Source of the DNA: Psychrobacillus sp. FSL H8-0483 | Lineage (GTDB): Bacteria > Bacillota > Bacilli > Bacillales_A > Planococcaceae | Reading direction: 5' to 3' | NCBI RefSeq assembly: GCF_038637725.1 | Contig: NZ_CP152052.1 | Coordinates: forward strand, 3,207,501-3,271,500 | DNA: 64,000 bases | Part shown: positions 1 through 64,000 of the stretch, piece by piece | Layout: each line of letters opens with the position of its first letter | Position numbering within the stretch: the stretch's first letter is position 1 | The notes under the pieces: generated by a model | Databases searched by the model: none | Told to the model about the DNA's origin: nothing | What the model saw: only the letters and a program-made list of their open reading frames with translations | Made by a program: the position numbers and the translations under genes

Positions 1-101
1 TATTTCATCGTTTCAGCATCTGAAAAAATAGGATGCAAGGTGAAAATATCATCTTCTTTGAACTGTCTCAAAAATAACCTTTCCGTTTCCATCATAATCA
101 T
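1..101 (-). CDS. GNAT family N-acetyltransferase, N-terminal part
   Basis: Only the first 33 codons are inside the window; the gene runs off the left edge. The N-terminus (METERLFLRQFKEDD after three leading residues) is the usual first strand of RimJ/RimL-type acetyl-CoA acetyltransferases. The ATG at 101 has a GAGGGG ribosome binding site 7 bases upstream; in-frame ATGs at 95 and 92 are alternatives. The substrate cannot be told from this piece. Confidence 0.6.
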   Translation of the reverse strand, partial: MIMMETERLFLRQFKEDDIFTLHPIFSDAETMK

Positions 102-175
102 GATATGACCCCTCTCTATTTCCTTGGCTTACACTCCTCCTTACAATTCTTCCCCTTTGAAATCATTCAAAAGTT

Positions 176-1189
176 TTACAGACATCTCATCACAGTATCC
201 CCGAAGGATCTAATGTCTGGTAAATAATCAAATCCACCAGGAGAACCAAAACTATTAAACATTCGAACTGCCACTACATTATGCTTAGGTATAACTAATA
301 CCGCGACTCCTGTATAGCCTAGAATCTGATAGGATCCTTTCGGAACTAGTTCACCTATTTCTGATTTTTTAGCAGGCAACTCTTTTACAAACCATAGAAA
401 TCCATTTTGTGGAAGATCAACATCTATTAATTTAGGACTTTGAAGTGTAGTCGCCAACTTTAAAACTTCTTTATCCACGATTTGCTGCTCATTTATAAAG
501 CCCTCTTTTAAATGAATGTAACCCCAGTACGCCAATTCCCTTGCAGACACATACATATTCATCTGATCACCGTCAGTACTTTTAAAAGGGTGCCAATTTG
601 GCTCACCAGGTTCTCGAATCACCTCTGCGAGTTTATCATTGGATTCCGCGTACCAGCCGCTCTCAGTAAAGTTTAACGGTTGAAATACTTGTTCAGATAA
701 AATTTGACTTACCGTTTTCCCTGTTGTATTTTTAACAATTTGCGTTAGTAGATGTATATTAATCCCACGATAAGCCCAGCTTTGTCCAGGAGCAAATTCG
801 CGAGAAATATCTCCATCATTTTCCTTTAATCCATGCGTATGTGTTAATAAATTCCTAAGAGTCGACCCATTTAAGAGGTTAGAATCAAGTTCAGGTAGAT
901 ATTTTGTTACTAGATCATCAATGGACGCTATATATCCGTGATGCACAGCATACGCAACTGCAAATCCAATATAACTCTTTCGCACAGAAGCAACATGAAA
1001 TTGTGTATCTTCTTGAATAGTTCTTGCGTTCGGAGATTTTGAACCGCTCCCCCAGTAATTCTCTGTAACTACTTGGTCGTTCTCTATAATAACAATGGCT
1101 GCACCTGAACCGTCGACCGTACTGTATGTATTATGAACATGAGATATAACTGGGTTGAACTTATCGTTTAAATTTTTATTAATAAACAT
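176..1189 (-). CDS. Beta-lactamase-family serine hydrolase (class C fold)
   Basis: About 337 aa of the serine beta-lactamase/penicillin-binding-protein-like fold (COG1680 type). The catalytic tetrad SVRK (SxxK) follows HVA; the second motif, normally Tyr-Ser-Asn, reads YRG, so the usual Asn is absent; the KTG-like box is YTG (LGYTGVAVLVIP). No signal peptide is evident, so an esterase or peptidase acting in the cytoplasm is more likely than a true beta-lactamase. The frame is open from 1243, but the ATG at 1189 is preceded by AGAGG at 7 bases while the earlier ATGs have no such site. It stands alone. Confidence 0.8.
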   Translation of the reverse strand: MFINKNLNDKFNPVISHVHNTYSTVDGSGAAIVIIENDQVVTENYWGSGSKSPNARTIQEDTQFHVASVRKSYIGFAVAYAVHHGYIASIDDLVTKYLPELDSNLLNGSTLRNLLTHTHGLKENDGDISREFAPGQSWAYRGINIHLLTQIVKNTTGKTVSQILSEQVFQPLNFTESGWYAESNDKLAEVIREPGEPNWHPFKSTDGDQMNMYVSARELAYWGYIHLKEGFINEQQIVDKEVLKLATTLQSPKLIDVDLPQNGFLWFVKELPAKKSEIGELVPKGSYQILGYTGVAVLVIPKHNVVAVRMFNSFGSPGGFDYLPDIRSFGDTVMRCL

Positions 1190-1264
1190 CCTATAACCTC
1201 TATTCAAAAATATTTTATTCATCCGTTTCTTATAGCCATACATCTATTAGCCATGATAAACTTC

Positions 1265-1372
1265 TCATTCTACAATGACTGAAAAGCTTTTAATTAATAT
1301 CCAAACTCTCCCATCAACCTTCATAATCCGTTTGTTGTCTTCCGTTTCACCTATTAGTCTATTCTTCAACAC
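1265..1372 (-). CDS. Possible 35-aa small protein or remnant
   Basis: GTG start with AAAGGAG about 9 bases upstream, then 35 codons to TGA, ending 22 bases before the preceding hydrolase frame. I do not recognise the product and see no domain. It could be a genuine small protein, a degraded gene 3' end, or chance. Support is only the ribosome binding site and the open frame. Confidence 0.22.
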   Translation of the reverse strand: MLKNRLIGETEDNKRIMKVDGRVWILIKSFSVIVE

Positions 1373-1478
1373 AAGAGAAATCTCCTTTATCTTGTGATAA
1401 GCTTACCCTTAGATATCTATTAATTCAGTCCTCTAATAAGGGTTTCCATATTACATTTATATATTGGAGGTGTGTTTT

Positions 1479-2381
1479 ATGAAGAGTAAACCAATTTATG
1501 TTGAAATAACGATTAATTCAGAAATGGAAAAGTTATGGGAAGCAACGCAAAATCCTAAGCTACATGAGCAGTGGGATCTCCGTTTTTCTTCCATCACTTA
1601 TTTACCAAAGCAAGAAAATCAGCCGCAGCATTTTTTATATAAAACTAAAATTGGTTTTGGTTTAAGCATAGCTGGATTTGGAAAAAGTGTTGGTACTTTT
1701 CAAGCAGAAGATAATTCCCGAACATCTTCCCTGCACTTCGGAACGGATCAAGCTATTTCCATCATTTCTGAAGGGAAAGGCTATTGGAAGTATAAGCCCG
1801 AGCATGATTCCATTAAATTTCTTACACAATACGACTATCAAACTAATTTCAGAGCTATCGGTAGGTTCTTTGATTTTCTAATTTTTAGACCGCTAATGGG
1901 ATGGGCGACTGCTCTGAGTTTTGATGTATTAAAGAGATGGCTTGAGAAAGGAGAATCTCCTTCCTCTCAATATGGACGATTTTTCGGGCATTGGATGATT
2001 ACCTTTTTGTTCTTCTTTGTATGGTTGTATCAAGGCTTAGTGCCCAAATTAATAACCATGCACCCACAAGAAATTTCCATGACAAAAGACCTCCTTTCTT
2101 TGACTACGAGCCAGGCAACTACTATTGTCGCTACGATTGGAATAGCGGAAATTGTCTTTAGTTTGATCTGGTTACTTTATAAAAATAAAAGAAGACTACT
2201 AGGTTTACAGTTAATCCTTTTTCCTTTGCTCACTTTTTCGGCCATTATAGCTGAACCAGCTGCTATAAGCCATCCGTTCAACCCTTTGACTTTTAACATA
2301 GCTTTATTTGTCCTTTCCATTTTTGGATTTTTTATCAGTAAGGAAGTGCCTTCTGCCAGGAGCTGCAAACGAACAAGATAA
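1479..2381 (+). CDS. SRPBCC plus DoxX-like membrane protein (YndG-like)
   Basis: 300 aa. Residues about 1-145 look like a START/SRPBCC ligand-binding domain (starts KPIYVEITINSEMEKLWEA); the C-terminal half has four hydrophobic segments typical of DoxX-like proteins. First gene of a tight three-gene operon with a DUF4166 protein and a YndJ-like protein, the same order as yndG-yndH-yndJ of Bacillus subtilis, whose function is not established. The frame opens at a TTG at 1464, but that lies in the ribosome binding site GGAGGTG (1467-1473); ATG 1479 is the sensible start. Five bases separate it from the next gene. Confidence 0.75.
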   Translation: MKSKPIYVEITINSEMEKLWEATQNPKLHEQWDLRFSSITYLPKQENQPQHFLYKTKIGFGLSIAGFGKSVGTFQAEDNSRTSSLHFGTDQAISIISEGKGYWKYKPEHDSIKFLTQYDYQTNFRAIGRFFDFLIFRPLMGWATALSFDVLKRWLEKGESPSSQYGRFFGHWMITFLFFFVWLYQGLVPKLITMHPQEISMTKDLLSLTTSQATTIVATIGIAEIVFSLIWLLYKNKRRLLGLQLILFPLLTFSAIIAEPAAISHPFNPLTFNIALFVLSIFGFFISKEVPSARSCKRTR

Positions 2382-2386
2382 GGAGC

Positions 2387-3004
2387 ATGAACATGTCTAT
2401 TTATAAACAAATACTGGGCGATCAGTTTTATAGCCTTCAGCCAATGCTCCAAAAGAGATATGCACTGCCTAGTGGAAAATCTTTTCAAGCAAGCGGAGTA
2501 ATGAAAAAGATACGTAGAGGCCCTAAATGGATGTTCCCTCTATTTTTATTAGGAACACATTGGAAGTTTTTATTTCCCGAACATGGAGAGGACATCCCTT
2601 TCACGATCATGAATACGAGTCAAATCGGACAAAACGGCGAAAAACAAGTCCACTGGAAGAGAACGTTTTACTTTCCAAAGAAGAAAAGATATTTTAATGC
2701 GCTTATGAGTATGGATATGGAGAAGGGTGTCGTAAAGGACTATTTAGGAGAACCACGTTTATTTTACTCGGAACTGATTTTCTTTGTTACAGAAGTAGGC
2801 CATATGCAAATTGAATCAAGAAAGCAACGATTAGTTATGGGCAAGATTGAAATTCCATTGCCAAAAATCTTGCAAGGAATCGTTCAAGTAACAGAGCATT
2901 ATATAGAAGAAAGGGATGCTTTTTCTATACATGTCCAAATCCAAAATCCATTAATCGGCATATTATTTGAATATGAAGGGGAGTTTCGAGCGGATGACTT
3001 TTAA
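2387..3004 (+). CDS. DUF4166 protein (YndH-like)
   Basis: 205 aa, no signal peptide or membrane segment. DUF4166 proteins are uncharacterised and are often found with SRPBCC/DoxX proteins, as here. GGAG precedes the start by about 6 bases; a second in-frame ATG two codons later is equally possible. The end overlaps the next gene by 11 bases, so translation is probably coupled. Function unknown. Confidence 0.75.
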   Translation: MNMSIYKQILGDQFYSLQPMLQKRYALPSGKSFQASGVMKKIRRGPKWMFPLFLLGTHWKFLFPEHGEDIPFTIMNTSQIGQNGEKQVHWKRTFYFPKKKRYFNALMSMDMEKGVVKDYLGEPRLFYSELIFFVTEVGHMQIESRKQRLVMGKIEIPLPKILQGIVQVTEHYIEERDAFSIHVQIQNPLIGILFEYEGEFRADDF

Positions 3005-4553
3005 GCAAATTGTCTTACTACATACTATTTTATTTCTAATTGTCGTCATTTTTAATGTAACCCCTTGGTACTTTTTAATGTTAACTGTGGCTCAGCTTTT
3101 ATTTGTTCCACTTACTTTGCAATTAATCTTGAAAAAAGAAAATCGACTCTATTATTATTTTGCCATACCCGCATTCGTGTCAGTTTTCATTTTACAAACG
3201 ACGACAAATACTAACTTAGATCTATTATTTGCAACTATTTATCTACTATTCACATTCCTTGTAGCTATATATGGACTCAGACGTTTTATCCAACGAGGCT
3301 TTGCCCACATAGAGGAGTTTATGATTGATGCTGGGATGATGTATTTGTTCATCGGTGGTGTTTGGTTTTTTGCCTCTGTCACAGAAATAGATACAGGGTT
3401 TTCACCGATTCTTACTTGGCTAACAGCTATACACTTTCATTATTCTTCATTTTTATTACCTATTTTCTTAGGGTTTCTCGGTCGTTTACAGAAAAGCACT
3501 GCCTACAACATAATCTGTACGATAATATTAATATCCCCTATTGTTGTTGCACTAGGGATTACATTCGCTCCTTGGCTTGAACTTATTTCAGTAGTTCTCT
3601 ATATTACTGGGATCTATGGATTCATTGTTTTAGCTTTTCAAGCACCATTTCCAAGTGCTTTGCAAAAAAGTTTGGTACTCATATCATTTGGAGCGTTAGG
3701 TATCACGATTCTTTTCTCTTTGCTGTATGCTGTCGGAAATGTTTTTGGGGTTTTTCATGTAAGCATTAACTTTATGTTGAAATTTCATGGGTTCTTCAAT
3801 TGTATATTATTCGCTTTATGCGGGATGATTGGATGGTCTATTTTCACACCTCCTACTAAAGAGTTAGGATGGAACTTTCCAATCAGCAACATGAAAGGAA
3901 GGTTCTTCATTGGGGAGAAGATTTTATCGGAGAACATCGGTACCAATAGTTACAGTGGCCTTGTTGATCATATGGAAATGTATGTAGAAAGAGAAACACT
4001 ATCCCCTACTATCATCGATTTTTATGAAAATACAAGTCAGTACAAGCTTTTTTCTGAAGTACATTGGCACACTTGGTTTAAACCATTTGCGTCAGTTTAT
4101 AGGCTAATTAGTAGCAAAGTACAACAACTAAACCTTCCATATTCCAATAAACAAATGGAGATGACTGGTGACATCATCGCAGTAGAAGATGGTCGCTCAA
4201 AAACAAGAGCGTGGATACGAAAAATAGAGAAAGAAGTTATTTTTGTTGCTCTCTACTCTACCCATCAAAATAACAATAAACCCTATATGAATATCGCCTT
4301 GCCACTCCCTTGGTCGTCGATGATTGGGATACTAGAACTACATCAACAAGAAGAAAAGCTTGTCCTAACAAGTAAAGGAACTAGCGATTCCGATGCAGGA
4401 ATTTATTTAGCATTTAGTAAAAATGTTTTCAAACTACCTTTACAAGAACAATTTCTTCTAGAAGAAATAAAAGAAGGAAAACTTCGAGCTAAGCATCAAA
4501 TGCGAATTTTTTCATTTCCCTTTTTAACCATTAAATATGTAATTGACGGTTAA
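2994..4553 (+). CDS. YndJ-like multi-span membrane protein
   Basis: 519 aa. About residues 1-290 carry roughly nine to ten hydrophobic segments; the remaining about 230 residues are soluble and hydrophilic. Length and order match YndJ of Bacillus, of unknown function. The start ATG lies inside the end of the DUF4166 gene with AAGGGGAG about 10 bases upstream; the longer frame from a TTG at 2967 is not supported. It is the last gene of the operon, with a terminator starting about 30 bases after the stop. Confidence 0.72.
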   Translation: MTFKQIVLLHTILFLIVVIFNVTPWYFLMLTVAQLLFVPLTLQLILKKENRLYYYFAIPAFVSVFILQTTTNTNLDLLFATIYLLFTFLVAIYGLRRFIQRGFAHIEEFMIDAGMMYLFIGGVWFFASVTEIDTGFSPILTWLTAIHFHYSSFLLPIFLGFLGRLQKSTAYNIICTIILISPIVVALGITFAPWLELISVVLYITGIYGFIVLAFQAPFPSALQKSLVLISFGALGITILFSLLYAVGNVFGVFHVSINFMLKFHGFFNCILFALCGMIGWSIFTPPTKELGWNFPISNMKGRFFIGEKILSENIGTNSYSGLVDHMEMYVERETLSPTIIDFYENTSQYKLFSEVHWHTWFKPFASVYRLISSKVQQLNLPYSNKQMEMTGDIIAVEDGRSKTRAWIRKIEKEVIFVALYSTHQNNNKPYMNIALPLPWSSMIGILELHQQEEKLVLTSKGTSDSDAGIYLAFSKNVFKLPLQEQFLLEEIKEGKLRAKHQMRIFSFPFLTIKYVIDG

Positions 4554-4582
4554 AAAGGAAATAGACGTCAAATAAAAAGAAA

Positions 4583-4606
4583 AACCCAACCAATAGTTGG
4601 GCTTTT
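4583..4606 (+). terminator. Terminator of the yndGHJ-like operon
   Basis: Stem CCCAAC/GTTGGG with loop CAATA followed by CTTTTC. The same hairpin recurs at 4892-4918. Confidence 0.8.
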
Positions 4607-4657
4607 CAGACTGTAGACAAACTCAATTTTGGGTGTACAGTGTTGTATAGTAAATTC

Positions 4658-4773
4658 GGCAAGGACCACCACTTCGCTTTCCGTGAGCTTGGCTTCAGCC
4701 TCCTCGTCACTGCGTTCCTGCGGGGTCTTCTGCTCAAGCTGTTCCCAGAGGAGTCTTCGTGGTGGTCCTTGCC
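4658..4773. repeat. GC-rich dispersed repeat, copy 1
   Basis: A 116-bp element bounded by 15-bp inverted arms (GGCAAGGACCACCAC / GTGGTGGTCCTTGCC). The core read on the minus strand (CCCCGCAGGAACGC ... GACGAGGAGGCTGAAGCC) matches copy 3 at 47146-47268 closely. The GC content stands out from the surroundings. Open frames through it on both strands are by-products of the palindrome. Confidence 0.75.
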
Positions 4774-4891
4774 TTATAAACAATTCCTTAGAGATATCCA
4801 CTATCTTTATTTTTATTATATAAAGCAACCTCTTTAGTAATATTTATTATTATTCATAACCGTTTAAAAAAATACTTTTGTCGTCAAGCTG

Positions 4892-4918
4892 AAAAGCCCA
4901 ACCAATAGTTGGGCTTTT
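4892..4918. terminator. Terminator of kimA (bidirectional)
   Basis: AAAAGCCCAAC/GTTGGGCTTTT with loop CAATA, symmetrical, so it can act on both strands. It ends 7 bases from the kimA stop and duplicates the hairpin at 4583-4606. Confidence 0.85.
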
Positions 4919-4924
4919 CTAATG

Positions 4925-6751
4925 TTACTTCTTAAAATGATAAGGTACCGTTGTGACTACTACATCTTTTCGATAAAGCAAAATTGCTTTAATAAGTAAA
5001 CTAGACTGGTTATGAAGAATATTATGCCAGCCTTTTTTCGGAATAAACTGCGGTATCAATACCGTTACTCGGTAGTTAGATTCTTCTGCTTTATTCTCTA
5101 CTTTGCTAATAAATTTGGATAATGGTTGAATAATGCTTCTATAGTGTGAGTAAAGGGTCACTAACCGAATATCTGGTTGCCATTTCTTCCACTTTTCTTC
5201 GAACGATTTTTCATCTTCTTTATCGAAAGCTACATATACGGCTATAATGTGTGCTGGATTTAGTGATTTCGCATAGTTCAAAGAGTTCTCCACTACATGG
5301 GTTATTCCCGCAACAGGGACAAGAATAATATTCCCTTCAATTGGCATAACAGGTTCACAAGAAGATATACTTAGCTGTTCTCCAACAGCTACATAATGTC
5401 TTTTTACTTTGTGAAAACCTAAAACGAGAAGGGGCAAAAAGATTAATACTGCCCAAACCTGACCAAATTTAGTAATAAAGAAAATCATCATAACTGTGAA
5501 ACTAATTAATGCTCCAACAAAGTTAATGGTTAGTTTACCAACCCAGCCCTTAGGTTTTTCACGGAACCACTTCACTAGCATCCCTGTCTGGGATAGTGTA
5601 AATGGAATAAATACCCCTACAGCATAAAGTGGGATGAGTTGTTCCGTTTCGCCTTTAAAGATAACAATGAGCAGAATCGATGTAATTCCAAGTGTGATAA
5701 TTCCGTTAGAATAACCTAACCGGTCACCTCTCATTTTATACATACTTGGAATATATTTATCCTTCGACAGATTAAAAGCCAGTAAAGGAAAGGCTGAGTA
5801 CCCCGTATTTGCAGCGAGAACAAGTATCAAAGCTGTTGTTCCTTGGATAAAATAATACATATAATTTCTTCCAAACGTTTCAGATGCTATTTGTGAAATA
5901 ACAGTTTCCTCCACTTTCGGTGAAATACCATAATAAAAGGCAAGCACTACTATTCCTACCAATAAAACAGCAAGTAAAGAGCCCATTATTGCTAGTGTTT
6001 TAGCCGCATTTTTAGCACTAGGATACTTAAAGTTAGGTATCGCATTAGAAATTGCTTCCACACCTGTTAACGCAGAACTACCAGAAGCAAATGCTCTAAG
6101 TAACAAGAATAATGTAATCCCTGCAACTGGAGTGCCAATTGGTGCATGTAAATCAGGTGAGACATTCCCAGTTATTATATTAAAGAGTCCAACTCCAATT
6201 AAAATAAACAACGCAAGCACAAATAAATATACAGGATACGCGAGAATTGATGCGGACTCAGTAATTCCCCGTAAATTTAAAATGGTGATTAAAATAACAA
6301 GTACACTTGCAATTAACACATTATGATCATGTAAGCTTGGAATAGCGGAAGTAATAGCGTCCGTTCCAGCAGAGACACTTACCGCAACAGTCAAGATGTA
6401 ATCCACTAACAAAGATCCACCTGCAATTAAACCAGCATTTTCACCCAAGTTTTCTTTTGAGACAACATATGCACCTCCACCACGTGGATAAGCAAAAATA
6501 ATTTGTCTATAGGACAAGATTAGTGCCAGTAATAGGACAAGTACACCTACTGCAATTGGGATGGAATACCAGAAAGCTACTGTCCCAATCGTCATTAATA
6601 CAAGTAATATCTGTTCTGGACCATAAGCAACAGATGATAAAGCATCCGAAGATAGGATAGCCAAAGCTTTCGTTTTATTTAGTTTTTGATCACCTAATTC
6701 AGATGACTTCAATGGGCGACCTATTAAAAATCTTTTTACTACTGATAACAT
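4925..6751 (-). CDS. kimA: High-affinity potassium importer KimA
   Basis: 608 aa APC-superfamily transporter, the length of B. subtilis KimA (YdaO). About twelve membrane segments in residues 30-450, with the conserved ALSSVAYGPEQ segment near residue 37 and AYPRGGGAYVVS after the second helix, then a cytoplasmic tail. KimA proteins are proton-coupled K+ importers inhibited by c-di-AMP. Start chosen at ATG 6751 (MLSVVKRFLIGRPLKS) because AAGGAAG precedes it and it aligns with known KimA starts; the frame is open to 6799. The long leader carries a c-di-AMP riboswitch, so expression should fall when c-di-AMP (high K+) rises. Confidence 0.92.
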   Translation of the reverse strand: MLSVVKRFLIGRPLKSSELGDQKLNKTKALAILSSDALSSVAYGPEQILLVLMTIGTVAFWYSIPIAVGVLVLLLALILSYRQIIFAYPRGGGAYVVSKENLGENAGLIAGGSLLVDYILTVAVSVSAGTDAITSAIPSLHDHNVLIASVLVILITILNLRGITESASILAYPVYLFVLALFILIGVGLFNIITGNVSPDLHAPIGTPVAGITLFLLLRAFASGSSALTGVEAISNAIPNFKYPSAKNAAKTLAIMGSLLAVLLVGIVVLAFYYGISPKVEETVISQIASETFGRNYMYYFIQGTTALILVLAANTGYSAFPLLAFNLSKDKYIPSMYKMRGDRLGYSNGIITLGITSILLIVIFKGETEQLIPLYAVGVFIPFTLSQTGMLVKWFREKPKGWVGKLTINFVGALISFTVMMIFFITKFGQVWAVLIFLPLLVLGFHKVKRHYVAVGEQLSISSCEPVMPIEGNIILVPVAGITHVVENSLNYAKSLNPAHIIAVYVAFDKEDEKSFEEKWKKWQPDIRLVTLYSHYRSIIQPLSKFISKVENKAEESNYRVTVLIPQFIPKKGWHNILHNQSSLLIKAILLYRKDVVVTTVPYHFKK

Positions 6752-6833
6752 AATTCCACTTCTTCCTTTAAATTGTTGCTTTCCCCAACATAATGCCATC
6801 CCTAAATGATTATTTTAAACCATAAGAAACAAC

Positions 6834-6873
6834 AAAAAAGCCCACAAGGCATAAGTAAATAGCCTAGTGGACT
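6834..6873 (-). terminator. Riboswitch expression-platform terminator
   Basis: Read on the minus strand: AGTCCACTAGGC, loop, GCCTTGTGGGCT, then six T. It lies between the aptamer and kimA and is expected to form when ligand is bound. Confidence 0.85.
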
Positions 6874-6875
6874 CT

Positions 6876-7048
6876 ATTTCATTCGTCTCACCAGCTCCAT
6901 CTCCTCTCTCATTACGCTTACGAGGTTAGCTGTCGGGTTTGGGCTAAAAGAGTAGCCCTACCTACATACGTAGGATTCACCCCATATGACTCCTCAAAGC
7001 CACATAAAATGGGTCCCCCGTTCCGATTGGATTAAGCGATATAGAAAT
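6876..7048 (-). ncRNA. ydaO/yuaA-type c-di-AMP riboswitch
   Basis: The minus-strand sequence contains the conserved blocks of this class in order: CGCTTAATCC, CGGGGGACCC, GGGGTGAATCC, GTAGGGCTACTC, AAACCCGACAGCTAACCTCG and TAAGCGTAATGAGAGGAGA. The class binds c-di-AMP and usually switches off K+ uptake or wall genes. It sits in the kimA leader between a sigma-A promoter and an intrinsic terminator, the standard transcription-off design. Confidence 0.93.
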
Positions 7049-7063
7049 ATGAAACTGGCGTTA

Positions 7064-7092
7064 ATATTACTCTTATTTTTGTATCTTGTAAA
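7064..7092 (-). promoter_or_regulatory. Sigma-A promoter of riboswitch-kimA
   Basis: -35 TTTACA (7087-7092) and -10 TAATAT (7064-7069) with 17-base spacing on the minus strand; transcription would start about 10 bases before the aptamer. Confidence 0.65.
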
Positions 7093-7149
7093 TAAAAAAA
7101 TGCGAATATTTACGAGTATTTTTTACCGACAATCAAGACTCTTTATTCA

Positions 7150-7932
7150 CTACTTTGCTTTTCCACAAACATAAATTATTTCATAGCTATCATTACTAAT
7201 AGGCGTCCCGTTCCAATCCTTGTATACATGTAAAATATCAAACCCATTTTGAAATAATGTTCTTTCCATTTCCTTTGGATATGTGTATCGTAAACTTATT
7301 TTTGTTCTTTTTTCATCCACTACATTGCTATCTTCATTTTTAAACTTCCTTATAGTAGTGTAGTGTTGGATTTGACTTAAAGCATCGTAGTTACTAATTG
7401 TGTAAACGTCTACCTCTTTATGACAAGTTATGTCTTTATACGTTTTCCAATATTCTTCAGTACTTGGTTGCAGTAACTCTTCTGCACTTGGGAACCTTGT
7501 ACCAAATATAAAAATCCCATCTTCCATTAAGTGTCTATGAATAGAAGTTAACAGCTGATTTTGTGATTCATTCGTATGGAAATGTTGAATAGAGTTTCCG
7601 ACCATATAGATCAACGGACTTTTATAATTTAAATCGAGTTGAGCACAATCTTGCGTTATCCATTCAATTTGTAGATTAGACTCTTCCATTTTTTTCTTTG
7701 CAAGCTCGAGCATGCCAGCGTGAAGATCTACTCCAATTAAATTATAGCCTTTATTAGCTAAAGGAATCGTAATTCTTCCTGTGCCACAAGCTAAATCAAT
7801 TATTGGACCATCTTTCTTGGAAGCCCACTCCAAGAGTAAAGGAAGTTCTCCAACGTATGCATTATTTTCAATATCATATACAACAGGATTATCATATTCC
7901 TCTAGATTGTCTGTGAACATTTTATTTGTCAT
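7150..7932 (-). CDS. Class I SAM-dependent methyltransferase
   Basis: 260 aa Rossmann-fold methyltransferase. SAM motif I is DLACGTGR at residues 46-53, with an acidic strand end (GVDLHAGM) after it. Substrate unknown. The frame opens at a GTG at 7950, but ATG 7932 has GGAG at 8 bases. It is followed upstream on the same strand by a GyrI-like protein, a metallopeptidase-like protein and a kinase, possibly one transcript of unrelated accessory enzymes. Confidence 0.8.
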   Translation of the reverse strand: MTNKMFTDNLEEYDNPVVYDIENNAYVGELPLLLEWASKKDGPIIDLACGTGRITIPLANKGYNLIGVDLHAGMLELAKKKMEESNLQIEWITQDCAQLDLNYKSPLIYMVGNSIQHFHTNESQNQLLTSIHRHLMEDGIFIFGTRFPSAEELLQPSTEEYWKTYKDITCHKEVDVYTISNYDALSQIQHYTTIRKFKNEDSNVVDEKRTKISLRYTYPKEMERTLFQNGFDILHVYKDWNGTPISNDSYEIIYVCGKAK

Positions 7933-7975
7933 GAGGTTCTCCTTCTTCACTTAATCCTTCGAACTATTCATATCA

Positions 7976-8458
7976 TCATAATCCTCTTTCTTTTACCGGC
8001 ACATATAAATCAATCTTGCATTTCCCTTCCGGATCAGCTGCAGGATTATTCATATTAAATTCTAAGTTGTATCTATCGTAATCTGCCTCATAATCGGTAT
8101 TAGGCAACCAGTTTTTATACATGTATTCATATGATAGATTTAATTTTTCTGGTGCATCATAAAATGGATAAAAAGCATACAGTCCACCATCTAGCCTTTT
8201 AAATTGCATATCAGAATGATTTTCTTTTTCAAAATCTTTAGGAATAGTGACACAAGCATCGTGACGACAGTTATCTCCTTCTACTAAACTTGGATTATCT
8301 AAAGATATGCCGATAAAATGCTGGTGGGGTGGAAAAAGATCATTATTTACGGACCATTGAATTAGTTTCCCCCAATGAGCTTGAGGTTCAAAATAGCTTC
8401 CTATACGACGAACAAACGCTACTTCATATTCAGGTAATTTTTTTATTAATACATTCAT
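7976..8458 (-). CDS. GyrI-like / AraC effector-binding-domain protein
   Basis: 160 aa consisting of a single GyrI-like small-molecule-binding domain without an attached DNA-binding domain. The family includes stand-alone SbmC/GyrI proteins and effector domains of AraC/MerR regulators. AAAGGAG precedes the ATG. A second GyrI-like protein is encoded at 13613-14092 but is not closely similar. Ligand unknown. Confidence 0.75.
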   Translation of the reverse strand: MNVLIKKLPEYEVAFVRRIGSYFEPQAHWGKLIQWSVNNDLFPPHQHFIGISLDNPSLVEGDNCRHDACVTIPKDFEKENHSDMQFKRLDGGLYAFYPFYDAPEKLNLSYEYMYKNWLPNTDYEADYDRYNLEFNMNNPAADPEGKCKIDLYVPVKERGL

Positions 8459-8495
8459 TTTCTAGTCTCCTTTATTAAAAGAAAAGTGTGTAATT

Positions 8496-9341
8496 TTATT
8501 TATATTGATACAACCAATGTTTCACTTGTTCTTCAAATTCCTCGTTTTTCCATGCTACAATAGCTGCCATTTCTCCATAGTTCTCTATCTGATTCTGAAA
8601 AAACATATCTCCAATAAAATAGGCTAATCGACTGTGACCAAATTTGGTTCCTCCATTAATAGAAAACCACTCACGATATAGTTCATCTGGTGTTAAAGAT
8701 AAATAGTCATCTGCAAAAGCTTTTATTATTTCTTTTGTATTTGCTTGTGCAAAAGTTAGCCATTCGTAGCCATCACTGTTATAGGAAAAATAGATAGAAG
8801 GATGCACGTTTATTACTGTCTTACGTGATAAATGTGTTGCTGCTCCTTCTTGATTAAGCCAAAAAAGCGGGCTGTTCCAGTGAATTTTTTCCCAATCCAT
8901 TCCTGCTTGATCTGATAAAATGTTTTGTGCCAAATGACCAAATTCATGCGCAACAATTACGCTCAAATGATCGGGGTCTGGAGATAACTTTTCTAATGCA
9001 AACGTGATGTTCGGAATGATTTGCCGATACGTATAAGCATTTGAGCCATATCCACCAACAATCAAGTTAATATCCACAGGGAAAGAAATCTGATACAGCT
9101 TCTCATATTCTGCTGCAATTTCTTCTATAATGGGTAAAATATTTTTATGCACTTGCTTGATCGCAGCAAAATGCTGGGGGTATTTTTTAATCGATTCACA
9201 ATGCCTTTCTTCTGTATCTTTACAATGAAAAGCAAAATACTCTTCAAAGATATCTGGATATTCCGCATAGTAACTTCGCAAAAAGCTAACGGATGGTTCA
9301 TAATTGTTTAGAAAGGAAGGAACTGTATCAATGATTTTCAA
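8496..9341 (-). CDS. Putative zinc metallopeptidase-like protein
   Basis: 281 aa, no signal peptide. HEFGH at residues 132-136 is a gluzincin-type HExxH motif, and a Glu in QEGAATHLS (about 165) is a plausible third zinc ligand. It resembles DUF2268-type putative aminopeptidases. Its start overlaps the end of the upstream kinase gene by 14 bases, indicating coupling. Peptidase activity is inferred only from the motif. Confidence 0.65.
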   Translation of the reverse strand: MKIIDTVPSFLNNYEPSVSFLRSYYAEYPDIFEEYFAFHCKDTEERHCESIKKYPQHFAAIKQVHKNILPIIEEIAAEYEKLYQISFPVDINLIVGGYGSNAYTYRQIIPNITFALEKLSPDPDHLSVIVAHEFGHLAQNILSDQAGMDWEKIHWNSPLFWLNQEGAATHLSRKTVINVHPSIYFSYNSDGYEWLTFAQANTKEIIKAFADDYLSLTPDELYREWFSINGGTKFGHSRLAYFIGDMFFQNQIENYGEMAAIVAWKNEEFEEQVKHWLYQYK

Positions 9342-9891
9342 GGTTAAGTCCTCCTGTTATTCCATGTGATTCAGTTACATAATTAATAACGTCATTAAAG
9401 TAGCTTTCTAAAGGTTGCCCAGAATCAACGACTAAATAAGGAACATCAGAAGGTCTTTTACTACCATCTACCGCATGATGAAAACTTTCCTCAGAACTCA
9501 CTTCTTGTATCTGACTTATCATTCGTTCACGTTTTTTCAATCTATTATTAATCTCTTGTATGTCTTTCAGATAACACTCCACATATTTGTATGTAGCATT
9601 ATATTTTTTCGCTAAATAAGTACCTTTATCTATCATCTCTGAATATAAACATGGAGAATCATATATGACATCATGTCCTTGTGATAGATGAAATTCAATT
9701 AGTGACCAATCAATACTATAAGAAATCGGACCAGACATTTCCAATTCAATATTGAGTTCTTGTGTGGATTTTAACAACGCTGATTTCGCAATATCATGAT
9801 CGACAATTACTGCATTTGTATTTTTAGCTATCAAACGCGCCAAAGTGGACTTCCCTGCCCCTGGAAAACCCGACATTTGAAGAAAAAACAT
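9328..9891 (-). CDS. AAA/P-loop kinase-like ATPase
   Basis: 187 aa with Walker A GFPGAGKST at residues 8-16 and a VDHD strand end near 31-34; length and motifs fit the small zeta-toxin/adenylylsulfate-kinase-like nucleotide or small-molecule kinases. GGGGAGGTG precedes the ATG. Translationally coupled to the metallopeptidase-like gene. Substrate unknown. Confidence 0.75.
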   Translation of the reverse strand: MFFLQMSGFPGAGKSTLARLIAKNTNAVIVDHDIAKSALLKSTQELNIELEMSGPISYSIDWSLIEFHLSQGHDVIYDSPCLYSEMIDKGTYLAKKYNATYKYVECYLKDIQEINNRLKKRERMISQIQEVSSEESFHHAVDGSKRPSDVPYLVVDSGQPLESYFNDVINYVTESHGITGGLNLENH

Positions 9892-10095
9892 GTTTTACAC
9901 CTCCCCATTATGTAAAAGTTTATTAATTGAAGATGCTCTCGTACTTCTTCCATTTCATTATTAATTAGTCTTTCCAAAGAATAGTCTTTCGCGTCATGTA
10001 AAGAGGACTAACACCCTCTTTGGTCTATATAAATCATTTCTAAATTACTCTCCTAATGGTCCACCGTGAAGAAGAATTTTACTGATTTACTCCAA

Positions 10096-10842
10096 TTACA
10101 ACTTTCGACTTTTGATAATTATTGTAGTGGGTATAGATTTTGCTTTTTCGAAAGAGTACCATCTATTTTCATGCCTTTGAATGTCTTCTTCCGAGCAATA
10201 CACATCCTCTATCACTTGCTCAATCTTAAATCCACAATTTATTAAGCTATTAATATATGTGCTAACTTTAAATTGTTGCATAATAGCTGGATTGCCCCAT
10301 CCCTCATGATCGTAAGGACCTTCCTCATGATAGGATTTATCGAAAGTTAAAACGCCACTTTCATTACTTACTCTGCTATGCAATGGATGCTCCCAACTAA
10401 AAATAAATACGCCCCCTTGTTTCAGGTATTTATTAATATTTGTTAAAGTTTTATCTAGATTGGTTGTCCATCCAAGGGCATAGATGGAATAAACAATGTC
10501 AAAATAGTCACGTGGCAATCCAGGATTCTCTTCCATTGGCGATTCAAATAGTTTAACTGGTGTAGTACAATTCTCTAATAATGACCTTGCTGCATTTAAT
10601 TGGTTTTCAGATAGGTCTAATCCCCATAGCTCCGCTGCATTCCGTTCATTCATATACTGTAGAGAATGGCCACTACCACAACCTATATCTAACACTTTTA
10701 AATTCGTAATATCTCCAAATAGATTAAGATTATCTTCAAGTGGTGCCATTGGTCCATATTCAGGAAGCGGATTTCTACCATAAAAACGTTCTGCCGCTTC
10801 GTTCCAACTATGTTTATTTGTTTTTAGCGTCTTAACATTCAT
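10096..10842 (-). CDS. Class I SAM-dependent methyltransferase
   Basis: 248 aa with motif I LDIGCGSG at residues 51-58 and a methyltransferase-11-type core. Start moved from 10896 to ATG 10842, where GGAGGT lies 9 bases upstream. Substrate unknown; flanked by 100-200 base gaps, so probably transcribed separately. Confidence 0.8.
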   Translation of the reverse strand: MNVKTLKTNKHSWNEAAERFYGRNPLPEYGPMAPLEDNLNLFGDITNLKVLDIGCGSGHSLQYMNERNAAELWGLDLSENQLNAARSLLENCTTPVKLFESPMEENPGLPRDYFDIVYSIYALGWTTNLDKTLTNINKYLKQGGVFIFSWEHPLHSRVSNESGVLTFDKSYHEEGPYDHEGWGNPAIMQQFKVSTYINSLINCGFKIEQVIEDVYCSEEDIQRHENRWYSFEKAKSIPTTIIIKSRKL

Positions 10843-11010
10843 TCCCCTATACCTCCATCCCAAGAATAGAGTAAATTCTTGGATCATCTTGATCATACTT
10901 TGCGTTTTTGTAAAGGTAGTACCTCACTAACTCTTTTGTTCTCCGTCTTTCATAGCTATTGGTATTTCTTGAATATTTCTTGAATAGTTAATTCTTCTCT
11001 AAAAAATTCT

Positions 11011-11481
11011 TTATTTTTTACTTCCATTTAAAATTTCTTCTATTTTTTTAAGAACTATCCTTTTTCGCATAGCCTCTGCTGCTAAAATACTGTCTCGCAA
11101 ATAAAATGGAATCTCCTCGTGATTAACAATTTCAGCAGTTGTCAGCCAATGAATAGATTCAACTTCATCCAGGCTTTTTGCATACGGATCTCCCTTATCA
11201 AATTCACAAAGAAATACAATGTCCACAACCTCTTTTCCATTAGCTGATATAAATGAAGTACTCCGAACATATTGTATGGTGTTCTTCACTTCTACTCCCA
11301 CTTCTTCAAACAACTCTCGTTGTAACGTCCTTTCCAAAATATCGTTAGAATCACCTTCATGGTCTACTGTTCCACCAACTAAGGACAATTCTCCTCCTGC
11401 GTGTTCTTCCATTTTGCTCCTTCTGATTAAGAGCCACTTATCCTCTTTATATACAGCACCTTCGACATTTACTATAAACAT
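11011..11481 (-). CDS. Nudix hydrolase
   Basis: 156 aa. The Nudix box GGTVDHEG ... RELFEEVG (about residues 35-62) is recognisable but has a few more residues than usual between the glycine block and REL. Family members hydrolyse nucleoside diphosphates linked to another moiety. Start at ATG 11481 with AAGGAG 7 bases upstream, rather than the longer frame to 11508. Confidence 0.8.
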   Translation of the reverse strand: MFIVNVEGAVYKEDKWLLIRRSKMEEHAGGELSLVGGTVDHEGDSNDILERTLQRELFEEVGVEVKNTIQYVRSTSFISANGKEVVDIVFLCEFDKGDPYAKSLDEVESIHWLTTAEIVNHEEIPFYLRDSILAAEAMRKRIVLKKIEEILNGSKK

Positions 11482-11647
11482 CCATATTCTCCTTTCCAAA
11501 AACTCCATAAAGTAATCTTCGTGATATGTTTCGATATTTCCTTTTTATCTCCACTCTTCTTCGATGCAAATTTCTATTCAAGTTGTCCAATCAAAAACAA
11601 TAGGTTGCACTTAACTAGAATGGTTGGAAGCACCATCGACTTATAAT

Positions 11648-11687
11648 AAAAAAACTGACGAACCTAGTTAAAGGCCATCAGTTTTTT
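11648..11687 (-). terminator. Terminator after the DUF378 gene
   Basis: AAACTGA...TCAGTTT stem with a T-run on both strands; 68 bases after the DUF378 stop. Confidence 0.7.
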
Positions 11688-11754
11688 CGATTAAGCATAT
11701 TGTGATCGATTGAAGTATATCGTACCAAATGACGAAGGACTTCCATAACAAAGC

Positions 11755-12075
11755 TTACTTCTCTTTTTTCGAATTTCCCTTAGAAGCATCCTTTATATCT
11801 GTAAAGTCTGGTTCCTCACCAAATTCCGTCCCATAGTTGAGATTTCCCTGACGGGTTCTGTCTACTTCGACGTCGACGTCTTCTACTGGTCTAAACAGAA
11901 GCGGTATGCATACCAATCCACTTAACCCTACAAGTCCAAAAATCACTCTAGATATTGCCGTAGTCTCACCACCAAATATGGAAGAAATTAAATCATACCT
12001 AAAGAAACCAATTAGACCCCAGTTGATTGCACCAATAATAACTAGGAATAAAGCAATCCGATGTAAAGTTCCCAC
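11755..12075 (-). CDS. DUF378 small membrane protein
   Basis: 106 aa. The N-terminal 60 residues form two membrane helices with the DUF378 signature (IGAINWGLIGFF ... SRVIFGLVGLSGL), then an acidic, hydrophilic tail. The start is GTG with AAGGAGGTG 7 bases upstream. Similar to YuzA-type proteins of bacilli, of unknown role. Confidence 0.8.
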   Translation of the reverse strand: MGTLHRIALFLVIIGAINWGLIGFFRYDLISSIFGGETTAISRVIFGLVGLSGLVCIPLLFRPVEDVDVEVDRTRQGNLNYGTEFGEEPDFTDIKDASKGNSKKEK

Positions 12076-12422
12076 GGATGAACACCTCCTTATTTTTTAA
12101 ACGCTCTAGGAAGATATCCTTCCCATTCGATTCTTAGCGACGATGTTCAATTAAATCGATGGCCATAAACCAAAGCCAATAATCGAACTCGTAATTAACG
12201 GTGAAATGTTTCTATGTTACACAATACAACACCAGTAGTTTTCGTACGTTCTCCATAAAAACATTCCTCTCAATAATTGCTAAGATTCGTTCTTATCTTT
12301 TGCAATAAACTTCGGTTTATACAATCCAATGCAATTTGTGCTTAATTGAAAAATGAATAAAGTTAAAAAATGCTCAAATTAAGAGGAAATATCAATTATT
12401 TAAATATCGTGGATAATAAATA
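12076..12422. other. Gene-free stretch with a possible gene remnant
   Basis: About 350 AT-rich bases. On the minus strand, 12134-12206 is open and ends in FDYWLWFMAIDLIEHRR, which looks like the C-terminus of a lost small protein, but no start or ribosome binding site remains. Nothing else was seen. Confidence 0.3.
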
Positions 12423-12460
12423 AAAAAGTCGATATCCTATATAAGGATTCGACTTTTCTT
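12423..12460 (-). terminator. Terminator of the DUF1835 gene
   Basis: AAAAGTCGA-ATCC/GGAT-TCGACTTTT stem with A and T tails, 10 bases after the stop. Confidence 0.85.
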
Positions 12461-12469
12461 TTATTAGGC

Positions 12470-13399
12470 TTAACATGAGGATTTATTTTGTAAATGAACT
12501 CCTCCAACCCACCAATTTATTTCCACTAAATCCACCCGGTTTTTCTTCCCGTTCAATACGTCTAAGCCATGAGTCGTTAATTGTAACGTAGCATTTGATG
12601 GAGAGAGTTTATAACTAGGTAAAGGAAGATCACTTATCAGCAATGGATTTTTCCCTTTCATTAATTCATTTAAAATTGCTGCAAACAGTAGATCACTTAA
12701 CCCATCATTAACTCTTTCTTTAGATACTCGATTGAACAATGTATTAAAATGACCTACACCTTGGTCGATTAGCTGAAGCGTTAAGTATTCCACTTCATTT
12801 AGCCCGTTTTTAGGAGAAGGAAAATAGCTTCTATGCTCCTTTAATACTCGAAGTAAAAAAGGAAGGAAATGACGTTCTGTTTGAATCCATTTTTCAATTT
12901 CCTCTGCATCTTTCGAGTTATATGCATTCCATCCTGAAACCGCTTCACGAATTTGTTCCATAGTAATCTCTTTTTTATGATCTATTAGAGCCAATAATTG
13001 TTCGGAAGATAACTGTCCTAATCCATGGAAAGGATAAATACCAGGATATTGATTAATACTTATCATCGATAGCTTTCCAAAGCCTTTTGACGATAATTCT
13101 GTTAATAAATACATGAGCATTGTTTGGTCAAATTTATCATGCTCAAACCAAAGAACAACCTCTTCCTTCTTTGATATATTATTCAGTAAGTTATTTTGTT
13201 TTTCACAATTAGAGATAAAAAAAGCTGACGGTATTCCAAGTCTTTCTTCAAAAAAAACAGCACGTCTTTGTATTTGCTCAGCCTTTGACCACTCTAAGCT
13301 CAGCGGACCAAAGTCATACATTTCTCTCCATACAATAATTTCTCCATCTATTCCTTGGATCTTATTTCCAACTACATCCCCATTCACAATATGTATCAT
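12470..13399 (-). CDS. DUF1835 / DUF3658 domain protein
   Basis: 309 aa. N-terminal DUF1835 (MIHIVNGDVVGNKI...) and C-terminal DUF3658-like part, the usual arrangement in bacilli; function unknown. GAGGTGG lies 6 bases before ATG 13399, which is better placed than the ATG at 13405. Single-gene unit with its own terminator. Confidence 0.8.
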   Translation of the reverse strand: MIHIVNGDVVGNKIQGIDGEIIVWREMYDFGPLSLEWSKAEQIQRRAVFFEERLGIPSAFFISNCEKQNNLLNNISKKEEVVLWFEHDKFDQTMLMYLLTELSSKGFGKLSMISINQYPGIYPFHGLGQLSSEQLLALIDHKKEITMEQIREAVSGWNAYNSKDAEEIEKWIQTERHFLPFLLRVLKEHRSYFPSPKNGLNEVEYLTLQLIDQGVGHFNTLFNRVSKERVNDGLSDLLFAAILNELMKGKNPLLISDLPLPSYKLSPSNATLQLTTHGLDVLNGKKNRVDLVEINWWVGGVHLQNKSSC

Positions 13400-13526
13400 G
13401 CACATCCACCTCTCATTTTAGGCTTTCTATATTTACTACCAAGTCTTTAATTATATTGTTGAGCAATTAACTCACTGTTATCTAATTCTTCATTATTTTG
13501 GATATCTCCTTTTCATGTGTTAAAAA

Positions 13527-13556
13527 TTGAAACATATCGTAAAGTTAGAATATAAT
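13527..13556 (+). promoter_or_regulatory. Sigma-A promoter
   Basis: TTGAAA (13527-13532), 18 bases, TATAAT (13551-13556), upstream of the GyrI-like gene. Confidence 0.65.
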
Positions 13557-13612
13557 TTAATTTAAATTAAATATGGTGGAGGAAAGATGATAGAAGGAGA
13601 GGAGTAAAACGA

Positions 13613-14092
13613 ATGCAATATCGTATTGTTGAAAGAAATGCTTTTCAAGTAATTGGGATTAATCGAGAATTTCCTTATGATGTAGAAAATGGAGGTCTTC
13701 AAGCATATCAAAATTTTTGGACTGAAATACATGAAAATGGAACCGTAGATCAATTAAATGATTTAAAAGAAGGAGAAACAAAGGGACTATTAGGCATCTG
13801 GGCAGAGGTGAATAAAGAGGAAAATAGAATGGACTACTATGTTGCTGCAGAATATAACGGGAACGTGCCACATGGATTAAAAAAAATCGACTTTCCGGCT
13901 GCCAAGTGGGTTATTTTTGAAATAAAAGGACCTTTCCCTTCCGCTATAGCAACTATGTGGGAACGAATTTATTCCGAATGGTTCCCATCTAGCGGATATG
14001 TACCATCTTCCATAAAACCTTTTGAAGTGTATTTGGATACTGATGCTACTAATCCGAATACGTATAATGAAATTTGGGTAGCAATTAAATAA
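13613..14092 (+). CDS. GyrI-like / effector-binding-domain protein
   Basis: 159 aa, a stand-alone AraC-type effector-binding (GyrI-like) domain with the common C-terminal pattern PFEVYLD...EIWVAIK. No DNA-binding domain. AGGAGAGGAG precedes the ATG. Single-gene unit between a sigma-A promoter and a terminator. Ligand unknown. Confidence 0.8.
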   Translation: MQYRIVERNAFQVIGINREFPYDVENGGLQAYQNFWTEIHENGTVDQLNDLKEGETKGLLGIWAEVNKEENRMDYYVAAEYNGNVPHGLKKIDFPAAKWVIFEIKGPFPSAIATMWERIYSEWFPSSGYVPSSIKPFEVYLDTDATNPNTYNEIWVAIK

Positions 14093-14216
14093 CGTTTCAC
14101 TGTTTCCTTTACTAAACTGTTTATATATATATTGCCTGTATACACCGTAATGTTGCTAGTAAGCAACCAATGTTGCGAATAACGGATGCTACGCTGCGCT
14201 TTCCGAGTACGTCGAT

Positions 14217-14252
14217 AAAAAGCGTCTCTACACGAATCGTAGAAACGCTTTA
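14217..14252. terminator. Bidirectional terminator
   Basis: AAAGCGTCTCTAC/GTAGAAACGCTTT between convergent genes, T-rich on both sides. Confidence 0.8.
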
Positions 14253-14262
14253 CATCGAAGGT

Positions 14263-15144
14263 TTATACAAGAGATTTCATTTTATCCTTTTTCAAAAATC
14301 CAAACTTTGTTTCAGATAGGATAATCGCAAGAAGTATAAGTACTGCACCGAGAATCATTTTAAACGTCATCACTTCACTTAAAATAATTACCGAGAACGC
14401 CATTCCCCAAAAAGATTCTGTCGAGAGAATGATTGCTGCTTTTGTTTCTGTTATGTATTTCTGCGCTACGGTTTGCATTAAATAAGCAATCGTTGTGGAA
14501 AAAATACCAAGATAAAGAAGGTTCAACACCCCTTCTGTTTCCATAGAAAAGGAAGTTTCTCCTCTAAACAGTACAACAATCCACCCAATAACTGCCGCCA
14601 CTACCATCTGAACAATGGTAAGGACAACCGGATCCTCTTCTTTAACAAATCGTGATGTGTAGAATATATGAAACGCAAATCCAACTGCACATAATAGTGT
14701 CAGTAAATCACCTATATTGATCTCGGAAGATAACTTTAATGAAAGTACAGCTACACCAATAACAGCTAAAACTGCTCCACCCAGCTCATACATATCCATT
14801 TTTCTCTTATATAGTAGAAATCCTAAAAAAGGAACAATGACCACATTTACTGCTGTTAAGAACGCATTTTTAGAAGGCGTTGTAAACTGCAAGCCCACTG
14901 TTTGAAGAGCGAAAGCTACATATAGAAAAATTCCTAAAACTGCACCTTTAATCACTGTACTCTTCTTGGCCATTCTAAGCTTTTTATGAAATAAAACACT
15001 TAAAATAATAGCCCCAATTAAAAATCTTCCAGCCAAAATTTGATAGGGCGTATAATATTCAAGTGATACGGCACTTGCAACAAAACCACTTCCCCATATA
15101 ATTGCTGTTACTACAAGCAATATTTCACCAATATATTTTTGCAT
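14263..15144 (-). CDS. EamA (DMT) family transporter
   Basis: 293 aa with ten membrane helices arranged as two EamA repeats. Family members are exporters of amino acids or other metabolites; the substrate cannot be assigned. Start chosen at ATG 15144 with GGTGG upstream; the frame to 15252 lacks a ribosome binding site. Not closely similar to the second EamA protein at 18471-19448. Confidence 0.85.
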   Translation of the reverse strand: MQKYIGEILLVVTAIIWGSGFVASAVSLEYYTPYQILAGRFLIGAIILSVLFHKKLRMAKKSTVIKGAVLGIFLYVAFALQTVGLQFTTPSKNAFLTAVNVVIVPFLGFLLYKRKMDMYELGGAVLAVIGVAVLSLKLSSEINIGDLLTLLCAVGFAFHIFYTSRFVKEEDPVVLTIVQMVVAAVIGWIVVLFRGETSFSMETEGVLNLLYLGIFSTTIAYLMQTVAQKYITETKAAIILSTESFWGMAFSVIILSEVMTFKMILGAVLILLAIILSETKFGFLKKDKMKSLV

Positions 15145-15515
15145 ATAAATCCACCAACCTTTACTAATTACCTCGAAATTGCACTTCATACAGTAAGAAA
15201 AATCAATATTATTAGTATAACGTATCCATTCCACAAAAAAGAGTCTTCTCACTACAAAATTTTATCTGTAGAAGAAAAACGCTTTTCATCATATTTATCT
15301 TCCTCTGTACTAGTATTTCTTTTGACCTCTACGATTCCAAGTCCAGAGTTATGTAGAAATGGTTATGACTACGAACGTATATGTAACAGGAAGGGAAAAC
15401 AATATACTTACTTGATTTTTAACTCTTTAATTATTTTCAAAATCCACTCTTGCCTATTAACATCAAATGTATCATATGTCATTACAAGACGAACTATTTT
15501 GATATTCAATTTGTA
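15145..15515. other. Gene-free stretch before the EamA gene
   Basis: An open frame covers it on the plus strand but has no ribosome binding site and no recognisable protein. A weak hairpin (CTTCTcacTACA ... TGTAGAAG) at about 15244-15275 resembles the neighbouring terminators. The EamA promoter should lie here. Confidence 0.4.
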
Positions 15516-15941
15516 TTAATCGCCAAATGCAAATATCAGTTCTGTCTCGCAAACTATTTTCCCATCTACAGAAGCTATTCCCTTCCCTTTTCCGATTGGC
15601 CCTTTTAAACGGGTAATTTCTATTTCGAGACGAAGTTGATCACCTGGTTTTACTTGCTGTTTAAAGCGACAATTATCTACACCAGCTAAAAGCCCCAATC
15701 GACCTTGGTTTCCTTCTTTAGTGAGCATTACAACTGCACTTACTTGAGCTAATGCCTCAACAATTAATACACCTGGCATAACTGGATAATTAGGGAAGTG
15801 TCCTTTGAAAAATTCTTCATTTGCTGTCACATTTTTGATACCAACTGCTCTCTTTCCTTCTTCTAGTTCTAAAATCTTATCCACTAAAAGAAATGGATAG
15901 CGATGTCTAATAATATCTTTTATTTTCTGAGTATCAAACAT
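15516..15941 (-). CDS. fabZ: 3-hydroxyacyl-ACP dehydratase FabZ
   Basis: 141 aa hot-dog-fold enzyme of type II fatty acid synthesis, dehydrating 3-hydroxyacyl-ACP to trans-2-enoyl-ACP. The catalytic block [20 protein letters not shown] is intact, with His48 and Glu62. GGAG precedes the start. Other fatty-acid genes are not adjacent. Confidence 0.95.
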
Positions 15942-16027
15942 TATTTCATCTCCTTTATCTACTTTCCATCATTATAACACTTAGTACTAGTATCTAGTAT
16001 TAAATAGTTGGAAATAGAACTCTGCAA

Positions 16028-16076
16028 ATAAAAAAGCGTGTTCATCTACAATTTTTCTGTAGATGAACATGCTTTA
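16028..16076. terminator. Terminator of the sigma/anti-sigma operon
   Basis: Perfect long stem GTTCATCTACA/TGTAGATGAAC extended by AAAGCGT/ATGCTTT, 4 bases after the anti-sigma stop. Confidence 0.88.
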
Positions 16077-16079
16077 GAG

Positions 16080-17699
16080 TTAATATAATGGAACTTGCCA
16101 TTTATCTTTTACTTCATAATAACGAGTTACTGAAAGTAAGTGTAACGTTAATTCTTCCGGAATATCTTCTAAGTCATATGTTTTGAGGTTTAGATTTAAT
16201 TTATAGCGAGCGTTTTTATCTTTTTCATTAAGTATGGATCCGCTTTGATTAGTAGGATATGTGTTTCCTTTATCATCTACTAAAATCCAAGTACCAAGTT
16301 CTGAAGAAAGTGCTTCTTTGCCGCCTTTCATCTCAATTTGAAAGATTGTTTCTTTTTCTACTGGTATTAGTGACTTACGTAAAGAAAACTCACTCTGTAT
16401 TGTCGCTTTATTAATCGTTATAAAATTCCCTTCATATTCAAATGAAACAGGATGTTTTTTCAATTCTTTCGGTTTAATTGTAATGGAGAAATCAGATGGT
16501 ACAGTTTTAAAGACTCCATCTAACACAAAAGTTAGTTTGTTGTTAACTTTTTGTGGAATATAAGATTCATTCCATGCAACTTGTCCAAGTTGTTCCATAT
16601 CTTCTCCAGCACCTGAAAGCATTCTTAAGCTATCATGTTCCCCTTTTTCTTCCAACAAACTATTATTACGATAATAAATAGACTTCTTTTCCTCATTCTC
16701 AATATGATACTGAATTGCAGTCCCATAGCTAGTAGAGGTGTTTACTTTTTCTTCTCCAAACTTCTCTTCAAGCTTTTGAATCTTTTCTTTTACAAGCGCT
16801 TGTTCTTCATTCGTAAAAGACGTTTCGTAGGATAAGTCATTGGAAGAAGGGGCAAATTGAACTTCCTTCATATTTACGACTACTCCATTAGCGCTTTTTT
16901 TAGCATCATTTAATGGGATTGTCTTTGTTAATTTTTTATTTTCTATTAAATCTACTGGGACTTCTAGTTTCCAATTGCCTTTAACTCCATTTAACTCAAC
17001 TAAATCGAACTTTATCGTTAACTTATCTGTTGCTTCTTGTTCCCGCAATGAAAATTCTATAAACCCATAGTCACTGCCTTCACTCCAACCTGTTCCAAGT
17101 CTATTATTTTCTTTTCCATTCTGATCTAATACAATAATCTTATTTTCAGAGTCAGCAAGATTAAGATGTGTATCAAGTGGTTTTCCGTTTTGATTTAAAA
17201 CTTGAAAGGATAATGCAACTCGAGAGGAATCGGCAACGACATCTTCCACTTTAAAAGTAATTCCACGATCCGTTACTTCTAGATTAACCCTCTCTCCTAA
17301 ACCGGATTCAGTAGCCATTCTTAATCCTTCATCCACTTGTTCCGTTCCAAACATGCCACCTATCAACTGAGCAAAACTAGGGTTCAGTGCAGCAGTTAAA
17401 CCCAAAGCTAGCACAATTCCCGCTGCAGAAAGTAAAATGCGTTTCCAAGGTTTACTTTTTCTCCGGACTATCTTCTGTTCATAAGGTTCAATCTTATCCA
17501 AGACAATGGAAGCAAAATCATCTGGTAATGTTGGTGTTTGTAATGTTTCTTTTAGAAATCGTTGTTCCTCTTGGAAAGCCTCAACGACTCGTATACAATC
17601 ATCACAGCTTTTAACATGAGCGTATATTTGATCATGCTCCCGTACTGTAAGTAAGTTATCAACGTACTGAGAAAGTTTATCTACCTTCGGACAGTTCAT
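16080..17699 (-). CDS. Anti-sigma factor, zf-HC2 / DUF4179 type
   Basis: 539 aa. A zinc-finger-like segment (HVKSCDDC, about residues 28-35) lies at the cytoplasmic N-terminus, a single membrane helix at about 85-105, and a large extracytoplasmic part with the DUF4179 domain. It should bind and hold the ECF sigma factor whose gene overlaps it by 23 bases. The extracellular signal is unknown. Confidence 0.85.
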   Translation of the reverse strand: MNCPKVDKLSQYVDNLLTVREHDQIYAHVKSCDDCIRVVEAFQEEQRFLKETLQTPTLPDDFASIVLDKIEPYEQKIVRRKSKPWKRILLSAAGIVLALGLTAALNPSFAQLIGGMFGTEQVDEGLRMATESGLGERVNLEVTDRGITFKVEDVVADSSRVALSFQVLNQNGKPLDTHLNLADSENKIIVLDQNGKENNRLGTGWSEGSDYGFIEFSLREQEATDKLTIKFDLVELNGVKGNWKLEVPVDLIENKKLTKTIPLNDAKKSANGVVVNMKEVQFAPSSNDLSYETSFTNEEQALVKEKIQKLEEKFGEEKVNTSTSYGTAIQYHIENEEKKSIYYRNNSLLEEKGEHDSLRMLSGAGEDMEQLGQVAWNESYIPQKVNNKLTFVLDGVFKTVPSDFSITIKPKELKKHPVSFEYEGNFITINKATIQSEFSLRKSLIPVEKETIFQIEMKGGKEALSSELGTWILVDDKGNTYPTNQSGSILNEKDKNARYKLNLNLKTYDLEDIPEELTLHLLSVTRYYEVKDKWQVPLY

Positions 17700-18243
17700 A
17701 AAAATAGCCTCCTTCTCGTTTTATCGTATCTCTCATTTTTTTCTTTGCTCGGTGCAGTTTATTGCGAACATCTGATAGAGGGACTTCGACCAGTTCACTT
17801 ATTTCGTTATAGCTTAACTCATTTACATACCGCAAAAGAATAATCATTCTTTCATCTTCAGGTAGGGTTGCTATTAGTCGTTCTAGTTGTCTGCTTTTCT
17901 CCTTTTTCAAAAAGATGATTTCAGGATAATTAGTGTTTACAACTTTTTCTTCGTTAATTTCCACTTGCTTCATCTTGTAACTGTTTTTACGAAACTCATC
18001 CATACAGTGATTGATCGCCACACGATAAATCCAACCAGCAAACGATCCTTTTTCATCATATTTATCTAGATGATGATACACTTTGATAAATGCTTCTTGT
18101 ACTAAGTCTTGTGCATTCTGCGGATTTTTCGTCATTCGTAAAATCGTCGCATATAGCTGATTTTTATATTTATTAATAATATGTTCGTATGCTTGCTTGT
18201 TACCTGATAGCACCTCATGTATCCACTGTAGTTCTTCTTCCAT
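17677..18243 (-). CDS. ECF RNA polymerase sigma factor
   Basis: 188 aa. Region 2 (LVQEAFIKVYHHLDKYDEKG, WIYRVAINHCMDEFRK) and region 4 (LPEDERMIILLRYVNELSYNEISELV) are intact, as in SigM/SigW/SigV-type factors. AAGGAGG precedes ATG 18243; the frame to 18291 is not supported. The cognate anti-sigma gene follows with overlap. Confidence 0.9.
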   Translation of the reverse strand: MEEELQWIHEVLSGNKQAYEHIINKYKNQLYATILRMTKNPQNAQDLVQEAFIKVYHHLDKYDEKGSFAGWIYRVAINHCMDEFRKNSYKMKQVEINEEKVVNTNYPEIIFLKKEKSRQLERLIATLPEDERMIILLRYVNELSYNEISELVEVPLSDVRNKLHRAKKKMRDTIKREGGYFYELSEGR

Positions 18244-18300
18244 ATTGACCTCCTTGCTAAAACGATCATGCGCATGTCTCGTTTTTATCACTCACCTATC

Positions 18301-18329
18301 ATAACGAGTTTATCAGTAAAATAATTTCA
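18301..18329 (-). promoter_or_regulatory. Possible ECF-type autoregulatory promoter
   Basis: On the minus strand TGAAAT, 17 bases, CGTTAT. It resembles the GAAAC...CGT pattern of ECF promoters, and ECF operons are usually self-activated. One base of the -35 core deviates. Confidence 0.35.
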
Positions 18330-18357
18330 TGTACGTTGAAAAATAATTTCCAACAAA

Positions 18358-18405
18358 AAAAGTGTCTTCTTCTTACAAATATTCATTTGTAGAAGAAAAC
18401 ACTCT
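18358..18405. terminator. Hairpin terminator
   Basis: AGTGT-CTTCTTCTTACAAAT/ATTTGTAGAAGAA-ACACT with A and T tails, between the EamA stop (18471) and the sigma promoter. Confidence 0.75.
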
Positions 18406-18470
18406 TAACTATTGGTTGTAGCCGATGAATTCATCTCCTGTGTTAGACACAAGGAAAAAGCCGCTAGCTT

Positions 18471-19448
18471 CTACAAAATTTCTTTCATAGAAGAAGACGC
18501 TTTTATTTTATTTATCGGAACTGGCTCACTTTTCTGCTGTCTACGCAGAAAAATATTATTCGAAATCAATGAAAATATAATAAACGTAATTCCAATTAAT
18601 TCATAATAATTTACTTGATTTCCTTGAATAAGTGAAATCACAAGTGTTGTAACAGGAACAAAGTTAATAAATAACAGACCATTTAATGGGGTAAGAATAC
18701 TAACACCGACATTCCAGCCGATGAGTGCAATTACACCAGGAAAAATAATCATAAATAATAAATGAGGACTTACAATCGTCATTGTTTCCATTGTGGGTAC
18801 ATTCACATAACCAGAAAGTGTAAGAATCAAAACGATAACAGCTGCTGAAATCGTTCCAAGAAGACAACTTAATGTAGAATACCGTAAAGCAGACCAACCT
18901 CTAAACTGACTGCCACCCATTGTGTAAATAACCCATCCAATAACCGCTATCAAAATAAGTACGGAAGGAACAAGATTATCGGTAGCAGATAAAAACGCTC
19001 CGAAATCCCCTTTCGTTATAACGAGCGCAGCACCAATAAATGCTATTAAAACACATACTAATGTGAATGTATAAGGCTTACGTCTGTACAACATCCATAC
19101 AATTACAATAGATATCATTGGCATTAAAGATTCCATAATCGATGCAACCATCACACCCGGCTCTCCCAATAAATCTTCTCCCCAGAAAATAAGTAAATTA
19201 TAAACCGTGAAAGCCATCGTGCCGAAAAACCATAATGATAATCCTTTTCCTTCAAATTGAAATGCCTGTTTTCCTTCTCTCCATAATAGAAGTATTACTA
19301 AAATAACTGTCACTGTACCATAACGGAAAATAGTAAAATAAAACGGATCTATATATTGAAAAGCATTATGCGCAACAGGAAACATGGCTCCCCACGACAC
19401 ACTTGCTACAAGACATAAAATAGCACCTAATAATACATTACCTTTCAT
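18471..19448 (-). CDS. EamA (DMT) family transporter
   Basis: 325 aa, ten helices, two EamA domains. AAGGAG about 11 bases upstream. It is divergent from a LysR regulator 144 bases away, so regulation by that protein is likely; substrate unknown. Confidence 0.85.
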   Translation of the reverse strand: MKGNVLLGAILCLVASVSWGAMFPVAHNAFQYIDPFYFTIFRYGTVTVILVILLLWREGKQAFQFEGKGLSLWFFGTMAFTVYNLLIFWGEDLLGEPGVMVASIMESLMPMISIVIVWMLYRRKPYTFTLVCVLIAFIGAALVITKGDFGAFLSATDNLVPSVLILIAVIGWVIYTMGGSQFRGWSALRYSTLSCLLGTISAAVIVLILTLSGYVNVPTMETMTIVSPHLLFMIIFPGVIALIGWNVGVSILTPLNGLLFINFVPVTTLVISLIQGNQVNYYELIGITFIIFSLISNNIFLRRQQKSEPVPINKIKASSSMKEIL

Positions 19449-19519
19449 AACACATCAATCTCCTTCAAATGTTCGCCTTATCTATTAAACGACACACTTA
19501 GGCATCATGTAAAATGAAT

Positions 19520-19544
19520 AATAATGATGTTTGTTATCATTATT
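19520..19544. promoter_or_regulatory. Likely LysR-regulator operator
   Basis: Perfect palindrome AATAATGAT-N7-ATCATTATT in the divergent intergenic region between the EamA and LysR genes. It contains the T-N11-A core typical of LysR sites. Confidence 0.6.
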
Positions 19545-19592
19545 AGTGATATCATAAATGATAGATACAAGGTTTTAATAGGAGAAGAGAAT

Positions 19593-20480
19593 ATGGAGTT
19601 TAAAGACTTAGAGATTTTTCAACTAGTTGCGCAAAAAGGAACAATCACAGAAGCTGCAAAAGCGTTAAGTTATGTACAATCGAATATTACTTCAAGAATT
19701 CATAAGCTGGAAACAGAGCTAAATACACCGCTGTTTAATCGACATAATCGCGGTATCAGTTTAACACCTGAAGGAAAAAAATTATTAGTCTATTGCGAGA
19801 AAATATTATCATTAACGGATGAAATGAAAAAAGTCGTACAAAGCGGGGATAATCCATCCGGTAAGTTAGAGATAGGATCTGTAGAAACAGTTATTAAATT
19901 ACCAAATATATTATCTGTTTATACGAAGAAGTATAAAAATGTGGACCTCTCACTACTAACAGGTGTTACCAACCAATTGCAACAAGATGTATTGAATCAT
20001 CGTTTAGATGGAGCCTTTGTAACGGAAACAGATGTACATCCTGACCTCATATCTCATGATGTTTTTCAAGAAGAGCTTGTTCTCATATCAGATATGAAAG
20101 CAACTTCCATAGAACAATTAATACATGAGCCATTCCTTTGTTTCAGCAATGGCTGTGGGTACCGTGCAAGACTTGAATCTTGGTACAAAGATCAAAATAT
20201 AATTCCTCAAAAAGTGATGGAATTCGGGACATTAGAAACAATTCTAAGCAGTGTTGCTGTAGGACTAGGCATCACATTCGTACCAAAATCTGCTGTTGCC
20301 CATTTAGAAAAAAGAGGGTTAATTCAGTGCCATACACTACCTGAAAAATATAGTAAGATCAAAACAATTTTTATTAGACGTTCCAATACCTATCTAACAT
20401 CTACAATCGAAAAATTTATCGAAATAATTGAACAGACAAAGAATGAAGCGGCAGAGCCATTATCTCTTAGTACCAATTAA
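19593..20480 (+). CDS. LysR family transcriptional regulator
   Basis: 295 aa. N-terminal winged helix with the family pattern (AAKALSYVQSNITSRIHKLE, LFNRHNRGISLTPEG) and a periplasmic-binding-like effector domain. Start at ATG 19593 with GGAGAAGAG upstream rather than 19524. Probably controls the divergent EamA transporter. Confidence 0.9.
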   Translation: MEFKDLEIFQLVAQKGTITEAAKALSYVQSNITSRIHKLETELNTPLFNRHNRGISLTPEGKKLLVYCEKILSLTDEMKKVVQSGDNPSGKLEIGSVETVIKLPNILSVYTKKYKNVDLSLLTGVTNQLQQDVLNHRLDGAFVTETDVHPDLISHDVFQEELVLISDMKATSIEQLIHEPFLCFSNGCGYRARLESWYKDQNIIPQKVMEFGTLETILSSVAVGLGITFVPKSAVAHLEKRGLIQCHTLPEKYSKIKTIFIRRSNTYLTSTIEKFIEIIEQTKNEAAEPLSLSTN

Positions 20481-20576
20481 AAAAGCGCATAGTGCCCTTT
20501 AAGTACAAAACCTGTTTTGTACCGTTTTCGGAGGTCTTTGGACAGACTTATTACTATATCATTATCGATTGATTTT

Positions 20577-20622
20577 TAAGAGAAGCTGGTCGTGACTGAC
20601 GTCACGACCAGCCTCTCTTTTC
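20577..20622 (+). terminator. Strong hairpin terminator
   Basis: AGAGA-AGCTGGTCGTGA/TCACGACCAGC-CTCTCTTTT, about 100 bases after the LysR gene. Confidence 0.7.
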
Positions 20623-20991
20623 TCGGTGATCTTATGGCATTTGTCTGTCCGTCGCCCTCCTTCAACAGTACGAATAAGGTTAAGATCTTTTTGGATAATG
20701 AGTGAAAAGTTGCTTTCCAACTCATAAAGCTTCAGAGAATGCAATTTTGGGTGCTCTAGTGCTCCTCTATACAATAGATGCTAACTATTTTTTGATCATA
20801 TACTCTTTACCAGTTGAAGAAAATTAGCAGAAATGCTCTTCTTAAAGATTCTTGCTAGCTAAAAGGTCCATCCCTCTACCTTACCTTGTATGCAATCCAC
20901 TGCATTTTCCTTTAGTTCAAAGTACCAGACCTTAGCCTAAAGAAATGATTAAGTCAATGTCAATTGCTATATTATAGGATTAATTTTCTTA
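20623..20991. other. Unassigned stretch before the repeat array
   Basis: A minus-strand frame (20562-20774, 70 codons) starts MYRGALEHPKLHSLKLYELE and runs into the preceding hairpin; it has no ribosome binding site and I do not recognise it. It may be a degraded mobile-element end. The rest shows nothing identifiable. Confidence 0.3.
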
Positions 20992-21079
20992 TTCAACTAA
21001 CCTGCTTCTTTAGTTGAATAAGAAAAAAAGAGCCGTCAGCATCTCAATGATCTTTAAGTAAAGCCCCTGTCAGTTAAAG
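20992..21079 (-). repeat. attC-like repeat A
   Basis: Left arm TTCAACTAACC, inner arms CTTTAGTTGAA and TTTAAGTAAAG, hairpin around AGCCGTCAGCATCT, right arm degenerate (GTCAGTTAAAG). Lies 3' of the hydrolase gene. Confidence 0.7.
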
Positions 21080-21165
21080 TATATTTATTCACAAACTCTT
21101 CACTGCAAATAAATATTGTCTTAAGTGCTATATCAGCAACATCTGAGCAACTTTCATTTAATGAA

Positions 21166-21759
21166 TTAATGTTTCGATAAAAAATCAACCAATATGTCAA
21201 AAGATTCTTGTGCAGATTTTACATTATATTTTGAATTGTTGGGGTCACTAAATCCATGTTCTCCGTGAATTTTATGTATCTCGATATTCTTTTTTTCTAA
21301 GTATGATATTAATTCGTTGACATTAAATGATTTCTCACTTTCAGGAAAGAAAAGCATTGTTGAACATAAAGGTTCAATCTCTAGATAGTTTCTAATTCGC
21401 GAACCATAGTAACCAACAATTCCATCAATATCGTTTTCTTCACTGCACAACCATGCAATGGTTGCCCCAACACTAAATCCAACAATAAAGACTTTTTCAT
21501 ATGAATCTTTATTATCTTGCAATACACGTTTAATTTTATTTGTCGCATTAATAAACCCGATATTCTCCATAAAATTTCGATAAGCAACTTCTTCAAATGA
21601 ATATTCAAAAGGTCCTTCTATTTCTAATAAGTTGGGGCAAATAACATCAAAGCCTCTTTCTGATAATGAATGGCAAACTTTCTTCATATGCTGGTTAACT
21701 CCATAAATTTCATGTACTACTATAATTAATTTGTTTGAGTTACTTTGTATGTTTATCAA
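21166..21759 (-). CDS. Dienelactone-hydrolase-like alpha/beta hydrolase
   Basis: 197 aa alpha/beta hydrolase. The nucleophile elbow is GFSVG with Ser in place of the Cys of true dienelactone hydrolases; the catalytic His is in HGEHGFSDP, and the opening VVHEIYGVNQHMK is characteristic of the family. TTG start with AGGGGG 8 bases upstream. Substrate unknown. It is a single-gene unit between repeats B and A. Confidence 0.8.
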   Translation of the reverse strand: MINIQSNSNKLIIVVHEIYGVNQHMKKVCHSLSERGFDVICPNLLEIEGPFEYSFEEVAYRNFMENIGFINATNKIKRVLQDNKDSYEKVFIVGFSVGATIAWLCSEENDIDGIVGYYGSRIRNYLEIEPLCSTMLFFPESEKSFNVNELISYLEKKNIEIHKIHGEHGFSDPNNSKYNVKSAQESFDILVDFLSKH

Positions 21760-21821
21760 ATTATACCCCCTATTAAATCAGAAACTTTCTTCTAATAATA
21801 CAAAATAAATGGATAATACTT

Positions 21822-21897
21822 ATTCAGCTAAACTGCGCCTTTAGTTCAAAAAGAAAAGAGCGTTACCCCTCTTAAGTAACACCCCAACTAATTCAAT
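21822..21897 (-). repeat. attC-like repeat B
   Basis: TTCAGCTAAACTGC, CTTTAGTTCAA, A-rich block, then a shorter hairpin and a diverged right arm. Ends 11 bases from the GNAT stop. Confidence 0.6.
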
Positions 21898-21907
21898 ATA
21901 AGCAACA

Positions 21908-22363
21908 TTAAATTTCTTTTTCCATCAAAACATTTGTAGTCTGATAACCTAATTTTTCATATAATCCTCTTGCGACCATGTTATGACCAAAAACATGAAG
22001 ACCTATTTTAATCATTCCAAGTTTTTGCCCAACATTCTCTATTTGCTTCATTGCTTCCTTGGCATACCCAAATCCTTGGTATTTTTCTAATATATTAATA
22101 TCATAAATAAATCCTTCTTTTTCAGATTTTTGTGCAAGCCATATAACTCCAATTGCCTTGTCATCATTTAGAATAGTGTATAAGAAATTACTCTCAGTCT
22201 TCTCACCATTTGGCAAAAGCTTTGTATATTCCTCTTCCGCTTTACTAATTGATTCTTCCTGATTCCAATTCCCAGATAAAACTTTTTCTTCCGCATATGA
22301 TTTAATCGCTGAAGTAATATATTTTTGATACTCATCGGAATTCATTAAAACTAATTTAATCAT
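21908..22363 (-). CDS. GNAT family N-acetyltransferase
   Basis: 151 aa. The acetyl-CoA-binding block is YQGFGYAKEAMKQIE followed by the usual GLHVFGHNMVARGLYEKLGY end. AGGGGGAG precedes the ATG. Target unknown. Unit between repeats C and B; the gap from start to repeat C is 57 bases. Confidence 0.85.
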   Translation of the reverse strand: MIKLVLMNSDEYQKYITSAIKSYAEEKVLSGNWNQEESISKAEEEYTKLLPNGEKTESNFLYTILNDDKAIGVIWLAQKSEKEGFIYDINILEKYQGFGYAKEAMKQIENVGQKLGMIKIGLHVFGHNMVARGLYEKLGYQTTNVLMEKEI

Positions 22364-22420
22364 TGTTTTTTCTCCCCCTTATACTTGTAACTTCTATAAA
22401 ATAGCATTCAATTCCTTCTT

Positions 22421-22500
22421 TTCACCAACATGCTGCGTTAGCTCTATAAGAAATAGGGCATTGTTTCTGCCCTTTTTGGTAATCAAATTCTGTTAAATTA
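22421..22500 (-). repeat. attC-like repeat C
   Basis: ACCAACATGCTGCGTTAGC left part; hairpin GGGCA/TGCCC; right end TTCTGTTAAATTA, which contains the Nudix stop codon. Confidence 0.55.
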
Positions 22501-22959
22501 TTTTATTACTGGCAAAGGCACCTGGTTCACCCAATCCTGAATGAATCGCTCTTGATGCGAGTTCAAATGAGGTAGGTTATTACGGGAAAAGAATCGGTGT
22601 TCGTAACTTTCTTCAGTGCGATGAAGTAATTCTCCTGAAAAACAACTTGAATGGAAAATAACCTGAACGCTGAAAACTTTATCTCCATTCTGATATTCTG
22701 CAAAACCTTCTTCACCTGAATAAAGACCAAACAACTGTAATTGTTCAACTTTTAATCCTGTTTCCTCGAATGTTTCTCTCACAGCTGTTTCAAGGAACGT
22801 TTCTCCAGGCTCCATAACCCCCCCTGGAATACCCCAAACATCGCGATCCGTTCGATGTTGTAGTAAAATCTTATTTTCTTGTTCAAGAATAATTCCACAA
22901 CCTACAGTCATGAGCATTTCATTTCCAATTAATTTGCGAATTGTTTGAATGTAATTCAT
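22498..22959 (-). CDS. Nudix hydrolase
   Basis: 153 aa. A perfect Nudix box, GGVMEPGETFLETAVRETFE then ETGL, follows the 23-residue pattern GX5EX7REUXEEXGU. Similar to MutT/ADP-ribose pyrophosphatase-type enzymes; the true substrate is unknown. ATG 22959 with AAGGAGG is preferred over 22992. Its stop codon lies inside repeat C. Confidence 0.88.
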   Translation of the reverse strand: MNYIQTIRKLIGNEMLMTVGCGIILEQENKILLQHRTDRDVWGIPGGVMEPGETFLETAVRETFEETGLKVEQLQLFGLYSGEEGFAEYQNGDKVFSVQVIFHSSCFSGELLHRTEESYEHRFFSRNNLPHLNSHQERFIQDWVNQVPLPVIK

Positions 22960-23009
22960 TATTTCCTCCTTGATCTTTTGTATAAAAAGCATTTTAATGG
23001 GGAGTCCTT

Positions 23010-23102
23010 CTTGAACTAACCTTCTTCTTTAGTTGAATAAAAAAATGAGCTGTCTAAACAGCTCAATGATTTTCAAGTACAGCACCACGTTAGTTCAACA
23101 AG
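23010..23102 (-). repeat. attC-like repeat D (best-preserved copy)
   Basis: Outer arms TTGAACTAAC / GTTAGTTCAA pair over 10 bases. Inner arms TTTAGTTGAA and TTTCAAGTA pair with one mismatch. Central hairpin GAGCTGT-CTAA-ACAGCTC with a T-run on the minus strand. 12 bases from the NIPSNAP stop. Confidence 0.8.
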
Positions 23103-23114
23103 TAGTTAACATTA

Positions 23115-23462
23115 TTAGTTATCTTTATTTAGAGTGGACACTAACGCTTCGTTTTTCACTTCCAATATATATTCAGTAAAAACATGTTCCCTACCGCCAT
23201 TTTTCTCGTACCACTCTTTAATTCGTTTAACGTGAGTACCGTCAGCTTTTATATTATTCTCTATTTCTATATAATCGTCATAACTGTCATATTCCCAAAT
23301 AGCGAAAATTTCCGTAGTATTATCTTTATTATCATTCATCCAACGTCCTACCAAACGTGCTCCGTGCTTTAGTTGATTAGGTAAATTAGTTTTATTGAAA
23401 TGTTCATTAAATTTCTCTACAAAATCATTTTTTACAGTGTAAAATTTTCTCCGATAAAACAT
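23115..23462 (-). CDS. NIPSNAP-family protein
   Basis: 115 aa single dimeric alpha/beta-barrel (NIPSNAP) domain, with the typical start RRKFYTVKNDFVEKFNEHFN and the pattern WEYDSYDDY. Family functions are poorly known. GGAGGT precedes the ATG. Unit between repeats E and D. Confidence 0.75.
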   Translation of the reverse strand: MFYRRKFYTVKNDFVEKFNEHFNKTNLPNQLKHGARLVGRWMNDNKDNTTEIFAIWEYDSYDDYIEIENNIKADGTHVKRIKEWYEKNGGREHVFTEYILEVKNEALVSTLNKDN

Positions 23463-23543
23463 ACAAGTACCTCCAATAACTTTTTATTTAAAGATTTTCC
23501 TGTACCGCTTACTTATTTCGATAATACCTCGTCATATTCCTCT

Positions 23544-23603
23544 TATTGAACTAACCGAAAATAACTCGACCTTTCTAATTGTTGGTTTTTTCGAGGCGTT
23601 AAC
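23544..23603 (-). repeat. attC-like repeat E, degenerate
   Basis: TTGAACTAACC left arm, hairpin CTCGA...TCGAG, right end GGCGTTAAC. Inner arms are not clear. Confidence 0.45.
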
Positions 23604-23695
23604 AAAAAAAAGCACTCTATAAATAGATGTTTATCCCATATCCCTCCATTTCGATGCATATGATAGTTCAGTTCAAAAAAAAAGGAGGTAATATT

Positions 23696-24523
23696 TTGGG
23701 ATTAAGACGAAGACTTCTTTATGTAACAAATTTTGGTGATAACACGGTAGAAATTTATAATATCACTAATCCAACATCCCCTGTCCGTATTGGAGAGTTT
23801 GGTGCAGCAGATTTAAGTGATCCTATCGATGCAGCAATTACAGGTACTACTTTGTATGTAACAAATTTTGCTGATAACAACACGGTGGAAATTTATGATA
23901 TTTCCAATCCAACCGCTCCTGTCCGTGTTGGCGAGTTTGGTGCTGCAGATCTAATGCTTCCTTCCGGATTGGCTATCACAGGTACCACTTTGTATGTAAC
24001 AAGTCAAGATAATAATACGGTTGAAATTTATAATATTTCCGATCCAAACGCTCCTGTCCGTGTTGGCGAGTTTGGTGAAGGAGATATATTTGTTCCTGGC
24101 GGATTGGTGATTACAGGTACAACGTTATATGTTTCAAATTCAGGCGATGACACAGTGGAAATATATAATATTTCCAATCCAACCGTTCCTGTCCGTGAAG
24201 GCCAATTCAATTCCGGAAATTTAGATGGTCCTTTTGCATTGGCTATAAGAGGTACTACTTTGTATGTATCAAATACAGGGAATGACACGGTAGAAATTTA
24301 TGATATTACCAATTTAACCGCTCCAGTACGTGTAGGCGAGTTTAATGCGAATGATGTTTTTGGATTGGAAATTACAGATTCTACGTTGTATGTAGCAACC
24401 TCTCTTGCTAACACGGTACAAATTTATGATATTTCCAATCCAACCGATCCTGTACCTGTAGGGCAACTCAATGCCGGAAATTTAAATCGTCCTTCCGGAA
24501 TGGCTATTTTTATGACAGTTTGA
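23696..24523 (+). CDS. LVIVD-type beta-propeller protein, six repeats
   Basis: 275 aa made of six tandem repeats of about 46 residues, each with LYV(T/S)N ... NTVEIY(D/N)I(S/T)NP ... PVRVGEF. This suggests a six-bladed propeller of LVIVD/lactonase-like type. There is no signal peptide, so it would be cytoplasmic or exported by another route. TTG start at 23696 with AAAGGAGGT 6 bases upstream; the longer frame from 23627 has no site. It is on the strand opposite to its neighbours in the array. The DNA repeats are near-identical in places, so copy number may vary between strains. Confidence 0.75.
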   Translation: MGLRRRLLYVTNFGDNTVEIYNITNPTSPVRIGEFGAADLSDPIDAAITGTTLYVTNFADNNTVEIYDISNPTAPVRVGEFGAADLMLPSGLAITGTTLYVTSQDNNTVEIYNISDPNAPVRVGEFGEGDIFVPGGLVITGTTLYVSNSGDDTVEIYNISNPTVPVREGQFNSGNLDGPFALAIRGTTLYVSNTGNDTVEIYDITNLTAPVRVGEFNANDVFGLEITDSTLYVATSLANTVQIYDISNPTDPVPVGQLNAGNLNRPSGMAIFMTV

Positions 24524-24650
24524 TAAATGTTCTATTCAACAAAAGCACCTATATTGAAAAGAGACGACTAGGATATATGCACAGTCAAGTGGCAATTTAA
24601 AACACGAACTGTATCGAAAGTATTTTTAATTAGGATTTATGAGGACAATA

Positions 24651-24680
24651 AAAAGCAACGCCAAAAGGGGTTGCTCTTCT
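24651..24680 (+). terminator. Terminator after the beta-propeller gene
   Basis: AGCAACGCC-AAAA-GGGGTTGCT followed by CTTCTT. Confidence 0.65.
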
Positions 24681-24717
24681 TGTATTCTTGCCTCCTTTCG
24701 TATTATTCCTATGCTTC

Positions 24718-24747
24718 TTTCACTAACCTGCTGTGTTAGTTTAAGTG
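24718..24747 (-). repeat. attC-like repeat F, left half
   Basis: CACTAACCTGCTGTGTTAG then TTTAAGTG: the left outer and inner arms. The right half is at 26263-26298, beyond the IS150-like element. Confidence 0.6.
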
Positions 24748-24810
24748 TAACATTTCACACAGAATCGCCGAAATCTACTTGATATTTTGGACAAAAATAG
24801 ACCATCGAAA

Positions 24811-24835
24811 TGAACTGCCCCGTAAATGTTAGACA
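24811..24835. repeat. IS left inverted repeat
   Basis: TGAACTGCCCCGTAAATG then TTAGACA; pairs with 26232-26256. Confidence 0.85.
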
Positions 24836-24861
24836 CCAACTAACATTTACGGGGTGTTTTT

Positions 24862-25362
24862 ATGTCTAAATATACAGTAGAAGTTAAATTACAAGCGGTG
24901 GTACGCTATTTAACTGGAAACGAAAGCTATCAAACTATTGCAGAAAGCATTGGCGCAGCTAAATCTCAAGTCATTACTTGGGTGAAATTATTTGAAGCAC
25001 AGGGTGAAAAAGGGTTTAAGAAAGGCTATACAAGTTACTCATCTGGGTTTAAACTAGACGTACTTAATTTTATGAACGAAACAGGTACGTCTTTTCTAGA
25101 AACGGCAAGCACATTTAATATTTCTTCTCCGAGTATCATTTATCGGTGGGATCAGTTGCTTAAGACAAAAGGATTGGACGCGCTAGAACCAAAGAAAAAG
25201 GAGCGTCCATCCATGAAAAAAGAAACGAAAAAAGTTGAAGCACAAAAATCAATCCCAGCCGAAGACTCAATAGAAGCCCTACAAGCAAAAATCAAGCATT
25301 TAGAAATGGAGAATGCTTATTTAAAAAAGTTGAAAGCTTTAGTTCAGGCGCAGAAAAAATAA
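24862..25362 (+). CDS. IS150-like transposase OrfA
   Basis: 166 aa with two helix-turn-helix units (YQTIAESIGAAKSQVITWVK and FLETASTFNISSPSIIYRWD) and a C-terminal coiled coil, as in IS150/IS3 OrfA. The slippery run AAAAAAG at 25323-25329 should allow a -1 shift into orfB to give the fused transposase. Confidence 0.9.
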   Translation: MSKYTVEVKLQAVVRYLTGNESYQTIAESIGAAKSQVITWVKLFEAQGEKGFKKGYTSYSSGFKLDVLNFMNETGTSFLETASTFNISSPSIIYRWDQLLKTKGLDALEPKKKERPSMKKETKKVEAQKSIPAEDSIEALQAKIKHLEMENAYLKKLKALVQAQKK

Positions 25363-26225
25363 CAAACAAAATCAAAGCGCAAGTAATTTTTGAACTAAAG
25401 GAACAATATGAGGTCGTGGATTTAGTTCAAATCGCTGACATTCCACGCAGCACTTATTACTACTAGGAAAAGCGACTGAATCAAGTCGATAAATATGAGC
25501 CTGTTAAAGAAGTAATCAATATCATTTATCACGAACATAAGGGGCGTTATGGTTACCGTCGCATCACGAAAGAACTGCAGAAATACGGTTTTACGTATAA
25601 CCCGAAGACCATTAACCGCTTGATGAATGAAATCGGTTTAAAATGTGAGGTCCGTATGAAGAAGTATCGCTCTTATAAAGGAAACGTCGGAAAAATCGCT
25701 CCTAATGTATTACAACGTGATTTCAAGGCGGAGAAAATGAATCAGAAATGGGTAACAGACGTGACCGAATTCCATCTCTTTGGAGAAAAACGTTATCTGT
25801 CACCTGTTCTTGATTTGTGTAATGGTGAAATTATCGCATATAAAGTCATGAATCGACCGGTCTATCAACTTGTAGGTGATATGTTAGACGAAGCTATTCT
25901 GCGCCTACAGCCAGGAGATGAAGTCATTCTTCATTCCGATCAAGGCTGGCAATATCAGATGAAAAAATATCAAAAAACACTACAAGAGCACCAGATAACG
26001 CAAAGTATGTCCCGTAAGGGAAACTGCTTAGATAATGCAGTCATCGAAAATTTCTTTGGCTTATTAAAATCAGAACTGCTTTATTTACAAGAGTTTGAGA
26101 GCATGGCGCATTTTGAAAAGGAATTAGAAGAATATCTTGAATATTACAATCACAAGCGAATGAAGGCAAAATTAAAAGACCTGAGTCCGGTAGAATACCG
26201 AACTCAGATCTTAGAAGTTGCCTAA
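25329..26225 (+). pseudogene. IS150-like transposase OrfB with internal stop
   Basis: The -1 frame after the AAAAAAG slip reads through SFSSGAEKITNKIKAQ into a standard IS3 OrfB, but codon 25464-25466 is TAG after RSTYYY, where relatives commonly have Trp, so TGG to TAG is likely. Downstream the DDE residues are intact: [14 protein letters not shown] and DNAVIENFF. The 201-aa frame from 25620 has no convincing start. The nonsense codon would block the OrfAB transposase. Confidence 0.85.
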
Positions 26226-26231
26226 AATATT

Positions 26232-26256
26232 TGTCTAACTTTATTGGGTCAGTTCA
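26232..26256. repeat. IS right inverted repeat
   Basis: Reverse complement TGAACTGACCCAATAAAG then TTAGACA; AAA follows at 26257-26259, as on the left. Confidence 0.85.
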
Positions 26257-26262
26257 AAATGG

Positions 26263-26298
26263 TCTTGTTCAATTAAAGCACTCGTAACTTAAATAAGT
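26263..26298 (-). repeat. attC-like repeat F, right half
   Basis: CTTGTTCAATTAAAGCACTC then GTAACTT: inner arm TTCAATTAAAG and right box. Removing the IS joins it to 24718-24810. Ends 9 bases from the next gene's stop. Confidence 0.6.
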
Positions 26299-26306
26299 TA
26301 TAGTTA

Positions 26307-26492
26307 TTAATTCTGAGTTTTCATAGCCCTCATTACAATACGGTACACTAAATAACACATACCACCCAGCCCTAAAATACCTACTATAATAAGTAAAGGA
26401 ATTTGTTCAGCATACAACATACCTACGACAAATAAGATAAAACACAGTATTATTCCCACAATACTAAATATGGTGTTTGGTTTAATATCCAA
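26307..26492 (-). CDS. Small two-helix membrane protein
   Basis: 61 aa, two hydrophobic segments (about residues 7-27 and 32-52) and a basic tail. TTG start with AAGGGGGG 7 bases upstream. Unrecognised. Unit with repeat F directly at its 3' end. Confidence 0.6.
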   Translation of the reverse strand: MDIKPNTIFSIVGIILCFILFVVGMLYAEQIPLLIIVGILGLGGMCYLVYRIVMRAMKTQN

Positions 26493-26635
26493 TAATTTCC
26501 CCCCTTATCCATAGACTTATTAATGTACGCTCTTCTCTTTTTTTAACGATTGAGCAGAGTCTTATTAAGTGTTGTCATTTTTCTTTCCTTGAAAAAACTT
26601 ACTTTCACTGGTAGTAGAAGAAGGGATTATTAATA

Positions 26636-27421
26636 TTAAATAGTCAAATCACCTTCAAAGATTGTCACTACTTTCCCTGATAGTAAAACTTTATCATCTA
26701 AAACTTTAACTTTTAAAATACCACCTCTATCGGAAGCTTGGTAAGCAATAAACTCACTTTTTTGTAATTTCCTCTTCCAATATGGACCTAAACAACAATG
26801 TGCTGAACCAGTCACATGATCCTCATTAAGGCCTTGAGCTGGGGAAAAGAAACGTGAAACAAAGTCATATTCATTTGAACTCGAATGACTTGTAACAATA
26901 ACTCCACGGGCTGGTAATTGGGCAATCAGGTCTATCCTTGGTTTTAAATCCCTTACAATAGCTTCTGTTTTTACTTCCACTAAATAATCTAATTGGTTTT
27001 TTCCAACGTATGTAGGCTCAACACCTAAAGCCTCAATCAATAAATCAGGAGTAATTGACTTCTCTTCAAGAATCGAAGGAAACTCTAATTGAACCCATTC
27101 ATCTACGAATCGTGATTTGAGAATACCACTTTTTGTATAAAAGATAATGGTTTTTTCTTTTTCCACGTACCCGTTTTTCCATAAAAAAAAGGAACTTGCC
27201 AGTGTTCCGTGTCCACAAATAGGTATTTCTGTAGAAGGAGTAAACCAGCGTAAATGGTATTCATTTTTGTTGCGATTAATAAAAGCAGTAACCGGTAAAT
27301 TCACCTCTTTTGCAACATCCTGCATCCAACTACTAGCTTTTTCATCACTTAACAAACATACAGCGGCAGGATTTCCTTTAAAAGCTTTCTCTGTAAACGT
27401 ATTAAAGCTAGATAATTTCAT
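26636..27421 (-). CDS. PhzF-family protein, catalytic Glu replaced
   Basis: 261 aa with the PhzF/diaminopimelate-epimerase-like double fold: FKGNPAAVC near the start, TEIPICGHGT at about 64-73, and VTGSAHC in the second half. In PhzF the catalytic Glu lies in a NLSET-type motif; here that position reads NLPVT (residues 41-45), so the acid is missing and isomerase activity of the PhzF kind is doubtful. GGGGG precedes the ATG. No clear repeat lies between it and the small membrane gene. Confidence 0.8.
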   Translation of the reverse strand: MKLSSFNTFTEKAFKGNPAAVCLLSDEKASSWMQDVAKEVNLPVTAFINRNKNEYHLRWFTPSTEIPICGHGTLASSFFLWKNGYVEKEKTIIFYTKSGILKSRFVDEWVQLEFPSILEEKSITPDLLIEALGVEPTYVGKNQLDYLVEVKTEAIVRDLKPRIDLIAQLPARGVIVTSHSSSNEYDFVSRFFSPAQGLNEDHVTGSAHCCLGPYWKRKLQKSEFIAYQASDRGGILKVKVLDDKVLLSGKVVTIFEGDLTI

Positions 27422-27505
27422 TTTGATTCCCCCGTTTGGTGTAACCTTTTCTTCCTAATAATTCTCTAACAAGTTTGACATAACCCTATCATAACTAGAT
27501 CCCTT

Positions 27506-27595
27506 GTTAAAAACTAACCTGCTGCTTTAGTTGAACAAGAAAAAAGAGCTACATTGCAACTCAATGTTCTTCCGCTATAGCACTCGTTAGTGAAT
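27506..27595 (-). repeat. attC-like repeat I
   Basis: AACTAACCTGCTGCTTTAG then TTGAACAAG; hairpin GAGCTACATTGCAACTC; right end GCACTCGTTAGTGAA, which carries the stop codon of the small frame beside it. Confidence 0.7.
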
Positions 27596-27682
27596 AATTT
27601 TTTCCCATACTCTTTGTACATTCTGAAGATTTGCATCTGAAAAAATCAACTTGTATATATCAGGTTTAGTAGTGCTTTTCAA
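27587..27682 (-). CDS. 31-aa frame, probable truncated cassette gene
   Basis: TTG start with AGGTGA upstream, 31 codons, ending in NLQNVQRVWEKIIH. The TAA is inside repeat I. It looks like the C-terminus of a longer protein cut by repeat J, but a genuine small protein is possible. Unrecognised. Confidence 0.3.
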   Translation of the reverse strand: MKSTTKPDIYKLIFSDANLQNVQRVWEKIIH

Positions 27683-27706
27683 AAAAAAAGATTCACCTAT
27701 TTATTT

Positions 27707-27780
27707 CATTCAACTAACCAAAGTTAAAAGTAAAATACAAAAAAGCGTCAATTTTTTAAAATCAACGCTGTTAATTTATT
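27707..27780 (-). repeat. attC-like repeat J
   Basis: TTCAACTAACC left arm; hairpin AGCGTCAATTTT/AAAATCAACGCT; right end CTGTTAATTTATT containing the histidine-phosphatase stop codon. Acts as that gene's terminator. Confidence 0.6.
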
Positions 27781-28301
27781 TCATTAAAATCCAACTTGCC
27801 AATTACTTCATATCCTTTTCTCCAGCCTTTTGGTTGAATTACAATTCCAGTCATATACGGTAAATTCCCTAACTCTATTTCTTTAGGAAAACTATGGCCT
27901 ATGATTATCCTGTTTTGTCCTGTAGAGGGTGGAAGTTCGAATAATCTTCTATTCTCATGAATGATGATTTTTCTCTTAGCATCAGTAATTGTTGGCACTT
28001 CACTTAAAGTAACAATTTCTGCCAATGATTGTACAATACGTATAATCTTATTAGGAAAAGCTAATTTTGCAGTGTCAATTGCTCTACAAAAGGGACTTGA
28101 AATTACAACTGGTTCGATTGGTATTCCTGTCTGCCTAATGACTTTTCCAATAATCATTGCTTGTTGTTTACCAGTCTCACTTAAATTCCTTTGGGTCCTA
28201 CAATCTTCAAATTTTACAGTTTGGTCATCATTTCCGACTGTTGCTTCAGCATGTCTGAAATAGATAATATAACCACCATTCAGTAGCTTGTCAAATGTCA
28301 T
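27771..28301 (-). CDS. Histidine phosphatase superfamily protein
   Basis: 176 aa. The RHAE motif (YFRHAEAT) with phospho-accepting His17 and a second catalytic His in IIIGHSFP place it in branch 1 of the phosphoglycerate-mutase-like phosphatases. The region SETGKQQAMIIG is typical. ATG 28301 with GGAGG 6 bases upstream is preferred over 28322. Substrate unknown. Unit between repeats K and J. Confidence 0.85.
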   Translation of the reverse strand: MTFDKLLNGGYIIYFRHAEATVGNDDQTVKFEDCRTQRNLSETGKQQAMIIGKVIRQTGIPIEPVVISSPFCRAIDTAKLAFPNKIIRIVQSLAEIVTLSEVPTITDAKRKIIIHENRRLFELPPSTGQNRIIIGHSFPKEIELGNLPYMTGIVIQPKGWRKGYEVIGKLDFNEIN

Positions 28302-28397
28302 GTTATCCTCCAATACTGCCATATTTATGTTAAATGATTAACTAGTATATTTAAATTATCCTAAAAATGTTACTAATTCTAGATGGGAATAAAACTC

Positions 28398-28408
28398 TTC
28401 TTCAACTA
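28398..28408 (-). repeat. attC-like repeat K, left end
   Basis: TTCTTCAACTA; the copy continues at 29138 after the group II intron remnant. Joined, it reads CTTCAACTAACCTGCTGCG, the canonical form. Confidence 0.65.
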
Positions 28409-29137
28409 GTCGAGTAGAAGGGAACCTCTCTAACTTACGGTAGATTGTGTTCCTCCCCCTCACAGAACCGTGCTTGCGCTATTCACGCACACGGCTCCTC
28501 CTAGTCATCATTCACAAAATGTAGCTAATCTCTTTTCTTAAGTCGTATATATTCACCTTAACTCTTGGTGAAGGTAACGGATGTTTATGAAGAAAGAGAT
28601 TGAATTTATCCCAAGTAAAGGATTTCCTTTTGCTAATCTTCCTTTTAGAAGAGTATGGTGTACAAGCGATAATAAGCAAGGAAACCAAATGCCTTTGTAG
28701 GGAGTCGGATAGCAGCGTAGTACCAATGAAGTTGGGTAATGCCGATGGAGGAAAGGCTAGCTACCAGTTATCATCCTTACTAGGGACACATTTACTACAC
28801 GCAGAGGTAGGTATAAATGGGAAACAAAACTACTAAGGATAGCAGAACCATGTGTAACGTGCCAAGGTCTCTGACTCCAGAGAGGTTTTATCCTTCTTGC
28901 CTTTAACGAAGGATAAAATGTAGCTTTCTGCTGCAGGTAAAGCATCAGCCCTATCGATTTACTAACATTATGGAGCTCAATCCCTTCAACCATTTGGCTT
29001 TCGGCCCGCCACCTAACTGTCTACGCTTATAGACTAACGTTACCGTTAGCCCTCCAAGACTCGCTACGAGCGAATGGCTAATTCTTACTCGACGGGAATC
29101 CCACCCGCTATATGATACGACCTAGGCTCGGCCGCAC
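28409..29137 (-). mobile_element. ORF-less group II intron remnant
   Basis: 729 nt on the minus strand. It begins GTGCGGCC (GUGYG consensus) and ends TCTACTCGAC (AY consensus). Near the 3' end lies a domain V (28465-28497) followed by a domain VI-like hairpin. The 5' half has domain-I-like blocks (GGGATTCCCGTC, AAGCGTAGACAGTTAGGTGG, CCGAAAGCC). No reverse transcriptase frame remains. Removal of exactly this interval restores a canonical repeat, which defines the ends. Domain V has GAAU instead of GAAA in the loop and is one base short, so it may not be catalytic. Confidence 0.75.
28465..28497 (-). ncRNA. Group II intron domain V
   Basis: GAGCCGTGTGCGTGAATAGC then GCAAGCACGGTTC: the AGC triad, stem and distal GGTTC of domain V. 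Confidence 0.75.
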
Positions 29138-29220
29138 ACCTGCTGCGTTAGCACAATAAGAAAAAAGAGCCGTCTAAGTAGCTCATTGATCTTTGACTAA
29201 CGCACCCGTTACTTTAATAA
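29138..29220 (-). repeat. attC-like repeat K, main part
   Basis: ACCTGCTGCGTTAGCACAAT, hairpin AGCCGTCTAAGTAGCT, right inner arm GACTAACGC, end CCCGTTACTTTAAT. Inner arms GCGTTAG/CTAACGC differ from the CTTTAG type of other copies on both sides, a compensatory change. Confidence 0.7.
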
Positions 29221-29259
29221 AAATTACATAATCTTCAGCCTTTCTCTTTGATTTTCAGG

Positions 29260-29493
29260 TTATTTTAACCAATAACGAACTCCTTTACCAGCTAAAGGTT
29301 CATCATTATACCTTGGAATAACGTGGAATGAAAAATAGATTGATTTGAAACTTTTCCTACGTTCCAACCAAGTGTGTAACCATCTGGTGCATATTTATCA
29401 TCGAGATATTTCTTAGCATTTTGCAAAAGTTTATATGTATCGTTCCATTCATCTTTTGTTAATTCAAAAGCATTAGCGTGATGTAATCTATAA
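29260..29493 (-). pseudogene. HIT-family hydrolase remnant
   Basis: The reading HHANAFELTKDEWNDTYKLL ... GYTLGWNVGKVSNQSIFH continues, after a one-base shift, as HVIPRYNDEPLAGKGVRYWL, the C-terminal half of a HIT (histidine triad) protein. The N-terminus is gone at repeat L, and the HxHxH region is damaged by the frameshift. A broken single-gene unit 5' of repeat K. Confidence 0.75.
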
Positions 29494-29498
29494 ATACC

Positions 29499-29592
29499 TT
29501 ATTCAACTAAACTGGCTATTTAATTGAACAAGAAAAAGAGCCATCTATGCAGCTCGTTGATCTTTTGTAAGTGAAAAGTGCCTCTGTTTAAT
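29499..29592 (-). repeat. attC-like repeat L
   Basis: TTATTCAACTAAACTGGC, inner arm TTTAATTGAAC, hairpin AGCCATCTATGCAGCT, end CCTCTGTTTAAT holding the stop codon of the adjoining fragment. Confidence 0.7.
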
Positions 29593-29664
29593 ACAGCCCC
29601 CCATACCATTTTTCAATAATTCCACCACCTTTGGTTGTTACTTCTCCATGAATGTTCGAAGTTC
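29588..29664 (-). pseudogene. Gene 3' fragment (about 25 codons)
   Basis: Open frame without a start, ending NIHGEVTTKGGGIIEKWYGG then LY; the TAA lies inside repeat L and the 5' side is cut by repeat M. Unrecognised truncated cassette. Confidence 0.4.
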
Positions 29665-29667
29665 CTT

Positions 29668-29745
29668 CTTACACTAAACTGCTGGGTTAGAATTCAAAAA
29701 AAAAAGCGTTAATCCGTCCTGGATCACCGCCTCTATAATTTAAGA
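29668..29745 (-). repeat. attC-like repeat M, degenerate
   Basis: ACACTAAACTGCTGGGTTAG, A-run, hairpin region AGCGTTAATCC...GGATCACCGC, right arm lost. Confidence 0.5.
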
Positions 29746-29789
29746 AGAAATTTCATAATTTCTTCTACACATTAAAATAATCCAATCCC

Positions 29790-29903
29790 TTAATGGATGG
29801 TCCCAGAATCATGAAGAAGTTTGGATGCTTCTGTATGTTCCCATTCTTCCACTGTCTTATATGCTCTTTTTGGAAAATACTCTTTACCTAGAAGAACTCC
29901 CAT
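29790..29903 (-). pseudogene. Gene 3' fragment (37 codons)
   Basis: MGVLLGKEYFPKRAYKTVEE ... LLHDSGTIH. The frame stays open a few codons 5' (FYILQEVIL) without a ribosome binding site, so it is probably a decayed gene end. Unrecognised. Confidence 0.35.
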
Positions 29904-30022
29904 TAGAATAACTTCTTGAAGAATGTAGAATTTATTCCTTTTTTAATATCGTATAATCCTTATTTTACCAAAAACGCGTGCTGTATCCATTCATCTGGAG
30001 ACTTGCAGTAAATAACGGTATT

Positions 30023-30610
30023 TCAGTTGTGATGACTATCACCCTCTTCAGCAGCCTCTGCATCTGATTTGGTAGGATGAACAGTACCAAACGGATGGTT
30101 GGGAGGAGCATATATCGAATAAAGTTTTAGTGGAATATTACCTGTATTTGTTAGATTATGCCATGTTCCAGCAGGTATCACTATTGCAGAATCATCGTAG
30201 ACATTTCTTATAAAGTTTAAATTATCTTTACTTTTGCCCATTTGAACAATCCCCTGGCCTTGTTCAATACGTAAGAATTGATCAACGTCAGGATGCATTT
30301 CCAAGCCGATATCTTCTCCAACATGGAGACTCATTAAAGTAACTTGTAAATGTGTCCCTGTCCATAAAGCGGTACGATAAGTATTGTTTTGCTTAGTTGC
30401 TTCATTGATATTAACGACAAATGGTTCCGGTCCATAATCTGTTAACAATATTCTACCATCACCATTGGATGAGCAGTAAGAACTAAATCTGTTTGCATGT
30501 TCTAACTCATTAGGATATGTCCAGTAAACCGATTGTCTTCCATAGTTATTCATTGGCACATTAGTATAATAAGGGTATTGACATTGATACATATAAGGAA
30601 CATAATACAT
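30023..30610 (-). CDS. Cupin-domain protein with Tyr-rich N-terminus
   Basis: About 195 aa. Residues 1-25 are rich in Tyr, Pro and Gln (YVPYMYQCQYPYYTN), as in spore-coat-associated proteins. A cupin follows with EMHPDVDQFLRIEQGQG (motif 1) and IPAGTWHNLTNTG (motif 2), keeping the His/Glu metal ligands. Sporulation association is inferred from composition only. ATG 30610 is used; a GTG at 30628 is possible because the AAGGGA site lies 11 bases upstream. Confidence 0.75.
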   Translation of the reverse strand: MYYVPYMYQCQYPYYTNVPMNNYGRQSVYWTYPNELEHANRFSSYCSSNGDGRILLTDYGPEPFVVNINEATKQNNTYRTALWTGTHLQVTLMSLHVGEDIGLEMHPDVDQFLRIEQGQGIVQMGKSKDNLNFIRNVYDDSAIVIPAGTWHNLTNTGNIPLKLYSIYAPPNHPFGTVHPTKSDAEAAEEGDSHHN

Positions 30611-30676
30611 TTTTCTCAATCCCTTCACCGTTTATTAAATTATCCTATGCAACGTGTTAAAGGAATGTACTTAGAC

Positions 30677-30955
30677 TCAGGTATTCCTTAAATCACAACG
30701 TTCCTTAACCTCCAGCTGGTGCCGCTGCAGGCTGTCTTTTGCCCAATTCCTGATTAACCAATAAAAATTGGCGGCAGGATTTTTTTGAGCCAATGTGAGA
30801 CGAGAAATAATCGTTTGCGCCTGAGCTTCTTCATCAATCTGCTCTCTCATGAAATCCTGAGTGATAACCGTTGAATGTGGGTCCACTTGATTCACGTAAT
30901 TGAATGCTAGACAATAAGAATTTGTGACATAGCGGTCATGATTGAAGTTCTTATT
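30677..30955 (-). pseudogene. N-truncated protein fragment
   Basis: 93 codons open after a TGA, with an internal ATG at 30895 but no ribosome binding site there. The reading NSYCLAFNYV ... PAANFYWLIRNWAKDSLQRH looks like a real C-terminal domain, possibly a coat or ferritin-like protein. Not identified. Confidence 0.4.
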
Positions 30956-31074
30956 TCAACTTTTCCGTTCTTTTTAAATTACATCAAGTATCGTATGCTT
31001 TATTTTCTTAAAACGCCACATCATCCAAACCTTCATGAAAATTTTCTCGCTTATACTTTTTTAAGTACATCTCT

Positions 31075-31100
31075 TATTCAACTAACCTGCCCCGTTAGCC
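31075..31100 (-). repeat. attC-like repeat N, left end only
   Basis: TTATTCAACTAACCTGCCCC then GTTAG; the rest is lost. Last copy on this side. Confidence 0.5.
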
Positions 31101-31211
31101 ATCCATGAAGCTTTTCTTCACCACAGAATATGCAAGAATATTACGTTCTTCCATGGTAGTTTAAGTACATTTCTTCACAATCTTTATAATGGCATTTACA
31201 TAAATATCCAA

Positions 31212-31262
31212 CAAAAAAAATCATCTCACCTCTAAGAAATCTATAGAGGAGAGATGATTTTA
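31212..31262. terminator. Strong bidirectional hairpin
   Basis: AATCATCTC-ACCTCTA/TAGAGG-AGAGATGATT with A and T tails. Confidence 0.75.
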
Positions 31263-31415
31263 ATCAAACTTTATTATAAATAATCAATCTTTTTTACAAA
31301 GCTACATTAAAATAAAACTTTCACTTTCTTCGTTCCAATCCAGTGTTAGGACGATATTATATAATCTTCGCGATATGAATCAATTCCTCCTTTGCTTCAT
31401 ACAAAAATACATAAT

Positions 31416-31446
31416 AAAAAGACCATCAGTCAATTGGTCTTTTCAT
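31416..31446 (-). terminator. Terminator of the YvlB-like operon
   Basis: AAAAGACCA/TGGTCTTTT, 20 bases after the last gene. Confidence 0.7.
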
Positions 31447-31465
31447 TATTATCTTTAATTGACAT

Positions 31466-31747
31466 CTATAACCTTATAAAAACTTCTGTACCATCTTTTG
31501 CTTTGACATCAACGATTTCGAGCCCTCTATGTCTTTTCAGTTCTTTCACAATTTCTTTGAGTTCCTTTTTATCTAGTTGCGGAATCGTAAATGGCATTTC
31601 TTTTTCCTTCTTATTCTCCACCGTCCACTTGTTTATCATTTTATTCAATAATTGTGAAGAAAGTATAGTAATGCCTATGTTTAGTATCATATAAGGAACG
31701 GGAATCGAGAGTCGTATAGCTTTTGATTTTACTTTTACGTTTAGCAT
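31466..31747 (-). CDS. Small membrane-anchored protein with YvlB-like tail
   Basis: 93 aa. One hydrophobic segment (about residues 14-35), then a charged linker and a C-terminal LEIVDVKAKDGTEVFIRL that resembles the end of the neighbouring 128-aa protein (QIVDIKSANGDTISVTIE). Ten bases after that gene, so same operon. Weak ribosome binding site. Function unknown. Confidence 0.65.
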   Translation of the reverse strand: MLNVKVKSKAIRLSIPVPYMILNIGITILSSQLLNKMINKWTVENKKEKEMPFTIPQLDKKELKEIVKELKRHRGLEIVDVKAKDGTEVFIRL

Positions 31748-31756
31748 ATGAGCACT

Positions 31757-32143
31757 CTATTCTATCGTAACGGAAATTGTATCACCATTTGCAGACTTGA
31801 TATCAACAATTTGTCCGTCTAATTCATTTTCGATTGCATCCAGAATTAAGCTGATATCGATGTCTTTTACGTACTTTTCTGATTGGGGAATACTTGAAGC
31901 AATATTGTGTCCGGCCAACAATACAACTTTTACAAGCTTAATTGGCAAATTGACAGTGACGTTATCATTTTCAGCTGATACGACTCGTACTTTTAATGTT
32001 TTGTCTGCATATACAGGTGATTTTGGTGAAGATGCGCTTCCAGATTCTCGTGCTTTTAATACTTGAATAAGCTCGGAAGCCTTCGCTGCATCCACTTTCC
32101 CTTCCTGTACCATTGTTAATACTTTTTCAATTTCTGCATTCAT
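31757..32143 (-). CDS. YvlB-like protein with SHOCT-like N-terminus
   Basis: 128 aa. The first 30 residues (VLTMVQEGKVDAAKASELIQ) form a short helical motif common at the start of YvlB/DUF4097 proteins; the rest is a small domain of unknown role. Second gene of the operon led by the DUF2089 protein. Confidence 0.7.
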   Translation of the reverse strand: MNAEIEKVLTMVQEGKVDAAKASELIQVLKARESGSASSPKSPVYADKTLKVRVVSAENDNVTVNLPIKLVKVVLLAGHNIASSIPQSEKYVKDIDISLILDAIENELDGQIVDIKSANGDTISVTIE

Positions 32144-32155
32144 CTCTAATTCCCC

Positions 32156-32521
32156 CTATTCATCTTTTAAAAGTCTAATCGCTTCTTCCGAAGTTATTTC
32201 TCCGTTTTCTAACATTGCAATTACCTTTTTCTCATCCACTTCGTTTTTCTTCTTTGTTTCGAAGCCTAGGGAGCTAACAACCTCATTCAGTTTGCCTCGA
32301 ACTGTTGGATAGGAAATTCCAAGTTCTTTTTCAACTTCCTTAATATTTCCACGACATGTTAGAAATACTTCGACAAATCGAAGTTGTTCATTTGATAGGG
32401 AAGCCAATTTGGATAATTCGAATTCATTTTCAATTGTTGTGTGACAGTGAGTGCAATGTAACTTCGTGATTTTTAATGTTTCACTACAGACAGGACAATG
32501 ACTAATTACTTGATGGGCCAT
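32156..32521 (-). CDS. DUF2089 zinc-ribbon/HTH regulator (YvlA-like)
   Basis: About 121 aa. A zinc ribbon (CPVC ... CTHC) is followed by a helix-turn-helix (NIKEVEKELGISYPTVRGKL) and a C-terminal helical motif (MLENGEITSEEAIRLL) like the start of the next protein. Likely transcriptional regulator of the operon and possibly of an envelope stress response (inference). Start at MAHQVISHCP because homologues begin there; AGGAGGG is then 15 bases away, so an in-frame ATG at 32560 or 32557 remains possible. Confidence 0.75.
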   Translation of the reverse strand: MAHQVISHCPVCSETLKITKLHCTHCHTTIENEFELSKLASLSNEQLRFVEVFLTCRGNIKEVEKELGISYPTVRGKLNEVVSSLGFETKKKNEVDEKKVIAMLENGEITSEEAIRLLKDE

Positions 32522-32841
32522 AATATCTTTTAAGTCCCTCCTCTTATTTGTATTCATCATATATCATCAAAATAACAAAATCAACATTAAAATTAAATAA
32601 TTAAATTTATTTAAGCTAAATACTAAATAATATTAATTTAAATATAGACAATCTAATTTTCAATTACAAAAAAAGGTGTAGAATGAGTCAAAATTGACTT
32701 ATTCTACACCATTCTTTTCGGTATATACTTTACAAGATAAATTTTGCTCATATATTAAGGACTTTGTTAAAGCAATTGATCGTTTACAGAGCCTTATTTT
32801 TAATTTATGAATTATTTTTATCAAACCTGGAATATCTTCCA
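32522..32841. other. AT-rich intergenic stretch
   Basis: Promoter region of the YvlA-like operon and a terminator hairpin at 32668-32716 (GGTGTAGAAT.AGTCAA stem). No gene seen. Confidence 0.6.
32668..32716 (-). terminator. Second terminator behind the ABC operon
   Basis: GGTGTAGAAT...ATTCTACACC long stem followed by seven T on the minus strand. Confidence 0.7.
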
Positions 32842-32882
32842 TAAAAAACGAGCAAACCCCATATAAACAGGGCTTGCTCGTC
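32842..32882 (-). terminator. Terminator of the amino-acid ABC operon
   Basis: ACGAGCAAACCC/GGGCTTGCTCGT with T-run, 6 bases after the ATPase stop. Confidence 0.85.
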
Positions 32883-32887
32883 TATGA

Positions 32888-33610
32888 TTATAAAACCTTC
32901 TCTAAAAACTCTTTCGCACGAACGGATTTTGGCTCTGTGAAAAACTGTGCTGGTGGCGTATCTTCCACAAGCTGACCACCATCTAGGAATAGAATACGAT
33001 CCGCTACTTCACGAGCGAAGTTCATTTCATGCGTTACAATGACCATCGTCATACCTGATTCAGCAAGTGACTTCATTACCTCAAGTACTTCCTTTACCAT
33101 CTCTGGATCAAGTGCTGACGTTGGTTCATCAAATAGCATAACAGATGGATTCATCGCTAATGCACGCGCAATCGCTACACGTTGCTTTTGTCCACCTGAT
33201 AGGCGGTTTGGATATGCATCCCGTTTCTCATAAAGACCAACCTGACGTAGAAGCTCATCTGCTTTTGCAATTGCTTCTGTTTTCGAAATCCCCTGCACAT
33301 TTCTTGGTGCATACGTAATGTTCTCAAGCACAGTTTTATGCGGGAACAAGTAGAAATGCTGGAACACCATTCCGACATTTTCACGTACCTTCATAATATT
33401 TGTGCTCTTATCTGTTACAACATCGTTTCCTATCGTAATAACGCCTTTCGTTGGTTCCTCTAATAAGTTTATACAACGTAAAAACGTTGACTTTCCCGAA
33501 CCCGATGGACCAATAATAGCGATTACTTCTTTTTCTTTTATTTCAGTTGAAATCCCTTTTAACACTTCATTTTGTCCGAATGATTTATGCAAGTCTTCTA
33601 CTTTAATCAC
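32888..33610 (-). CDS. Polar amino-acid ABC transporter, ATPase
   Basis: 240 aa GlnQ/TcyN-type ATPase. Walker [10 protein letters not shown] (34-42), signature LSGGQKQR, Walker B MLFDEP and the switch His (VTHE) are all present. It energises uptake by the permease whose gene overlaps by 8 bases and the lipoprotein encoded upstream. Substrate could be Gln, Arg, cystine or similar. Confidence 0.93.
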
Positions 33611-34259
33611 TTCTTCTCATCCTCTTTTCTAGCATTTTACCAAGGAAGGTTAAAATGAGCGTCATAATATAATAAATCACACCAGCAACTATTAAGGCCT
33701 CTAAATAATGGTAATTAGAACCACCAACAACGGTTGCACGGCGCATAATATCTAGCGCCCCGATTACCGTTACAATCGCAGATTCCTTATTTAATGTAAT
33801 AAATTCATTCATTAATGCAGGCATAATGTTCTTCATGGCCTGTGGTAAAATAATATCCTTCATCATTTTTGCGTATGGAATACCTAATGCAAGTGATGCC
33901 TCCTGCTGGCCTTTATCAACCGCATTAATACCACCTCGAATAACCTCAGAAATATAAGCACCTGAGTTTAAACCAAATGCAATAATAGCAGCTGGCATTG
34001 GATCAATTTGAATATCAAATAATTGAGGAATCGCATAGAAAATAAGCATTAATTGTAATACAAGCGGTGTTCCTCTAAAAATAGATGTATAAAAATCTGC
34101 TAGTAAACGTAATACAGTTATTTTCCCAATTTTACAAAGTGCTAGTAAAATACCGAGCACAAGACCCATGATAGTAGCTCCAATAACTATTTGAAGCGTG
34201 ACACCTATTCCTTTTAAAATATAAGGAATAGAGGGAACGACTGCTGTGAAATCTAACAC
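33603..34259 (-). CDS. Polar amino-acid ABC transporter, permease
   Basis: 218 aa of the HisM/GlnP type with five or so helices and the EAA loop ([20 protein letters not shown]). GTG start at 34259 with AAGGAGG 8 bases upstream; the open frame to 34331 is not supported. Probably a homodimer in the membrane. Confidence 0.9.
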
Positions 34260-34556
34260 ATCGTTGCCCTCCTTTCTTTTCAAGCTATTATGTTCAAATT
34301 CGCCACGTCGTTTATACGTCTGCTGAATCAATTACGACTCGGAATAATTACGTCCAGATTTTGAATCGTGCTTCCACGATTAAATTCTTTCAAAATCTGT
34401 GATATCCGTCCCGAGGCTTTCACTTCTTTTAGCGGGTGTTTGGACACCCAATGAAAAAGCCTAAATCTTGTATTCATTTCTCCACCTTTAGAGGTGAGAG
34501 ACTTCTGCTCCTGCGCAAGCTCGTCGCAAAAAAACATTTGCTGTATGAAGTTAATG
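34260..34556. other. Intergenic stretch inside the ABC operon
   Basis: 297 bases between the binding-protein and permease genes. Contains a hairpin GGGTGT-TTGG-ACACCC (about 34434-34449), which could reduce read-through, and a block (TTCAAATTCGCC ... TTACGTCCAGA) that recurs in shorter form at 42139-42170. Confidence 0.5.
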
Positions 34557-35354
34557 TTATTCTGCTTCTACAACAAACCATTTCTGTCTTAATTCTTCAA
34601 TCTTGCCGTTATCGATTAATTCTTGAATTGCTTCGTCAAATTGTGCTTTTAATTCGCTTCCCTCTGGGAATACAGCTGCTTTATAGTCAGCATCATCTAT
34701 TGCAACTGGGAAGAAAGCTAAATCGTCATTACGTTTAACATAGTTTTCAGCTACGATATCTTCAATGATTGCAGCATCAAATCGTTTCGTCATTAAGTCT
34801 TGGAAAACTTCTGGAATTAAGTTACGGCTTTCAATTGTCATATCTACAGTTTTTGCCACTTCATTAGCAAGATCTTCTTGGATGGAAGATACTTGTACAC
34901 CAACTGTTTTACCTGCTAAATCTTCAACTGTTTGAATACCACTATCTTTTTTAGTTACAACCATTTGAACTGTTTCGTTATAAGCAATAGAAAAGTCTAC
35001 TACTTTATCCCGCTCCGGTGTTGGGCTCATTCCAGCTAGTACGAAGTCTACTTTTCCGGCTTGTATAGACGGGATTAAGCTGTTAAAGTCGATATTTTCA
35101 ATTTTAATTTCATATCCTAATTTTTCACCGATTAATTTTGCAAGGTCTACGTCAAACCCGATAATGTCTTCACTAACTGCAGTGTCAACATATTCGAATG
35201 GTGGGTAGTCTGCAGATGTACCCATAACTAATACTTTTTTATCTTCTGTGTTTGTACCTTCACTACCTGTTTTTTCTTCTTTGTCCTTTGTACCACATGC
35301 TGCTAAAACAACAATTACTAGCACTAACATCAACATAAATAATTTATTTTTCAT
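34557..35354 (-). CDS. Amino-acid ABC transporter substrate-binding lipoprotein
   Basis: 265 aa, SBP family 3. A lipoprotein signal ends in VLAAC (lipidated Cys20). The core has the family blocks ADYPPFEYVD, GFDVDLAKLIGEKLGY and GMSPTPERDKVVDFS. Binds a polar amino acid outside the membrane; exact ligand not assignable. Confidence 0.92.
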   Translation of the reverse strand: MKNKLFMLMLVLVIVVLAACGTKDKEEKTGSEGTNTEDKKVLVMGTSADYPPFEYVDTAVSEDIIGFDVDLAKLIGEKLGYEIKIENIDFNSLIPSIQAGKVDFVLAGMSPTPERDKVVDFSIAYNETVQMVVTKKDSGIQTVEDLAGKTVGVQVSSIQEDLANEVAKTVDMTIESRNLIPEVFQDLMTKRFDAAIIEDIVAENYVKRNDDLAFFPVAIDDADYKAAVFPEGSELKAQFDEAIQELIDNGKIEELRQKWFVVEAE

Positions 35355-35373
35355 GATCTTACTCCTTTGTAAT

Positions 35374-36678
35374 TTATATTTCTTTCATATAACGAATGAT
35401 TGCCTTTTCAAGCATCCCCAAACCATCGTCGATTTGTTCCTTAGTTATAGTTAACGGTGGAATCATGCGAATGACTTCGCCTTCATTGCCACATAGATAA
35501 AAGAGCACGCCTTCTTCTAATGCATAGTCAAGAATTTTCATTACGGCTTGTCCATCAAACTCACCTGTTTGAGGATTTGAAATTTCAATTCCAATCATTA
35601 AACCAACCGAGCGGATGTCGCTAATAATAGGATAGTTCGCTTGAAGCTCTTTTAAACGCTCGGCTGCATAAGCTCCAATAACTTTTGAGTTCTCCACAAG
35701 TTTTTCCTCTTGAAGTATTTCTAAAGTTGTTAACGCAACTGAACACGCAATAGGATTTCCCCCGAATGTCGTACCATGCATTCCTAATGGCCATTTTTTC
35801 ATTAATTCCTTAGAAGCAACTGTCGCACTTAGTGGTAAGCCTGATGCTATACCTTTTGCAATCGCCATAATGTCTGGCGTTACGTCGAAGTATTGTGCAG
35901 CAAACCATTCGCCTGTACGTCCAAAGCCCGTTTGCACTTCGTCAAAAATTAACAAAATACCATGCTCATCACAAATTTCTCGAATTTTCTTTACCCATGC
36001 CTTTGGAGGAATAATGTACCCTCCTTCACCTAGGACTGGCTCTAAAATAATACATGCCACTTCCTCAGGAGTAACTTGGTGTTTGAAAAGTCGTTTGAAA
36101 TCCTTCTCTAGCTGTTCTACACAGTAAACTTCAGGATCCACTCCCTCAGGACTGCCTTTTTCGTCAGCATAAGGAATTTGGTAAGACAAATGCGAGGGCT
36201 GTAAAAACTTACGATATTTACTTTTCGATGTCGTCACACCTAATGCACCCAGTGAACGACCGTGAAAACAACCGGTAAATGACACAACATATGGGCGTTG
36301 TGTCACGAATTTCGCGAGTTTCAATGCACCTTCCACTGCCTCCGTTCCACTATTTGCGAAGAAGAAGCAATCTAAATTCCCTGGTAAAACCTCGCCAAGA
36401 TTTTTTGCTAGCTTTAAAATCGATTCGTACATAATGACACCTGATGGGCCATGAACAAGTTGATCTGCTGCATCCTTAATGCTTTGCACGATCTTTGGGT
36501 GACGGTGTCCTGTATTGGCTACCGCAATCCCAGATGTAAAATCCAAATACGTCTTACCGTCTACTCCATAGTAGTAGCAGCCTTCTTCCTTCACAATCGG
36601 AATATTTGGATGATCTTTTGCCATACTTGGAGCTAAATAATCTCCCATATTTTCATATAATTCCAACCAGTTACTCAT
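35374..36678 (-). CDS. Class III aminotransferase (GabT-like)
   Basis: 434 aa PLP-dependent aminotransferase close to 4-aminobutyrate aminotransferases. [11 protein letters not shown], the PLP Asp in [13 protein letters not shown] (Asp246) and the Schiff-base Lys275 in AIAKGIASG are present. It probably transaminates an omega-amino acid with 2-oxoglutarate. It lies 19 bases before the ABC lipoprotein gene, so the transporter may supply its substrate (inference). The start at 36678 has only a weak GTGAG site. Confidence 0.88.
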
Positions 36679-37069
36679 GCTGTTCACACTCACTTTTCTA
36701 CAAGTTATTACAATGACTACACACACTATTTATGGAAGTTAGTAAATGCTTAAATCATCTACTATCTACGAAAAATTTAATAACATTGATTTAATATAAG
36801 CCTATATGTATAAATATTCAATAGGAAATTTCATGAATTTTAAAGTTTAAATTGTATGAAGTTTCAGAAATAAATTACACTCTTGTGTCGAAATAAGTTC
36901 TAAACATATTTTGGACTTACAACAAGGAAGTATACTCAAATTTTTTCCAAACCTTACATACTTCTAAACTTTGATTCTCCTAATAAGTACGTAAAATCGA
37001 CTGCCCTGTCCAGCTACTTTATGAATGGAAAGCATACTATAGCAGTATGAAAAATAGGAGGGAAATCCA
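36679..37069. other. Divergent intergenic region
   Basis: AT-rich. Just before the methyltransferase lies the palindrome CATACT-N5-AGTATG (37033-37049), a possible operator for either direction. No gene. Confidence 0.5.
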
Positions 37070-37777
37070 ATGTCTAATGCTTATTTAGATTTATTAGCTA
37101 ATTTTGGAATTGGAGGTGCACATCCTGGAGGATTCAATCTTACCCAATCTATATGGAAAGATATAAACATACACCCAACTGAATCAGTGCTAGAAATAGG
37201 TTGTGGAACGGGACAGACAGCAGCATTCTTAGCTGAAAGATTTAATTGTCTAGTGACTGCAATAGATAATCATCCAATAATGGTAGAAAAAGCGAGGGAA
37301 AGATTTAAAAGCAATGAAAGCACTGTTAAAGCGATCGAAGGAGACGTACAAAGTTTGCATTTTGTAGATCATTCCTTCGATTATATTATAGCCGAGTCCG
37401 TTATCGTTTTTACTGATATTTCAAAGACATTACATGAACTTTCCAGAGTTTTAAAAAGGGATGGGAAATTGTTTATGATCGAAATGACCGCTGAACAACA
37501 TTTGACAGAAGACTTAAAAGGAAAAATATCTAGCCTATATGGCATCCATGAAATTTTAACTGAAGAAGAGTGGATAGAACGGTTACAACAGGCGGGATTC
37601 GCTCAGATTGACTTAATAAATACTCCATCTGAACTTGTTCAAAGTGAAATAGATGACATGAATCAATCAGAAAAAATTGATAGGAATCTCTTCGATTTAT
37701 GGGAGGAACATAATCGTTTTATACTTCATAATCGTCATGTTATTGGATTTCGTGCATTTAGATGCCATGTAAAATAA
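37070..37777 (+). CDS. Class I SAM-dependent methyltransferase
   Basis: 235 aa. Motif I LEIGCGTGQT is followed by an acidic strand end (AIDNHP) and a UbiE-like core. TAGGAGGG precedes the ATG. Substrate unknown. A palindrome sits about 20 bases upstream of the start. Confidence 0.85.
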   Translation: MSNAYLDLLANFGIGGAHPGGFNLTQSIWKDINIHPTESVLEIGCGTGQTAAFLAERFNCLVTAIDNHPIMVEKARERFKSNESTVKAIEGDVQSLHFVDHSFDYIIAESVIVFTDISKTLHELSRVLKRDGKLFMIEMTAEQHLTEDLKGKISSLYGIHEILTEEEWIERLQQAGFAQIDLINTPSELVQSEIDDMNQSEKIDRNLFDLWEEHNRFILHNRHVIGFRAFRCHVK

Positions 37778-37787
37778 TTCGCACCGT

Positions 37788-38642
37788 TTATTTATTAATT
37801 GGAAAGTCAGACCCTGCTATTATTTCTTTAGATGATTTGGAATATAGCTCGTTGTGACGAAAAGGACCTCGATTCTTCTGGAAGGTATTAACAATCTGAT
37901 AACCTATATAATAACCAATCCATTTAGGTAATGGACTTCTGTCTTTGCCGAATAAAAAATGATGATGATTTTTAACACCTTTTACATCTAACGAAGGGAT
38001 AAAGTGTTCTTTCCATAATTCAATAGCATCTCTCAATGAATAGAGATTTGACCATGGACCTAACCATTTTTCACCATATAAGTCCTTGACCGCATATTCC
38101 CCAAGACCCTCAATAATTAGTGAATCCTTCAGAGAGATTTTTTCAGGAGATAAATCCAAATAGCTTAGTCTGCAAACATGGTTATATTCATGTGCTAATA
38201 AAGCCTTTATTTCTTCTCTTGCTAGTTCAGTTGATAAAAATAAAAATAGTGCCTTTCTATAAGCTACCCCATTTTTATTAGGTATTTGCTCTCCAAATTT
38301 GGAACTTACTTTTTTTATAGGAAAAATATAAATGGGAACCTTTGGGCCATCCCATAATCTTCTGAGCATTTTATATTCTTCTTTCACAACTTGCCAAACA
38401 TTTTGTGTTTCCATTTCTTTTACTTTATCTTTTAAGGTCAACCATTCATTTGGATCAAATAATCCGTGTCTTAGGAGTTCATATTGACATGCTTGAGAGT
38501 TTATATGAGGAAATAATTTCATGATTGGATCACTAATTACCTCACGTTGTATGAGTGATGCCCCTTTTCCCGACTGTTTCTCACATAGTTCAACAAATTG
38601 ATAAAGCCAATTCTGCGTTTGAATTACCGGCAAATTTCTCAT
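37788..38642 (-). CDS. DUF2268 putative zinc-dependent protease (YjaZ-like)
   Basis: 284 aa. HEYNH in LLAHEYNHVCRLSYL is an HExxH site, and a Glu in IIEGLGEYAV is the likely third ligand; this is the DUF2268 arrangement. No signal peptide. The ATG has AAAAAGG immediately adjacent, so the true start is uncertain. Protease activity not demonstrated for the family member here. Confidence 0.75.
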   Translation of the reverse strand: MRNLPVIQTQNWLYQFVELCEKQSGKGASLIQREVISDPIMKLFPHINSQACQYELLRHGLFDPNEWLTLKDKVKEMETQNVWQVVKEEYKMLRRLWDGPKVPIYIFPIKKVSSKFGEQIPNKNGVAYRKALFLFLSTELAREEIKALLAHEYNHVCRLSYLDLSPEKISLKDSLIIEGLGEYAVKDLYGEKWLGPWSNLYSLRDAIELWKEHFIPSLDVKGVKNHHHFLFGKDRSPLPKWIGYYIGYQIVNTFQKNRGPFRHNELYSKSSKEIIAGSDFPINK

Positions 38643-38814
38643 CCTTTTTCATTATTTTCTTTTATCATATGTTTTGGATTCCTCTTTGTTTGTTGAAACC
38701 TGAAATTATCACCATACTTTTATTCTCTAGACAATTGTCTATTATGCAATACTATCAACCGCATATGTTAATAGAACATACATGTATGTAAATAGTCTTG
38801 AAAGGAGGAAGAAC

Positions 38815-39066
38815 ATGAATCAAGCTGCATTATATAATCAATGTTGTAGATATCATGGGCAGCGAGTGAGAATTACTTGTCGAGATGGTAGTGTTCATGT
38901 GGGGGAAATTACTAAAATTAATAGAAATATGGTCTGGATTAGACCAGATGATAATCTTGGTGGTTATGGTTTAGGATTCTTCGGATTTAGAGGATTTGCA
39001 TTTGGATTTGGCATCGCACTTGGTGCCATTACCGGAATCGCCCTTGCTTCAGCATTTTTTTGGTAA
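38815..39066 (+). CDS. Small protein, Sm-like start and Gly/Phe-rich tail
   Basis: 83 aa. Residues about 10-40 (RVRITCRDGSVHVGEITKIN) look like a small beta-barrel of Sm/SH3 type; the C-terminal 30 residues are hydrophobic and rich in Gly and Phe. AAGGAGG precedes ATG 38815. A spore-related role is a guess. Not identified. Confidence 0.6.
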   Translation: MNQAALYNQCCRYHGQRVRITCRDGSVHVGEITKINRNMVWIRPDDNLGGYGLGFFGFRGFAFGFGIALGAITGIALASAFFW

Positions 39067-39154
39067 TACAAATAATATTCCATTCAAAATAATTTCACGA
39101 TGTCAGAACAAATACCTTACACCCATAAAAATGAACTTCCCATTAACTTATAAA

Positions 39155-39202
39155 TTGAAAAGGGAATGGGTTATCAAAGATACTCAGTTCCCTTTTTATT
39201 AT
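39155..39202. terminator. Bidirectional terminator
   Basis: AAAAGGGAA...TTCCCTTTTT between convergent genes. Confidence 0.7.
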
Positions 39203-39212
39203 TAAGAATTAA

Positions 39213-39758
39213 TTAGCCGCTTTCCTCGCTCCAATTGATGACTTTTGAGTCCAAAATACTGACTTCTCCTAGACTCAAAATATGAGGTATATATACAAAC
39301 ATTCCAAAATTGTTCCCCTTTTTATGTTCTTCTTCAAAATATGTTACAGTATCATTCGGGATATGAGTTAATTCATTGAAACTTTCTACATCAATGAATT
39401 TAATATCGTTACTATCTATTTCTGCAGATGGACCTTTGTCATTTTCTTTTAGATATAAATAAACTGCGTTTTTATTATTCATTAGATTTTTAGTTGGTAT
39501 TTTGTAAAATAATATATTCGTCTTAATATTTACACCAACCGTTTTCAGTGCTCGAAATACATGATGAGGATGAAGTGGCAAAAAAAAGATTACATCATTC
39601 CACAAGCAATCTAGTTTGGGAATTCTGCGCACCAGAAGTTTTTCGCGATCAGGATGTGTTCGATACTTCTTTGCATACGCTTGATAAAGTTCTTCATCTA
39701 TCTCTTTCAAACTATTTAAAGATATCAACTTGTCATTCATCATTTTATTTGGAACCAT
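39213..39758 (-). CDS. Hypothetical protein, possibly 5'-truncated
   Basis: 181 aa soluble protein with no domain I recognise. The ATG at 39758 has no ribosome binding site of its own. An in-frame ATG at 39776 does (AGGGGG), but a TAG at 39762-39764 stops that frame after four codons. Either ribosomes restart at 39758 or the true N-terminus has been lost to a point mutation. Confidence 0.6.
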   Translation of the reverse strand: MVPNKMMNDKLISLNSLKEIDEELYQAYAKKYRTHPDREKLLVRRIPKLDCLWNDVIFFLPLHPHHVFRALKTVGVNIKTNILFYKIPTKNLMNNKNAVYLYLKENDKGPSAEIDSNDIKFIDVESFNELTHIPNDTVTYFEEEHKKGNNFGMFVYIPHILSLGEVSILDSKVINWSEESG

Positions 39759-39821
39759 TTGCTAGACATAATCCATAGCATCTTTCCCCCTAGCAAAAGG
39801 TTTATAACTAATATGATTCAC

Positions 39822-39956
39822 TTAGAATAGATATTTTAAGAATCGAATTATCATTCTTGGTACAAAAATTAACATGTTCCAAAGCAATTCTCCAATAATT
39901 GAATCACGAACCTCAGCGAGAAATCCTTCTTTCTCTCTCTTTTTCTTTTCTTTCAT
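39822..39956 (-). CDS. 44-aa basic, membrane-associated small protein
   Basis: MKEKKKREKEGFLAEVRDSI, then a hydrophobic WNMLIFVPRMIIRFLKYLF end. AGAGGATAAGG precedes the ATG. It has the look of a real small protein with an amphipathic or membrane C-terminus; not identified. Three bases separate it from the end of the frame upstream. Confidence 0.5.
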   Translation of the reverse strand: MKEKKKREKEGFLAEVRDSIIGELLWNMLIFVPRMIIRFLKYLF

Positions 39957-39959
39957 GCC

Positions 39960-40070
39960 TTATCCTCTTTCTATCTCCTTATATTTCTCCATCTCAGTAG
40001 TAAATGTTTTGCCAATTAAGTATGTTACTAATGGTAGAGGAATATTATCCTGTCGCAAAAATTTGGTGCA
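39960..40070 (-). pseudogene. Gene 3' fragment
   Basis: Open without a start after a TAA: FLRQDNIPLPLVTYLIGKTF ... KYKEIERG. Looks like a real C-terminus and directly precedes the 44-aa gene, suggesting a decayed two-gene unit. Unrecognised. Confidence 0.35.
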
Positions 40071-40154
40071 AGTTTACAAATGAATTTTTTCATTAACAGT
40101 TCCCTAACAACTAGTCTTGTCAATGAATCAATTTTTTAAGACAATTAAATAGAG

Positions 40155-40183
40155 TTTACAAGATTCTGACATTGTAATATAAT
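40155..40183 (+). promoter_or_regulatory. Sigma-A promoter of the shikimate kinase gene
   Basis: TTTACA, 17 bases, TATAAT. Confidence 0.7.
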
Positions 40184-40209
40184 TTAGATTAATATAGCCA
40201 TTAGAGAGT

Positions 40210-40773
40210 GTGTTTAATTTGGGTTACGGAGAAGTAAGTGTAAGACAACAAAGTATTGTGTTAATTGGTTTTATGGGCGTTGGAAAAACAACAATTGGTG
40301 AACTCGTTGCCCAAAAATTATACCGTGACTTTATCGATATTGATAAAGAAATTGAAAAAGAATTTATGATGTCTACAACTGATATTTTTAAAATACATGG
40401 TGAAGAAGTATTTCGTAATTATGAAAAAGAGCTGATTCAAACATTTACCAAACAGAAGTTGAAAATCATTTCTATTGGTGGTGGCGCATATATGCAGTCA
40501 GAAGTACGTGAAGCTTGTCTGACAAACTGTACCGTCTTATACCTAGATGTGTCATGGGAAGAGTGGAAAGAGCGGCTTGATATTTTGATTGACAGCCGTC
40601 CTATTTTGCAAAGTAGGAATATTGATGAGATTGAAGAACTGTTTCACGAGCGACAAAGAGCATATTCACTTAACAATTCAACATTATCAGTGAACTATCA
40701 ATCACCCGAAGAAGTAGCCGATCATATTGTTGAATCATTAAAACTTGCCTGGGATATATATGAGCCACACTAA
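40210..40773 (+). CDS. aroK: Shikimate kinase
   Basis: About 184-187 aa P-loop kinase phosphorylating shikimate in aromatic amino-acid synthesis. Walker A GFMGVGKTT (20-28), substrate-binding DIDKEIE and SIGGGAYM are present. The start is uncertain: GTG 40210 or TTG 40219, the latter about 12 bases after GAGAG. Single-gene unit with its own promoter and terminator. Confidence 0.85.
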   Translation: MFNLGYGEVSVRQQSIVLIGFMGVGKTTIGELVAQKLYRDFIDIDKEIEKEFMMSTTDIFKIHGEEVFRNYEKELIQTFTKQKLKIISIGGGAYMQSEVREACLTNCTVLYLDVSWEEWKERLDILIDSRPILQSRNIDEIEELFHERQRAYSLNNSTLSVNYQSPEEVADHIVESLKLAWDIYEPH

Positions 40774-40776
40774 TGG

Positions 40777-40816
40777 GAAGCCGAACCGGAAAAATAGTCC
40801 AGTTCGGCTTTTTTAT
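40777..40816 (+). terminator. Terminator of the shikimate kinase gene
   Basis: AGCCGAAC...GTTCGGCT followed by six T. Confidence 0.9.
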
Positions 40817-40849
40817 ATTTCCACTTTTTCCTGAGCTTTTATCTTAGGA

Positions 40850-40878
40850 CTTCAGGCTGAACAAGGTCCTGCCTGAAG
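40850..40878. other. Hairpin without T-run
   Basis: CTTCAGGC-N13-GCCTGAAG between convergent genes; role unclear. Confidence 0.4.
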
Positions 40879-40991
40879 CATATAACTACCCCCATCATGC
40901 CCAAGGTAGTTTTTCACTTCTTTCGCCGCTACAATTAGACTGTCTACATCCATCCACACACCACTAAATATAAGTGATGTGCCAAAATTAT

Positions 40992-42128
<1,137 letters not shown>

Positions 42129-42187
42129 TTATTTCTCCTCCTTCAAATTCGCCTTGGCGTAGTTGCGTCCAGAGGCTTTAACTAAAT

Positions 42188-43111
42188 TTAGTTGAATAAT
42201 TCATATAGGTTCTGACTTAAATAGCGTTCGCTCGAATCAGGAAAAATCGTCACAATATGACTTCCTTTTTTCGCAGTTTCCGCTTCCTTCAGTGCGGCGG
42301 AAAAGGCTGCACCTGATGAGCTTCCTACTAGCAAACCTTCTTCTTTTGCTAACGCACGTAATTGAGCAAAAGCTTCTTCATCACTTATTGTATGGATTTC
42401 ATCAAAATACGATTGGTCCATAAAGGTTGGTATGAATTCCATTCCAATCCCTTCCGTCACATGTGTACCTGCAGCACCTCCATTCAAAATGGATCCCACT
42501 GGTTCTACTATCACGGTTTTAATATCTTCATTTTGTTCTTTTAGGAAAGAAGCTGTCCCCATAAATGTTCCACCCGAACCAGCACCAGCAACAAACACAT
42601 CAATTTGTCCATCTAAATCACGCCATAATTCAGGACCAAGTGTTTTTGTATACGTAGCAGGATTTGCTGGATTTGAAAATTGAGATGGTGAAAAAGCATT
42701 TGGAATTTCAACAACTAGTTGTCTTGCTTTCTCAATGGCACCTTGCATGCCAAGTGCAGTATGTGTATTCACGACTTCTGCTCCTAGTGCTCGCATCAAG
42801 GTTTGTTTCTCTTTACTAAACTTTTTAGGAACAACAAAAATCACTTTATATCCTCGGCCTATTGCAGCAAGTGCGATCCCAATTCCTGTATTTCCTGCAG
42901 TTGGCTCAATAATGGTTCCACCAGGTACAAGTTTTCCAGACTCCTCAGCATCTTCGATTAATGATAAGCCTAGACGATCCTTCACACTACCACCTGGATT
43001 TAAATACTCAAGCTTCGCAAAAATTCGACAATCATTAGGAACCTTTATATGAGTAATTTCCACAACAGGTGTATTCCCTATTAATTCTTGTATATTACTA
43101 AATATGTTCAT
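42188..43111 (-). CDS. mccA: Cystathionine beta-synthase, O-acetylserine type
   Basis: 307 aa CysK-fold PLP enzyme. PLP Lys44 in NPGGSVKDRLG and the phosphate loop PTAGNTGIGIA are intact. Condenses homocysteine with O-acetylserine to cystathionine. Starts directly at the end of luxS, so it is coupled to it. Assigned as mccA rather than cysK from its place beside mccB. Confidence 0.9.
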   Translation of the reverse strand: MNIFSNIQELIGNTPVVEITHIKVPNDCRIFAKLEYLNPGGSVKDRLGLSLIEDAEESGKLVPGGTIIEPTAGNTGIGIALAAIGRGYKVIFVVPKKFSKEKQTLMRALGAEVVNTHTALGMQGAIEKARQLVVEIPNAFSPSQFSNPANPATYTKTLGPELWRDLDGQIDVFVAGAGSGGTFMGTASFLKEQNEDIKTVIVEPVGSILNGGAAGTHVTEGIGMEFIPTFMDQSYFDEIHTISDEEAFAQLRALAKEEGLLVGSSSGAAFSAALKEAETAKKGSHIVTIFPDSSERYLSQNLYELFN

Positions 43112-43582
43112 TTATAATTCCTCTTTATAAATTTGTCGCCATTCATCTTTTTTCGCAAGCATTTCAGCAGCAATCTCCTTTGCTCCTTCTAAGCTATGGC
43201 TTGCTGCCCACCCACATTGCACTTCATTACATGCTGGAACCTCTGTTGCTTCTAACACATCTTGTAATGTCTTTTCAACAATCTCTAAAATTTCTTCATA
43301 GTTTTCATGATTGATAACCGATAAATAGAAACCAGTTTGACATCCCATTGGACTAATATCTACTACTTGCTCTGTATGATTGCGAATATTTTCTGCCATT
43401 AAATGTTCTAATGAATGTAGTCCAGGCATTTCCATATGTTCTTTGTTCGGCTGTTTAAAACGAATATCATATTTGTAAATTTCATCACCACGAACGCCTT
43501 GTTTTGTTCCTGCTAAACGAATAAAAGGTGCTGCCACTTTCGTATGATCTAAGTTAAAGCTTTCTACATTCATTTTTTTCAT
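43112..43582 (-). CDS. luxS: S-ribosylhomocysteine lyase LuxS
   Basis: 156 aa iron/zinc enzyme that splits S-ribosylhomocysteine into homocysteine and the AI-2 precursor. Metal ligands are in HSLEH and QCGW; the catalytic Cys is in [10 protein letters not shown]. Homocysteine made here feeds MccA. Its place in the yrrT-mcc operon differs from B. subtilis, which has mtnN there and luxS elsewhere. Confidence 0.96.
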
Positions 43583-43594
43583 TTGTATCGCTCC

Positions 43595-44233
43595 TTATTT
43601 TTTAGTCGCATCCATTAACCAAACAAAATCATTCATCTTTGTAAACTTTACTTTAAATCCTGCATTATCAAACAACCTCGTCAGTATTGGGATTGTCGTA
43701 TAATACTCTCGTTCTAAGTCATCCGCCACGTTATGGAAACCGCGTTTTCTTTCTTTTTCAATTTGTGCTTGCTTTGCTTCTTCTGTAATAAAAGCCGTAT
43801 CCGCAAATACAACTTTTCCGTTTGACGGAAGCAGCTTTGCATAAGCCTTCAACGCTTCTCCTTTTTCTTCATCCGTTAGATGATGAAAAACATATGAGCT
43901 AACAATTGCATCTATATTTTCACTAACTACACTATATTCGAGTAAATCCCCATCTATTATTTTTATAGAAGGAAATCGGTTTGAAGTATGCTGACGCATC
44001 TTCGTGTTTGGTTCGATACCGATAACCGAAAAACCTGCTTCAATTAGCTTTGCTGTTAAATTTCCAGTACCTGTACCAAATTCTATAACGGTACCAGAAA
44101 CACGTTCTGCTACTTCATTTAAAATTGTTTCATAACTTTCAAATACATCACGATACTCAGGATCTTTTCCAGAAACAGATGCATCGTAAGTGTGTGCCCA
44201 TTCATCAAAAATGTCGACAAATTCTCTACCCAT
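43595..44233 (-). CDS. yrrT: YrrT-like SAM-dependent methyltransferase
   Basis: 212 aa. Motif I is IEFGTGTG, with GIEPNTKM after it and the start FDEWAHTYDASVSG typical of YrrT. First gene of the recycling operon; its methyl acceptor is unknown, but the product SAH would enter the same pathway. ATG 44233 is 7 bases after AGGGG; the ATG at 44236 is too close. Confidence 0.88.
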   Translation of the reverse strand: MGREFVDIFDEWAHTYDASVSGKDPEYRDVFESYETILNEVAERVSGTVIEFGTGTGNLTAKLIEAGFSVIGIEPNTKMRQHTSNRFPSIKIIDGDLLEYSVVSENIDAIVSSYVFHHLTDEEKGEALKAYAKLLPSNGKVVFADTAFITEEAKQAQIEKERKRGFHNVADDLEREYYTTIPILTRLFDNAGFKVKFTKMNDFVWLMDATKK

Positions 44234-44299
44234 CATCTAACCCCTTTTATAAACATATTATTCCTAGTTGATTACTTTGTTTTAGGCTTAATACTAATA

Positions 44300-44327
44300 G
44301 TTATATCATATGGAGGAAAATTGTCAA
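44300..44327 (-). promoter_or_regulatory. Sigma-A promoter of yrrT-luxS-mccA-mccB
   Basis: TTGACA, 16 bases, TATAAC on the minus strand. Confidence 0.7.
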
Positions 44328-44330
44328 ATA

Positions 44331-44360
44331 AAAAAACCCAAGACACCAGGAGTCTTGGCA
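44331..44360. terminator. Hairpin CCAAGAC/GTCTTGG
   Basis: Preceded by an A-run, giving a T-run on the minus strand; insulates the yrrT promoter. Confidence 0.6.
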
Positions 44361-44370
44361 GAAAATAAAT

Positions 44371-44404
44371 AAAAGAGTTTCTCCTCATTTTGGAGAAACT
44401 CTTT
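44371..44404 (-). terminator. Terminator of the SLC13 remnant
   Basis: AAGAGTTTCTCC/GGAGAAACTCTT; 5 bases after the remnant's stop. Confidence 0.7.
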
Positions 44405-44409
44405 ATGAT

Positions 44410-44617
44410 TCATGATATTGGAAAGAATAGAGGGATGACAATCTGCAATGGAATACCGGCTTTCACAAAGTCAAAAAACTTATATCCACCCGCTGTCATT
44501 ACTAATGCATTTGTCGATGATGCAACTGGAGTTGCAAAAGCCATACTAGAAGAAACTGCGATGGCGATAAAAAAACGTATATGGATTAGCGCTCTTAGCG
44601 GCTAATTGATAGATAAT
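44410..44617 (-). pseudogene. SLC13/DASS anion transporter, C-terminal remnant
   Basis: Reads LAAKSANPYTFF then, after a one-base shift in a seven-T run (44569-44575), IAIAVSSSMAFATPVASSTN and ALVMTAGGYKFFDFVKAGIP: the last transmembrane region of a sodium:dicarboxylate/sulfate symporter. The rest of the gene is gone and a stop precedes the fragment. Confidence 0.8.
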
Positions 44618-44635
44618 TTAATATCCAAATTTTCA

Positions 44636-45133
44636 CTATTTTTCAACCTTATATACAGCATTTATTGCATCCCAATCTAGGGGTCTAGCCATACTGTTTT
44701 CAACTCGCTCTAGAGGCTTAAACCCGTATTGTGCATAAAGGGAATGTGCATCTCTTGTACCTAAGTGAAAATTTGTTCCTTTCAATCTTGGATGTTCAGT
44801 TATAATACCCATTAACCATTTGCTAAGGCCACGTCCTCTGTAATCTGGAAGTACAAAAACATCACCTAACCAAGAGTATCTAACAAGGTCAGACACAACA
44901 CGTGCAAAACCAATTTGTTTCGTTGTCCCTTTAGTTGGATCACCATCAAAAATACCATAACAAAGAATAGAATTTTCGATTGATGCTATAACTAATTCCC
45001 TTGAAATACCCTTAAGCCAATAAGATTCCTCACTAAGAAACTTATAAATGACTTCCACATCCAACAAACTTTTATCGGTACAAATGAAAAATCCATCTTT
45101 ACTAAAGAATTCAGCTTGTTCTTTCCCTAACAT
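44636..45133 (-). CDS. GNAT family N-acetyltransferase
   Basis: 165 aa. Acetyl-CoA loop LPDYRGRGLSKWLM and the C-terminal block LGTRDAHSLYAQYGFKPLE are clear. Target unknown. AAGGGAAATG context gives a GGGAA site near the start. Confidence 0.85.
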   Translation of the reverse strand: MLGKEQAEFFSKDGFFICTDKSLLDVEVIYKFLSEESYWLKGISRELVIASIENSILCYGIFDGDPTKGTTKQIGFARVVSDLVRYSWLGDVFVLPDYRGRGLSKWLMGIITEHPRLKGTNFHLGTRDAHSLYAQYGFKPLERVENSMARPLDWDAINAVYKVEK

Positions 45134-45195
45134 TTCCCTTGTCCCCCAGTGGCTGTGTAATTTTTATTCTGTTGACTTAATTTCATAAATAGAAC

Positions 45196-45357
45196 TTTGT
45201 CATTAAAACGCGAACATTTGTCACTTCGTTGATTGAAGCGGCAGGTGGCGACTCCATCGGGATGAGTGAGACTGATATGCCATCACAAATGATGCGTAGT
45301 GGCGGTGATGGCTTATCGCTCACCCCGCGGAAAGCGTCCGCCTATAGCGGAAATCAA
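45196..45357. repeat. GC-rich dispersed repeat, copy 2
   Basis: Diverged copy: CTTTGTCATTAAAA..CGAACATTTxTCACTTCGTTG (shared with copy 4), then GGCGACTCCATCGGGATGAG, then CCGCGGAAAGCGTCCGCC and CGGAAATCAAC (shared with copy 3). The gene-free stretch 45134-45504 holds this and nothing else. Confidence 0.7.
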
Positions 45358-45504
45358 CTAATTAATTACTTAGTTACTACAGATTTCTGAAAATTCTATT
45401 TTAATAGTAGCTTATATAGCCTATAATTGTAAATAATATCCTTATCATACAGTCTATCTCGATGAATAATAAGTAAAATAGAATAGTTACAGGAGGATCT
45501 AATT

Positions 45505-46506
45505 ATGACACTATTAAATCGATTAAAGCCAGGAGATAAAATCGGAATATATTCCCCTTCGTCACCTATTACTTATTCTTCACCGAAACGATACGGAAGG
45601 GCTAAGTCCTTTTTAGAATCTAAAGGCTTTGAAATTGTAGAAGGAAATCTAACGGGCAAGCATGACCTATATCGTGCTGGAACGATCCAGGAGCGCGCAA
45701 ACGAATTAAACGAGCTTATAAGAAATCCTGATATTCGTTGTGTTATGTCTACAATTGGGGGAACTAATTCTAATGCACTTCTGCCGTATATTGATTATGA
45801 CGCTTTTAAAAAGGATCCAAAAATCATGATTGGCTATTCGGATGCTACAGCGATATTATTAGCAATCTATGCACAAACAGGAATACCGACGTTTTATGGA
45901 CCGGCATTAGTCCCTTCTTTTGGAGAATTTGAACCGTTTCTTCATTATACATACGATTATTTCCGTGACATGTTAATAGTTGAACAACAGATCCCTCTTA
46001 CTGTTCCCGTACCTCCTTACTGGACGGATGAGCCTCTCAATTGGGAAGTCAAAACAGCGGACAAGCAAAAGAGACCAAATGATTGGATCTGTGTAAATGA
46101 AGGTTCTGCACAAGGAAGATTAATTGGTGGCAATCTAAATGCAATGTATGGTTTTTGGGGAAGTCCGTATATGCCTGCTATACAGGGTGGGGACATTCTT
46201 TTTATAGAAGATACGATGAAAACAGCATCGGTTGTTGAAAAGAATTTTAACCTACTAAAAGTAAATGGTGTATTCGATCGTGTGTCTGGCATTATCTTAG
46301 GAAAACATGAACTATTTGATGATCAAGGAACTGGCAGAAAGCCGTCTGATATTTTAGTGGAAACTATTGGCGAAACAGCTATTCCGATTCTTGCGGACTT
46401 CGATTGTTGCCATACGCACCCAATGTTGACAATGCCTATTGGACGAAATGTAAAACTGGATGCAACGAACAAAGAAGTAATCATTATGGAGCAATGGATA
46501 AGATGA
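45505..46506 (+). CDS. Peptidase S66 (LD-carboxypeptidase / MccF-like)
   Basis: 333 aa. Nucleophile Ser112 in MIGYSDATAI, catalytic Glu in FIEDTMK and His in CCHTHPML. S66 enzymes remove D-Ala from tetrapeptides during murein recycling, or cleave microcin C-like acyl-sulfamoyl adenylates (MccF); the sequence alone does not separate these. AGGAGG precedes the ATG. Overlaps the next gene by ATGA. Confidence 0.88.
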   Translation: MTLLNRLKPGDKIGIYSPSSPITYSSPKRYGRAKSFLESKGFEIVEGNLTGKHDLYRAGTIQERANELNELIRNPDIRCVMSTIGGTNSNALLPYIDYDAFKKDPKIMIGYSDATAILLAIYAQTGIPTFYGPALVPSFGEFEPFLHYTYDYFRDMLIVEQQIPLTVPVPPYWTDEPLNWEVKTADKQKRPNDWICVNEGSAQGRLIGGNLNAMYGFWGSPYMPAIQGGDILFIEDTMKTASVVEKNFNLLKVNGVFDRVSGIILGKHELFDDQGTGRKPSDILVETIGETAIPILADFDCCHTHPMLTMPIGRNVKLDATNKEVIIMEQWIR

Positions 46507-47057
46507 TAAATATTAAGGACATACAAGCAGTTTTCATAGATCGAGATGGGACAATTGGTGGTACTGGGCATTTTATTCACCCAAAGGATTTCAAACCTTA
46601 TGACTTTAGTAAAGATGCCTTTCAATTACTGCAGGACCATGGAATTAAAACCTTCGCATTCACGAATCAACATCGAATAAGCCGAAAAGAAGCTTCCATT
46701 CAGGAGTTTTTAGAGGAGTTTAGATCTTATGGATTTGATGACGCATTTATTTGTCCACATAGTGAAAATGATGTATGTGGATGTCATAAACCTAGACCTG
46801 GCATGTTATTAGATGCTGCTCGTATTCATAACTTAGATTTAAAAAAGTGTGTGGTAATTGGAGATGTTGGATCGACTGATATGCTAGCAGCTCATGCAGT
46901 TGGAGCGATGAAAATATTAGTGTTAACTGGTTGGGGTAAAAGTTCCTTACAGCAATGTCGAGATGCTTGGAAAAACGTCGAACCTGATTATATTGCAGAA
47001 AATCTATTGGAAGCTGTTCGGTGGCTGTTGAAAAGGGTCTGTCTAATAAGCTCATAA
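46503..47057 (+). CDS. HAD-IIIA family phosphatase
   Basis: 184 aa. DxD motif FIDRDGTIGG, the TNQ loop (FAFTNQHRI), a Cys/His zinc loop (CPHSENDVCGCHKP) and GDVGSTD match D,D-heptose-bisphosphate/histidinol-phosphate phosphatase-like HAD proteins (GmhB type). Start is the ATG overlapping the peptidase stop, not the open frame from 46404. Substrate unknown. Confidence 0.85.
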   Translation: MINIKDIQAVFIDRDGTIGGTGHFIHPKDFKPYDFSKDAFQLLQDHGIKTFAFTNQHRISRKEASIQEFLEEFRSYGFDDAFICPHSENDVCGCHKPRPGMLLDAARIHNLDLKKCVVIGDVGSTDMLAAHAVGAMKILVLTGWGKSSLQQCRDAWKNVEPDYIAENLLEAVRWLLKRVCLISS

Positions 47058-47063
47058 ATTGAA

Positions 47064-47104
47064 ACAGGTGTAGAAAAACGAGTCTTTTTCTACACCTTTT
47101 TTTT
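47064..47104 (+). terminator. Terminator of the S66-HAD operon
   Basis: AGGTGTAGAAAAA/TTTTTCTACACCT plus eight T. Confidence 0.9.
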
Positions 47105-47145
47105 GTATACTTTTTATTAAACTACTATTTTTATAGGCAATTGAT

Positions 47146-47268
47146 TGTAGTGGAAGACGGCGACTCCAGCGGGAATAACATGAGCTGAAGGCCCCGCAGG
47201 AGCGAAAGTGACGAGGAGACTGAAGCCATGCCCGCGGAAAGCGTCCGTCTGGAACGGAAATCAATACA
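47146..47268. repeat. GC-rich dispersed repeat, copy 3
   Basis: GGCGACTCCAGCGGGAATAA ... CCCCGCAGGAGCG ... GACGAGGAGACTGAAGCC ... CGCGGAAAGCGTCCG ... CGGAAATCAAT. Best-preserved copy. It is followed by a hairpin-like AAAAGGGAC ... GACAGCCCCTTTTT (47274-47323). The rest of the gene-free 47324-47476 shows nothing. Confidence 0.78.
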
Positions 47269-47476
47269 TTAGAAAAGGGACCATCTCTCAGTCAATGTAT
47301 GACTTTAGGGACAGCCCCTTTTTGTTACGCTTCTATACAGTAATGGTAATGTTGGGAGTATGTGAGTAATAGTTGCGAATCTCCACTTGAACATTGCTAG
47401 TTAAGCACCATATCTTACACAATTGGAGATAGGCTATCCCAATAATTTTTTGTCACATACTTTAATTCAAATAAAG

Positions 47477-48004
47477 TCATATACTTTCTTCCCATTCTTC
47501 TCTTAATAAACCCATACGAATAGAATCGTAGTAAACACCATTGTAGAAACGACATTTGCGGAGCCTAGCCTCCATCGTCATCCCTAATTTTTCACCAACC
47601 TTGATCATTCGTTCATTTCCGGACCAAGTGGTGTAACCTACACGTACAAGCGGTAATTCAGTGAATAAATGCGAAATCCACATTCGAATTGCTTCCGTTC
47701 CAATGCCACCATTCCAATAGGCTGGATCATAAATGACAATCCCCATCTCTAGCCAGAGCGATTCCTCGTGTTCCCAGTAGTAGCAAAGAGAACCAACCAA
47801 TTTATCCTCGACAAAGATGCCCCAGAGATCCTCTTGATTTATATATTGATCTTTTCTCTCTAAAAATTGCTCTAATGTCTTTGGCTCATATGGAAAATAT
47901 GGAGCATCCCACTTTTTCCATTCAGGTGCTTCTTCTTTTGCACTTAACTCCCAAAGTCGAATTAATTCTTGTTCTATTACCGGTTTTATGGTTACTTGTC
48001 CCAT
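47477..48004 (-). CDS. RimJ/RimL-type GNAT acetyltransferase
   Basis: 175 aa. GIGTEAIRMWISHLF acetyl-CoA loop and the block RMIKVGEKLGMTMEARLRKC typical of ribosomal-protein/spermidine-like acetyltransferases. Start at ATG 48004, 8 bases after GGGGG; the open frame reaches 48079. Target unknown. Confidence 0.85.
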   Translation of the reverse strand: MGQVTIKPVIEQELIRLWELSAKEEAPEWKKWDAPYFPYEPKTLEQFLERKDQYINQEDLWGIFVEDKLVGSLCYYWEHEESLWLEMGIVIYDPAYWNGGIGTEAIRMWISHLFTELPLVRVGYTTWSGNERMIKVGEKLGMTMEARLRKCRFYNGVYYDSIRMGLLREEWEESI

Positions 48005-48138
48005 TTTCATGACCCCCGTCCTACTTGCATAATATAATTTTATCACAGTATTGATTCTATTTACCGTTCCTAAATACATAATAATGTGGTAAGTTGTTAT
48101 ACAACAAAAACATTTTCGGAAAAAGGAGTGCTACACAA

Positions 48139-49494
48139 ATGGGTGGAAATCAGCAATTACAACGTGGTTTAGAGCAACGGCATATCACCTTAATGTCTTT
48201 AGGTGCAGCAATTGGAGTTGGATTATTTTTAGGGTCCGCAACAGCCATCCAATTAGCAGGACCTGCAATATTAATTTCATATATTGTTGGCGGTTTAGCT
48301 ATTTTTATTATTATGCGTGCGCTTGGAGAAATGGCCGTACATAATCCTGTCTCTGGTTCATTTAGTAGATACGCAAAAGATTACCTAGGACCTCTTGCCG
48401 GTTATATAACCGGATGGAATTATTGGTTTTTATGGGTTGTTACTTGTATGGCAGAAATTACAGCAGTAGGCGTTTATATGCAAATGTGGTATCCAGATAC
48501 ACCTCCTTGGATATGGGCATTTGCAGCACTTGTTGTGATGACATTAGTAAACTTAATCGCTGTGAAAGCATATGGTGAATTTGAGTTTTGGTTCGCTCTC
48601 ATTAAAATTGTCGCAATCTTGGCAATGATTTTCGTGGGTCTTGGTGTCATTCTTTTTGGAATAGGTAATGGAGGAATAGCTGTCGGTATAAGCAATCTCT
48701 GGTCAAATGGTGGTTTTGCACCAAATGGGATTACAGGAATTTTCATGTCATTGCAAATGGTCATGTTTGCTTATTTAGGTGTAGAAATGATTGGGGTAAC
48801 TGCAGGGGAAGCAAAAAATCCAAAAACGGTTATTCCTCGAGCGATTAATACTGTTTTTTGGCGTATCTTACTTTTTTATGTTGGCGCTTTATTTGTCATC
48901 ATGTCTATCTATCCATGGAACGAAGTCGGTAATGCCGGAAGCCCTTTCGTCTTAATGTTTGAAAAAATTGGTATTGGGCCAGCTGCTGGCATTATTAATT
49001 TCGTTGTATTGACTGCAGCGCTATCTAGTTGTAATAGTGGAATTTTTAGCACTGGGCGTATGTTATTTAATTTAGCAGAACAAAAGCAAGCCCCAGCTTC
49101 CTTTAAGAAAATAAGTGGAACAGGCGTGCCTTCTAAAGCCATCGTCTTCTCCGCATTTTTATTATTAATAGGCGTCGTATTAAATTACCTAGTTCCCGAA
49201 AAAGTATTTATATGGGTAACGAGTATTTCTACATTTGGTGCAGTTTGGACGTGGGGAATTATTTTATTATCACAATTAAAATTCCGTAAAACTCTGTCCA
49301 AAGGAGAAATTTCAAGGTTATCATATAAAGCAATATTCTATCCATTTGGATCGTATATAGCACTTGCCTTTTTAGTATTAGTTTTAGGGCTCATGGCGTA
49401 CTTCCCTGATACTCGAATCGCGTTAATCGTTGGCCCAATATGGATTATTGGTTTAGTGTTTGTATACTATAAAAAGGGATATCATAAAAGATAA
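48139..49494 (+). CDS. Amino-acid permease, APC family (AAT type)
   Basis: 451 aa, twelve membrane helices, with the AAT-family start LQRGLEQRHITLMSLGAAIG and the helix-8 region SSCNSGIFSTGRMLF. Related to the AapA/ProY/AlaP group; the substrate may be proline, alanine, glycine or D-amino acids. AAGGAG lies 10 bases before ATG 48139; the frame from 48094 is not supported. Confidence 0.88.
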   Translation: MGGNQQLQRGLEQRHITLMSLGAAIGVGLFLGSATAIQLAGPAILISYIVGGLAIFIIMRALGEMAVHNPVSGSFSRYAKDYLGPLAGYITGWNYWFLWVVTCMAEITAVGVYMQMWYPDTPPWIWAFAALVVMTLVNLIAVKAYGEFEFWFALIKIVAILAMIFVGLGVILFGIGNGGIAVGISNLWSNGGFAPNGITGIFMSLQMVMFAYLGVEMIGVTAGEAKNPKTVIPRAINTVFWRILLFYVGALFVIMSIYPWNEVGNAGSPFVLMFEKIGIGPAAGIINFVVLTAALSSCNSGIFSTGRMLFNLAEQKQAPASFKKISGTGVPSKAIVFSAFLLLIGVVLNYLVPEKVFIWVTSISTFGAVWTWGIILLSQLKFRKTLSKGEISRLSYKAIFYPFGSYIALAFLVLVLGLMAYFPDTRIALIVGPIWIIGLVFVYYKKGYHKR

Positions 49495-49510
49495 ATATCG
49501 ACAAAAATAG

Positions 49511-49668
49511 CGCGATTACTCGGAGTGATTGATCGATTGTCAGAGGTAATTATCCGATTTTCTCGAGTAATTAATCGATTGTTCGAAGAAATTATCCGAT
49601 CATCTCGAGTTATTATCCGATTAACCCAGGTTATTATCCGATTATTACTATTTATTATCCGATTCACC
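49511..49668. repeat. Tandem repeat, 21-bp unit, about seven copies
   Basis: Units of the form (T/A)(T/A)ATTATCCGATT followed by eight variable bases. The 21-base period makes a minus-strand frame encode NRIIT heptads (49482-49670), but that frame has no ribosome binding site. Lies between convergent genes. Confidence 0.85.
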
Positions 49669-49710
49669 AAAAAAGCTCTTCATTTCACTTGAGAAATGAA
49701 GAGCTTTTCC
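49669..49710. terminator. Bidirectional terminator
   Basis: AAAGCTCTTCATTTC/GAAATGAAGAGCTTT. Confidence 0.88.
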
Positions 49711-49716
49711 GTTTTT

Positions 49717-51693
49717 TTACATATATTTCTCAAACCACCCTGTGATTTGTTCTAATCGTGTTTGACGTAAATTTGGTAATCCCACTCTAGACAAATTATG
49801 ATCAGATTGCGGGAAACGGACAAAGCTTGTTTCTTTTCCCATTGCTTTTAGCGTAATGTAAAACTGTTGCCCTTGTTCAATTGGACAACGGTAGTCATTT
49901 TCACTATGCAAAATTAACAATGGTGTTTCAACATTAGAAGCATATTTTAATGGGGATGCATCCCACAACTTATTAATATCCGTCATATCCGCTCCAATTT
50001 GCCAAGGTGTGAAGTAATACCCAATGTCAGAAACGCCGTAAAAACTAATCCAGTTAGAAATAGAACGCTGTGTTACTGCTGCTTTAAAACGATTGGTATG
50101 ACCGACAATCCAGTTCGTCATAAATCCACCGTAGCTTCCTCCCGTAACTCCAAGACGATCTTGATCAATCCACTCGTTTTCTGCCAACGCATAATCGAGA
50201 CCTGCCATAATGTCTTCATAGTCTCCTCCACCGTAATCGCCACGTACCGCATCGACAAATTGTTGACTATACGAATGACTTCCACGTGGATTTACATATA
50301 ATATGCCGTATCCTTTTGCCGCTAATAACTGCAACTCGTGGAAAAAGGTATTTGCGTACATAGTATGTGGTCCACCATGAACCTCCACAATTAACGGGTA
50401 CTTCTTACCTTCTTTAAACCCTGCTGGCTTCATTAGCCAACCGTGAACGTCCCAGTCTTCCGCACCTTTATATACAATCGGAGTTGGTTCGACAAGTTCT
50501 ACTTCTTCTAATAACACATCATTAAAATGTGTTAGTGCAATTCTTTCACCAGTCGCCAAATTTAGCTTAAATAATTCCCCGGGAAATATTGCATTACTTA
50601 TTGTCGCAAGAGCGAATGTTCCAGACTCATCGATATCGTATCCGTACACATGCTCATTATCTGGTGTTGCCGGGTACAATTCTCCTTCTAACGATGCAAA
50701 ATATAGTCGAACATCGCCCATCGAAGATAATTGGAAATACAAATGATTGCCCTCTGTCCATACCATATCAGGCGCACTTGCCCCTTGCTGAACATCTCCA
50801 ACAGAGTAATCTCCAACAGGTGCATCAATTCCTTCTGTTAATACTTGAGTAAATCCAGTATTCACCTCATATACATACACTTCTGCATGCGTTGCATTTT
50901 GGAAGGTTCGAGGCATTCCACCAAATGCTATATATTGATCATCCTTTGAAAATGTCGCTCCACCAAAATAACCATCTTCATCGATAATAACTTTTTCTTT
51001 TTTTGTTTCCACATCTACTAATAACATTGGTTGGTGGAATGAAAAATCTTGATTTTCATCACGATTAACACCAATGACAAGTTTCTCCCCATCATGAGAA
51101 ATCGCTTGCAAACTATGATCGAAATTTCCTTTTGTAAATTGTGTGATCTCTTCCGAAGAAATATCAATCCACCCAATTTGTTTGTATGTATCTTTTGGTA
51201 ATAGACCAGCACCATCAGCATGGTATTTCATCTTCTCAACTACATACGCTTCTGGTAATTTCTTTTCGTCTTTTTCCACTTTATCCGTCCAACTTTTCCC
51301 TTCTTTTAATGAAGCATCGAACCAGACTTTTTTGCCACATGGTGACCAAATAAAACTAGTAATACCTTTTTCCACATTCGTCAGTTTTTTAGCTTCTCCG
51401 CCACTTGTAGGGAGAATATAGATTTGATTTTTCTTATCACGATTCGACAAAAATGCGACGTGTTTCCCGTCCGCGGACCACTGTGGAGAAGATACGCGAT
51501 CTTTATTATAAGTCCATTGTGTCACTAATTCAGTTTCTAAATATACATGATGTAAATACGCATAGTATTTATTATCTTTCTCATTCATTTCGGTACGAAT
51601 AAACACAGCTTCTTTTCCGTTCGGTGCAATTACCGGGTTTGTAATAGAATGTAGTTTAAATAAATCTGTCGTTTCTAATTTCCTCTTTGGCAT
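49717..51693 (-). CDS. S9 family peptidase (acylaminoacyl/prolyl oligopeptidase-like)
   Basis: 658 aa, matching the length of YuxL of bacilli. N-terminal beta-propeller (WD40-like PD40 repeats) and C-terminal alpha/beta hydrolase with nucleophile GGSYGG, the Asp in SENDYRCP and the His in SDHNLSR. Cytoplasmic, cleaving short peptides. Start at ATG 51693 (MPKRKLETTDLF) with GAGAGG upstream; the long frame to 51834 is not supported. Confidence 0.9.
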   Translation of the reverse strand: MPKRKLETTDLFKLHSITNPVIAPNGKEAVFIRTEMNEKDNKYYAYLHHVYLETELVTQWTYNKDRVSSPQWSADGKHVAFLSNRDKKNQIYILPTSGGEAKKLTNVEKGITSFIWSPCGKKVWFDASLKEGKSWTDKVEKDEKKLPEAYVVEKMKYHADGAGLLPKDTYKQIGWIDISSEEITQFTKGNFDHSLQAISHDGEKLVIGVNRDENQDFSFHQPMLLVDVETKKEKVIIDEDGYFGGATFSKDDQYIAFGGMPRTFQNATHAEVYVYEVNTGFTQVLTEGIDAPVGDYSVGDVQQGASAPDMVWTEGNHLYFQLSSMGDVRLYFASLEGELYPATPDNEHVYGYDIDESGTFALATISNAIFPGELFKLNLATGERIALTHFNDVLLEEVELVEPTPIVYKGAEDWDVHGWLMKPAGFKEGKKYPLIVEVHGGPHTMYANTFFHELQLLAAKGYGILYVNPRGSHSYSQQFVDAVRGDYGGGDYEDIMAGLDYALAENEWIDQDRLGVTGGSYGGFMTNWIVGHTNRFKAAVTQRSISNWISFYGVSDIGYYFTPWQIGADMTDINKLWDASPLKYASNVETPLLILHSENDYRCPIEQGQQFYITLKAMGKETSFVRFPQSDHNLSRVGLPNLRQTRLEQITGWFEKYM

Positions 51694-51839
51694 AAATAAA
51701 TTCCTCTCTTTCCATATCACTCTATCATTTATTTCGACACTCGAAATCATTTCCCTGCTCACTCTTAAAATATAACAGAAAAATAAATTCCAAAAAATAG
51801 ATATACAGGACATAACAATAAGTGAACACGACAAAATGC

Positions 51840-51897
51840 AAAAAAAGAGGATGAATCAAGAGTCAATTTCTATGACCTATTGAGACATCCTCTTTAA
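51840..51897. terminator. Terminator of the acyl-CoA ligase gene
   Basis: AAAGAGGATG...CATCCTCTTT, 7 bases after the stop. Confidence 0.75.
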
Positions 51898-51903
51898 CTA
51901 TTA

Positions 51904-53451
51904 CTAAACTGTTTGGACTTTTAATGAACGACGCAATATTTTACCTGTTGTATTTTTAGGTAATTCCTCTAAGAACTCTATACGTTTCGGGATCTTAAAT
52001 TTTGCAAGTTTTTCTGAACAGAAGGCTTGTATTTGTTCCTCTGTTAAGGAAGCATCCTTCTTCACCACGAATGCTAATACTTCTTCTCCGAAATTAGGAT
52101 CCGGAACACCAATAACTGCTGCTTCTATAACACCTGGATGTCCAAATAAAACTTCTTCCACTTCACGAGGGTATACATTGTATCCTCCAACTATAATTGT
52201 ATCTTTCTTGCGATCAACAATGAAGAAATAGCCTTCTTCGTCTTGTCTTGCAAGGTCTCCTGTGTATAACCAACCATCACGAATGGCATTTTCGGTTTCT
52301 TCTGGCATTTTGTAATAGCCCTTCATTACATTAGGTCCTCGAACGATTAGCTCTCCAACTTCCCCTACGGGAACTTCTTCCCCAAGTTCGTTCACTACTT
52401 TATTTTCTACATTCACAATGTTTGTTCCAATAGAACCAGGTTTACGATCACGATCGATTGGATTGAAGCATGTTACCGGAGATGCCTCAGATAAACCATA
52501 TCCTTCTGAGATACGTACATGGAATTTTTCCTCAAAATTATGAAGTAATGCTACCGGTAAGGAAGAACCTCCAGAAATTGCTAAACGAAGCGTTGAGAAG
52601 TCCTCCACATTTCCTTCAGGGAATTGATATAAGAAATTGTACATGGTAGGTACACCAGCAAATATAGTTGCTTTGTGTTCTTTCGCAATCTTAAAAACGT
52701 CTTGTGGACTAAATTTTGGAACTAATAAAATTGTTGCCCCCATTAATAAAGGCGCATTGACAACAACCGTCAGTGCAAACACATGGAATACTGGAAGCGT
52801 TGCGATAACCCGATCATCTGTATTAATCGTTAAATATTCTGCAATGTCCCGAGCGTTCGAGTAAATATTATTAAATGTCAGCATTGCACCTTTTGGATGA
52901 CCAGTCGTACCAGATGTATACAAAATGACAGCATTATCATCTGGTGACACCTCTACTGGCGAAGTATTCGGCTCGGTGGTAGAGACTAAAAACGTAAACG
53001 ATTTCACTTTTGCTTTTAAAGCATTTGGAAGTGCGGCTAATTTTTCCGTAGTCGCTTGGTCGGTCTCACAAATGACATAATTTTCAACCGATGAAAAAAC
53101 ACCTGCTGCTTTTTCTACTAAAGGAAGAAAAGCATCCAGTGCAATAATTGCTTTTGCATCACTATTTTTTATGATATAGCTAATTTCCTCTGGTGTGTAA
53201 ATTGGATTAATTGGAACGGCAGTTGCCCCTATACGCATCGTTGCATAAAGAGAAATAAGAAAATGAGGAGAATTTCCAAGTAAAAACCCTACATGATCCC
53301 CTTTTACGATTCCCAATGATTGCAGTGCCGTTGCAAAACGTTCTACAGATTGATCAAATTCTGCATACGTCGTATTTTTCCCCATAAAATGATAGGCGAT
53401 CTTATCTGGATTTTGCAACGCCCTTTGCTGAACATGTGTGACTAAACTCAT
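51904..53451 (-). CDS. Long-chain fatty-acid-CoA ligase
   Basis: 515 aa ANL-superfamily adenylating enzyme, the length of YhfL of bacilli. P-loop ILYTSGTTGHPKGAM, GYGLSEASP, GWLYTGDLA and the catalytic Lys in KNTTGKILRR are present. Activates fatty acids to acyl-CoA for beta-oxidation or lipid synthesis. Start at ATG 53451 after GGGAGATGGG; the open frame to 53688 would run through the operator and is not supported. A FadR-like box just upstream indicates repression relieved by acyl-CoA. Confidence 0.92.
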   Translation of the reverse strand: MSLVTHVQQRALQNPDKIAYHFMGKNTTYAEFDQSVERFATALQSLGIVKGDHVGFLLGNSPHFLISLYATMRIGATAVPINPIYTPEEISYIIKNSDAKAIIALDAFLPLVEKAAGVFSSVENYVICETDQATTEKLAALPNALKAKVKSFTFLVSTTEPNTSPVEVSPDDNAVILYTSGTTGHPKGAMLTFNNIYSNARDIAEYLTINTDDRVIATLPVFHVFALTVVVNAPLLMGATILLVPKFSPQDVFKIAKEHKATIFAGVPTMYNFLYQFPEGNVEDFSTLRLAISGGSSLPVALLHNFEEKFHVRISEGYGLSEASPVTCFNPIDRDRKPGSIGTNIVNVENKVVNELGEEVPVGEVGELIVRGPNVMKGYYKMPEETENAIRDGWLYTGDLARQDEEGYFFIVDRKKDTIIVGGYNVYPREVEEVLFGHPGVIEAAVIGVPDPNFGEEVLAFVVKKDASLTEEQIQAFCSEKLAKFKIPKRIEFLEELPKNTTGKILRRSLKVQTV

Positions 53452-53474
53452 ATTCCCATCTCCCATCTCTTTTT

Positions 53475-53492
53475 TGAATGAATGGTCATTCA
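53475..53492. promoter_or_regulatory. FadR-type operator
   Basis: TGAATGAATGGTCATTCA, one substitution from the Bacillus FadR box TGAATGAATANTCATTCA, 24 bases upstream of the ligase start. Confidence 0.75.
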
Positions 53493-53598
53493 TAATCCCC
53501 GTATTTATTATATATGAAAAATTTTGATTATTCAATATAAAAGAAGGTTCCAAAAAAATAACAAGTTCGAGGGAAACGTTTGGTGAAATTTCGATGAA

Positions 53599-53643
53599 AA
53601 CAGAAAAAGCAATGGAGAGCAATTCCATTGCTTTTTCTGTTGC
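53599..53643. terminator. Strong bidirectional hairpin
   Basis: ACAGAAAAAGCAATGGA/TCCATTGCTTTTTCTGT, perfect 17-bp stem, downstream of the Bce-like operon. Confidence 0.88.
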
Positions 53644-53721
53644 TAATCTAATGTTAAATGGGTTGCGAATTTGAGTTTTGTACTTCAATACCGAACCTTC
53701 TTTTCATACATGATTAGTGAA

Positions 53722-55653
53722 TCAATCTTGAATATGCGCAATATATCTCCAACGAATTAAGTAAAAATAGGACACTTGAATAACGGTAAATGCAAGTAAT
53801 ACAAGTAACATTTCCATTGCAATAGAAACAGCCGCTAGATCTACCCAAAATGCCTGCAGGAATAGAAATGAAAATGTACTATGCACCATTGCAAGTCCCC
53901 AAGGTAAAAAGAATTGTGGTATTAACTGCCCATTCACGATTTTTACAAGTTCTTGTTCAGTAACACCCATTCGCCGCAAAACATCGTACTGTTTTTTATC
54001 CCGTTCTAAATCTGTGTACAACTTAAAATAAACGAAGCTTCCCGCCGCAAGTAAAAGTACTGCTGCTACAAGCAAGCCAGTAAATAATAACAAAGAAAAT
54101 GTAGCCCGTATAATCGAAAAGTTTAATCCCGGATTAACAAAGTAAAACGAATTTGGATTTATCCCCGAAGCCCCTAAAGTCTCGTTCATAATTCTATCTA
54201 AATCTGTCCCCACATCTTTTGTTCGCAGCCATTCTGGAACATGAAATGCATAAAACGTCGTACTAGACTCTTTTATTCCAAACCCAAATAATGGCTCGGT
54301 TATTAAGTTAAAATCGTCATCGTTAATAATAATTGCTCTTTTTTCTATTGCAAGGGATGGGAAGATTAAATGATTGTATACCCCTTGGATTCGAATTGGT
54401 ACACTGCTTTCCTCTAGAACAGTTTGTTCCTCCTCTTGACGAATACTTCCAAAATCCTCTTGTGTGTTTGGAACTAATAGAGCTTCTCCCTGTCGCAAAT
54501 CTATTAACGGAATTTTTAATGCGACAGCTAGACTATTTACTTCCGACTCTTTTATTAAGTTGACTTGTTCATGTGAATTAGAGGAAGTTTGTTTTTTCAC
54601 ATTAAATTTGACTAACTCATAAGACAAGCCTTCATTTTGAAGTTCCTGAGATAGTTTCATAATATGTTCGTCTTCAAATGGATTATCCCAATTGCTAGAA
54701 TAAAAAATACTTACTGGATTTAGTTCTCGGTATTGTGCTGTAAATGAAGTGAAAGAGGTTACTATTCCAACTGACAAAAACGCAATCGTCGATACAATAG
54801 TAACAACGAAAAACATCCGTGCATTTTCTTTAATTTTTATCGAGCCTTCCGCAAATGCGATTAATCTATAGGAGTGCCAATACAGACTTTTTCTTTTTCG
54901 AACAATGTGCAGTAAATACAAAATACTATCCGTATAAAAGAAATAAGTTCCAACAAAAGCTAATATAACAATTAGAAAACTAAGAAATACATTCATGTGA
55001 AAAACAGAGAAAATAACTAAACTATATGCAGCAAAAAGTAGGAAAAATCCTAACAAAGCCTTCCACTTTTTAAAGGATTGTTCATTATGTTTACCAAATC
55101 CCTTTAATAGATGAATAATCTCTTTTTTGCGTATGAAAACCACGCTACTTATGGAAATAATGATGAATAGCGACAAAAAAACAAGAATAGTTAAAGCAAA
55201 TGGCTTCCAAGATACGTACAGAGGGAGACTATCCAATAAAAACAATTCTCGGATAACCATAAAGAAAAATTTAGAAAAAGAATAGCCAAAGAAAATTCCT
55301 ACTGTAATCGAAATAAAGCCTAGTATCATTGTTTCTAGAAAAATTAAGCGATTAAGCTGTTGCTTTTCCATCCCTAAATTTAGAAGTATTCCAAATTCCT
55401 GCGATCTAGCCTGTAAAAAAGCACTCATCGAATAAAACAAAAAGAACAATGTAAAAATGATGAGTATTATTTCAGCTATTAGCATTCCACCAAACGCAAT
55501 ATCTCGTAAAAACTGGTCTTCAATATTTGGATGAAACATTAACATGGAATAAACGAAAAACACCATTACCGAAAAAATACTCGCCATAAAAAACGCTGCA
55601 TATACGCGACTATTTCGAATTACATTATGATAAGCGAATTGTCGAAAGGTCAT
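53722..55653 (-). CDS. BceB-type ABC transporter permease
   Basis: 643 aa FtsX-fold permease with about ten helices and a large extracytoplasmic loop (about residues 310-520) between helices 7 and 8, as in BceB/VraE/PsdB. Such proteins work with their ATPase and kinase in sensing and resisting antimicrobial peptides that bind lipid II cycle intermediates. AGGTGG precedes the start, which overlaps the ATPase gene by 29 bases. Confidence 0.9.
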   Translation of the reverse strand: MTFRQFAYHNVIRNSRVYAAFFMASIFSVMVFFVYSMLMFHPNIEDQFLRDIAFGGMLIAEIILIIFTLFFLFYSMSAFLQARSQEFGILLNLGMEKQQLNRLIFLETMILGFISITVGIFFGYSFSKFFFMVIRELFLLDSLPLYVSWKPFALTILVFLSLFIIISISSVVFIRKKEIIHLLKGFGKHNEQSFKKWKALLGFFLLFAAYSLVIFSVFHMNVFLSFLIVILAFVGTYFFYTDSILYLLHIVRKRKSLYWHSYRLIAFAEGSIKIKENARMFFVVTIVSTIAFLSVGIVTSFTSFTAQYRELNPVSIFYSSNWDNPFEDEHIMKLSQELQNEGLSYELVKFNVKKQTSSNSHEQVNLIKESEVNSLAVALKIPLIDLRQGEALLVPNTQEDFGSIRQEEEQTVLEESSVPIRIQGVYNHLIFPSLAIEKRAIIINDDDFNLITEPLFGFGIKESSTTFYAFHVPEWLRTKDVGTDLDRIMNETLGASGINPNSFYFVNPGLNFSIIRATFSLLLFTGLLVAAVLLLAAGSFVYFKLYTDLERDKKQYDVLRRMGVTEQELVKIVNGQLIPQFFLPWGLAMVHSTFSFLFLQAFWVDLAAVSIAMEMLLVLLAFTVIQVSYFYLIRWRYIAHIQD

Positions 55654-56398
55654 TTACGTTTCCACCTAGTAAAGACAGTACATTTAATATCCGTTGAAAA
55701 AATGTTTGTCTTCTATCATCTTTATAAATTTCATTAAAATATTCCCCGTCCTTTATAAAAAGAACACGGTCACAATAGCTAGCTGCAATGGGATCATGGG
55801 TCACCATAATGATCGTTGTTTGACTTTCCTTATTCACCTGGGAAAGGATTTCTAATACATCTCTTGCTGCTTTTGAATCTAAATTTCCTGTTGGCTCATC
55901 TGCAAGTATAATGGAAGGCTTATGAATCAATGCACGGCCAATTGCAGTACGTTGGGCTTGTCCCCCTGAAATTTCGGAAGGTCTTTTTTCTAATATGGGA
56001 AGTAAGTCGAGTCTCTCTGCGATTTCTCTCACCTTTTGCTTCATCACATCTACAGACTGCCCGTCTAAGGTCAATGGCAATACCATATTTTCTTCTACAG
56101 TTAGTGCGGGAAGCAAATTAAAGTCTTGAAAAACAAATCCGAGCTGTCTTCTTCTAAATAAAGACAAATCATTATTTGCTAGTTCTAATGGATTGAAGCT
56201 ATTTAACATTATACATCCGGAAGTTGGTCGGTCAATCGTTGAAATAATATTAAGTAACGTTGTTTTACCACTACCTGAAGGTCCCATTATTGCGAGAAAT
56301 TCTCCCTTTTCGACTTCAAAACTGAGTTGGTTAATTGCAAGGTGCGCTACTTTTCCTTCATAAACTTTTGTGACATCTTCAAGTGCTAGTATTGGCAT
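55625..56398 (-). CDS. BceA-type ABC transporter ATPase
   Basis: 257 aa MacB-like ATPase. Walker A GPSGSGKTT (39-47), signature SGGQAQR, Walker B ILADEPTGNLD and H-loop VTHD. A C-terminal extension of about 25 residues follows the core. Overlaps the kinase gene by 20 bases and the permease by 29. Confidence 0.92.
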   Translation of the reverse strand: MPILALEDVTKVYEGKVAHLAINQLSFEVEKGEFLAIMGPSGSGKTTLLNIISTIDRPTSGCIMLNSFNPLELANNDLSLFRRRQLGFVFQDFNLLPALTVEENMVLPLTLDGQSVDVMKQKVREIAERLDLLPILEKRPSEISGGQAQRTAIGRALIHKPSIILADEPTGNLDSKAARDVLEILSQVNKESQTTIIMVTHDPIAASYCDRVLFIKDGEYFNEIYKDDRRQTFFQRILNVLSLLGGNVNDLSTIRLS

Positions 56399-57404
56399 CT
56401 AACTCACCTCGTTCTATCATTTCTTCTTTTTTAAATAGGATAGAGACGATTGTCCCTTGTCCCAATGACGATCTAATTCTCAGTTCATGTCCTAGACGTT
56501 TACAAATCTCTTGTGCTAAATACAATCCCATTCCAGTAGACTCACCATTTTTCCTACCATTTTCTCCTGTAAAAAATGCTTTTGTTACTCTTTTAATATC
56601 CGAAGCAGGAATCCCAATTCCCTCATCTCTTACTGAAAAAATTACCTGATTCTCCTCTATAGACGATTCAAAATACACTTTTTTATTTTCCTCAAACGTA
56701 TACTTAACCGCGTTTGTTAAAAACTGAGCAATAACAAATCGTAGCCATTTCGTGTCTGAGGTAATAATACAGTCTTCCACCATTGAAATAACTGGAAACA
56801 CATGATGGCCTATAAATAAGCGTTTATTTTCTGTTACAACTTGTGAAACAAGTTGTTTTAAGTCAATTTGTTCTATTTGCATATCTTCTTCGAAAGTGTC
56901 TAGTCTTGCATTCATTAGAACGGCCTCTAACCCTCTCTTGAGTCGATCCATTTCTTCTGCCACACTATCAGAATCCACTTGGTCACTGGCTTGTGTCATT
57001 AGTTCAATTACTGAAATAGGTGTTTTCATCTGATGAACCCAACTATTCATAAATTGCAAATGCCTATTTTGTCTTGCATATAAAAGCTGTACTTCCTTTT
57101 GATATAAACGATATATATGCTGCAAGTATGAATCTACTTGTTTAATTTCTGGTGACCGCGCTCCCCGTTGTAGAACAACTTCTATTTTAGTCGGTACAGA
57201 AAGAATCTTTTTATAGAAAGCATATTTTTTCACAAACAATGCTCCTAAAAAGGTGAATGTTAATATGCTACTAATAACTACGGAATAAATCGCTGTATCT
57301 AGATTTCGAAGTCCATCTAACCAATATATAAGCATGACGAATGCCACCAATAAAAATTGAAAAACTAAAAAGATCAAATGCTCTCGTATAAATAATCGAA
57401 ACAT
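56379..57404 (-). CDS. BceS-type intramembrane-sensing histidine kinase
   Basis: 341 aa. Two N-terminal helices (about 10-30 and 37-58) with a very short external loop, so it should sense through the transporter rather than ligand directly. H-box WVHQMKTPIS with His124; N-box FLTNAVKYTFEE; G-boxes GIGIPASD and GESTGMGLYLAQEI. Pairs with the response regulator one base upstream. Confidence 0.92.
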   Translation of the reverse strand: MFRLFIREHLIFLVFQFLLVAFVMLIYWLDGLRNLDTAIYSVVISSILTFTFLGALFVKKYAFYKKILSVPTKIEVVLQRGARSPEIKQVDSYLQHIYRLYQKEVQLLYARQNRHLQFMNSWVHQMKTPISVIELMTQASDQVDSDSVAEEMDRLKRGLEAVLMNARLDTFEEDMQIEQIDLKQLVSQVVTENKRLFIGHHVFPVISMVEDCIITSDTKWLRFVIAQFLTNAVKYTFEENKKVYFESSIEENQVIFSVRDEGIGIPASDIKRVTKAFFTGENGRKNGESTGMGLYLAQEICKRLGHELRIRSSLGQGTIVSILFKKEEMIERGELDANTST

Positions 57405-57405
57405 A

Positions 57406-58110
57406 TCAAGCTTCCTCCGAGCTTAGGATTAATCGATAACCTGCTCCTCGAACGGTTTCAATCGTAGATACAACATCATAATCAGCTAGTTTTTTTCTAA
57501 CTCTTGTCATATTGACATTCAATGTATTTTCATCAACAAATGACTGATCGTCCCAAAGCTCTTCTAATAATTGCTCTCTAGTCACTAACTTTGGATAATT
57601 TCTTAAAAGTAATTCTAAAATGGTACATTCTTTCTTTTGAAGAGGAATTTCTACTTTCGCAACATGTAACTCCATTCGCTCCAAAAAGAGCTGGAACTTA
57701 CCTACTTTTACGACACGTTCTTCCTGCTTCGCTGCATATTCACCGTAAGTCCTTCTTAAATGGCTTCTTATTTTTGCTAGGACGATTTCGTAGTGAAAAG
57801 GCTTCGTTATAAAATCATCTCCACCATTTTCTAGTGCAAACACTTGATCCATCTCTCCTGATCTTGCCGAAACAAAAATAATGGGACAAGTTGTCAACTG
57901 GCGAAGCTGACGACACCAATAATATCCATCATAGGATGGCAAATTTACATCTAGTAAAACAATATGAGGGTCAAACGCTGTAAACTCCTCGGTTATCTGA
58001 TCAAAGTCTTCTATAGTATGCACTTCATAGTGGTATTTTCTTAAAGTATCTGCAAGCAGAGATGCAATTTTCCGATCATCTTCTACTACTAACACACGAT
58101 GTGTCGTCAC
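57406..58110 (-). CDS. BceR-type response regulator
   Basis: 234 aa OmpR/PhoB family. Phospho-acceptor Asp54 in VLLDVNLP, Lys in FITKPFHYE and a winged-helix C-terminus (VRGAGYRL). GTG start with GGAGGAGG upstream. In Bce modules the regulator activates its own transporter genes; here the regulator, kinase, ATPase and permease are one operon. Confidence 0.92.
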   Translation of the reverse strand: MTTHRVLVVEDDRKIASLLADTLRKYHYEVHTIEDFDQITEEFTAFDPHIVLLDVNLPSYDGYYWCRQLRQLTTCPIIFVSARSGEMDQVFALENGGDDFITKPFHYEIVLAKIRSHLRRTYGEYAAKQEERVVKVGKFQLFLERMELHVAKVEIPLQKKECTILELLLRNYPKLVTREQLLEELWDDQSFVDENTLNVNMTRVRKKLADYDVVSTIETVRGAGYRLILSSEEA

Positions 58111-58146
58111 TAAAATCCTCCTCCTAAAATTTCTCTCTCCTTATCA

Positions 58147-58250
58147 TAACAAAAAAAAGACCGACATACGTCAGACTCCTTGTCCATCTTAATAAATAAG
58201 TTGAACTAGTTTTTCTTTTGGTAGTACATCTGATGATTCTTAATTAGTTT
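58147..58250 (-). pseudogene. Decayed duplicate of the lplJ 3' end and terminator
   Basis: GACCGACATACGTCAGACTC, TTGTCCATCTTAATAAATAA, GTTGAACTAGTTTTTCTTTT parallels the real lplJ end at 58569 onward (GACCGACATATGTCAGTCTC, CCATCTTAATAAATAAGTTG). It then diverges. Confidence 0.7.
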
Positions 58251-58409
58251 TACAAATGTCTAAATATTTGATGTAGTTTTCACCTAAAATATAGTTACTA
58301 TACAAATAGACTACTTAAATCTAACAAAACCAAATCTCTTATTTCCAGCTGTGCCACAAAAATACCTATCACAATATACTATTAAAAGGTGAGTTAATTT
58401 CAAAAAAGT

Positions 58410-58492
58410 ACTTTGTCATTAAAATACGAACATTTATCACTTCGTTGAGCGGCAGGCGACGACCCCAGCCGGATGAGTGATTCAGATAAGCC
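58410..58492. repeat. GC-rich dispersed repeat, copy 4 (truncated)
   Basis: CTTTGTCATTAAAATACGAA, CATTTATCACTTCGTTG and GGCAGGCGACGACCCCAGCC match the first half of copy 2 (45196 onward); the second half is missing. Confidence 0.65.
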
Positions 58493-58562
58493 ATTAGTTT
58501 CCTTTAGTATTATTTGTGTTTTTTTATGTAAATTGGAATGATGAAATTGATTCAGGTAATAA

Positions 58563-58593
58563 TAAAAAGAGACCGACATATGTCAGTCTCTTC
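58563..58593 (-). terminator. Terminator of lplJ
   Basis: Near-perfect palindrome AAGAGACCGACATATGTCAG then TCTCTT, 8 bases after the stop, T-run on the minus strand. Confidence 0.85.
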
Positions 58594-58600
58594 ACCCATC

Positions 58601-59593
58601 TTAATAAATAAGTTGCACTAATTCTTCTTTTGTAATACCACCGAAGTACTTAGGTACATCTACGGATTCCAGAGCTTCTTCAATTGCTTGTTTGCTATAT
58701 GGCTTGCCAGTAAGAAGTCTCTCTACTTCTTCCATTTCACCGACACCAAAGAAATCTCCAAAGATCTTTACTTCTTCCATGATACCTTTATTTACTTCTA
58801 ATCGAACATCTACGCCTCCTGAAGGGAAACGGTGTGTATGCTTCATGTTAAATTTAGGTGATTTTCCATAGTTCCAATCCCATTGCTGGTAGCGTTGTTC
58901 TGAAAGCTTGTGGATATTTTCCCAATCCTCTTCTGTCAGCTCCCAATATTGAATATTTTCTGCCCCACCAAATATAGATGAAAGAATTTCTGACCGGAAT
59001 TGTTCAATCGTCATTGGCTCTTTCAATAGTTCTGCAACATTTGCCACACGACTACGGATCGATTTGATTCCTTTTGATTCAATTTTTTCTTTACTCACTT
59101 TTAAAGCAGATACGACTGCATCGATTTCTGTATTAAACATCAATGTCCCGTGACTAAACATTCTACCACGAGTAGAGAATTGTGCATTTCCAGAGATTTT
59201 TTTACCTTCTGCTAAAATGTCATTTCTTCCAGAAAGCTCAGCGTTCACGCCCATTTTCCCAAGTGCATCTACAACTGGTTGTGTGAACTTTTTAAAATTA
59301 CGGAAGCTATCCCCATCATCTTTTGTTAAAAAGCTGAAATTTAGGTTTCCTAAGTCATGATAGACAGCTCCACCACCAGAAAGTCTGCGAACTGGAATAA
59401 TACCGTTTTTCTCTACAAAATCTGTATTAATTTCTTCTACAGTATTTTGGTTTCTTCCAATAATAATGGAAGGCTGATTTATGTAAAACAAAAGAAAAGA
59501 GTCTTTTTCAACGTCCATTGTATTTAACGCATACTCTTCAATTGCTAGGTTAATTCTTGGATCTGTTATTCCTTTATTATCAATAAAATACAT
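58601..59593 (-). CDS. lplJ: Lipoate-protein ligase LplJ
   Basis: 330 aa. Joins exogenous lipoate to E2 or GcvH lysines via lipoyl-AMP. Motif RRLSGGGAVYHDLGNLNFSF and the catalytic Lys region in AEGKKISGNAQF are intact, and the C-terminal accessory domain (HRFPSGGVDVRLEV) is present. ATG 59593 (MYFIDNKGI) is 8 bases after AAGGAG and matches the B. subtilis LplJ start; the ATG at 59599 is too close. Divergent from a yhfH-like gene, as neighbours in B. subtilis. Confidence 0.95.
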   Translation of the reverse strand: MYFIDNKGITDPRINLAIEEYALNTMDVEKDSFLLFYINQPSIIIGRNQNTVEEINTDFVEKNGIIPVRRLSGGGAVYHDLGNLNFSFLTKDDGDSFRNFKKFTQPVVDALGKMGVNAELSGRNDILAEGKKISGNAQFSTRGRMFSHGTLMFNTEIDAVVSALKVSKEKIESKGIKSIRSRVANVAELLKEPMTIEQFRSEILSSIFGGAENIQYWELTEEDWENIHKLSEQRYQQWDWNYGKSPKFNMKHTHRFPSGGVDVRLEVNKGIMEEVKIFGDFFGVGEMEEVERLLTGKPYSKQAIEEALESVDVPKYFGGITKEELVQLIY

Positions 59594-59640
59594 CGTCATC
59601 TCTCCTTTAAACCTATTTTAACAAAAAATTTAAGTACATG

Positions 59641-59670
59641 TTGACAAATTGAATTGTGTTATATTACAAT
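59641..59670 (+). promoter_or_regulatory. Sigma-A promoter of the yhfH-like gene
   Basis: TTGACA, 18 bases, TACAAT. Confidence 0.65.
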
Positions 59671-59715
59671 TAATAAAAATTAAACAGTTATATAACAGAT
59701 GGAGGTGGAACAACT

Positions 59716-59841
59716 ATGTTAGAAAACGTAATTGAATTTTTCCGTAACCTGCCTAAAAAGAAATGTGCTACATGTGGTGAAACAATTGAAGAGCAACATG
59801 AGTGCTATGGAAACCAATGTGACAAATGCAACACCCTATAA
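59716..59841 (+). CDS. YhfH-family small zinc-ribbon-like protein
   Basis: 41 aa: MLENVIEFFRNLPKKKCATC then GETIEEQHECYGNQCDKCNT and a final Leu. Two CxxC pairs (CATC, CDKC) suggest metal binding. GGAGGTGG precedes the ATG and a terminator follows, so it is a complete unit. YhfH proteins sit near lplJ in bacilli; role unknown. Confidence 0.8.
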   Translation: MLENVIEFFRNLPKKKCATCGETIEEQHECYGNQCDKCNTL

Positions 59842-59850
59842 AAAAATATA

Positions 59851-59893
59851 AAATGGCCAACTAGATCCTTCTCCTTCTAGTTGGCCTTCTTTT
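59851..59893 (+). terminator. Terminator of the yhfH-like gene
   Basis: GGCCAACTAGA-N11-TCTAGTTGGCC and T-rich tail. Confidence 0.9.
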
Positions 59894-60202
59894 TGTTTTA
59901 TTTGCTACTTAGTGAACGCAGTACTAGTGATACACCATTTTAATCTAGCGATTATAAATGGAGAACTTAGGATTTGTTCCTATTAGCTCATTCTCGGGTC
60001 TTGGCAGTCCGTTTTTCCGTAGGAGTCTCGCGGCTCATCGTCATAATAATATATCCTAGTAAAAAACAACAGCTAAATTTAACAGAGCCAATTTATAAAA
60101 AAAATGCCTTTCTCCGTTTGTGAGATAGGCGTTTCGAGTTTATTTTGTAATAGTATTTTCATCTTTAATCTTGTTTAATCGGTTTTATTCTGTTTCCAAA
60201 GA
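59894..60202. other. Gene-free stretch
   Basis: Contains one hairpin (60104-60136, AATGCCTTTCTC/GAGATAGGCGTTT). No gene or known repeat identified. Confidence 0.5.
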
Positions 60203-60236
60203 AAAACCCATCTCCTTTTAGAGATGGGTTTGATTT
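60203..60236 (-). terminator. Terminator of the yhgE-like gene
   Basis: AAACCCATCTC/GAGATGGGTTT directly after the stop. Confidence 0.85.
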
Positions 60237-62423
60237 TTATGCTTCTGTTGTTTGTTTGGAGTGACGCTTTTTAAATACTAACAGGAAGTATCCTAATGTT
60301 AATAAAAGGAACGTCATCATAAAGCCAATCAATATTCCATTGCTATGCAAGAATTGCCCCATATCTCCAGTTGAAATAGACGCTTTAAAGCTTTGAACGG
60401 AGTATGTCATCGGCAATATTTTGTTAAAGAATTGCAATGGCTCTGGAATCATTTCTAACGGGAATGTTCCAGCACTTGTTGTTAATTGAAGAATTAGTGT
60501 AACGATTGCCACGAATCGTCCTGCATCTCCTAAGACTGAAACGAAAAATTGTACTAATGCTAAGAATGTAAAGCTTGTAATAAACGTAGATAGGATAAAT
60601 AACCCTACACTTTGCGTTTCAACTTTCAATGCAAACAATGCAATGATTACAACTAAAAGTGACTGTATAGACCCTGCTACAGCAAGAACAGTTACTTTAC
60701 TTGTAAACCATGAAACTCCACTTGTTGGTTTAATCACTGGTTGTACAAATGGGAAGACAATTGAAATCATTAAAGCTCCTACAAATAAGCCAAGTGATAA
60801 GAAATAAGGAGTAAATCCTGTACCATAGTTAGGGACCTTATTCACTTCTTCTGTTTTCACATCTACTGGTGCAGCAACCATATTGTAAGTTTTATCATTT
60901 GCTGATACTTCTGCTTGGCTACTTGCATCTTGTAAACTTGTTTGTAAAGTATCTGAGCCATCTAATAACTGCTTCGTTCCATCCGCTAGCTGTGAAGACC
61001 CGTCCACAAGCTCTCCAGATTTTTCTGCTAATGTTCCAGTTCCATCTTTTAACTGCGAAGAACCAGATGCTAATTGATTTAATCCACTAACTAGACTTGT
61101 TGAGCCTGTGTAAGCTTGCTGAATACCTGTGTTAAATTCATTCATTTTAGAAGCTAATGTATTTGTACCAGTGGATAAAGCATTTGAACCATCTATTAAT
61201 GCTGTTGATGATCCATTTAATTTATCAACGCCTTGTTGTGCTTGGGCATACCCCGCACTTAGTTGTTCTGCTCCACTAGTTACTTGAGCTGTACCAGTAG
61301 ATAACGCTGCTGTACCACCAGAAAGTTTTTCTAACCCAGCAGATACCGTTGAACTACCTGTTTCTAATTGTTTTAATGTTGTTTTTATTGCTTCGGCTTG
61401 TTCTGCCGGTAAAGTAGTACTTAGTTGTTCTAGTTGCTTAGAGAGAGCCTGAATACCAGCTGTTACACTTGCAGATCCTTGCGATAACTGACTAGCACTA
61501 TCATTTAATTTCGCTGTGTTGTTTTGTAACTTAGCTAGAGCATCAACTAACGCTTTGTCTTTTTCGCCAAGTAATTGGTAGCTTTCATTCAATTTGGCTA
61601 CACCAGCTGTATATTCTGTTAGACCTTTATTTAACGCCTGCGCTCCTGTAGCTGTTTGGCTTACTCCGTCTGTTAACTGAGTTGAGCCGTTTGCTAGCTG
61701 AGAGAGTCCATCATTTAAATCAGAAGAGCCACTTGCTGCTGATTGGATTCCATCCGCAACTGCGTTTGTACCGTCTCTCAATTCAATAGTACTACTTGCT
61801 AGTTGCTCTAAATAGCCTTTTAAATCACTAGCCCCATTATTAATCTCAGATACTCCGTCCTTTAATTGGCCAGCACCATCCGAAGCCTCTGCAAAACCAT
61901 CACCTAATTTAGTAATAGAATCAAATAATTGTTCCGCATAAGTAGCTGTAACTTGCTCGTTTACTTGAGCACGAATACGATCCATTACAGTCTCCCCAAT
62001 TTGTGAGGAAAGGAAGTTGTACCCTTCATTTGCTTTGTAAGTAATAATCATTTTTTGTGGTTCATCATCTAACAAAGTAGTTGCATGCTGTGAAAAGTTC
62101 TCTGGAATTTCAATCAACAAATAATAATCTTGATCTAATAACCCTTGATCTGCTTCTTCCTTTGAAACAGATACAAATTTAAACTCTCCACTATCCTTTA
62201 AATTGTCCGATAACTCTTTCCCAAGCATGAGCTCAGTTCCATTGATTTCTACGCCTTCATCAGAATTGACAACTGCAACAGGAAGATCCTCCATATTTGC
62301 ATAAGGATCCCAAAATGCCCACAAAAACATTCCAGCATACATAACCGGAACAAATAACACTGCAATAATTGCAATCAACATTTTTCGGTTTGTTAAAATA
62401 CTTTTCCACTCTGATTTTATCAA
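60237..62423 (-). CDS. yhgE: YhgE/Pip-domain membrane protein
   Basis: 728 aa. One N-terminal helix (about 15-37), a long extracytoplasmic region (40-520) filled with degenerate LxxGxxxLxxG repeats (SQLADGTKQLLDGSDTL), then five or six C-terminal helices as in ABC-2 transporters. Relatives include the phage-infection protein Pip and T7SS-linked proteins; role here unknown. TTG start with AGGAGGG. Divided from its TetR regulator by 67 bases with an operator candidate. Confidence 0.88.
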   Translation of the reverse strand: MIKSEWKSILTNRKMLIAIIAVLFVPVMYAGMFLWAFWDPYANMEDLPVAVVNSDEGVEINGTELMLGKELSDNLKDSGEFKFVSVSKEEADQGLLDQDYYLLIEIPENFSQHATTLLDDEPQKMIITYKANEGYNFLSSQIGETVMDRIRAQVNEQVTATYAEQLFDSITKLGDGFAEASDGAGQLKDGVSEINNGASDLKGYLEQLASSTIELRDGTNAVADGIQSAASGSSDLNDGLSQLANGSTQLTDGVSQTATGAQALNKGLTEYTAGVAKLNESYQLLGEKDKALVDALAKLQNNTAKLNDSASQLSQGSASVTAGIQALSKQLEQLSTTLPAEQAEAIKTTLKQLETGSSTVSAGLEKLSGGTAALSTGTAQVTSGAEQLSAGYAQAQQGVDKLNGSSTALIDGSNALSTGTNTLASKMNEFNTGIQQAYTGSTSLVSGLNQLASGSSQLKDGTGTLAEKSGELVDGSSQLADGTKQLLDGSDTLQTSLQDASSQAEVSANDKTYNMVAAPVDVKTEEVNKVPNYGTGFTPYFLSLGLFVGALMISIVFPFVQPVIKPTSGVSWFTSKVTVLAVAGSIQSLLVVIIALFALKVETQSVGLFILSTFITSFTFLALVQFFVSVLGDAGRFVAIVTLILQLTTSAGTFPLEMIPEPLQFFNKILPMTYSVQSFKASISTGDMGQFLHSNGILIGFMMTFLLLTLGYFLLVFKKRHSKQTTEA

Positions 62424-62445
62424 TTTATGCCCTCCTAATACTTTT

Positions 62446-62468
62446 TGACCAACTTGTTCAATCAGTCA
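62446..62468. promoter_or_regulatory. TetR operator candidate upstream of yhgE
   Basis: 23-bp TGACC-N13-AGTCA, the same length and arms as the site upstream of the TetR gene. Confidence 0.5.
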
Positions 62469-62490
62469 TTTTATTTCAAAAAAATGAGTC

Positions 62491-63060
62491 TCAATTTAAG
62501 AGACTACGGAAAATGGTGTCTTGAAAAAAGTTAGCTATTTCTTCTTCAGATAATGATTGGTCATGCGTTACGTTCCAGTCATTTACGAAACCGAAATATG
62601 CTTTTAGTAATAAGTATGCTACGAGCTCACTATTTACTTGTCGAATTTCACCTTTATCTATATATTTATCAATCTTTTCTTTAACAAAGGATACAATCGC
62701 TTGTTCTACTTGGACAATCACTTGTTTTACAGCTTGGGTTTTCCATTCTTGTTCTTCATCAATAATTTTCGCAAATAACTGATGGGTTTCTCGGAATTCT
62801 AACATCTTCATCAATGCAGCATGTGCATTGTCTTGAAAAGAAGCATCCTCTTGGATAGCATTTAGTGCTTCTTGTTTCATTTCCGCGATCATTCGAAGAA
62901 CAATTTCTTGAAAGAGTACTTCTTTGTTTTCAAAAAATGTATAGATTGTTCCTTTTCCTACATTCGCAATTTTAGCTATTTGCTCCATCGTTGTTGCTTT
63001 ATATCCAAAAAGCGAGAAAGACCTTGTTGCAGCTAACAGTATTTCTTGCCTACGATCCAT
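62491..63060 (-). CDS. TetR/AcrR family regulator
   Basis: 189 aa. N-terminal HTH (FSLFGYKATTMEQIAKIANV, then GKGTIYTFFENKEVLF) and a helical ligand domain. AAGGAGGG before the ATG. It probably represses itself and yhgE through the paired 23-bp sites; inducer unknown. Confidence 0.9.
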   Translation of the reverse strand: MDRRQEILLAATRSFSLFGYKATTMEQIAKIANVGKGTIYTFFENKEVLFQEIVLRMIAEMKQEALNAIQEDASFQDNAHAALMKMLEFRETHQLFAKIIDEEQEWKTQAVKQVIVQVEQAIVSFVKEKIDKYIDKGEIRQVNSELVAYLLLKAYFGFVNDWNVTHDQSLSEEEIANFFQDTIFRSLLN

Positions 63061-63083
63061 TTGTTTCCCTCCTTAAAAAAAAG

Positions 63084-63106
63084 TGACCAGAAAACCATTA
63101 CGGTCA
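63084..63106. promoter_or_regulatory. TetR autoregulatory operator candidate
   Basis: 23-bp TGACC-N13-GGTCA between the -10 box and the ribosome binding site of the TetR gene. Confidence 0.55.
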
Positions 63107-63116
63107 ACTAGTCATT

Positions 63117-63145
63117 ATAATACACCTATACTATTTATTTTGCAA
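63117..63145 (-). promoter_or_regulatory. Sigma-A promoter of tetR-yhgE
   Basis: TTGCAA, 17 bases, TATTAT on the minus strand. Confidence 0.55.
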
Positions 63146-63149
63146 GCTT

Positions 63150-63605
63150 TTAGTGATGACCTTCACTCATCGAATTATCACTCTCATCTAGGATGACCTT
63201 ACTCATATCAGGACTTCCAACTTTTAACTCTTGTTTTGGCATCACATGAAGTCCTCTAGCAGTAGTATGAGCAAACATATAATATACTCCATCGTGATCG
63301 AAAGCATAGTTTGCTTCATATACTCCATCTTCGGTTAAATTAGCATCTACCTTCGTTCCTTCATCACGCTTACCTGATTCCCACACTTCGAATTCTACTG
63401 AATCTGCATCATCGACAGCCTGGTCTCCTTGTGTTACTTTTGCGGATAATGTAACTTCACCAACCGGTAACTCTTCTGGAGTTTGAATTTCTACAACAAC
63501 TTCCTCCAGCGTCCCTTCATTGTGATTTGTATGGGCTGCTTCTTCCTCTTGACATCCTACAAGTGTCATTGTTGCTAATGCAAGTGCTGCTATTGTCTTT
63601 TTCAT
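63150..63605 (-). CDS. YtkA-like (FixH-type) lipoprotein
   Basis: 151 aa. Lipoprotein signal ending LVGC (Cys18), acidic spacer, then a YtkA-like immunoglobulin-type domain (YFAHTTARGLHVMPK region) and a His-rich end. Often encoded with two-component or copper-handling genes; function unknown. ATG overlaps the kinase stop (ATGA) and GGAGG lies about 11 bases upstream. Confidence 0.82.
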   Translation of the reverse strand: MKKTIAALALATMTLVGCQEEEAAHTNHNEGTLEEVVVEIQTPEELPVGEVTLSAKVTQGDQAVDDADSVEFEVWESGKRDEGTKVDANLTEDGVYEANYAFDHDGVYYMFAHTTARGLHVMPKQELKVGSPDMSKVILDESDNSMSEGHH

Positions 63606-64000
63606 TCTAATGTATCCTCCCAAATTGGTAATGTAATATGGACTGTTGTTCCTTTTCCCACTTCACTTGTAAAGGCGAGTCTCCCCTTCTGTACATCTAT
63701 CAGCTGAGATGCAATAGAGAGACCAAGCCCAGTTCCACCGTCCGAACGACTCCTTGCTTTATTCACTCGGTAAAAACGTTCTGTAATATGCGGCAAATAT
63801 TCTTCTTCAATCCCGCATCCTTCGTCCGTAATATGAATGGTAGTTTCTGTTTGTGTTGTTTTATTTGCAATTAATATGTTAGACGCCTCTGGAGAATACC
63901 GGATTGCATTTTCTAATATATTTATAAATATCTGCTTTGAACTAAGTTCGTCAGCAGATAGAATCGTTTCTTCATCTACTTTAACAGTAAAAGCTATCCC
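63602..64000 (-). CDS. Sensor histidine kinase, C-terminal part
   Basis: 133 codons of the ATPase domain; the rest lies beyond the right edge. N-box INILENAIRYSPE, G1 DEGCGIEEEYLP, F-box ERFYRVNKARS and G2 GGTGLGLSIASQLI are intact. Overlaps the lipoprotein gene by 4 bases, so the lipoprotein is probably expressed with this two-component system. Confidence 0.9.
   Translation of the reverse strand, partial: GIAFTVKVDEETILSADELSSKQIFINILENAIRYSPEASNILIANKTTQTETTIHITDEGCGIEEEYLPHITERFYRVNKARSRSDGGTGLGLSIASQLIDVQKGRLAFTSEVGKGTTVHITLPIWEDTLE

Follow-up and report, generated by a model that had tools for sequence, protein, structure and literature searches.

The window, here the whole 64,000-nt stretch of Psychrobacillus sp. 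FSL H8-0483 DNA that was analysed, carries at 20.9-31.1 kb a series of repeats that each follow single small genes. Repeats of attC-like form, all on the minus strand, lie at 20988-21083 (101.5 bits to the repeat model R1), 21819-21901 (a short form, 70.7 bits), 22415-22502 (degenerate, 22 bits), 23007-23103 (92.3 bits), 27503-27600 (88.9 bits), 29498-29596 (79.3 bits) and 29665-29749 (degenerate, 25.4 bits), and a variant repeat at 31082-31200 (minus strand) has GATTGTGAAGAAATGTACTTAAACTA upstream and CATGGATGGCTAACGGG at its box. The cassette genes, likewise on the minus strand and with functions read from translation only, include a GNAT-like acetyltransferase of 151 aa (21908-22363), a NUDIX-like hydrolase of 164 aa (22498-22992) and a histidine-phosphatase-like protein of 183 aa (27771-28322), which adjoins the intron described below. 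An IS3/IS150-type two-frame transposase, as read from its translation, is inserted in the cassette array at 24862-26225 (plus strand), and a 298-aa protein with tandem repeats of 45 aa (135 nt) is encoded at 23627-24523 on the plus strand, opposite to the cassettes. A c-di-AMP (ydaO/yuaA) riboswitch (110.6 bits) lies at 6899-7048 on the minus strand, upstream of a 624-aa ORF at 4925-6799.

Within this array, the minus strand at 28409-29137 holds a group II intron remnant of 729 nt that runs from GTGCG (29137) to CTACTCGAC (28409); these ends, proposed in the initial annotation along with a domain V, proved exact when set by an empty-site repeat and about 60 relatives. In-silico removal of the element rejoins GTGCTAACGCAGCAGGT to TAGTTGAAGAAG (CTTCAACTA to ACCTGCTGCG on the plus strand), and, just as that annotation had it, the rejoined junction restores a GTTAGTT box that had been split between GT and TAGTT. 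An array repeat is thus interrupted in its last box, between GCAGGT and TAGTT; the 5′ part of this repeat (box1, terminator and box2 as far as GCAGGT) occupies 29138-29222 (model R1, 59.4 bits) and its 3′ part, TAGTTGAAGAAG, lies at 28397-28408, both on the minus strand. The Rfam model group-II-D1D4-6 (RF02005) matches the domain I region at 28865-29101 with 151.7 bits (E = 1.5e-43) and Intron_gpII (RF00029) matches domains V and VI at 28409-28499 with 48.4 bits (cut-off 40), so that group II structure extends beyond domain V and the element is no domain V look-alike. The catalytic triad in its domain V is AGC. The guide EBS1 (ACCTGC, 28933-28938) pairs 6/6 with IBS1 (GCAGGT, 29138-29143), the final 6 nt of the 5′ exon, and EBS2 (GTTAGT, 28961-28966) pairs with IBS2 (GCTAAC, 29147-29152), also in the 5′ exon, all on the minus strand; both pairings covary among the relatives, EBS1 over 49 copies and EBS2 in the best of three registers. 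A search of a phage collection with the element returned no match.

On the gene strand the target repeat is composed of box1, an intrinsic terminator and box2 over 85-100 nt, with the consensus AACTAACGAGTGCTTTAGTT...GAGC...GCTCTTTTTTCTTATTGAACTAACGCAGCAGGTTAGTTGAATAAG, and a CATGGATGG motif precedes box1 in many array repeats. At least 125 copies, arranged in arrays, are present in the host genome, a figure that derives from 150 scored candidates out of 2461 and, save for a few palindromes read twice, is a minimum; among 80 other Bacilli genomes sampled with strict filters, only 3 gave repeat matches. The box reads GTTAGTT/AACTAAC, against the integron attC core GTTRRRY/RYYYAAC, and would be the expected site of action of an integron-type integrase, which bears out the view that the intron sits near the cut point of such enzymes. 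The empty window site, treated as a single strand, is predicted to adopt an attC-like cruciform fold with an energy of -16.6 kcal/mol (z -4.1), but in the minimum-energy folds of 56 elements the outer attC-like helix appears in only 22, the inner in 25 and a local HP2 hairpin in 25 (attC-like about 40%), and covariation, compared between attC-like and local hairpins, is weak on all helices. The cassettes, each of one or a few genes and an attC-like site, may move as units: a 2.1-kb query spanning three window cassettes matches other genomes in separate blocks, two of which correspond to one gene and its repeat (655-1290 and 658-1297) while others fall within a single cassette, the acetyltransferase-like gene at 21908-22363 and its repeat form a unit that other genomes have on its own, and the NUDIX-like gene is likewise found alone elsewhere.

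A candidate for the integrase of these arrays is a XerA-like tyrosine recombinase (TR) of 279-294 aa, encoded in the host at G000:C1:1853420-1854253 on the minus strand (L025/L208; NF040815, 222.4 bits, cut-off 220). Most of 19 Psychrobacillus genomes have it at 91-96% identity, and degraded pieces of it are found in or beside arrays. No IntI-type integrase was found in the host (TIGR02249, cut-off 265; best score 94 bits), and TR itself, at 90.6 bits, stays under that cut-off, which sets the system apart from classical integrons. In the loci examined, the TR gene points away from a leader that ends in the box ACTAACGnnGCAGGTTAGTT and is highly conserved over its first 60 nt, where identity in 10-nt blocks is 0.84-0.98; in an alignment of 13 leaders the sequences beyond this box are unrelated, with the exception of a first cassette common to L209 and L211 and another common to L210 and L219. 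As in integrons, the candidate integrase gene thus has at its side a single att-like box at which the variable cassettes begin, although, in contrast to the textbook arrangement, repeats also occur behind this gene. The same leader is carried by a Sporosarcina plasmid, and the attI-like box of the host is itself interrupted by an ORF-less intron (L012). The initial annotation had not seen this integrase and attI organisation. Together, these features strongly support the repeats as cassette joining sites of attC-like type, in arrays that would be served by the XerA-type TR with its divergent attI-like box.

It could be argued instead that the repeats, having no recombinase of their own, are only REP-like elements or hairpins that act as bifunctional terminators, and that the cassette look comes about by chance gene spacing. 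The intrinsic terminator that they hold on the gene strand would suit this account, as would the local HP2 hairpins, which are about as frequent as attC-like folds. However, terminators or REP-like elements would leave unexplained an attI-like box that comes with a conserved integrase and leader and, in the loci compared, precedes first genes that are mostly unrelated, homology blocks that match cassette units, and fragments of the same TR in or beside arrays, and we regard this account as rather unlikely.

A scan of named genomes for related introns gave 80 loci. Full-length relatives, which the initial annotation had suggested should be sought, are about 1.94 kb long and encode a 442-aa RT (TIGR04416, 363.5 bits) in which no endonuclease domain was found. 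About 60 copies with RT at least 83% identical are inserted, in many genera, at ...AACTAACGGG with GCAGGT or GTGCTT directly before TAGTTGAATAAG and variants of this site, that is, at the same type of box as the window remnant; the suggestion that the repeat is the target of an intron family was therefore well founded. More distant relatives (RT at most 77% identical) insert elsewhere, several of them at sites resembling GGAGACTCCTG followed by CGGGAG; sister introns with RT about 70% identical (L080, L081, L084 and L089) occupy such sites, which resemble another dispersed Bacillus repeat. The RT tree unites all 43 correctly read RTs from box-targeting introns in one clade (support 100/98); L103, whose interrupted gene had been read in the wrong frame, was left out. 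ORF-less introns, which are 649-687 nt long and have no RT but keep their ribozyme parts in order, are common, and these mobile forms had also gone unnoticed in the initial annotation. The genome G011 carries eight of them (L188-L195) at eight different repeat sites, seven of the eight with an identical deletion junction, and only a truncated cognate RT was found there; a second ORF-less lineage (about 655 nt) is present in several species and a third (687 nt) in another. Such multiplication after RT loss suggests that help was given in trans at some time. On the Peribacillus simplex plasmid pSHB26 (L016), an ORF-less intron (3001-3679) and a full-length one (4195-6135) lie 0.5 kb apart, and each has an EBS1 that matches its own IBS1. 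A plasmid filed under Arthrobacter citreus (CP053689.1; L020, L231) carries Bacillaceae-type introns, repeats and recombinase, and the record is probably misnamed.

Recognition of the target by these introns appears to follow base pairing. Among 49 copies there are ten EBS1 types, including ACCTGC, AAGCAC, ACGCAC, ATGCAC, ACGCGC, TCGCGC, AACTGC and AAGCAT, and EBS1 pairs 6/6 with its own IBS1 in 43 copies, in 40 of these by Watson-Crick pairs only. Mean EBS1/IBS1 pairing is 5.82, against 4.48 ± 0.15 with shuffled partners, and none of 5000 shuffles was as good; the 49 copies are related by descent, so that the shuffle results here and for EBS2 are not strict probabilities, and the 16 distinct EBS1/IBS1 pairs taken alone give the same covariation result. 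For EBS2/IBS2, where three registers were allowed because the spacing of box1 and box2 differs by one base, the best register gives 5.48 against 4.91 ± 0.09 with shuffled partners, again with 0 of 5000 shuffles as good, whereas one fixed register gives no signal. The 3′ exon begins with T in 48 of the 49 copies. Covariation of both pairs points to IIB-type recognition through pairing, and the idea that the target is read only as a hairpin has to be given up.

A further possibility is that the introns are carried passively with the cassettes by the integrase, so that their common site would reflect cassette shuffling and not repeated retrohoming. The introns do always lie within arrays and on the repeat strand (the repeats around introns in other genera are also on the intron strand), the cassettes appear to move, and in a few copies (L058, L189 and L192) EBS1 does not match the IBS1 of the same copy, all of which passive carriage would accommodate. 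However, it would not be expected to make EBS1 follow IBS1 over many target variants, to place ORF-less copies with the same deletion in one genome at several sites whose flanks are unrelated, or to lead introns into each of the two box types and into the attI-like box as well, as is observed. Passive carriage is for these reasons judged improbable, and retrohoming by EBS/IBS pairing is preferred.

The window copy itself has decayed in two ways. Its RT was said to have been lost, and the gene is indeed gone, but the last 42 codons persist at 28515-28640 (minus strand), 83% identical to residues 401-442 of the RT, and the deletion left the junction ATTAGCAAAAGGAAATCC. In addition, and unsuspected in the initial annotation, the segment 28637-28847 (query 291-501), which corresponds to D2-D3 and the start of D4 in the relatives, is reversed relative to its flanks and lies on the plus strand in the intron sense, with about 35-40 nt lost at one end. 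The opposite arrangement is found in all other copies with matches, whether in the host genome, on plasmids or in related genomes, so that the relatives have this segment in order and a complete D1-D6 in a single orientation is absent from the window copy, which should not splice, as the inversion is expected to abolish splicing. The junction ATTAGCAAAAGGAAATCC recurs in another copy of the host genome (L013a), which suggests that the RT was probably lost earlier than the inversion occurred, and no RT cognate to the window intron was found in the host genome. That the inverted segment is a regulated invertible element, or an assembly error, and not a product of decay is suggested by the reversed orientation itself and nothing more; the missing 35-40 nt, the fact that no flanking inverted repeats were noticed and the absence of the inversion from every other copy make this very improbable, and decay is accepted here.

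As to the class of the intron, the comparison with class C made by the initial annotation does not hold. Class C introns have a CGC triad, and the host offers a control in its own class C intron (L027; G000:C1:2300095-2301369, minus strand; RT of 412 aa), which has CGC and an RT scoring 554.8 bits to GsI-IIC, and which adjoins a phage-type integrase gene. The RT of the window family scores 152 bits to GsI-IIC and 181 bits to LtrA. Membership of class C was rejected on the AGC triad, an RT unlike those of class C, and a 6-nt EBS1 and an EBS2 that covary with the target. The family is IIB-like, as EBS2/IBS2 pairing, the AGC triad and an RT without an endonuclease domain are the features of IIB-like introns without endonuclease, among which the family may fall in class D, E or F. 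That the remnant is nevertheless a class C (IIC-attC) intron recognising the folded hairpin of the repeat, as integron-associated IIC introns do, would fit the position of the insertion, close to where crossover in an attC-like site is presumed, and the lack of an endonuclease domain, but is already largely refuted by AGC in place of the CGC of the host class C intron, by 152 against 554.8 bits to GsI-IIC and by the covariation of both a 6-nt EBS1 and EBS2 with the target, and is scarcely credible.

Taken together, the present data allow a model, to which we assign a probability of roughly 0.85, in which the window remnant is a dead copy of a IIB-like intron family that retrohomes by EBS/IBS pairing into the boxes of integron-like recombination sites in Bacillaceae and their relatives. 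The model draws on what is legible in the sequences, namely the intron and its site, the EBS/IBS covariation, the RT clade, the ORF-less copies, and the inversion and RT loss, and from these, recombination of the sites and retromobility of the introns are inferred. The intron would have arrived as an RNP while its RT was still present, the ORF may then have been removed by deletion, and the inversion that presumably came next should have put an end to splicing. What is left would now only interrupt one attC-like site, which should not recombine at that box.

The open-licence literature offered nothing direct on the repeat, on its association with introns or on such an integron in Bacillota, where classical integrons are not expected. 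We lean towards the broader proposal that these arrays constitute an undescribed integron-like platform for gene capture in Bacillaceae and Planococcaceae, run by a XerA-type integrase, together with a clade of IIB-like introns, including RT-less forms mobilised in trans, that homes to its attI and attC boxes, and that the two systems may interfere, as the attI-like box at the one integrase locus still intact in the host is now plugged by an intron. If so, the association of introns with cassettes would be widened from class C to IIB-like introns that find their target by base pairing, and the intron sites would serve as an independent pointer to an apparently large cassette-capture system of Bacillota with its own integrase family. 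The two target variants and their covarying guides open the targeting rule to direct testing and could yield programmable intron tools for Gram-positive bacteria, and the RT-less introns that multiply on one repeat family would be a bacterial case of trans-mobilised retroelements.

Among known systems, the IIC-attC introns (S.ma.I2 and its kin; Quiroga 2008; Leon and Roy 2009), as they are cited in PMC4424553, lack an endonuclease and insert in attC sites, and the present family resembles them in having no endonuclease and in inserting in attC-type sites of cassette arrays. It differs in its AGC triad, an RT far from GsI-IIC, a 6-nt EBS1 and an EBS2 that covary with the target, a Bacillota host and the additional use of an attI-like box. 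The class E (IIB) fragments H.ha.F1 and H.ha.F2 in a CALIN of Halorhodospira halochloris, two truncated copies with no target rule (PMC7923331), are likewise IIB introns that lack an endonuclease and lie in a cassette array devoid of IntI; however, the introns described here form one clade over many genera, with an exact insertion point, covarying EBS/IBS pairs and derivatives that have lost the ORF. ORF-less bacterial group II introns aided by IEPs in trans are described as rare (PMC4424553), and those reported here resemble them in having a complete ribozyme, no RT and a related RT in relatives, but differ in that several lineages have multiplied on one repeat family, with eight copies in one genome. 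With integrons, including sedentary chromosomal integrons, the arrays share an integrase gene divergent from a single box that is followed by tandem gene-plus-repeat cassettes of mixed small genes; unlike integrons, they would be served by a XerA-like integrase of 279-294 aa that falls far under the IntI cut-off, their box is AACTAAC...GTTAGTT and not GTTRRRY, their sites carry a terminator, and their hosts are Bacillaceae and Planococcaceae.

Follow-up and report, generated by a model that had tools for sequence, protein, structure and literature searches.

The window, that is the whole 64,000-nucleotide stretch of Psychrobacillus sp. FSL H8-0483 that was analysed, carries an array of small genes and intervening repeat sites that spans positions 20988 to 31166 (Table 1). 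The strand given for each site is that of the pattern CTTATTCAACTAAC..., and the cassette genes lie on the opposite strand. Apart from the genes listed, a + strand open reading frame at 23627-24523 encodes 45-residue beta-propeller-like repeats with a 135-base period and is the only cassette-sized gene that opposes the direction of its neighbours. The two halves of site F are separated by an IS3-type element, and copies about 91% identical to it interrupt other arrays of the genome (L042 and L051). Besides the common hairpin, the same arms enclose at many places another, non-coding body (CCATCCATGAAGC...CTTCCATGGTAG) of about 230-290 bp, as in the last site of the window array, L051:9994-10287 and L041:6613-6892, and it seems to move as a unit of its own. 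A c-di-AMP riboswitch (110.6 bits) was also detected in the window on the minus strand at 6899-7048.

In five relatives, the syntenic flanks were without the window array. Genome G017 was 92% identical up to window position 20487 and divergent beyond it, and the stretches 15500-18300 and 31466-33610 lie near each other in another order in genomes G016 and G006, which indicates chromosomal rearrangement in the surroundings of the array.

Table 1. Sites, genes and inserted elements of the window array, in window positions
Feature	Position	Strand	Match
attC-like site A (LH, hairpin with minus-strand T-run, RH)	20988..21080	+	
Cassette gene, dienelactone hydrolase family, 197 aa	21166..21759	-	PF01738, 79.9 bits
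attC-like site B	21819..21902	+	
Cassette gene, GNAT acetyltransferase, 151 aa	21908..22363	-	PF00583, 60.2 bits
attC-like site C, right half degenerate	22415..22500	+	
Cassette gene, NUDIX hydrolase, 164 aa	22498..22992	-	PF00293, 74.7 bits
attC-like site D, full, terminator-like palindrome GAGCTGTCTAAACAGCTC	23007..23102	+	
Cassette gene, NIPSNAP-domain protein, 115 aa	23115..23462	-	PF07978, 32.4 bits
Site F, left half, split from right half by IS3-type element	24714..24790	+	
IS3-type element inside site F, two ORFs	24862..26225	+	HTH_Tnp_1, rve domains
Site F, right half	26270..26297	+	
Cassette gene, PhzF-like protein, 261 aa	26636..27421	-	PF02567, 197.4 bits
attC-like site G	27502..27604	+	
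Cassette gene, histidine phosphatase family, 183 aa	27771..28322	-	PF00300, 25.5 bits
Site K, outer left arm, beyond intron	~28387..28408	+	
Group IIC intron without ORF	28409..29137	-	RF02005, 151.7 bits; RF00029, 48.4 bits
attC-like site K, inner arms GCGTTAG left and CTAACGC right	29138..29221	+	
attC-like site L, right half degenerate	29498..29590	+	
attC-like site M, degenerate	29665..29745	+	
Cassette gene, cupin-domain protein, 201 aa	30023..30628	-	PF07883, 36.8 bits
Site N, last of the array, with the second type of body (GTTAGCCATCCATGAAGC...CCATGGTAG)	31073..31166	+	

Anatomy and number of the repeat sites

Read directly, window positions 29138-29220 run ACCTGCTGCGTTAGCACAATAAG...GACTAACGCACCCGTTAC, and the inner arms GCGTTAG and CTAACGC that the earlier note had picked out in copy K are both present there and able to pair. 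Its description of the remaining copies was inaccurate, as among the 10 window copies, aligned and read by eye, the supposedly prevalent left arm CTTTAGTTGAA did not predominate (CTTTAG stood on the left in 4/10) and a near match to the right arm TTCAA.TAAAG was found only in the copy at 20988. Across the 67 full sites of this genome GCGTTAG is the common left form and not an exception, so that copy K is unusual only in the C of its right arm (5/67); at the highlighted position, the left and right bases are G/A in 41 sites, T/A in 20, T/C in 3, G/C in 2 and G/T in 1. The outer left arm of K is missing from 29138-29220 because the group IIC intron splits the site, having inserted on the minus strand into the LH simple site at GCAGGT/TAGTTGAAG (the slash marks the insertion point).

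Each full site consists of two simple sites, LH and RH, that flank one hairpin. The LH simple site reads CTTnTTCAACTAA-mCTGCnnCk-TTAGTTnAAtAAG and the RH simple site TTnAAsTAA-AGCACnCG-TTAGTTnAAnAAG, and the consensus of 182 sites gives cTTnTTcAACTAAaCTGCtnCgTTAGTTnAAtAag for LH, a variable hairpin, and an RH ending in AgTAAAGCAC..GTTAGttnAAnaag. In both halves, inverted arms flank a core of 8-9 bases, so that the whole site stands in the attC order R''-L''-L'-R'. The repeats are short and imperfect (~35 bp per half), and the hairpin, whose gene strand has a T-run, resembles a terminator for the adjoining gene. The left core was matched 137 times in the genome (62 on the + and 75 on the - strand, at most 3 mismatches) against 7 matches of a reversed control pattern; with about 140 in this genome, the repeats are far beyond chance. 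They cluster in arrays, the longest of which covers ~1.844-1.907 Mb (62 kb) of the single-contig 4.14 Mb genome. An identity as tRNA-like elements was rejected, none being detected, and so was one as known Rfam elements since, the group IIC intron aside, no Rfam element accounts for the repeats.

The linked recombinase and the probable movement of cassettes

Within the 62-kb array lies an intact gene for a tyrosine recombinase of 279 aa (G000:C1:1853417-1854256; PF00589, 134.9 bits), bracketed by an LH site on its 5' side and an RH site on its 3' side, and decayed copies occur in other arrays of the genome. The residues R137, K161, H227, R230, H253 and Y262, which we take to be catalytic, were invariant in four homologues and again in 14 more, R230 nearly so in the latter. 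Judged by sequence, the recombinase is closest to XerA, XerC and XerD and not to IntI. Its closest solved structures by sequence were XerC-like, XerD and XerA (132, 126 and 112 bits) as against 70 bits for IntI4; the XerA model NF040815 gave scores of 222.4 and 224.6 for a cut-off of 220 (214.1 for the L061 homologue), and the XerD and XerC equivalog cut-offs were not reached (208.8 vs 329.6 and 200.3 vs 335.15, respectively). The IntI model TIGR02249 was matched by all 14 relatives in an alignment (A3) from which L131 and L142 were left out for stops in their reading frames (best E 1.9e-28; first member 89.6 bits), and the recombinase of this genome fell below the cut-off of that model with 90.6 bits vs 265. 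Residues 94-187 match positions 88-181 of the IntI profile and residues 200-266 match positions 234-300 (TIGR02249 coordinates), the IntI-specific insert between the catalytic patches being absent, with ~12 residues where the profile has 52 (~40 fewer). The predicted structure of the recombinase was poor (mean pLDDT 62.7, pTM 0.40).

These scores bear on the idea that the arrays are relics of a classical integron (CALIN) whose true IntI acts in trans or has been lost. The array and site layout is integron-like, which speaks for such a relic; against it stand the low IntI score of the linked recombinase, the profile residues that it lacks, its XerC-like, XerD and XerA structural neighbours and the absence from this genome of any protein over the TIGR02249 cut-off, and we consider this origin very improbable.

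A scan of one genome per species returned 246 candidate recombinase relatives, from which 78 loci were kept, nearly all of them in Bacillales by record title (one is titled Chryseobacterium). Flanks were read at 48 of the 78 loci and, with L065, L085 and L086 excluded as they had no flank, 45 remained. An LH-like site was present 60-135 bases upstream of the integrase gene in 37/45 loci, an RH-like site downstream of it, after the terminator of the gene, in 35/45, and both in 29/45; the loose LH and RH expressions used for this match random windows of the same loci at 15% and 28%, respectively. Being flanked by LH and RH, the integrase gene is placed where the hairpin stands in an ordinary site. 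As at an attI-like primary site, simple sites lie beside the integrase gene and variable cassettes follow the RH site. A 94% identical recombinase with sites is also carried by the 266-kb plasmid pSP10-266k of Sporosarcina psychrophila (L059), where the integrase unit and its sites lie near mercury-resistance genes and a NUDIX gene.

We compared the arrays of this genome, three relatives and twelve further records, excluding stretches that ended near a locus edge. Both ends lay at site arms in 69 of the 271 distinct homologous stretches (0.1% expected under random placement) and at least one end did so in 156 (7.5% expected), counts that include non-independent pairs and the integrase unit itself. 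There were 67 non-redundant pairs with both ends on simple sites in both loci, and for 357 homologous stretches at least one end lay off the simple sites. Among the 16 pairs read, four kinds of unit were found: one running from RH to RH with a gene followed by a hairpin, one from LH to LH with the hairpin ahead of the gene, one from RH to LH with only a gene, and the integrase unit, from LH to RH. The cassette beside the RH site of this genome's integrase recurs in another array with 99.3% identity over 699 bp, and the integrase-adjacent cassette of genome G011 recurs in another array of that genome with 99.4% identity over 693 bp; of the other such cassettes (15 tested in all), one has a 91% copy in another genome, 2 match only the record of their own genome and 10 match nothing in the set. 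From these borders we infer that cassettes move as units whose ends lie inside the sites.

Inverted repeats at the ends of units, and the presence of the integrase unit and of the 230-290 bp non-coding unit at many places with different flanks, could also be produced by MITE-like inverted-repeat elements moved in a transposase-like manner, with the tyrosine recombinase as unrelated cargo. However, the units stand directly side by side in arrays and have end repeats in common, one unit is replaced by another at the same border with no target duplication visible in the pairs read, and the recombinase is a recurrent gene bracketed by half-sites in most loci examined, which makes such elements a very improbable source of the pattern.

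The repeats are instead probably the sites at which an integron-like cassette system of Bacillales, run by the linked Xer-type recombinase, recombines. The 279-aa enzyme most likely binds the TTCAACTAA/TTAGTTGAA arms, and strand exchange would take place at the borders CTAA/core/TTAG; the arrays, the anatomy of the sites, the linkage of the integrase, the breakpoints at sites, the targeting by introns and the orientation relative to replication are seen in the sequence, and the action of the enzyme on these sites and the cut positions at the core borders are inferred. It would thereby excise, insert or shuffle anything between two simple sites, the movable units being a gene plus hairpin, a gene alone or the integrase unit.

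Covariation, folding and intron targeting

The earlier note had taken the arms of copy K to have changed together in a compensatory manner, had seen in this a suggestion that the folded form is selected as for attC, and had named an absence of significant covariation in a larger alignment as evidence to the contrary. The alignment assembled here holds 182 distinct sites, drawn from this genome, from its relatives and from near genera, and was subjected to an R-scape-style test in which substitutions were redistributed along a FastTree tree. None of the 27 arm pairs reached E < 0.05 in the 182 sites (the best, L12, had E 0.15), the very outcome that the note had set against its own reading, and the compensatory interpretation is not sustained. 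The highlighted pair gave p 0.44 and is mostly a G/A mismatch, with counts of G-A 114, T-A 56, G-C 3 and T-C 3 in the 182 sites. It was Watson-Crick in 33% of the 67 sites of this genome vs 36% after shuffling, and in 36% vs 28% of the 89 sites of other loci (p 0.0005, from shuffles that ignore relatedness). The outer arms within a site showed no excess complementarity over shuffled ones (z 0.1 in 76 sites of this genome and 1.2 in 123 others), and the linkage expected between one end of a cassette and the other was not found (z -0.6 for 109 of this genome and 1.3 for 258 others).

Complementarity of the arms follows from the single consensus common to all copies, and binding of a protein to inverted arms would keep them conserved equally well. 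A search for compensatory inner arms across genera yielded only 11 sites, T/A in 10 and A/T in 1, which is too few. GATAG/CTATC-like arms were present at the integrase flanks of L087, L101 and L105, other GATAG loci having no matching arm, and this pattern would also be expected from a shift in the arm sequence preferred by the protein. For a comparison of hairpin sharing between homologous cassettes flanked on each side by a complete site, 109 segments yielded 0 usable pairs. The covariation argument for a selected fold is unsupported, while the analogy with attC itself is well supported by other evidence, namely the cassette arrays, the linked recombinase flanked by half-sites, the breakpoints at sites and the group IIC introns in the core.

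All 18 distinct 5' ends of group IIC introns in array loci lie in the site core (10 located by a strict script and 8 by eye), the usual insertion point being CTAACGCAGCAGGT/TAGTTGAA. Group IIC-attC introns of integrons are inserted into R'', on the bottom strand of attC at TTGT/T (PMC7923331); the likeness is that the intron stands in the core beside the outer arm, at AGGT/T here and at TTGT/T in R'' of attC. In integrons such introns usually oppose the cassette genes (PMC7923331), whereas both introns of this genome (window site K and L041) run with them. The position of the genes and that of the introns give opposite answers as to which strand is equivalent to the attC bottom strand. The contig begins at dnaA; with the terminus taken at the antipode, 92/100 sites of this genome point against the replication fork, and the sites of genomes G003 and G011 change strand across the presumed terminus. 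In G003 an array of ~116 kb with some 60 exact left cores (G003:C1:837386-953371) lies beside the presumed replication terminus.

Double-stranded simple sites and a folded strand as in attC are about even as the form on which the recombinase would act. Ordinary double-stranded tyrosine recombination tolerates differing cores poorly, and the LH and RH cores here differ from each other and between copies, which counts against a double-stranded model. Non-identical cores would suit a variant of the main explanation in which the sites recombine as a folded single strand like attC and the folded form is selected, as would the layout R''-L''-L'-R' with complementary arms and the site orientation that follows replication. 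The DNA fold of 2/6 copies beat all 200 shuffles (z -3.6 and -3.9), and two inner-arm positions are regularly mismatched (G/A, G/G) and could mark polarity. The introns, in the core beside the outer arm, would lie on the bottom strand in the attC sense if the pattern strand counts as the top one (rule from PMC7923331). The other 4/6 folded copies gave z of only -0.8 to -2.0, however, the minimum-energy fold in 3/6 copies was a hairpin within LH and not the long fold, and covariation is absent from the 182 sites and from the whole outer arms. Besides, attC uses one side only and the units here end at LH as well as at RH. We therefore give the folded strand, with selection on the fold, slightly less than an even chance.

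Distribution and relation to known systems

The recombinase was found in 15/19 genomes of the genus (E 1e-60) and site matches in all 19/19, with 15-280 left cores each (controls 1-7). Among 22 genomes outside the genus, the sole integrase carrier has 165 left cores and the other 21 have 0-5. In a hand tally of 261 genomes of the order, at least 10 left cores were present in 36/40 with an integrase at least 80% identical, in 5/30 with only a more distant integrase (58-67% identity) and in 21/191 without an integrase match; the site sequence tracks the integrase subfamily. As arrays without an integrase match occur in 4/19 genomes of the genus and 21/191 of the order, another recombinase could act.

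Such arrays, and the terminator-like hairpins in the sites, would also be compatible with homologous or illegitimate recombination between abundant terminator repeats, for which no site-specific recombinase is needed. This is highly unlikely in view of the shortness and imperfection of the repeats, the concentration of breakpoints at the arms, the fixed point that the introns recognise in the core and the tracking of the integrase subfamily by the site sequence (36/40 vs 21/191).

The cassette system proposed here resembles integrons in its arrays of small accessory genes, each beside a site of four inverted core boxes, in a tyrosine recombinase whose gene has a simple site next to it, in cassettes that recur at different places with their borders in the site, and in group IIC introns that target the sites. 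It differs from them in having an Xer-type recombinase without the IntI insert, encoded by a gene that stands between two site halves and forms a movable unit of its own, in the use of both simple sites as borders, in very conserved arms, and in its host order, Bacillales. In integrons only the R' side of attC is used, hence the site travels with its gene; the units here are not confined to one side, as RH-RH, LH-LH, RH-LH and LH-RH units are all present. With attC the sites share the four boxes R'', L'', L' and R' with pairing arms, and differ in that conservation of structure over sequence, in the form of covariation, is absent from the 182 sites. The motif GTTAGTT fits the R' box GTTRRRY at 6/7 positions, with T at the third R (consensus as given in PMC7923331). 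From its sequence the system appears to work like an integron, yet it is no member of that class by the IntI test or by the rule of one-sided sites.

The recombinase belongs to the sequence family of XerC, XerD and XerA, and the simple sites are like dif in having two inverted arms around a short core. Unlike dif, of which there is one, the paired sites number tens to hundreds per genome and stand in gene arrays, and unlike Xer the recombinase gene is multi-copy, decaying and mobile. The bcr repeats of the Bacillus cereus group are likewise dispersed intergenic repeats in Bacillus relatives, the host here being Psychrobacillus, and to our knowledge they are not known as cassette borders.

Our full-text literature search, which covers few subscription papers or preprints, found no earlier description of the cassette system, and a large cassette system of Bacillus relatives, comparable to the integrons of Gram-negative bacteria but with another recombinase, has apparently been undescribed so far. 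We would tentatively, and at a little under even confidence, regard it as a second, independently evolved integron, with an Xer-type recombinase of Bacillales, up to hundreds of sites, LH and RH both active, and an integrase gene lodged in one of its own sites, which would make the capture machinery a cassette as well; it would be present on chromosomes and on at least one plasmid. For Firmicutes, the IntegronFinder 2.0 paper gives one complete integron (Limnochorda) and a few CALINs (PMC9024848). Integrons are regarded as nearly absent from Firmicutes, and the authors of that paper find gaps of this kind intriguing and propose an incompatibility (PMC9024848). As the order has a look-alike system, the scarcity of integrons in Firmicutes becomes a testable question, and their niche in this phylum may be filled by a convergent system. 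A functional look-alike of integrons across a whole order would be missed by searches based on IntI. It would give Gram-positive bacteria a way to capture small genes and to spread them, as illustrated by the array of >100 kb in G003 (837-953 kb) and the copy on a Sporosarcina plasmid, and would provide a new pair of recombinase and site for comparing the evolution of cassette integration.
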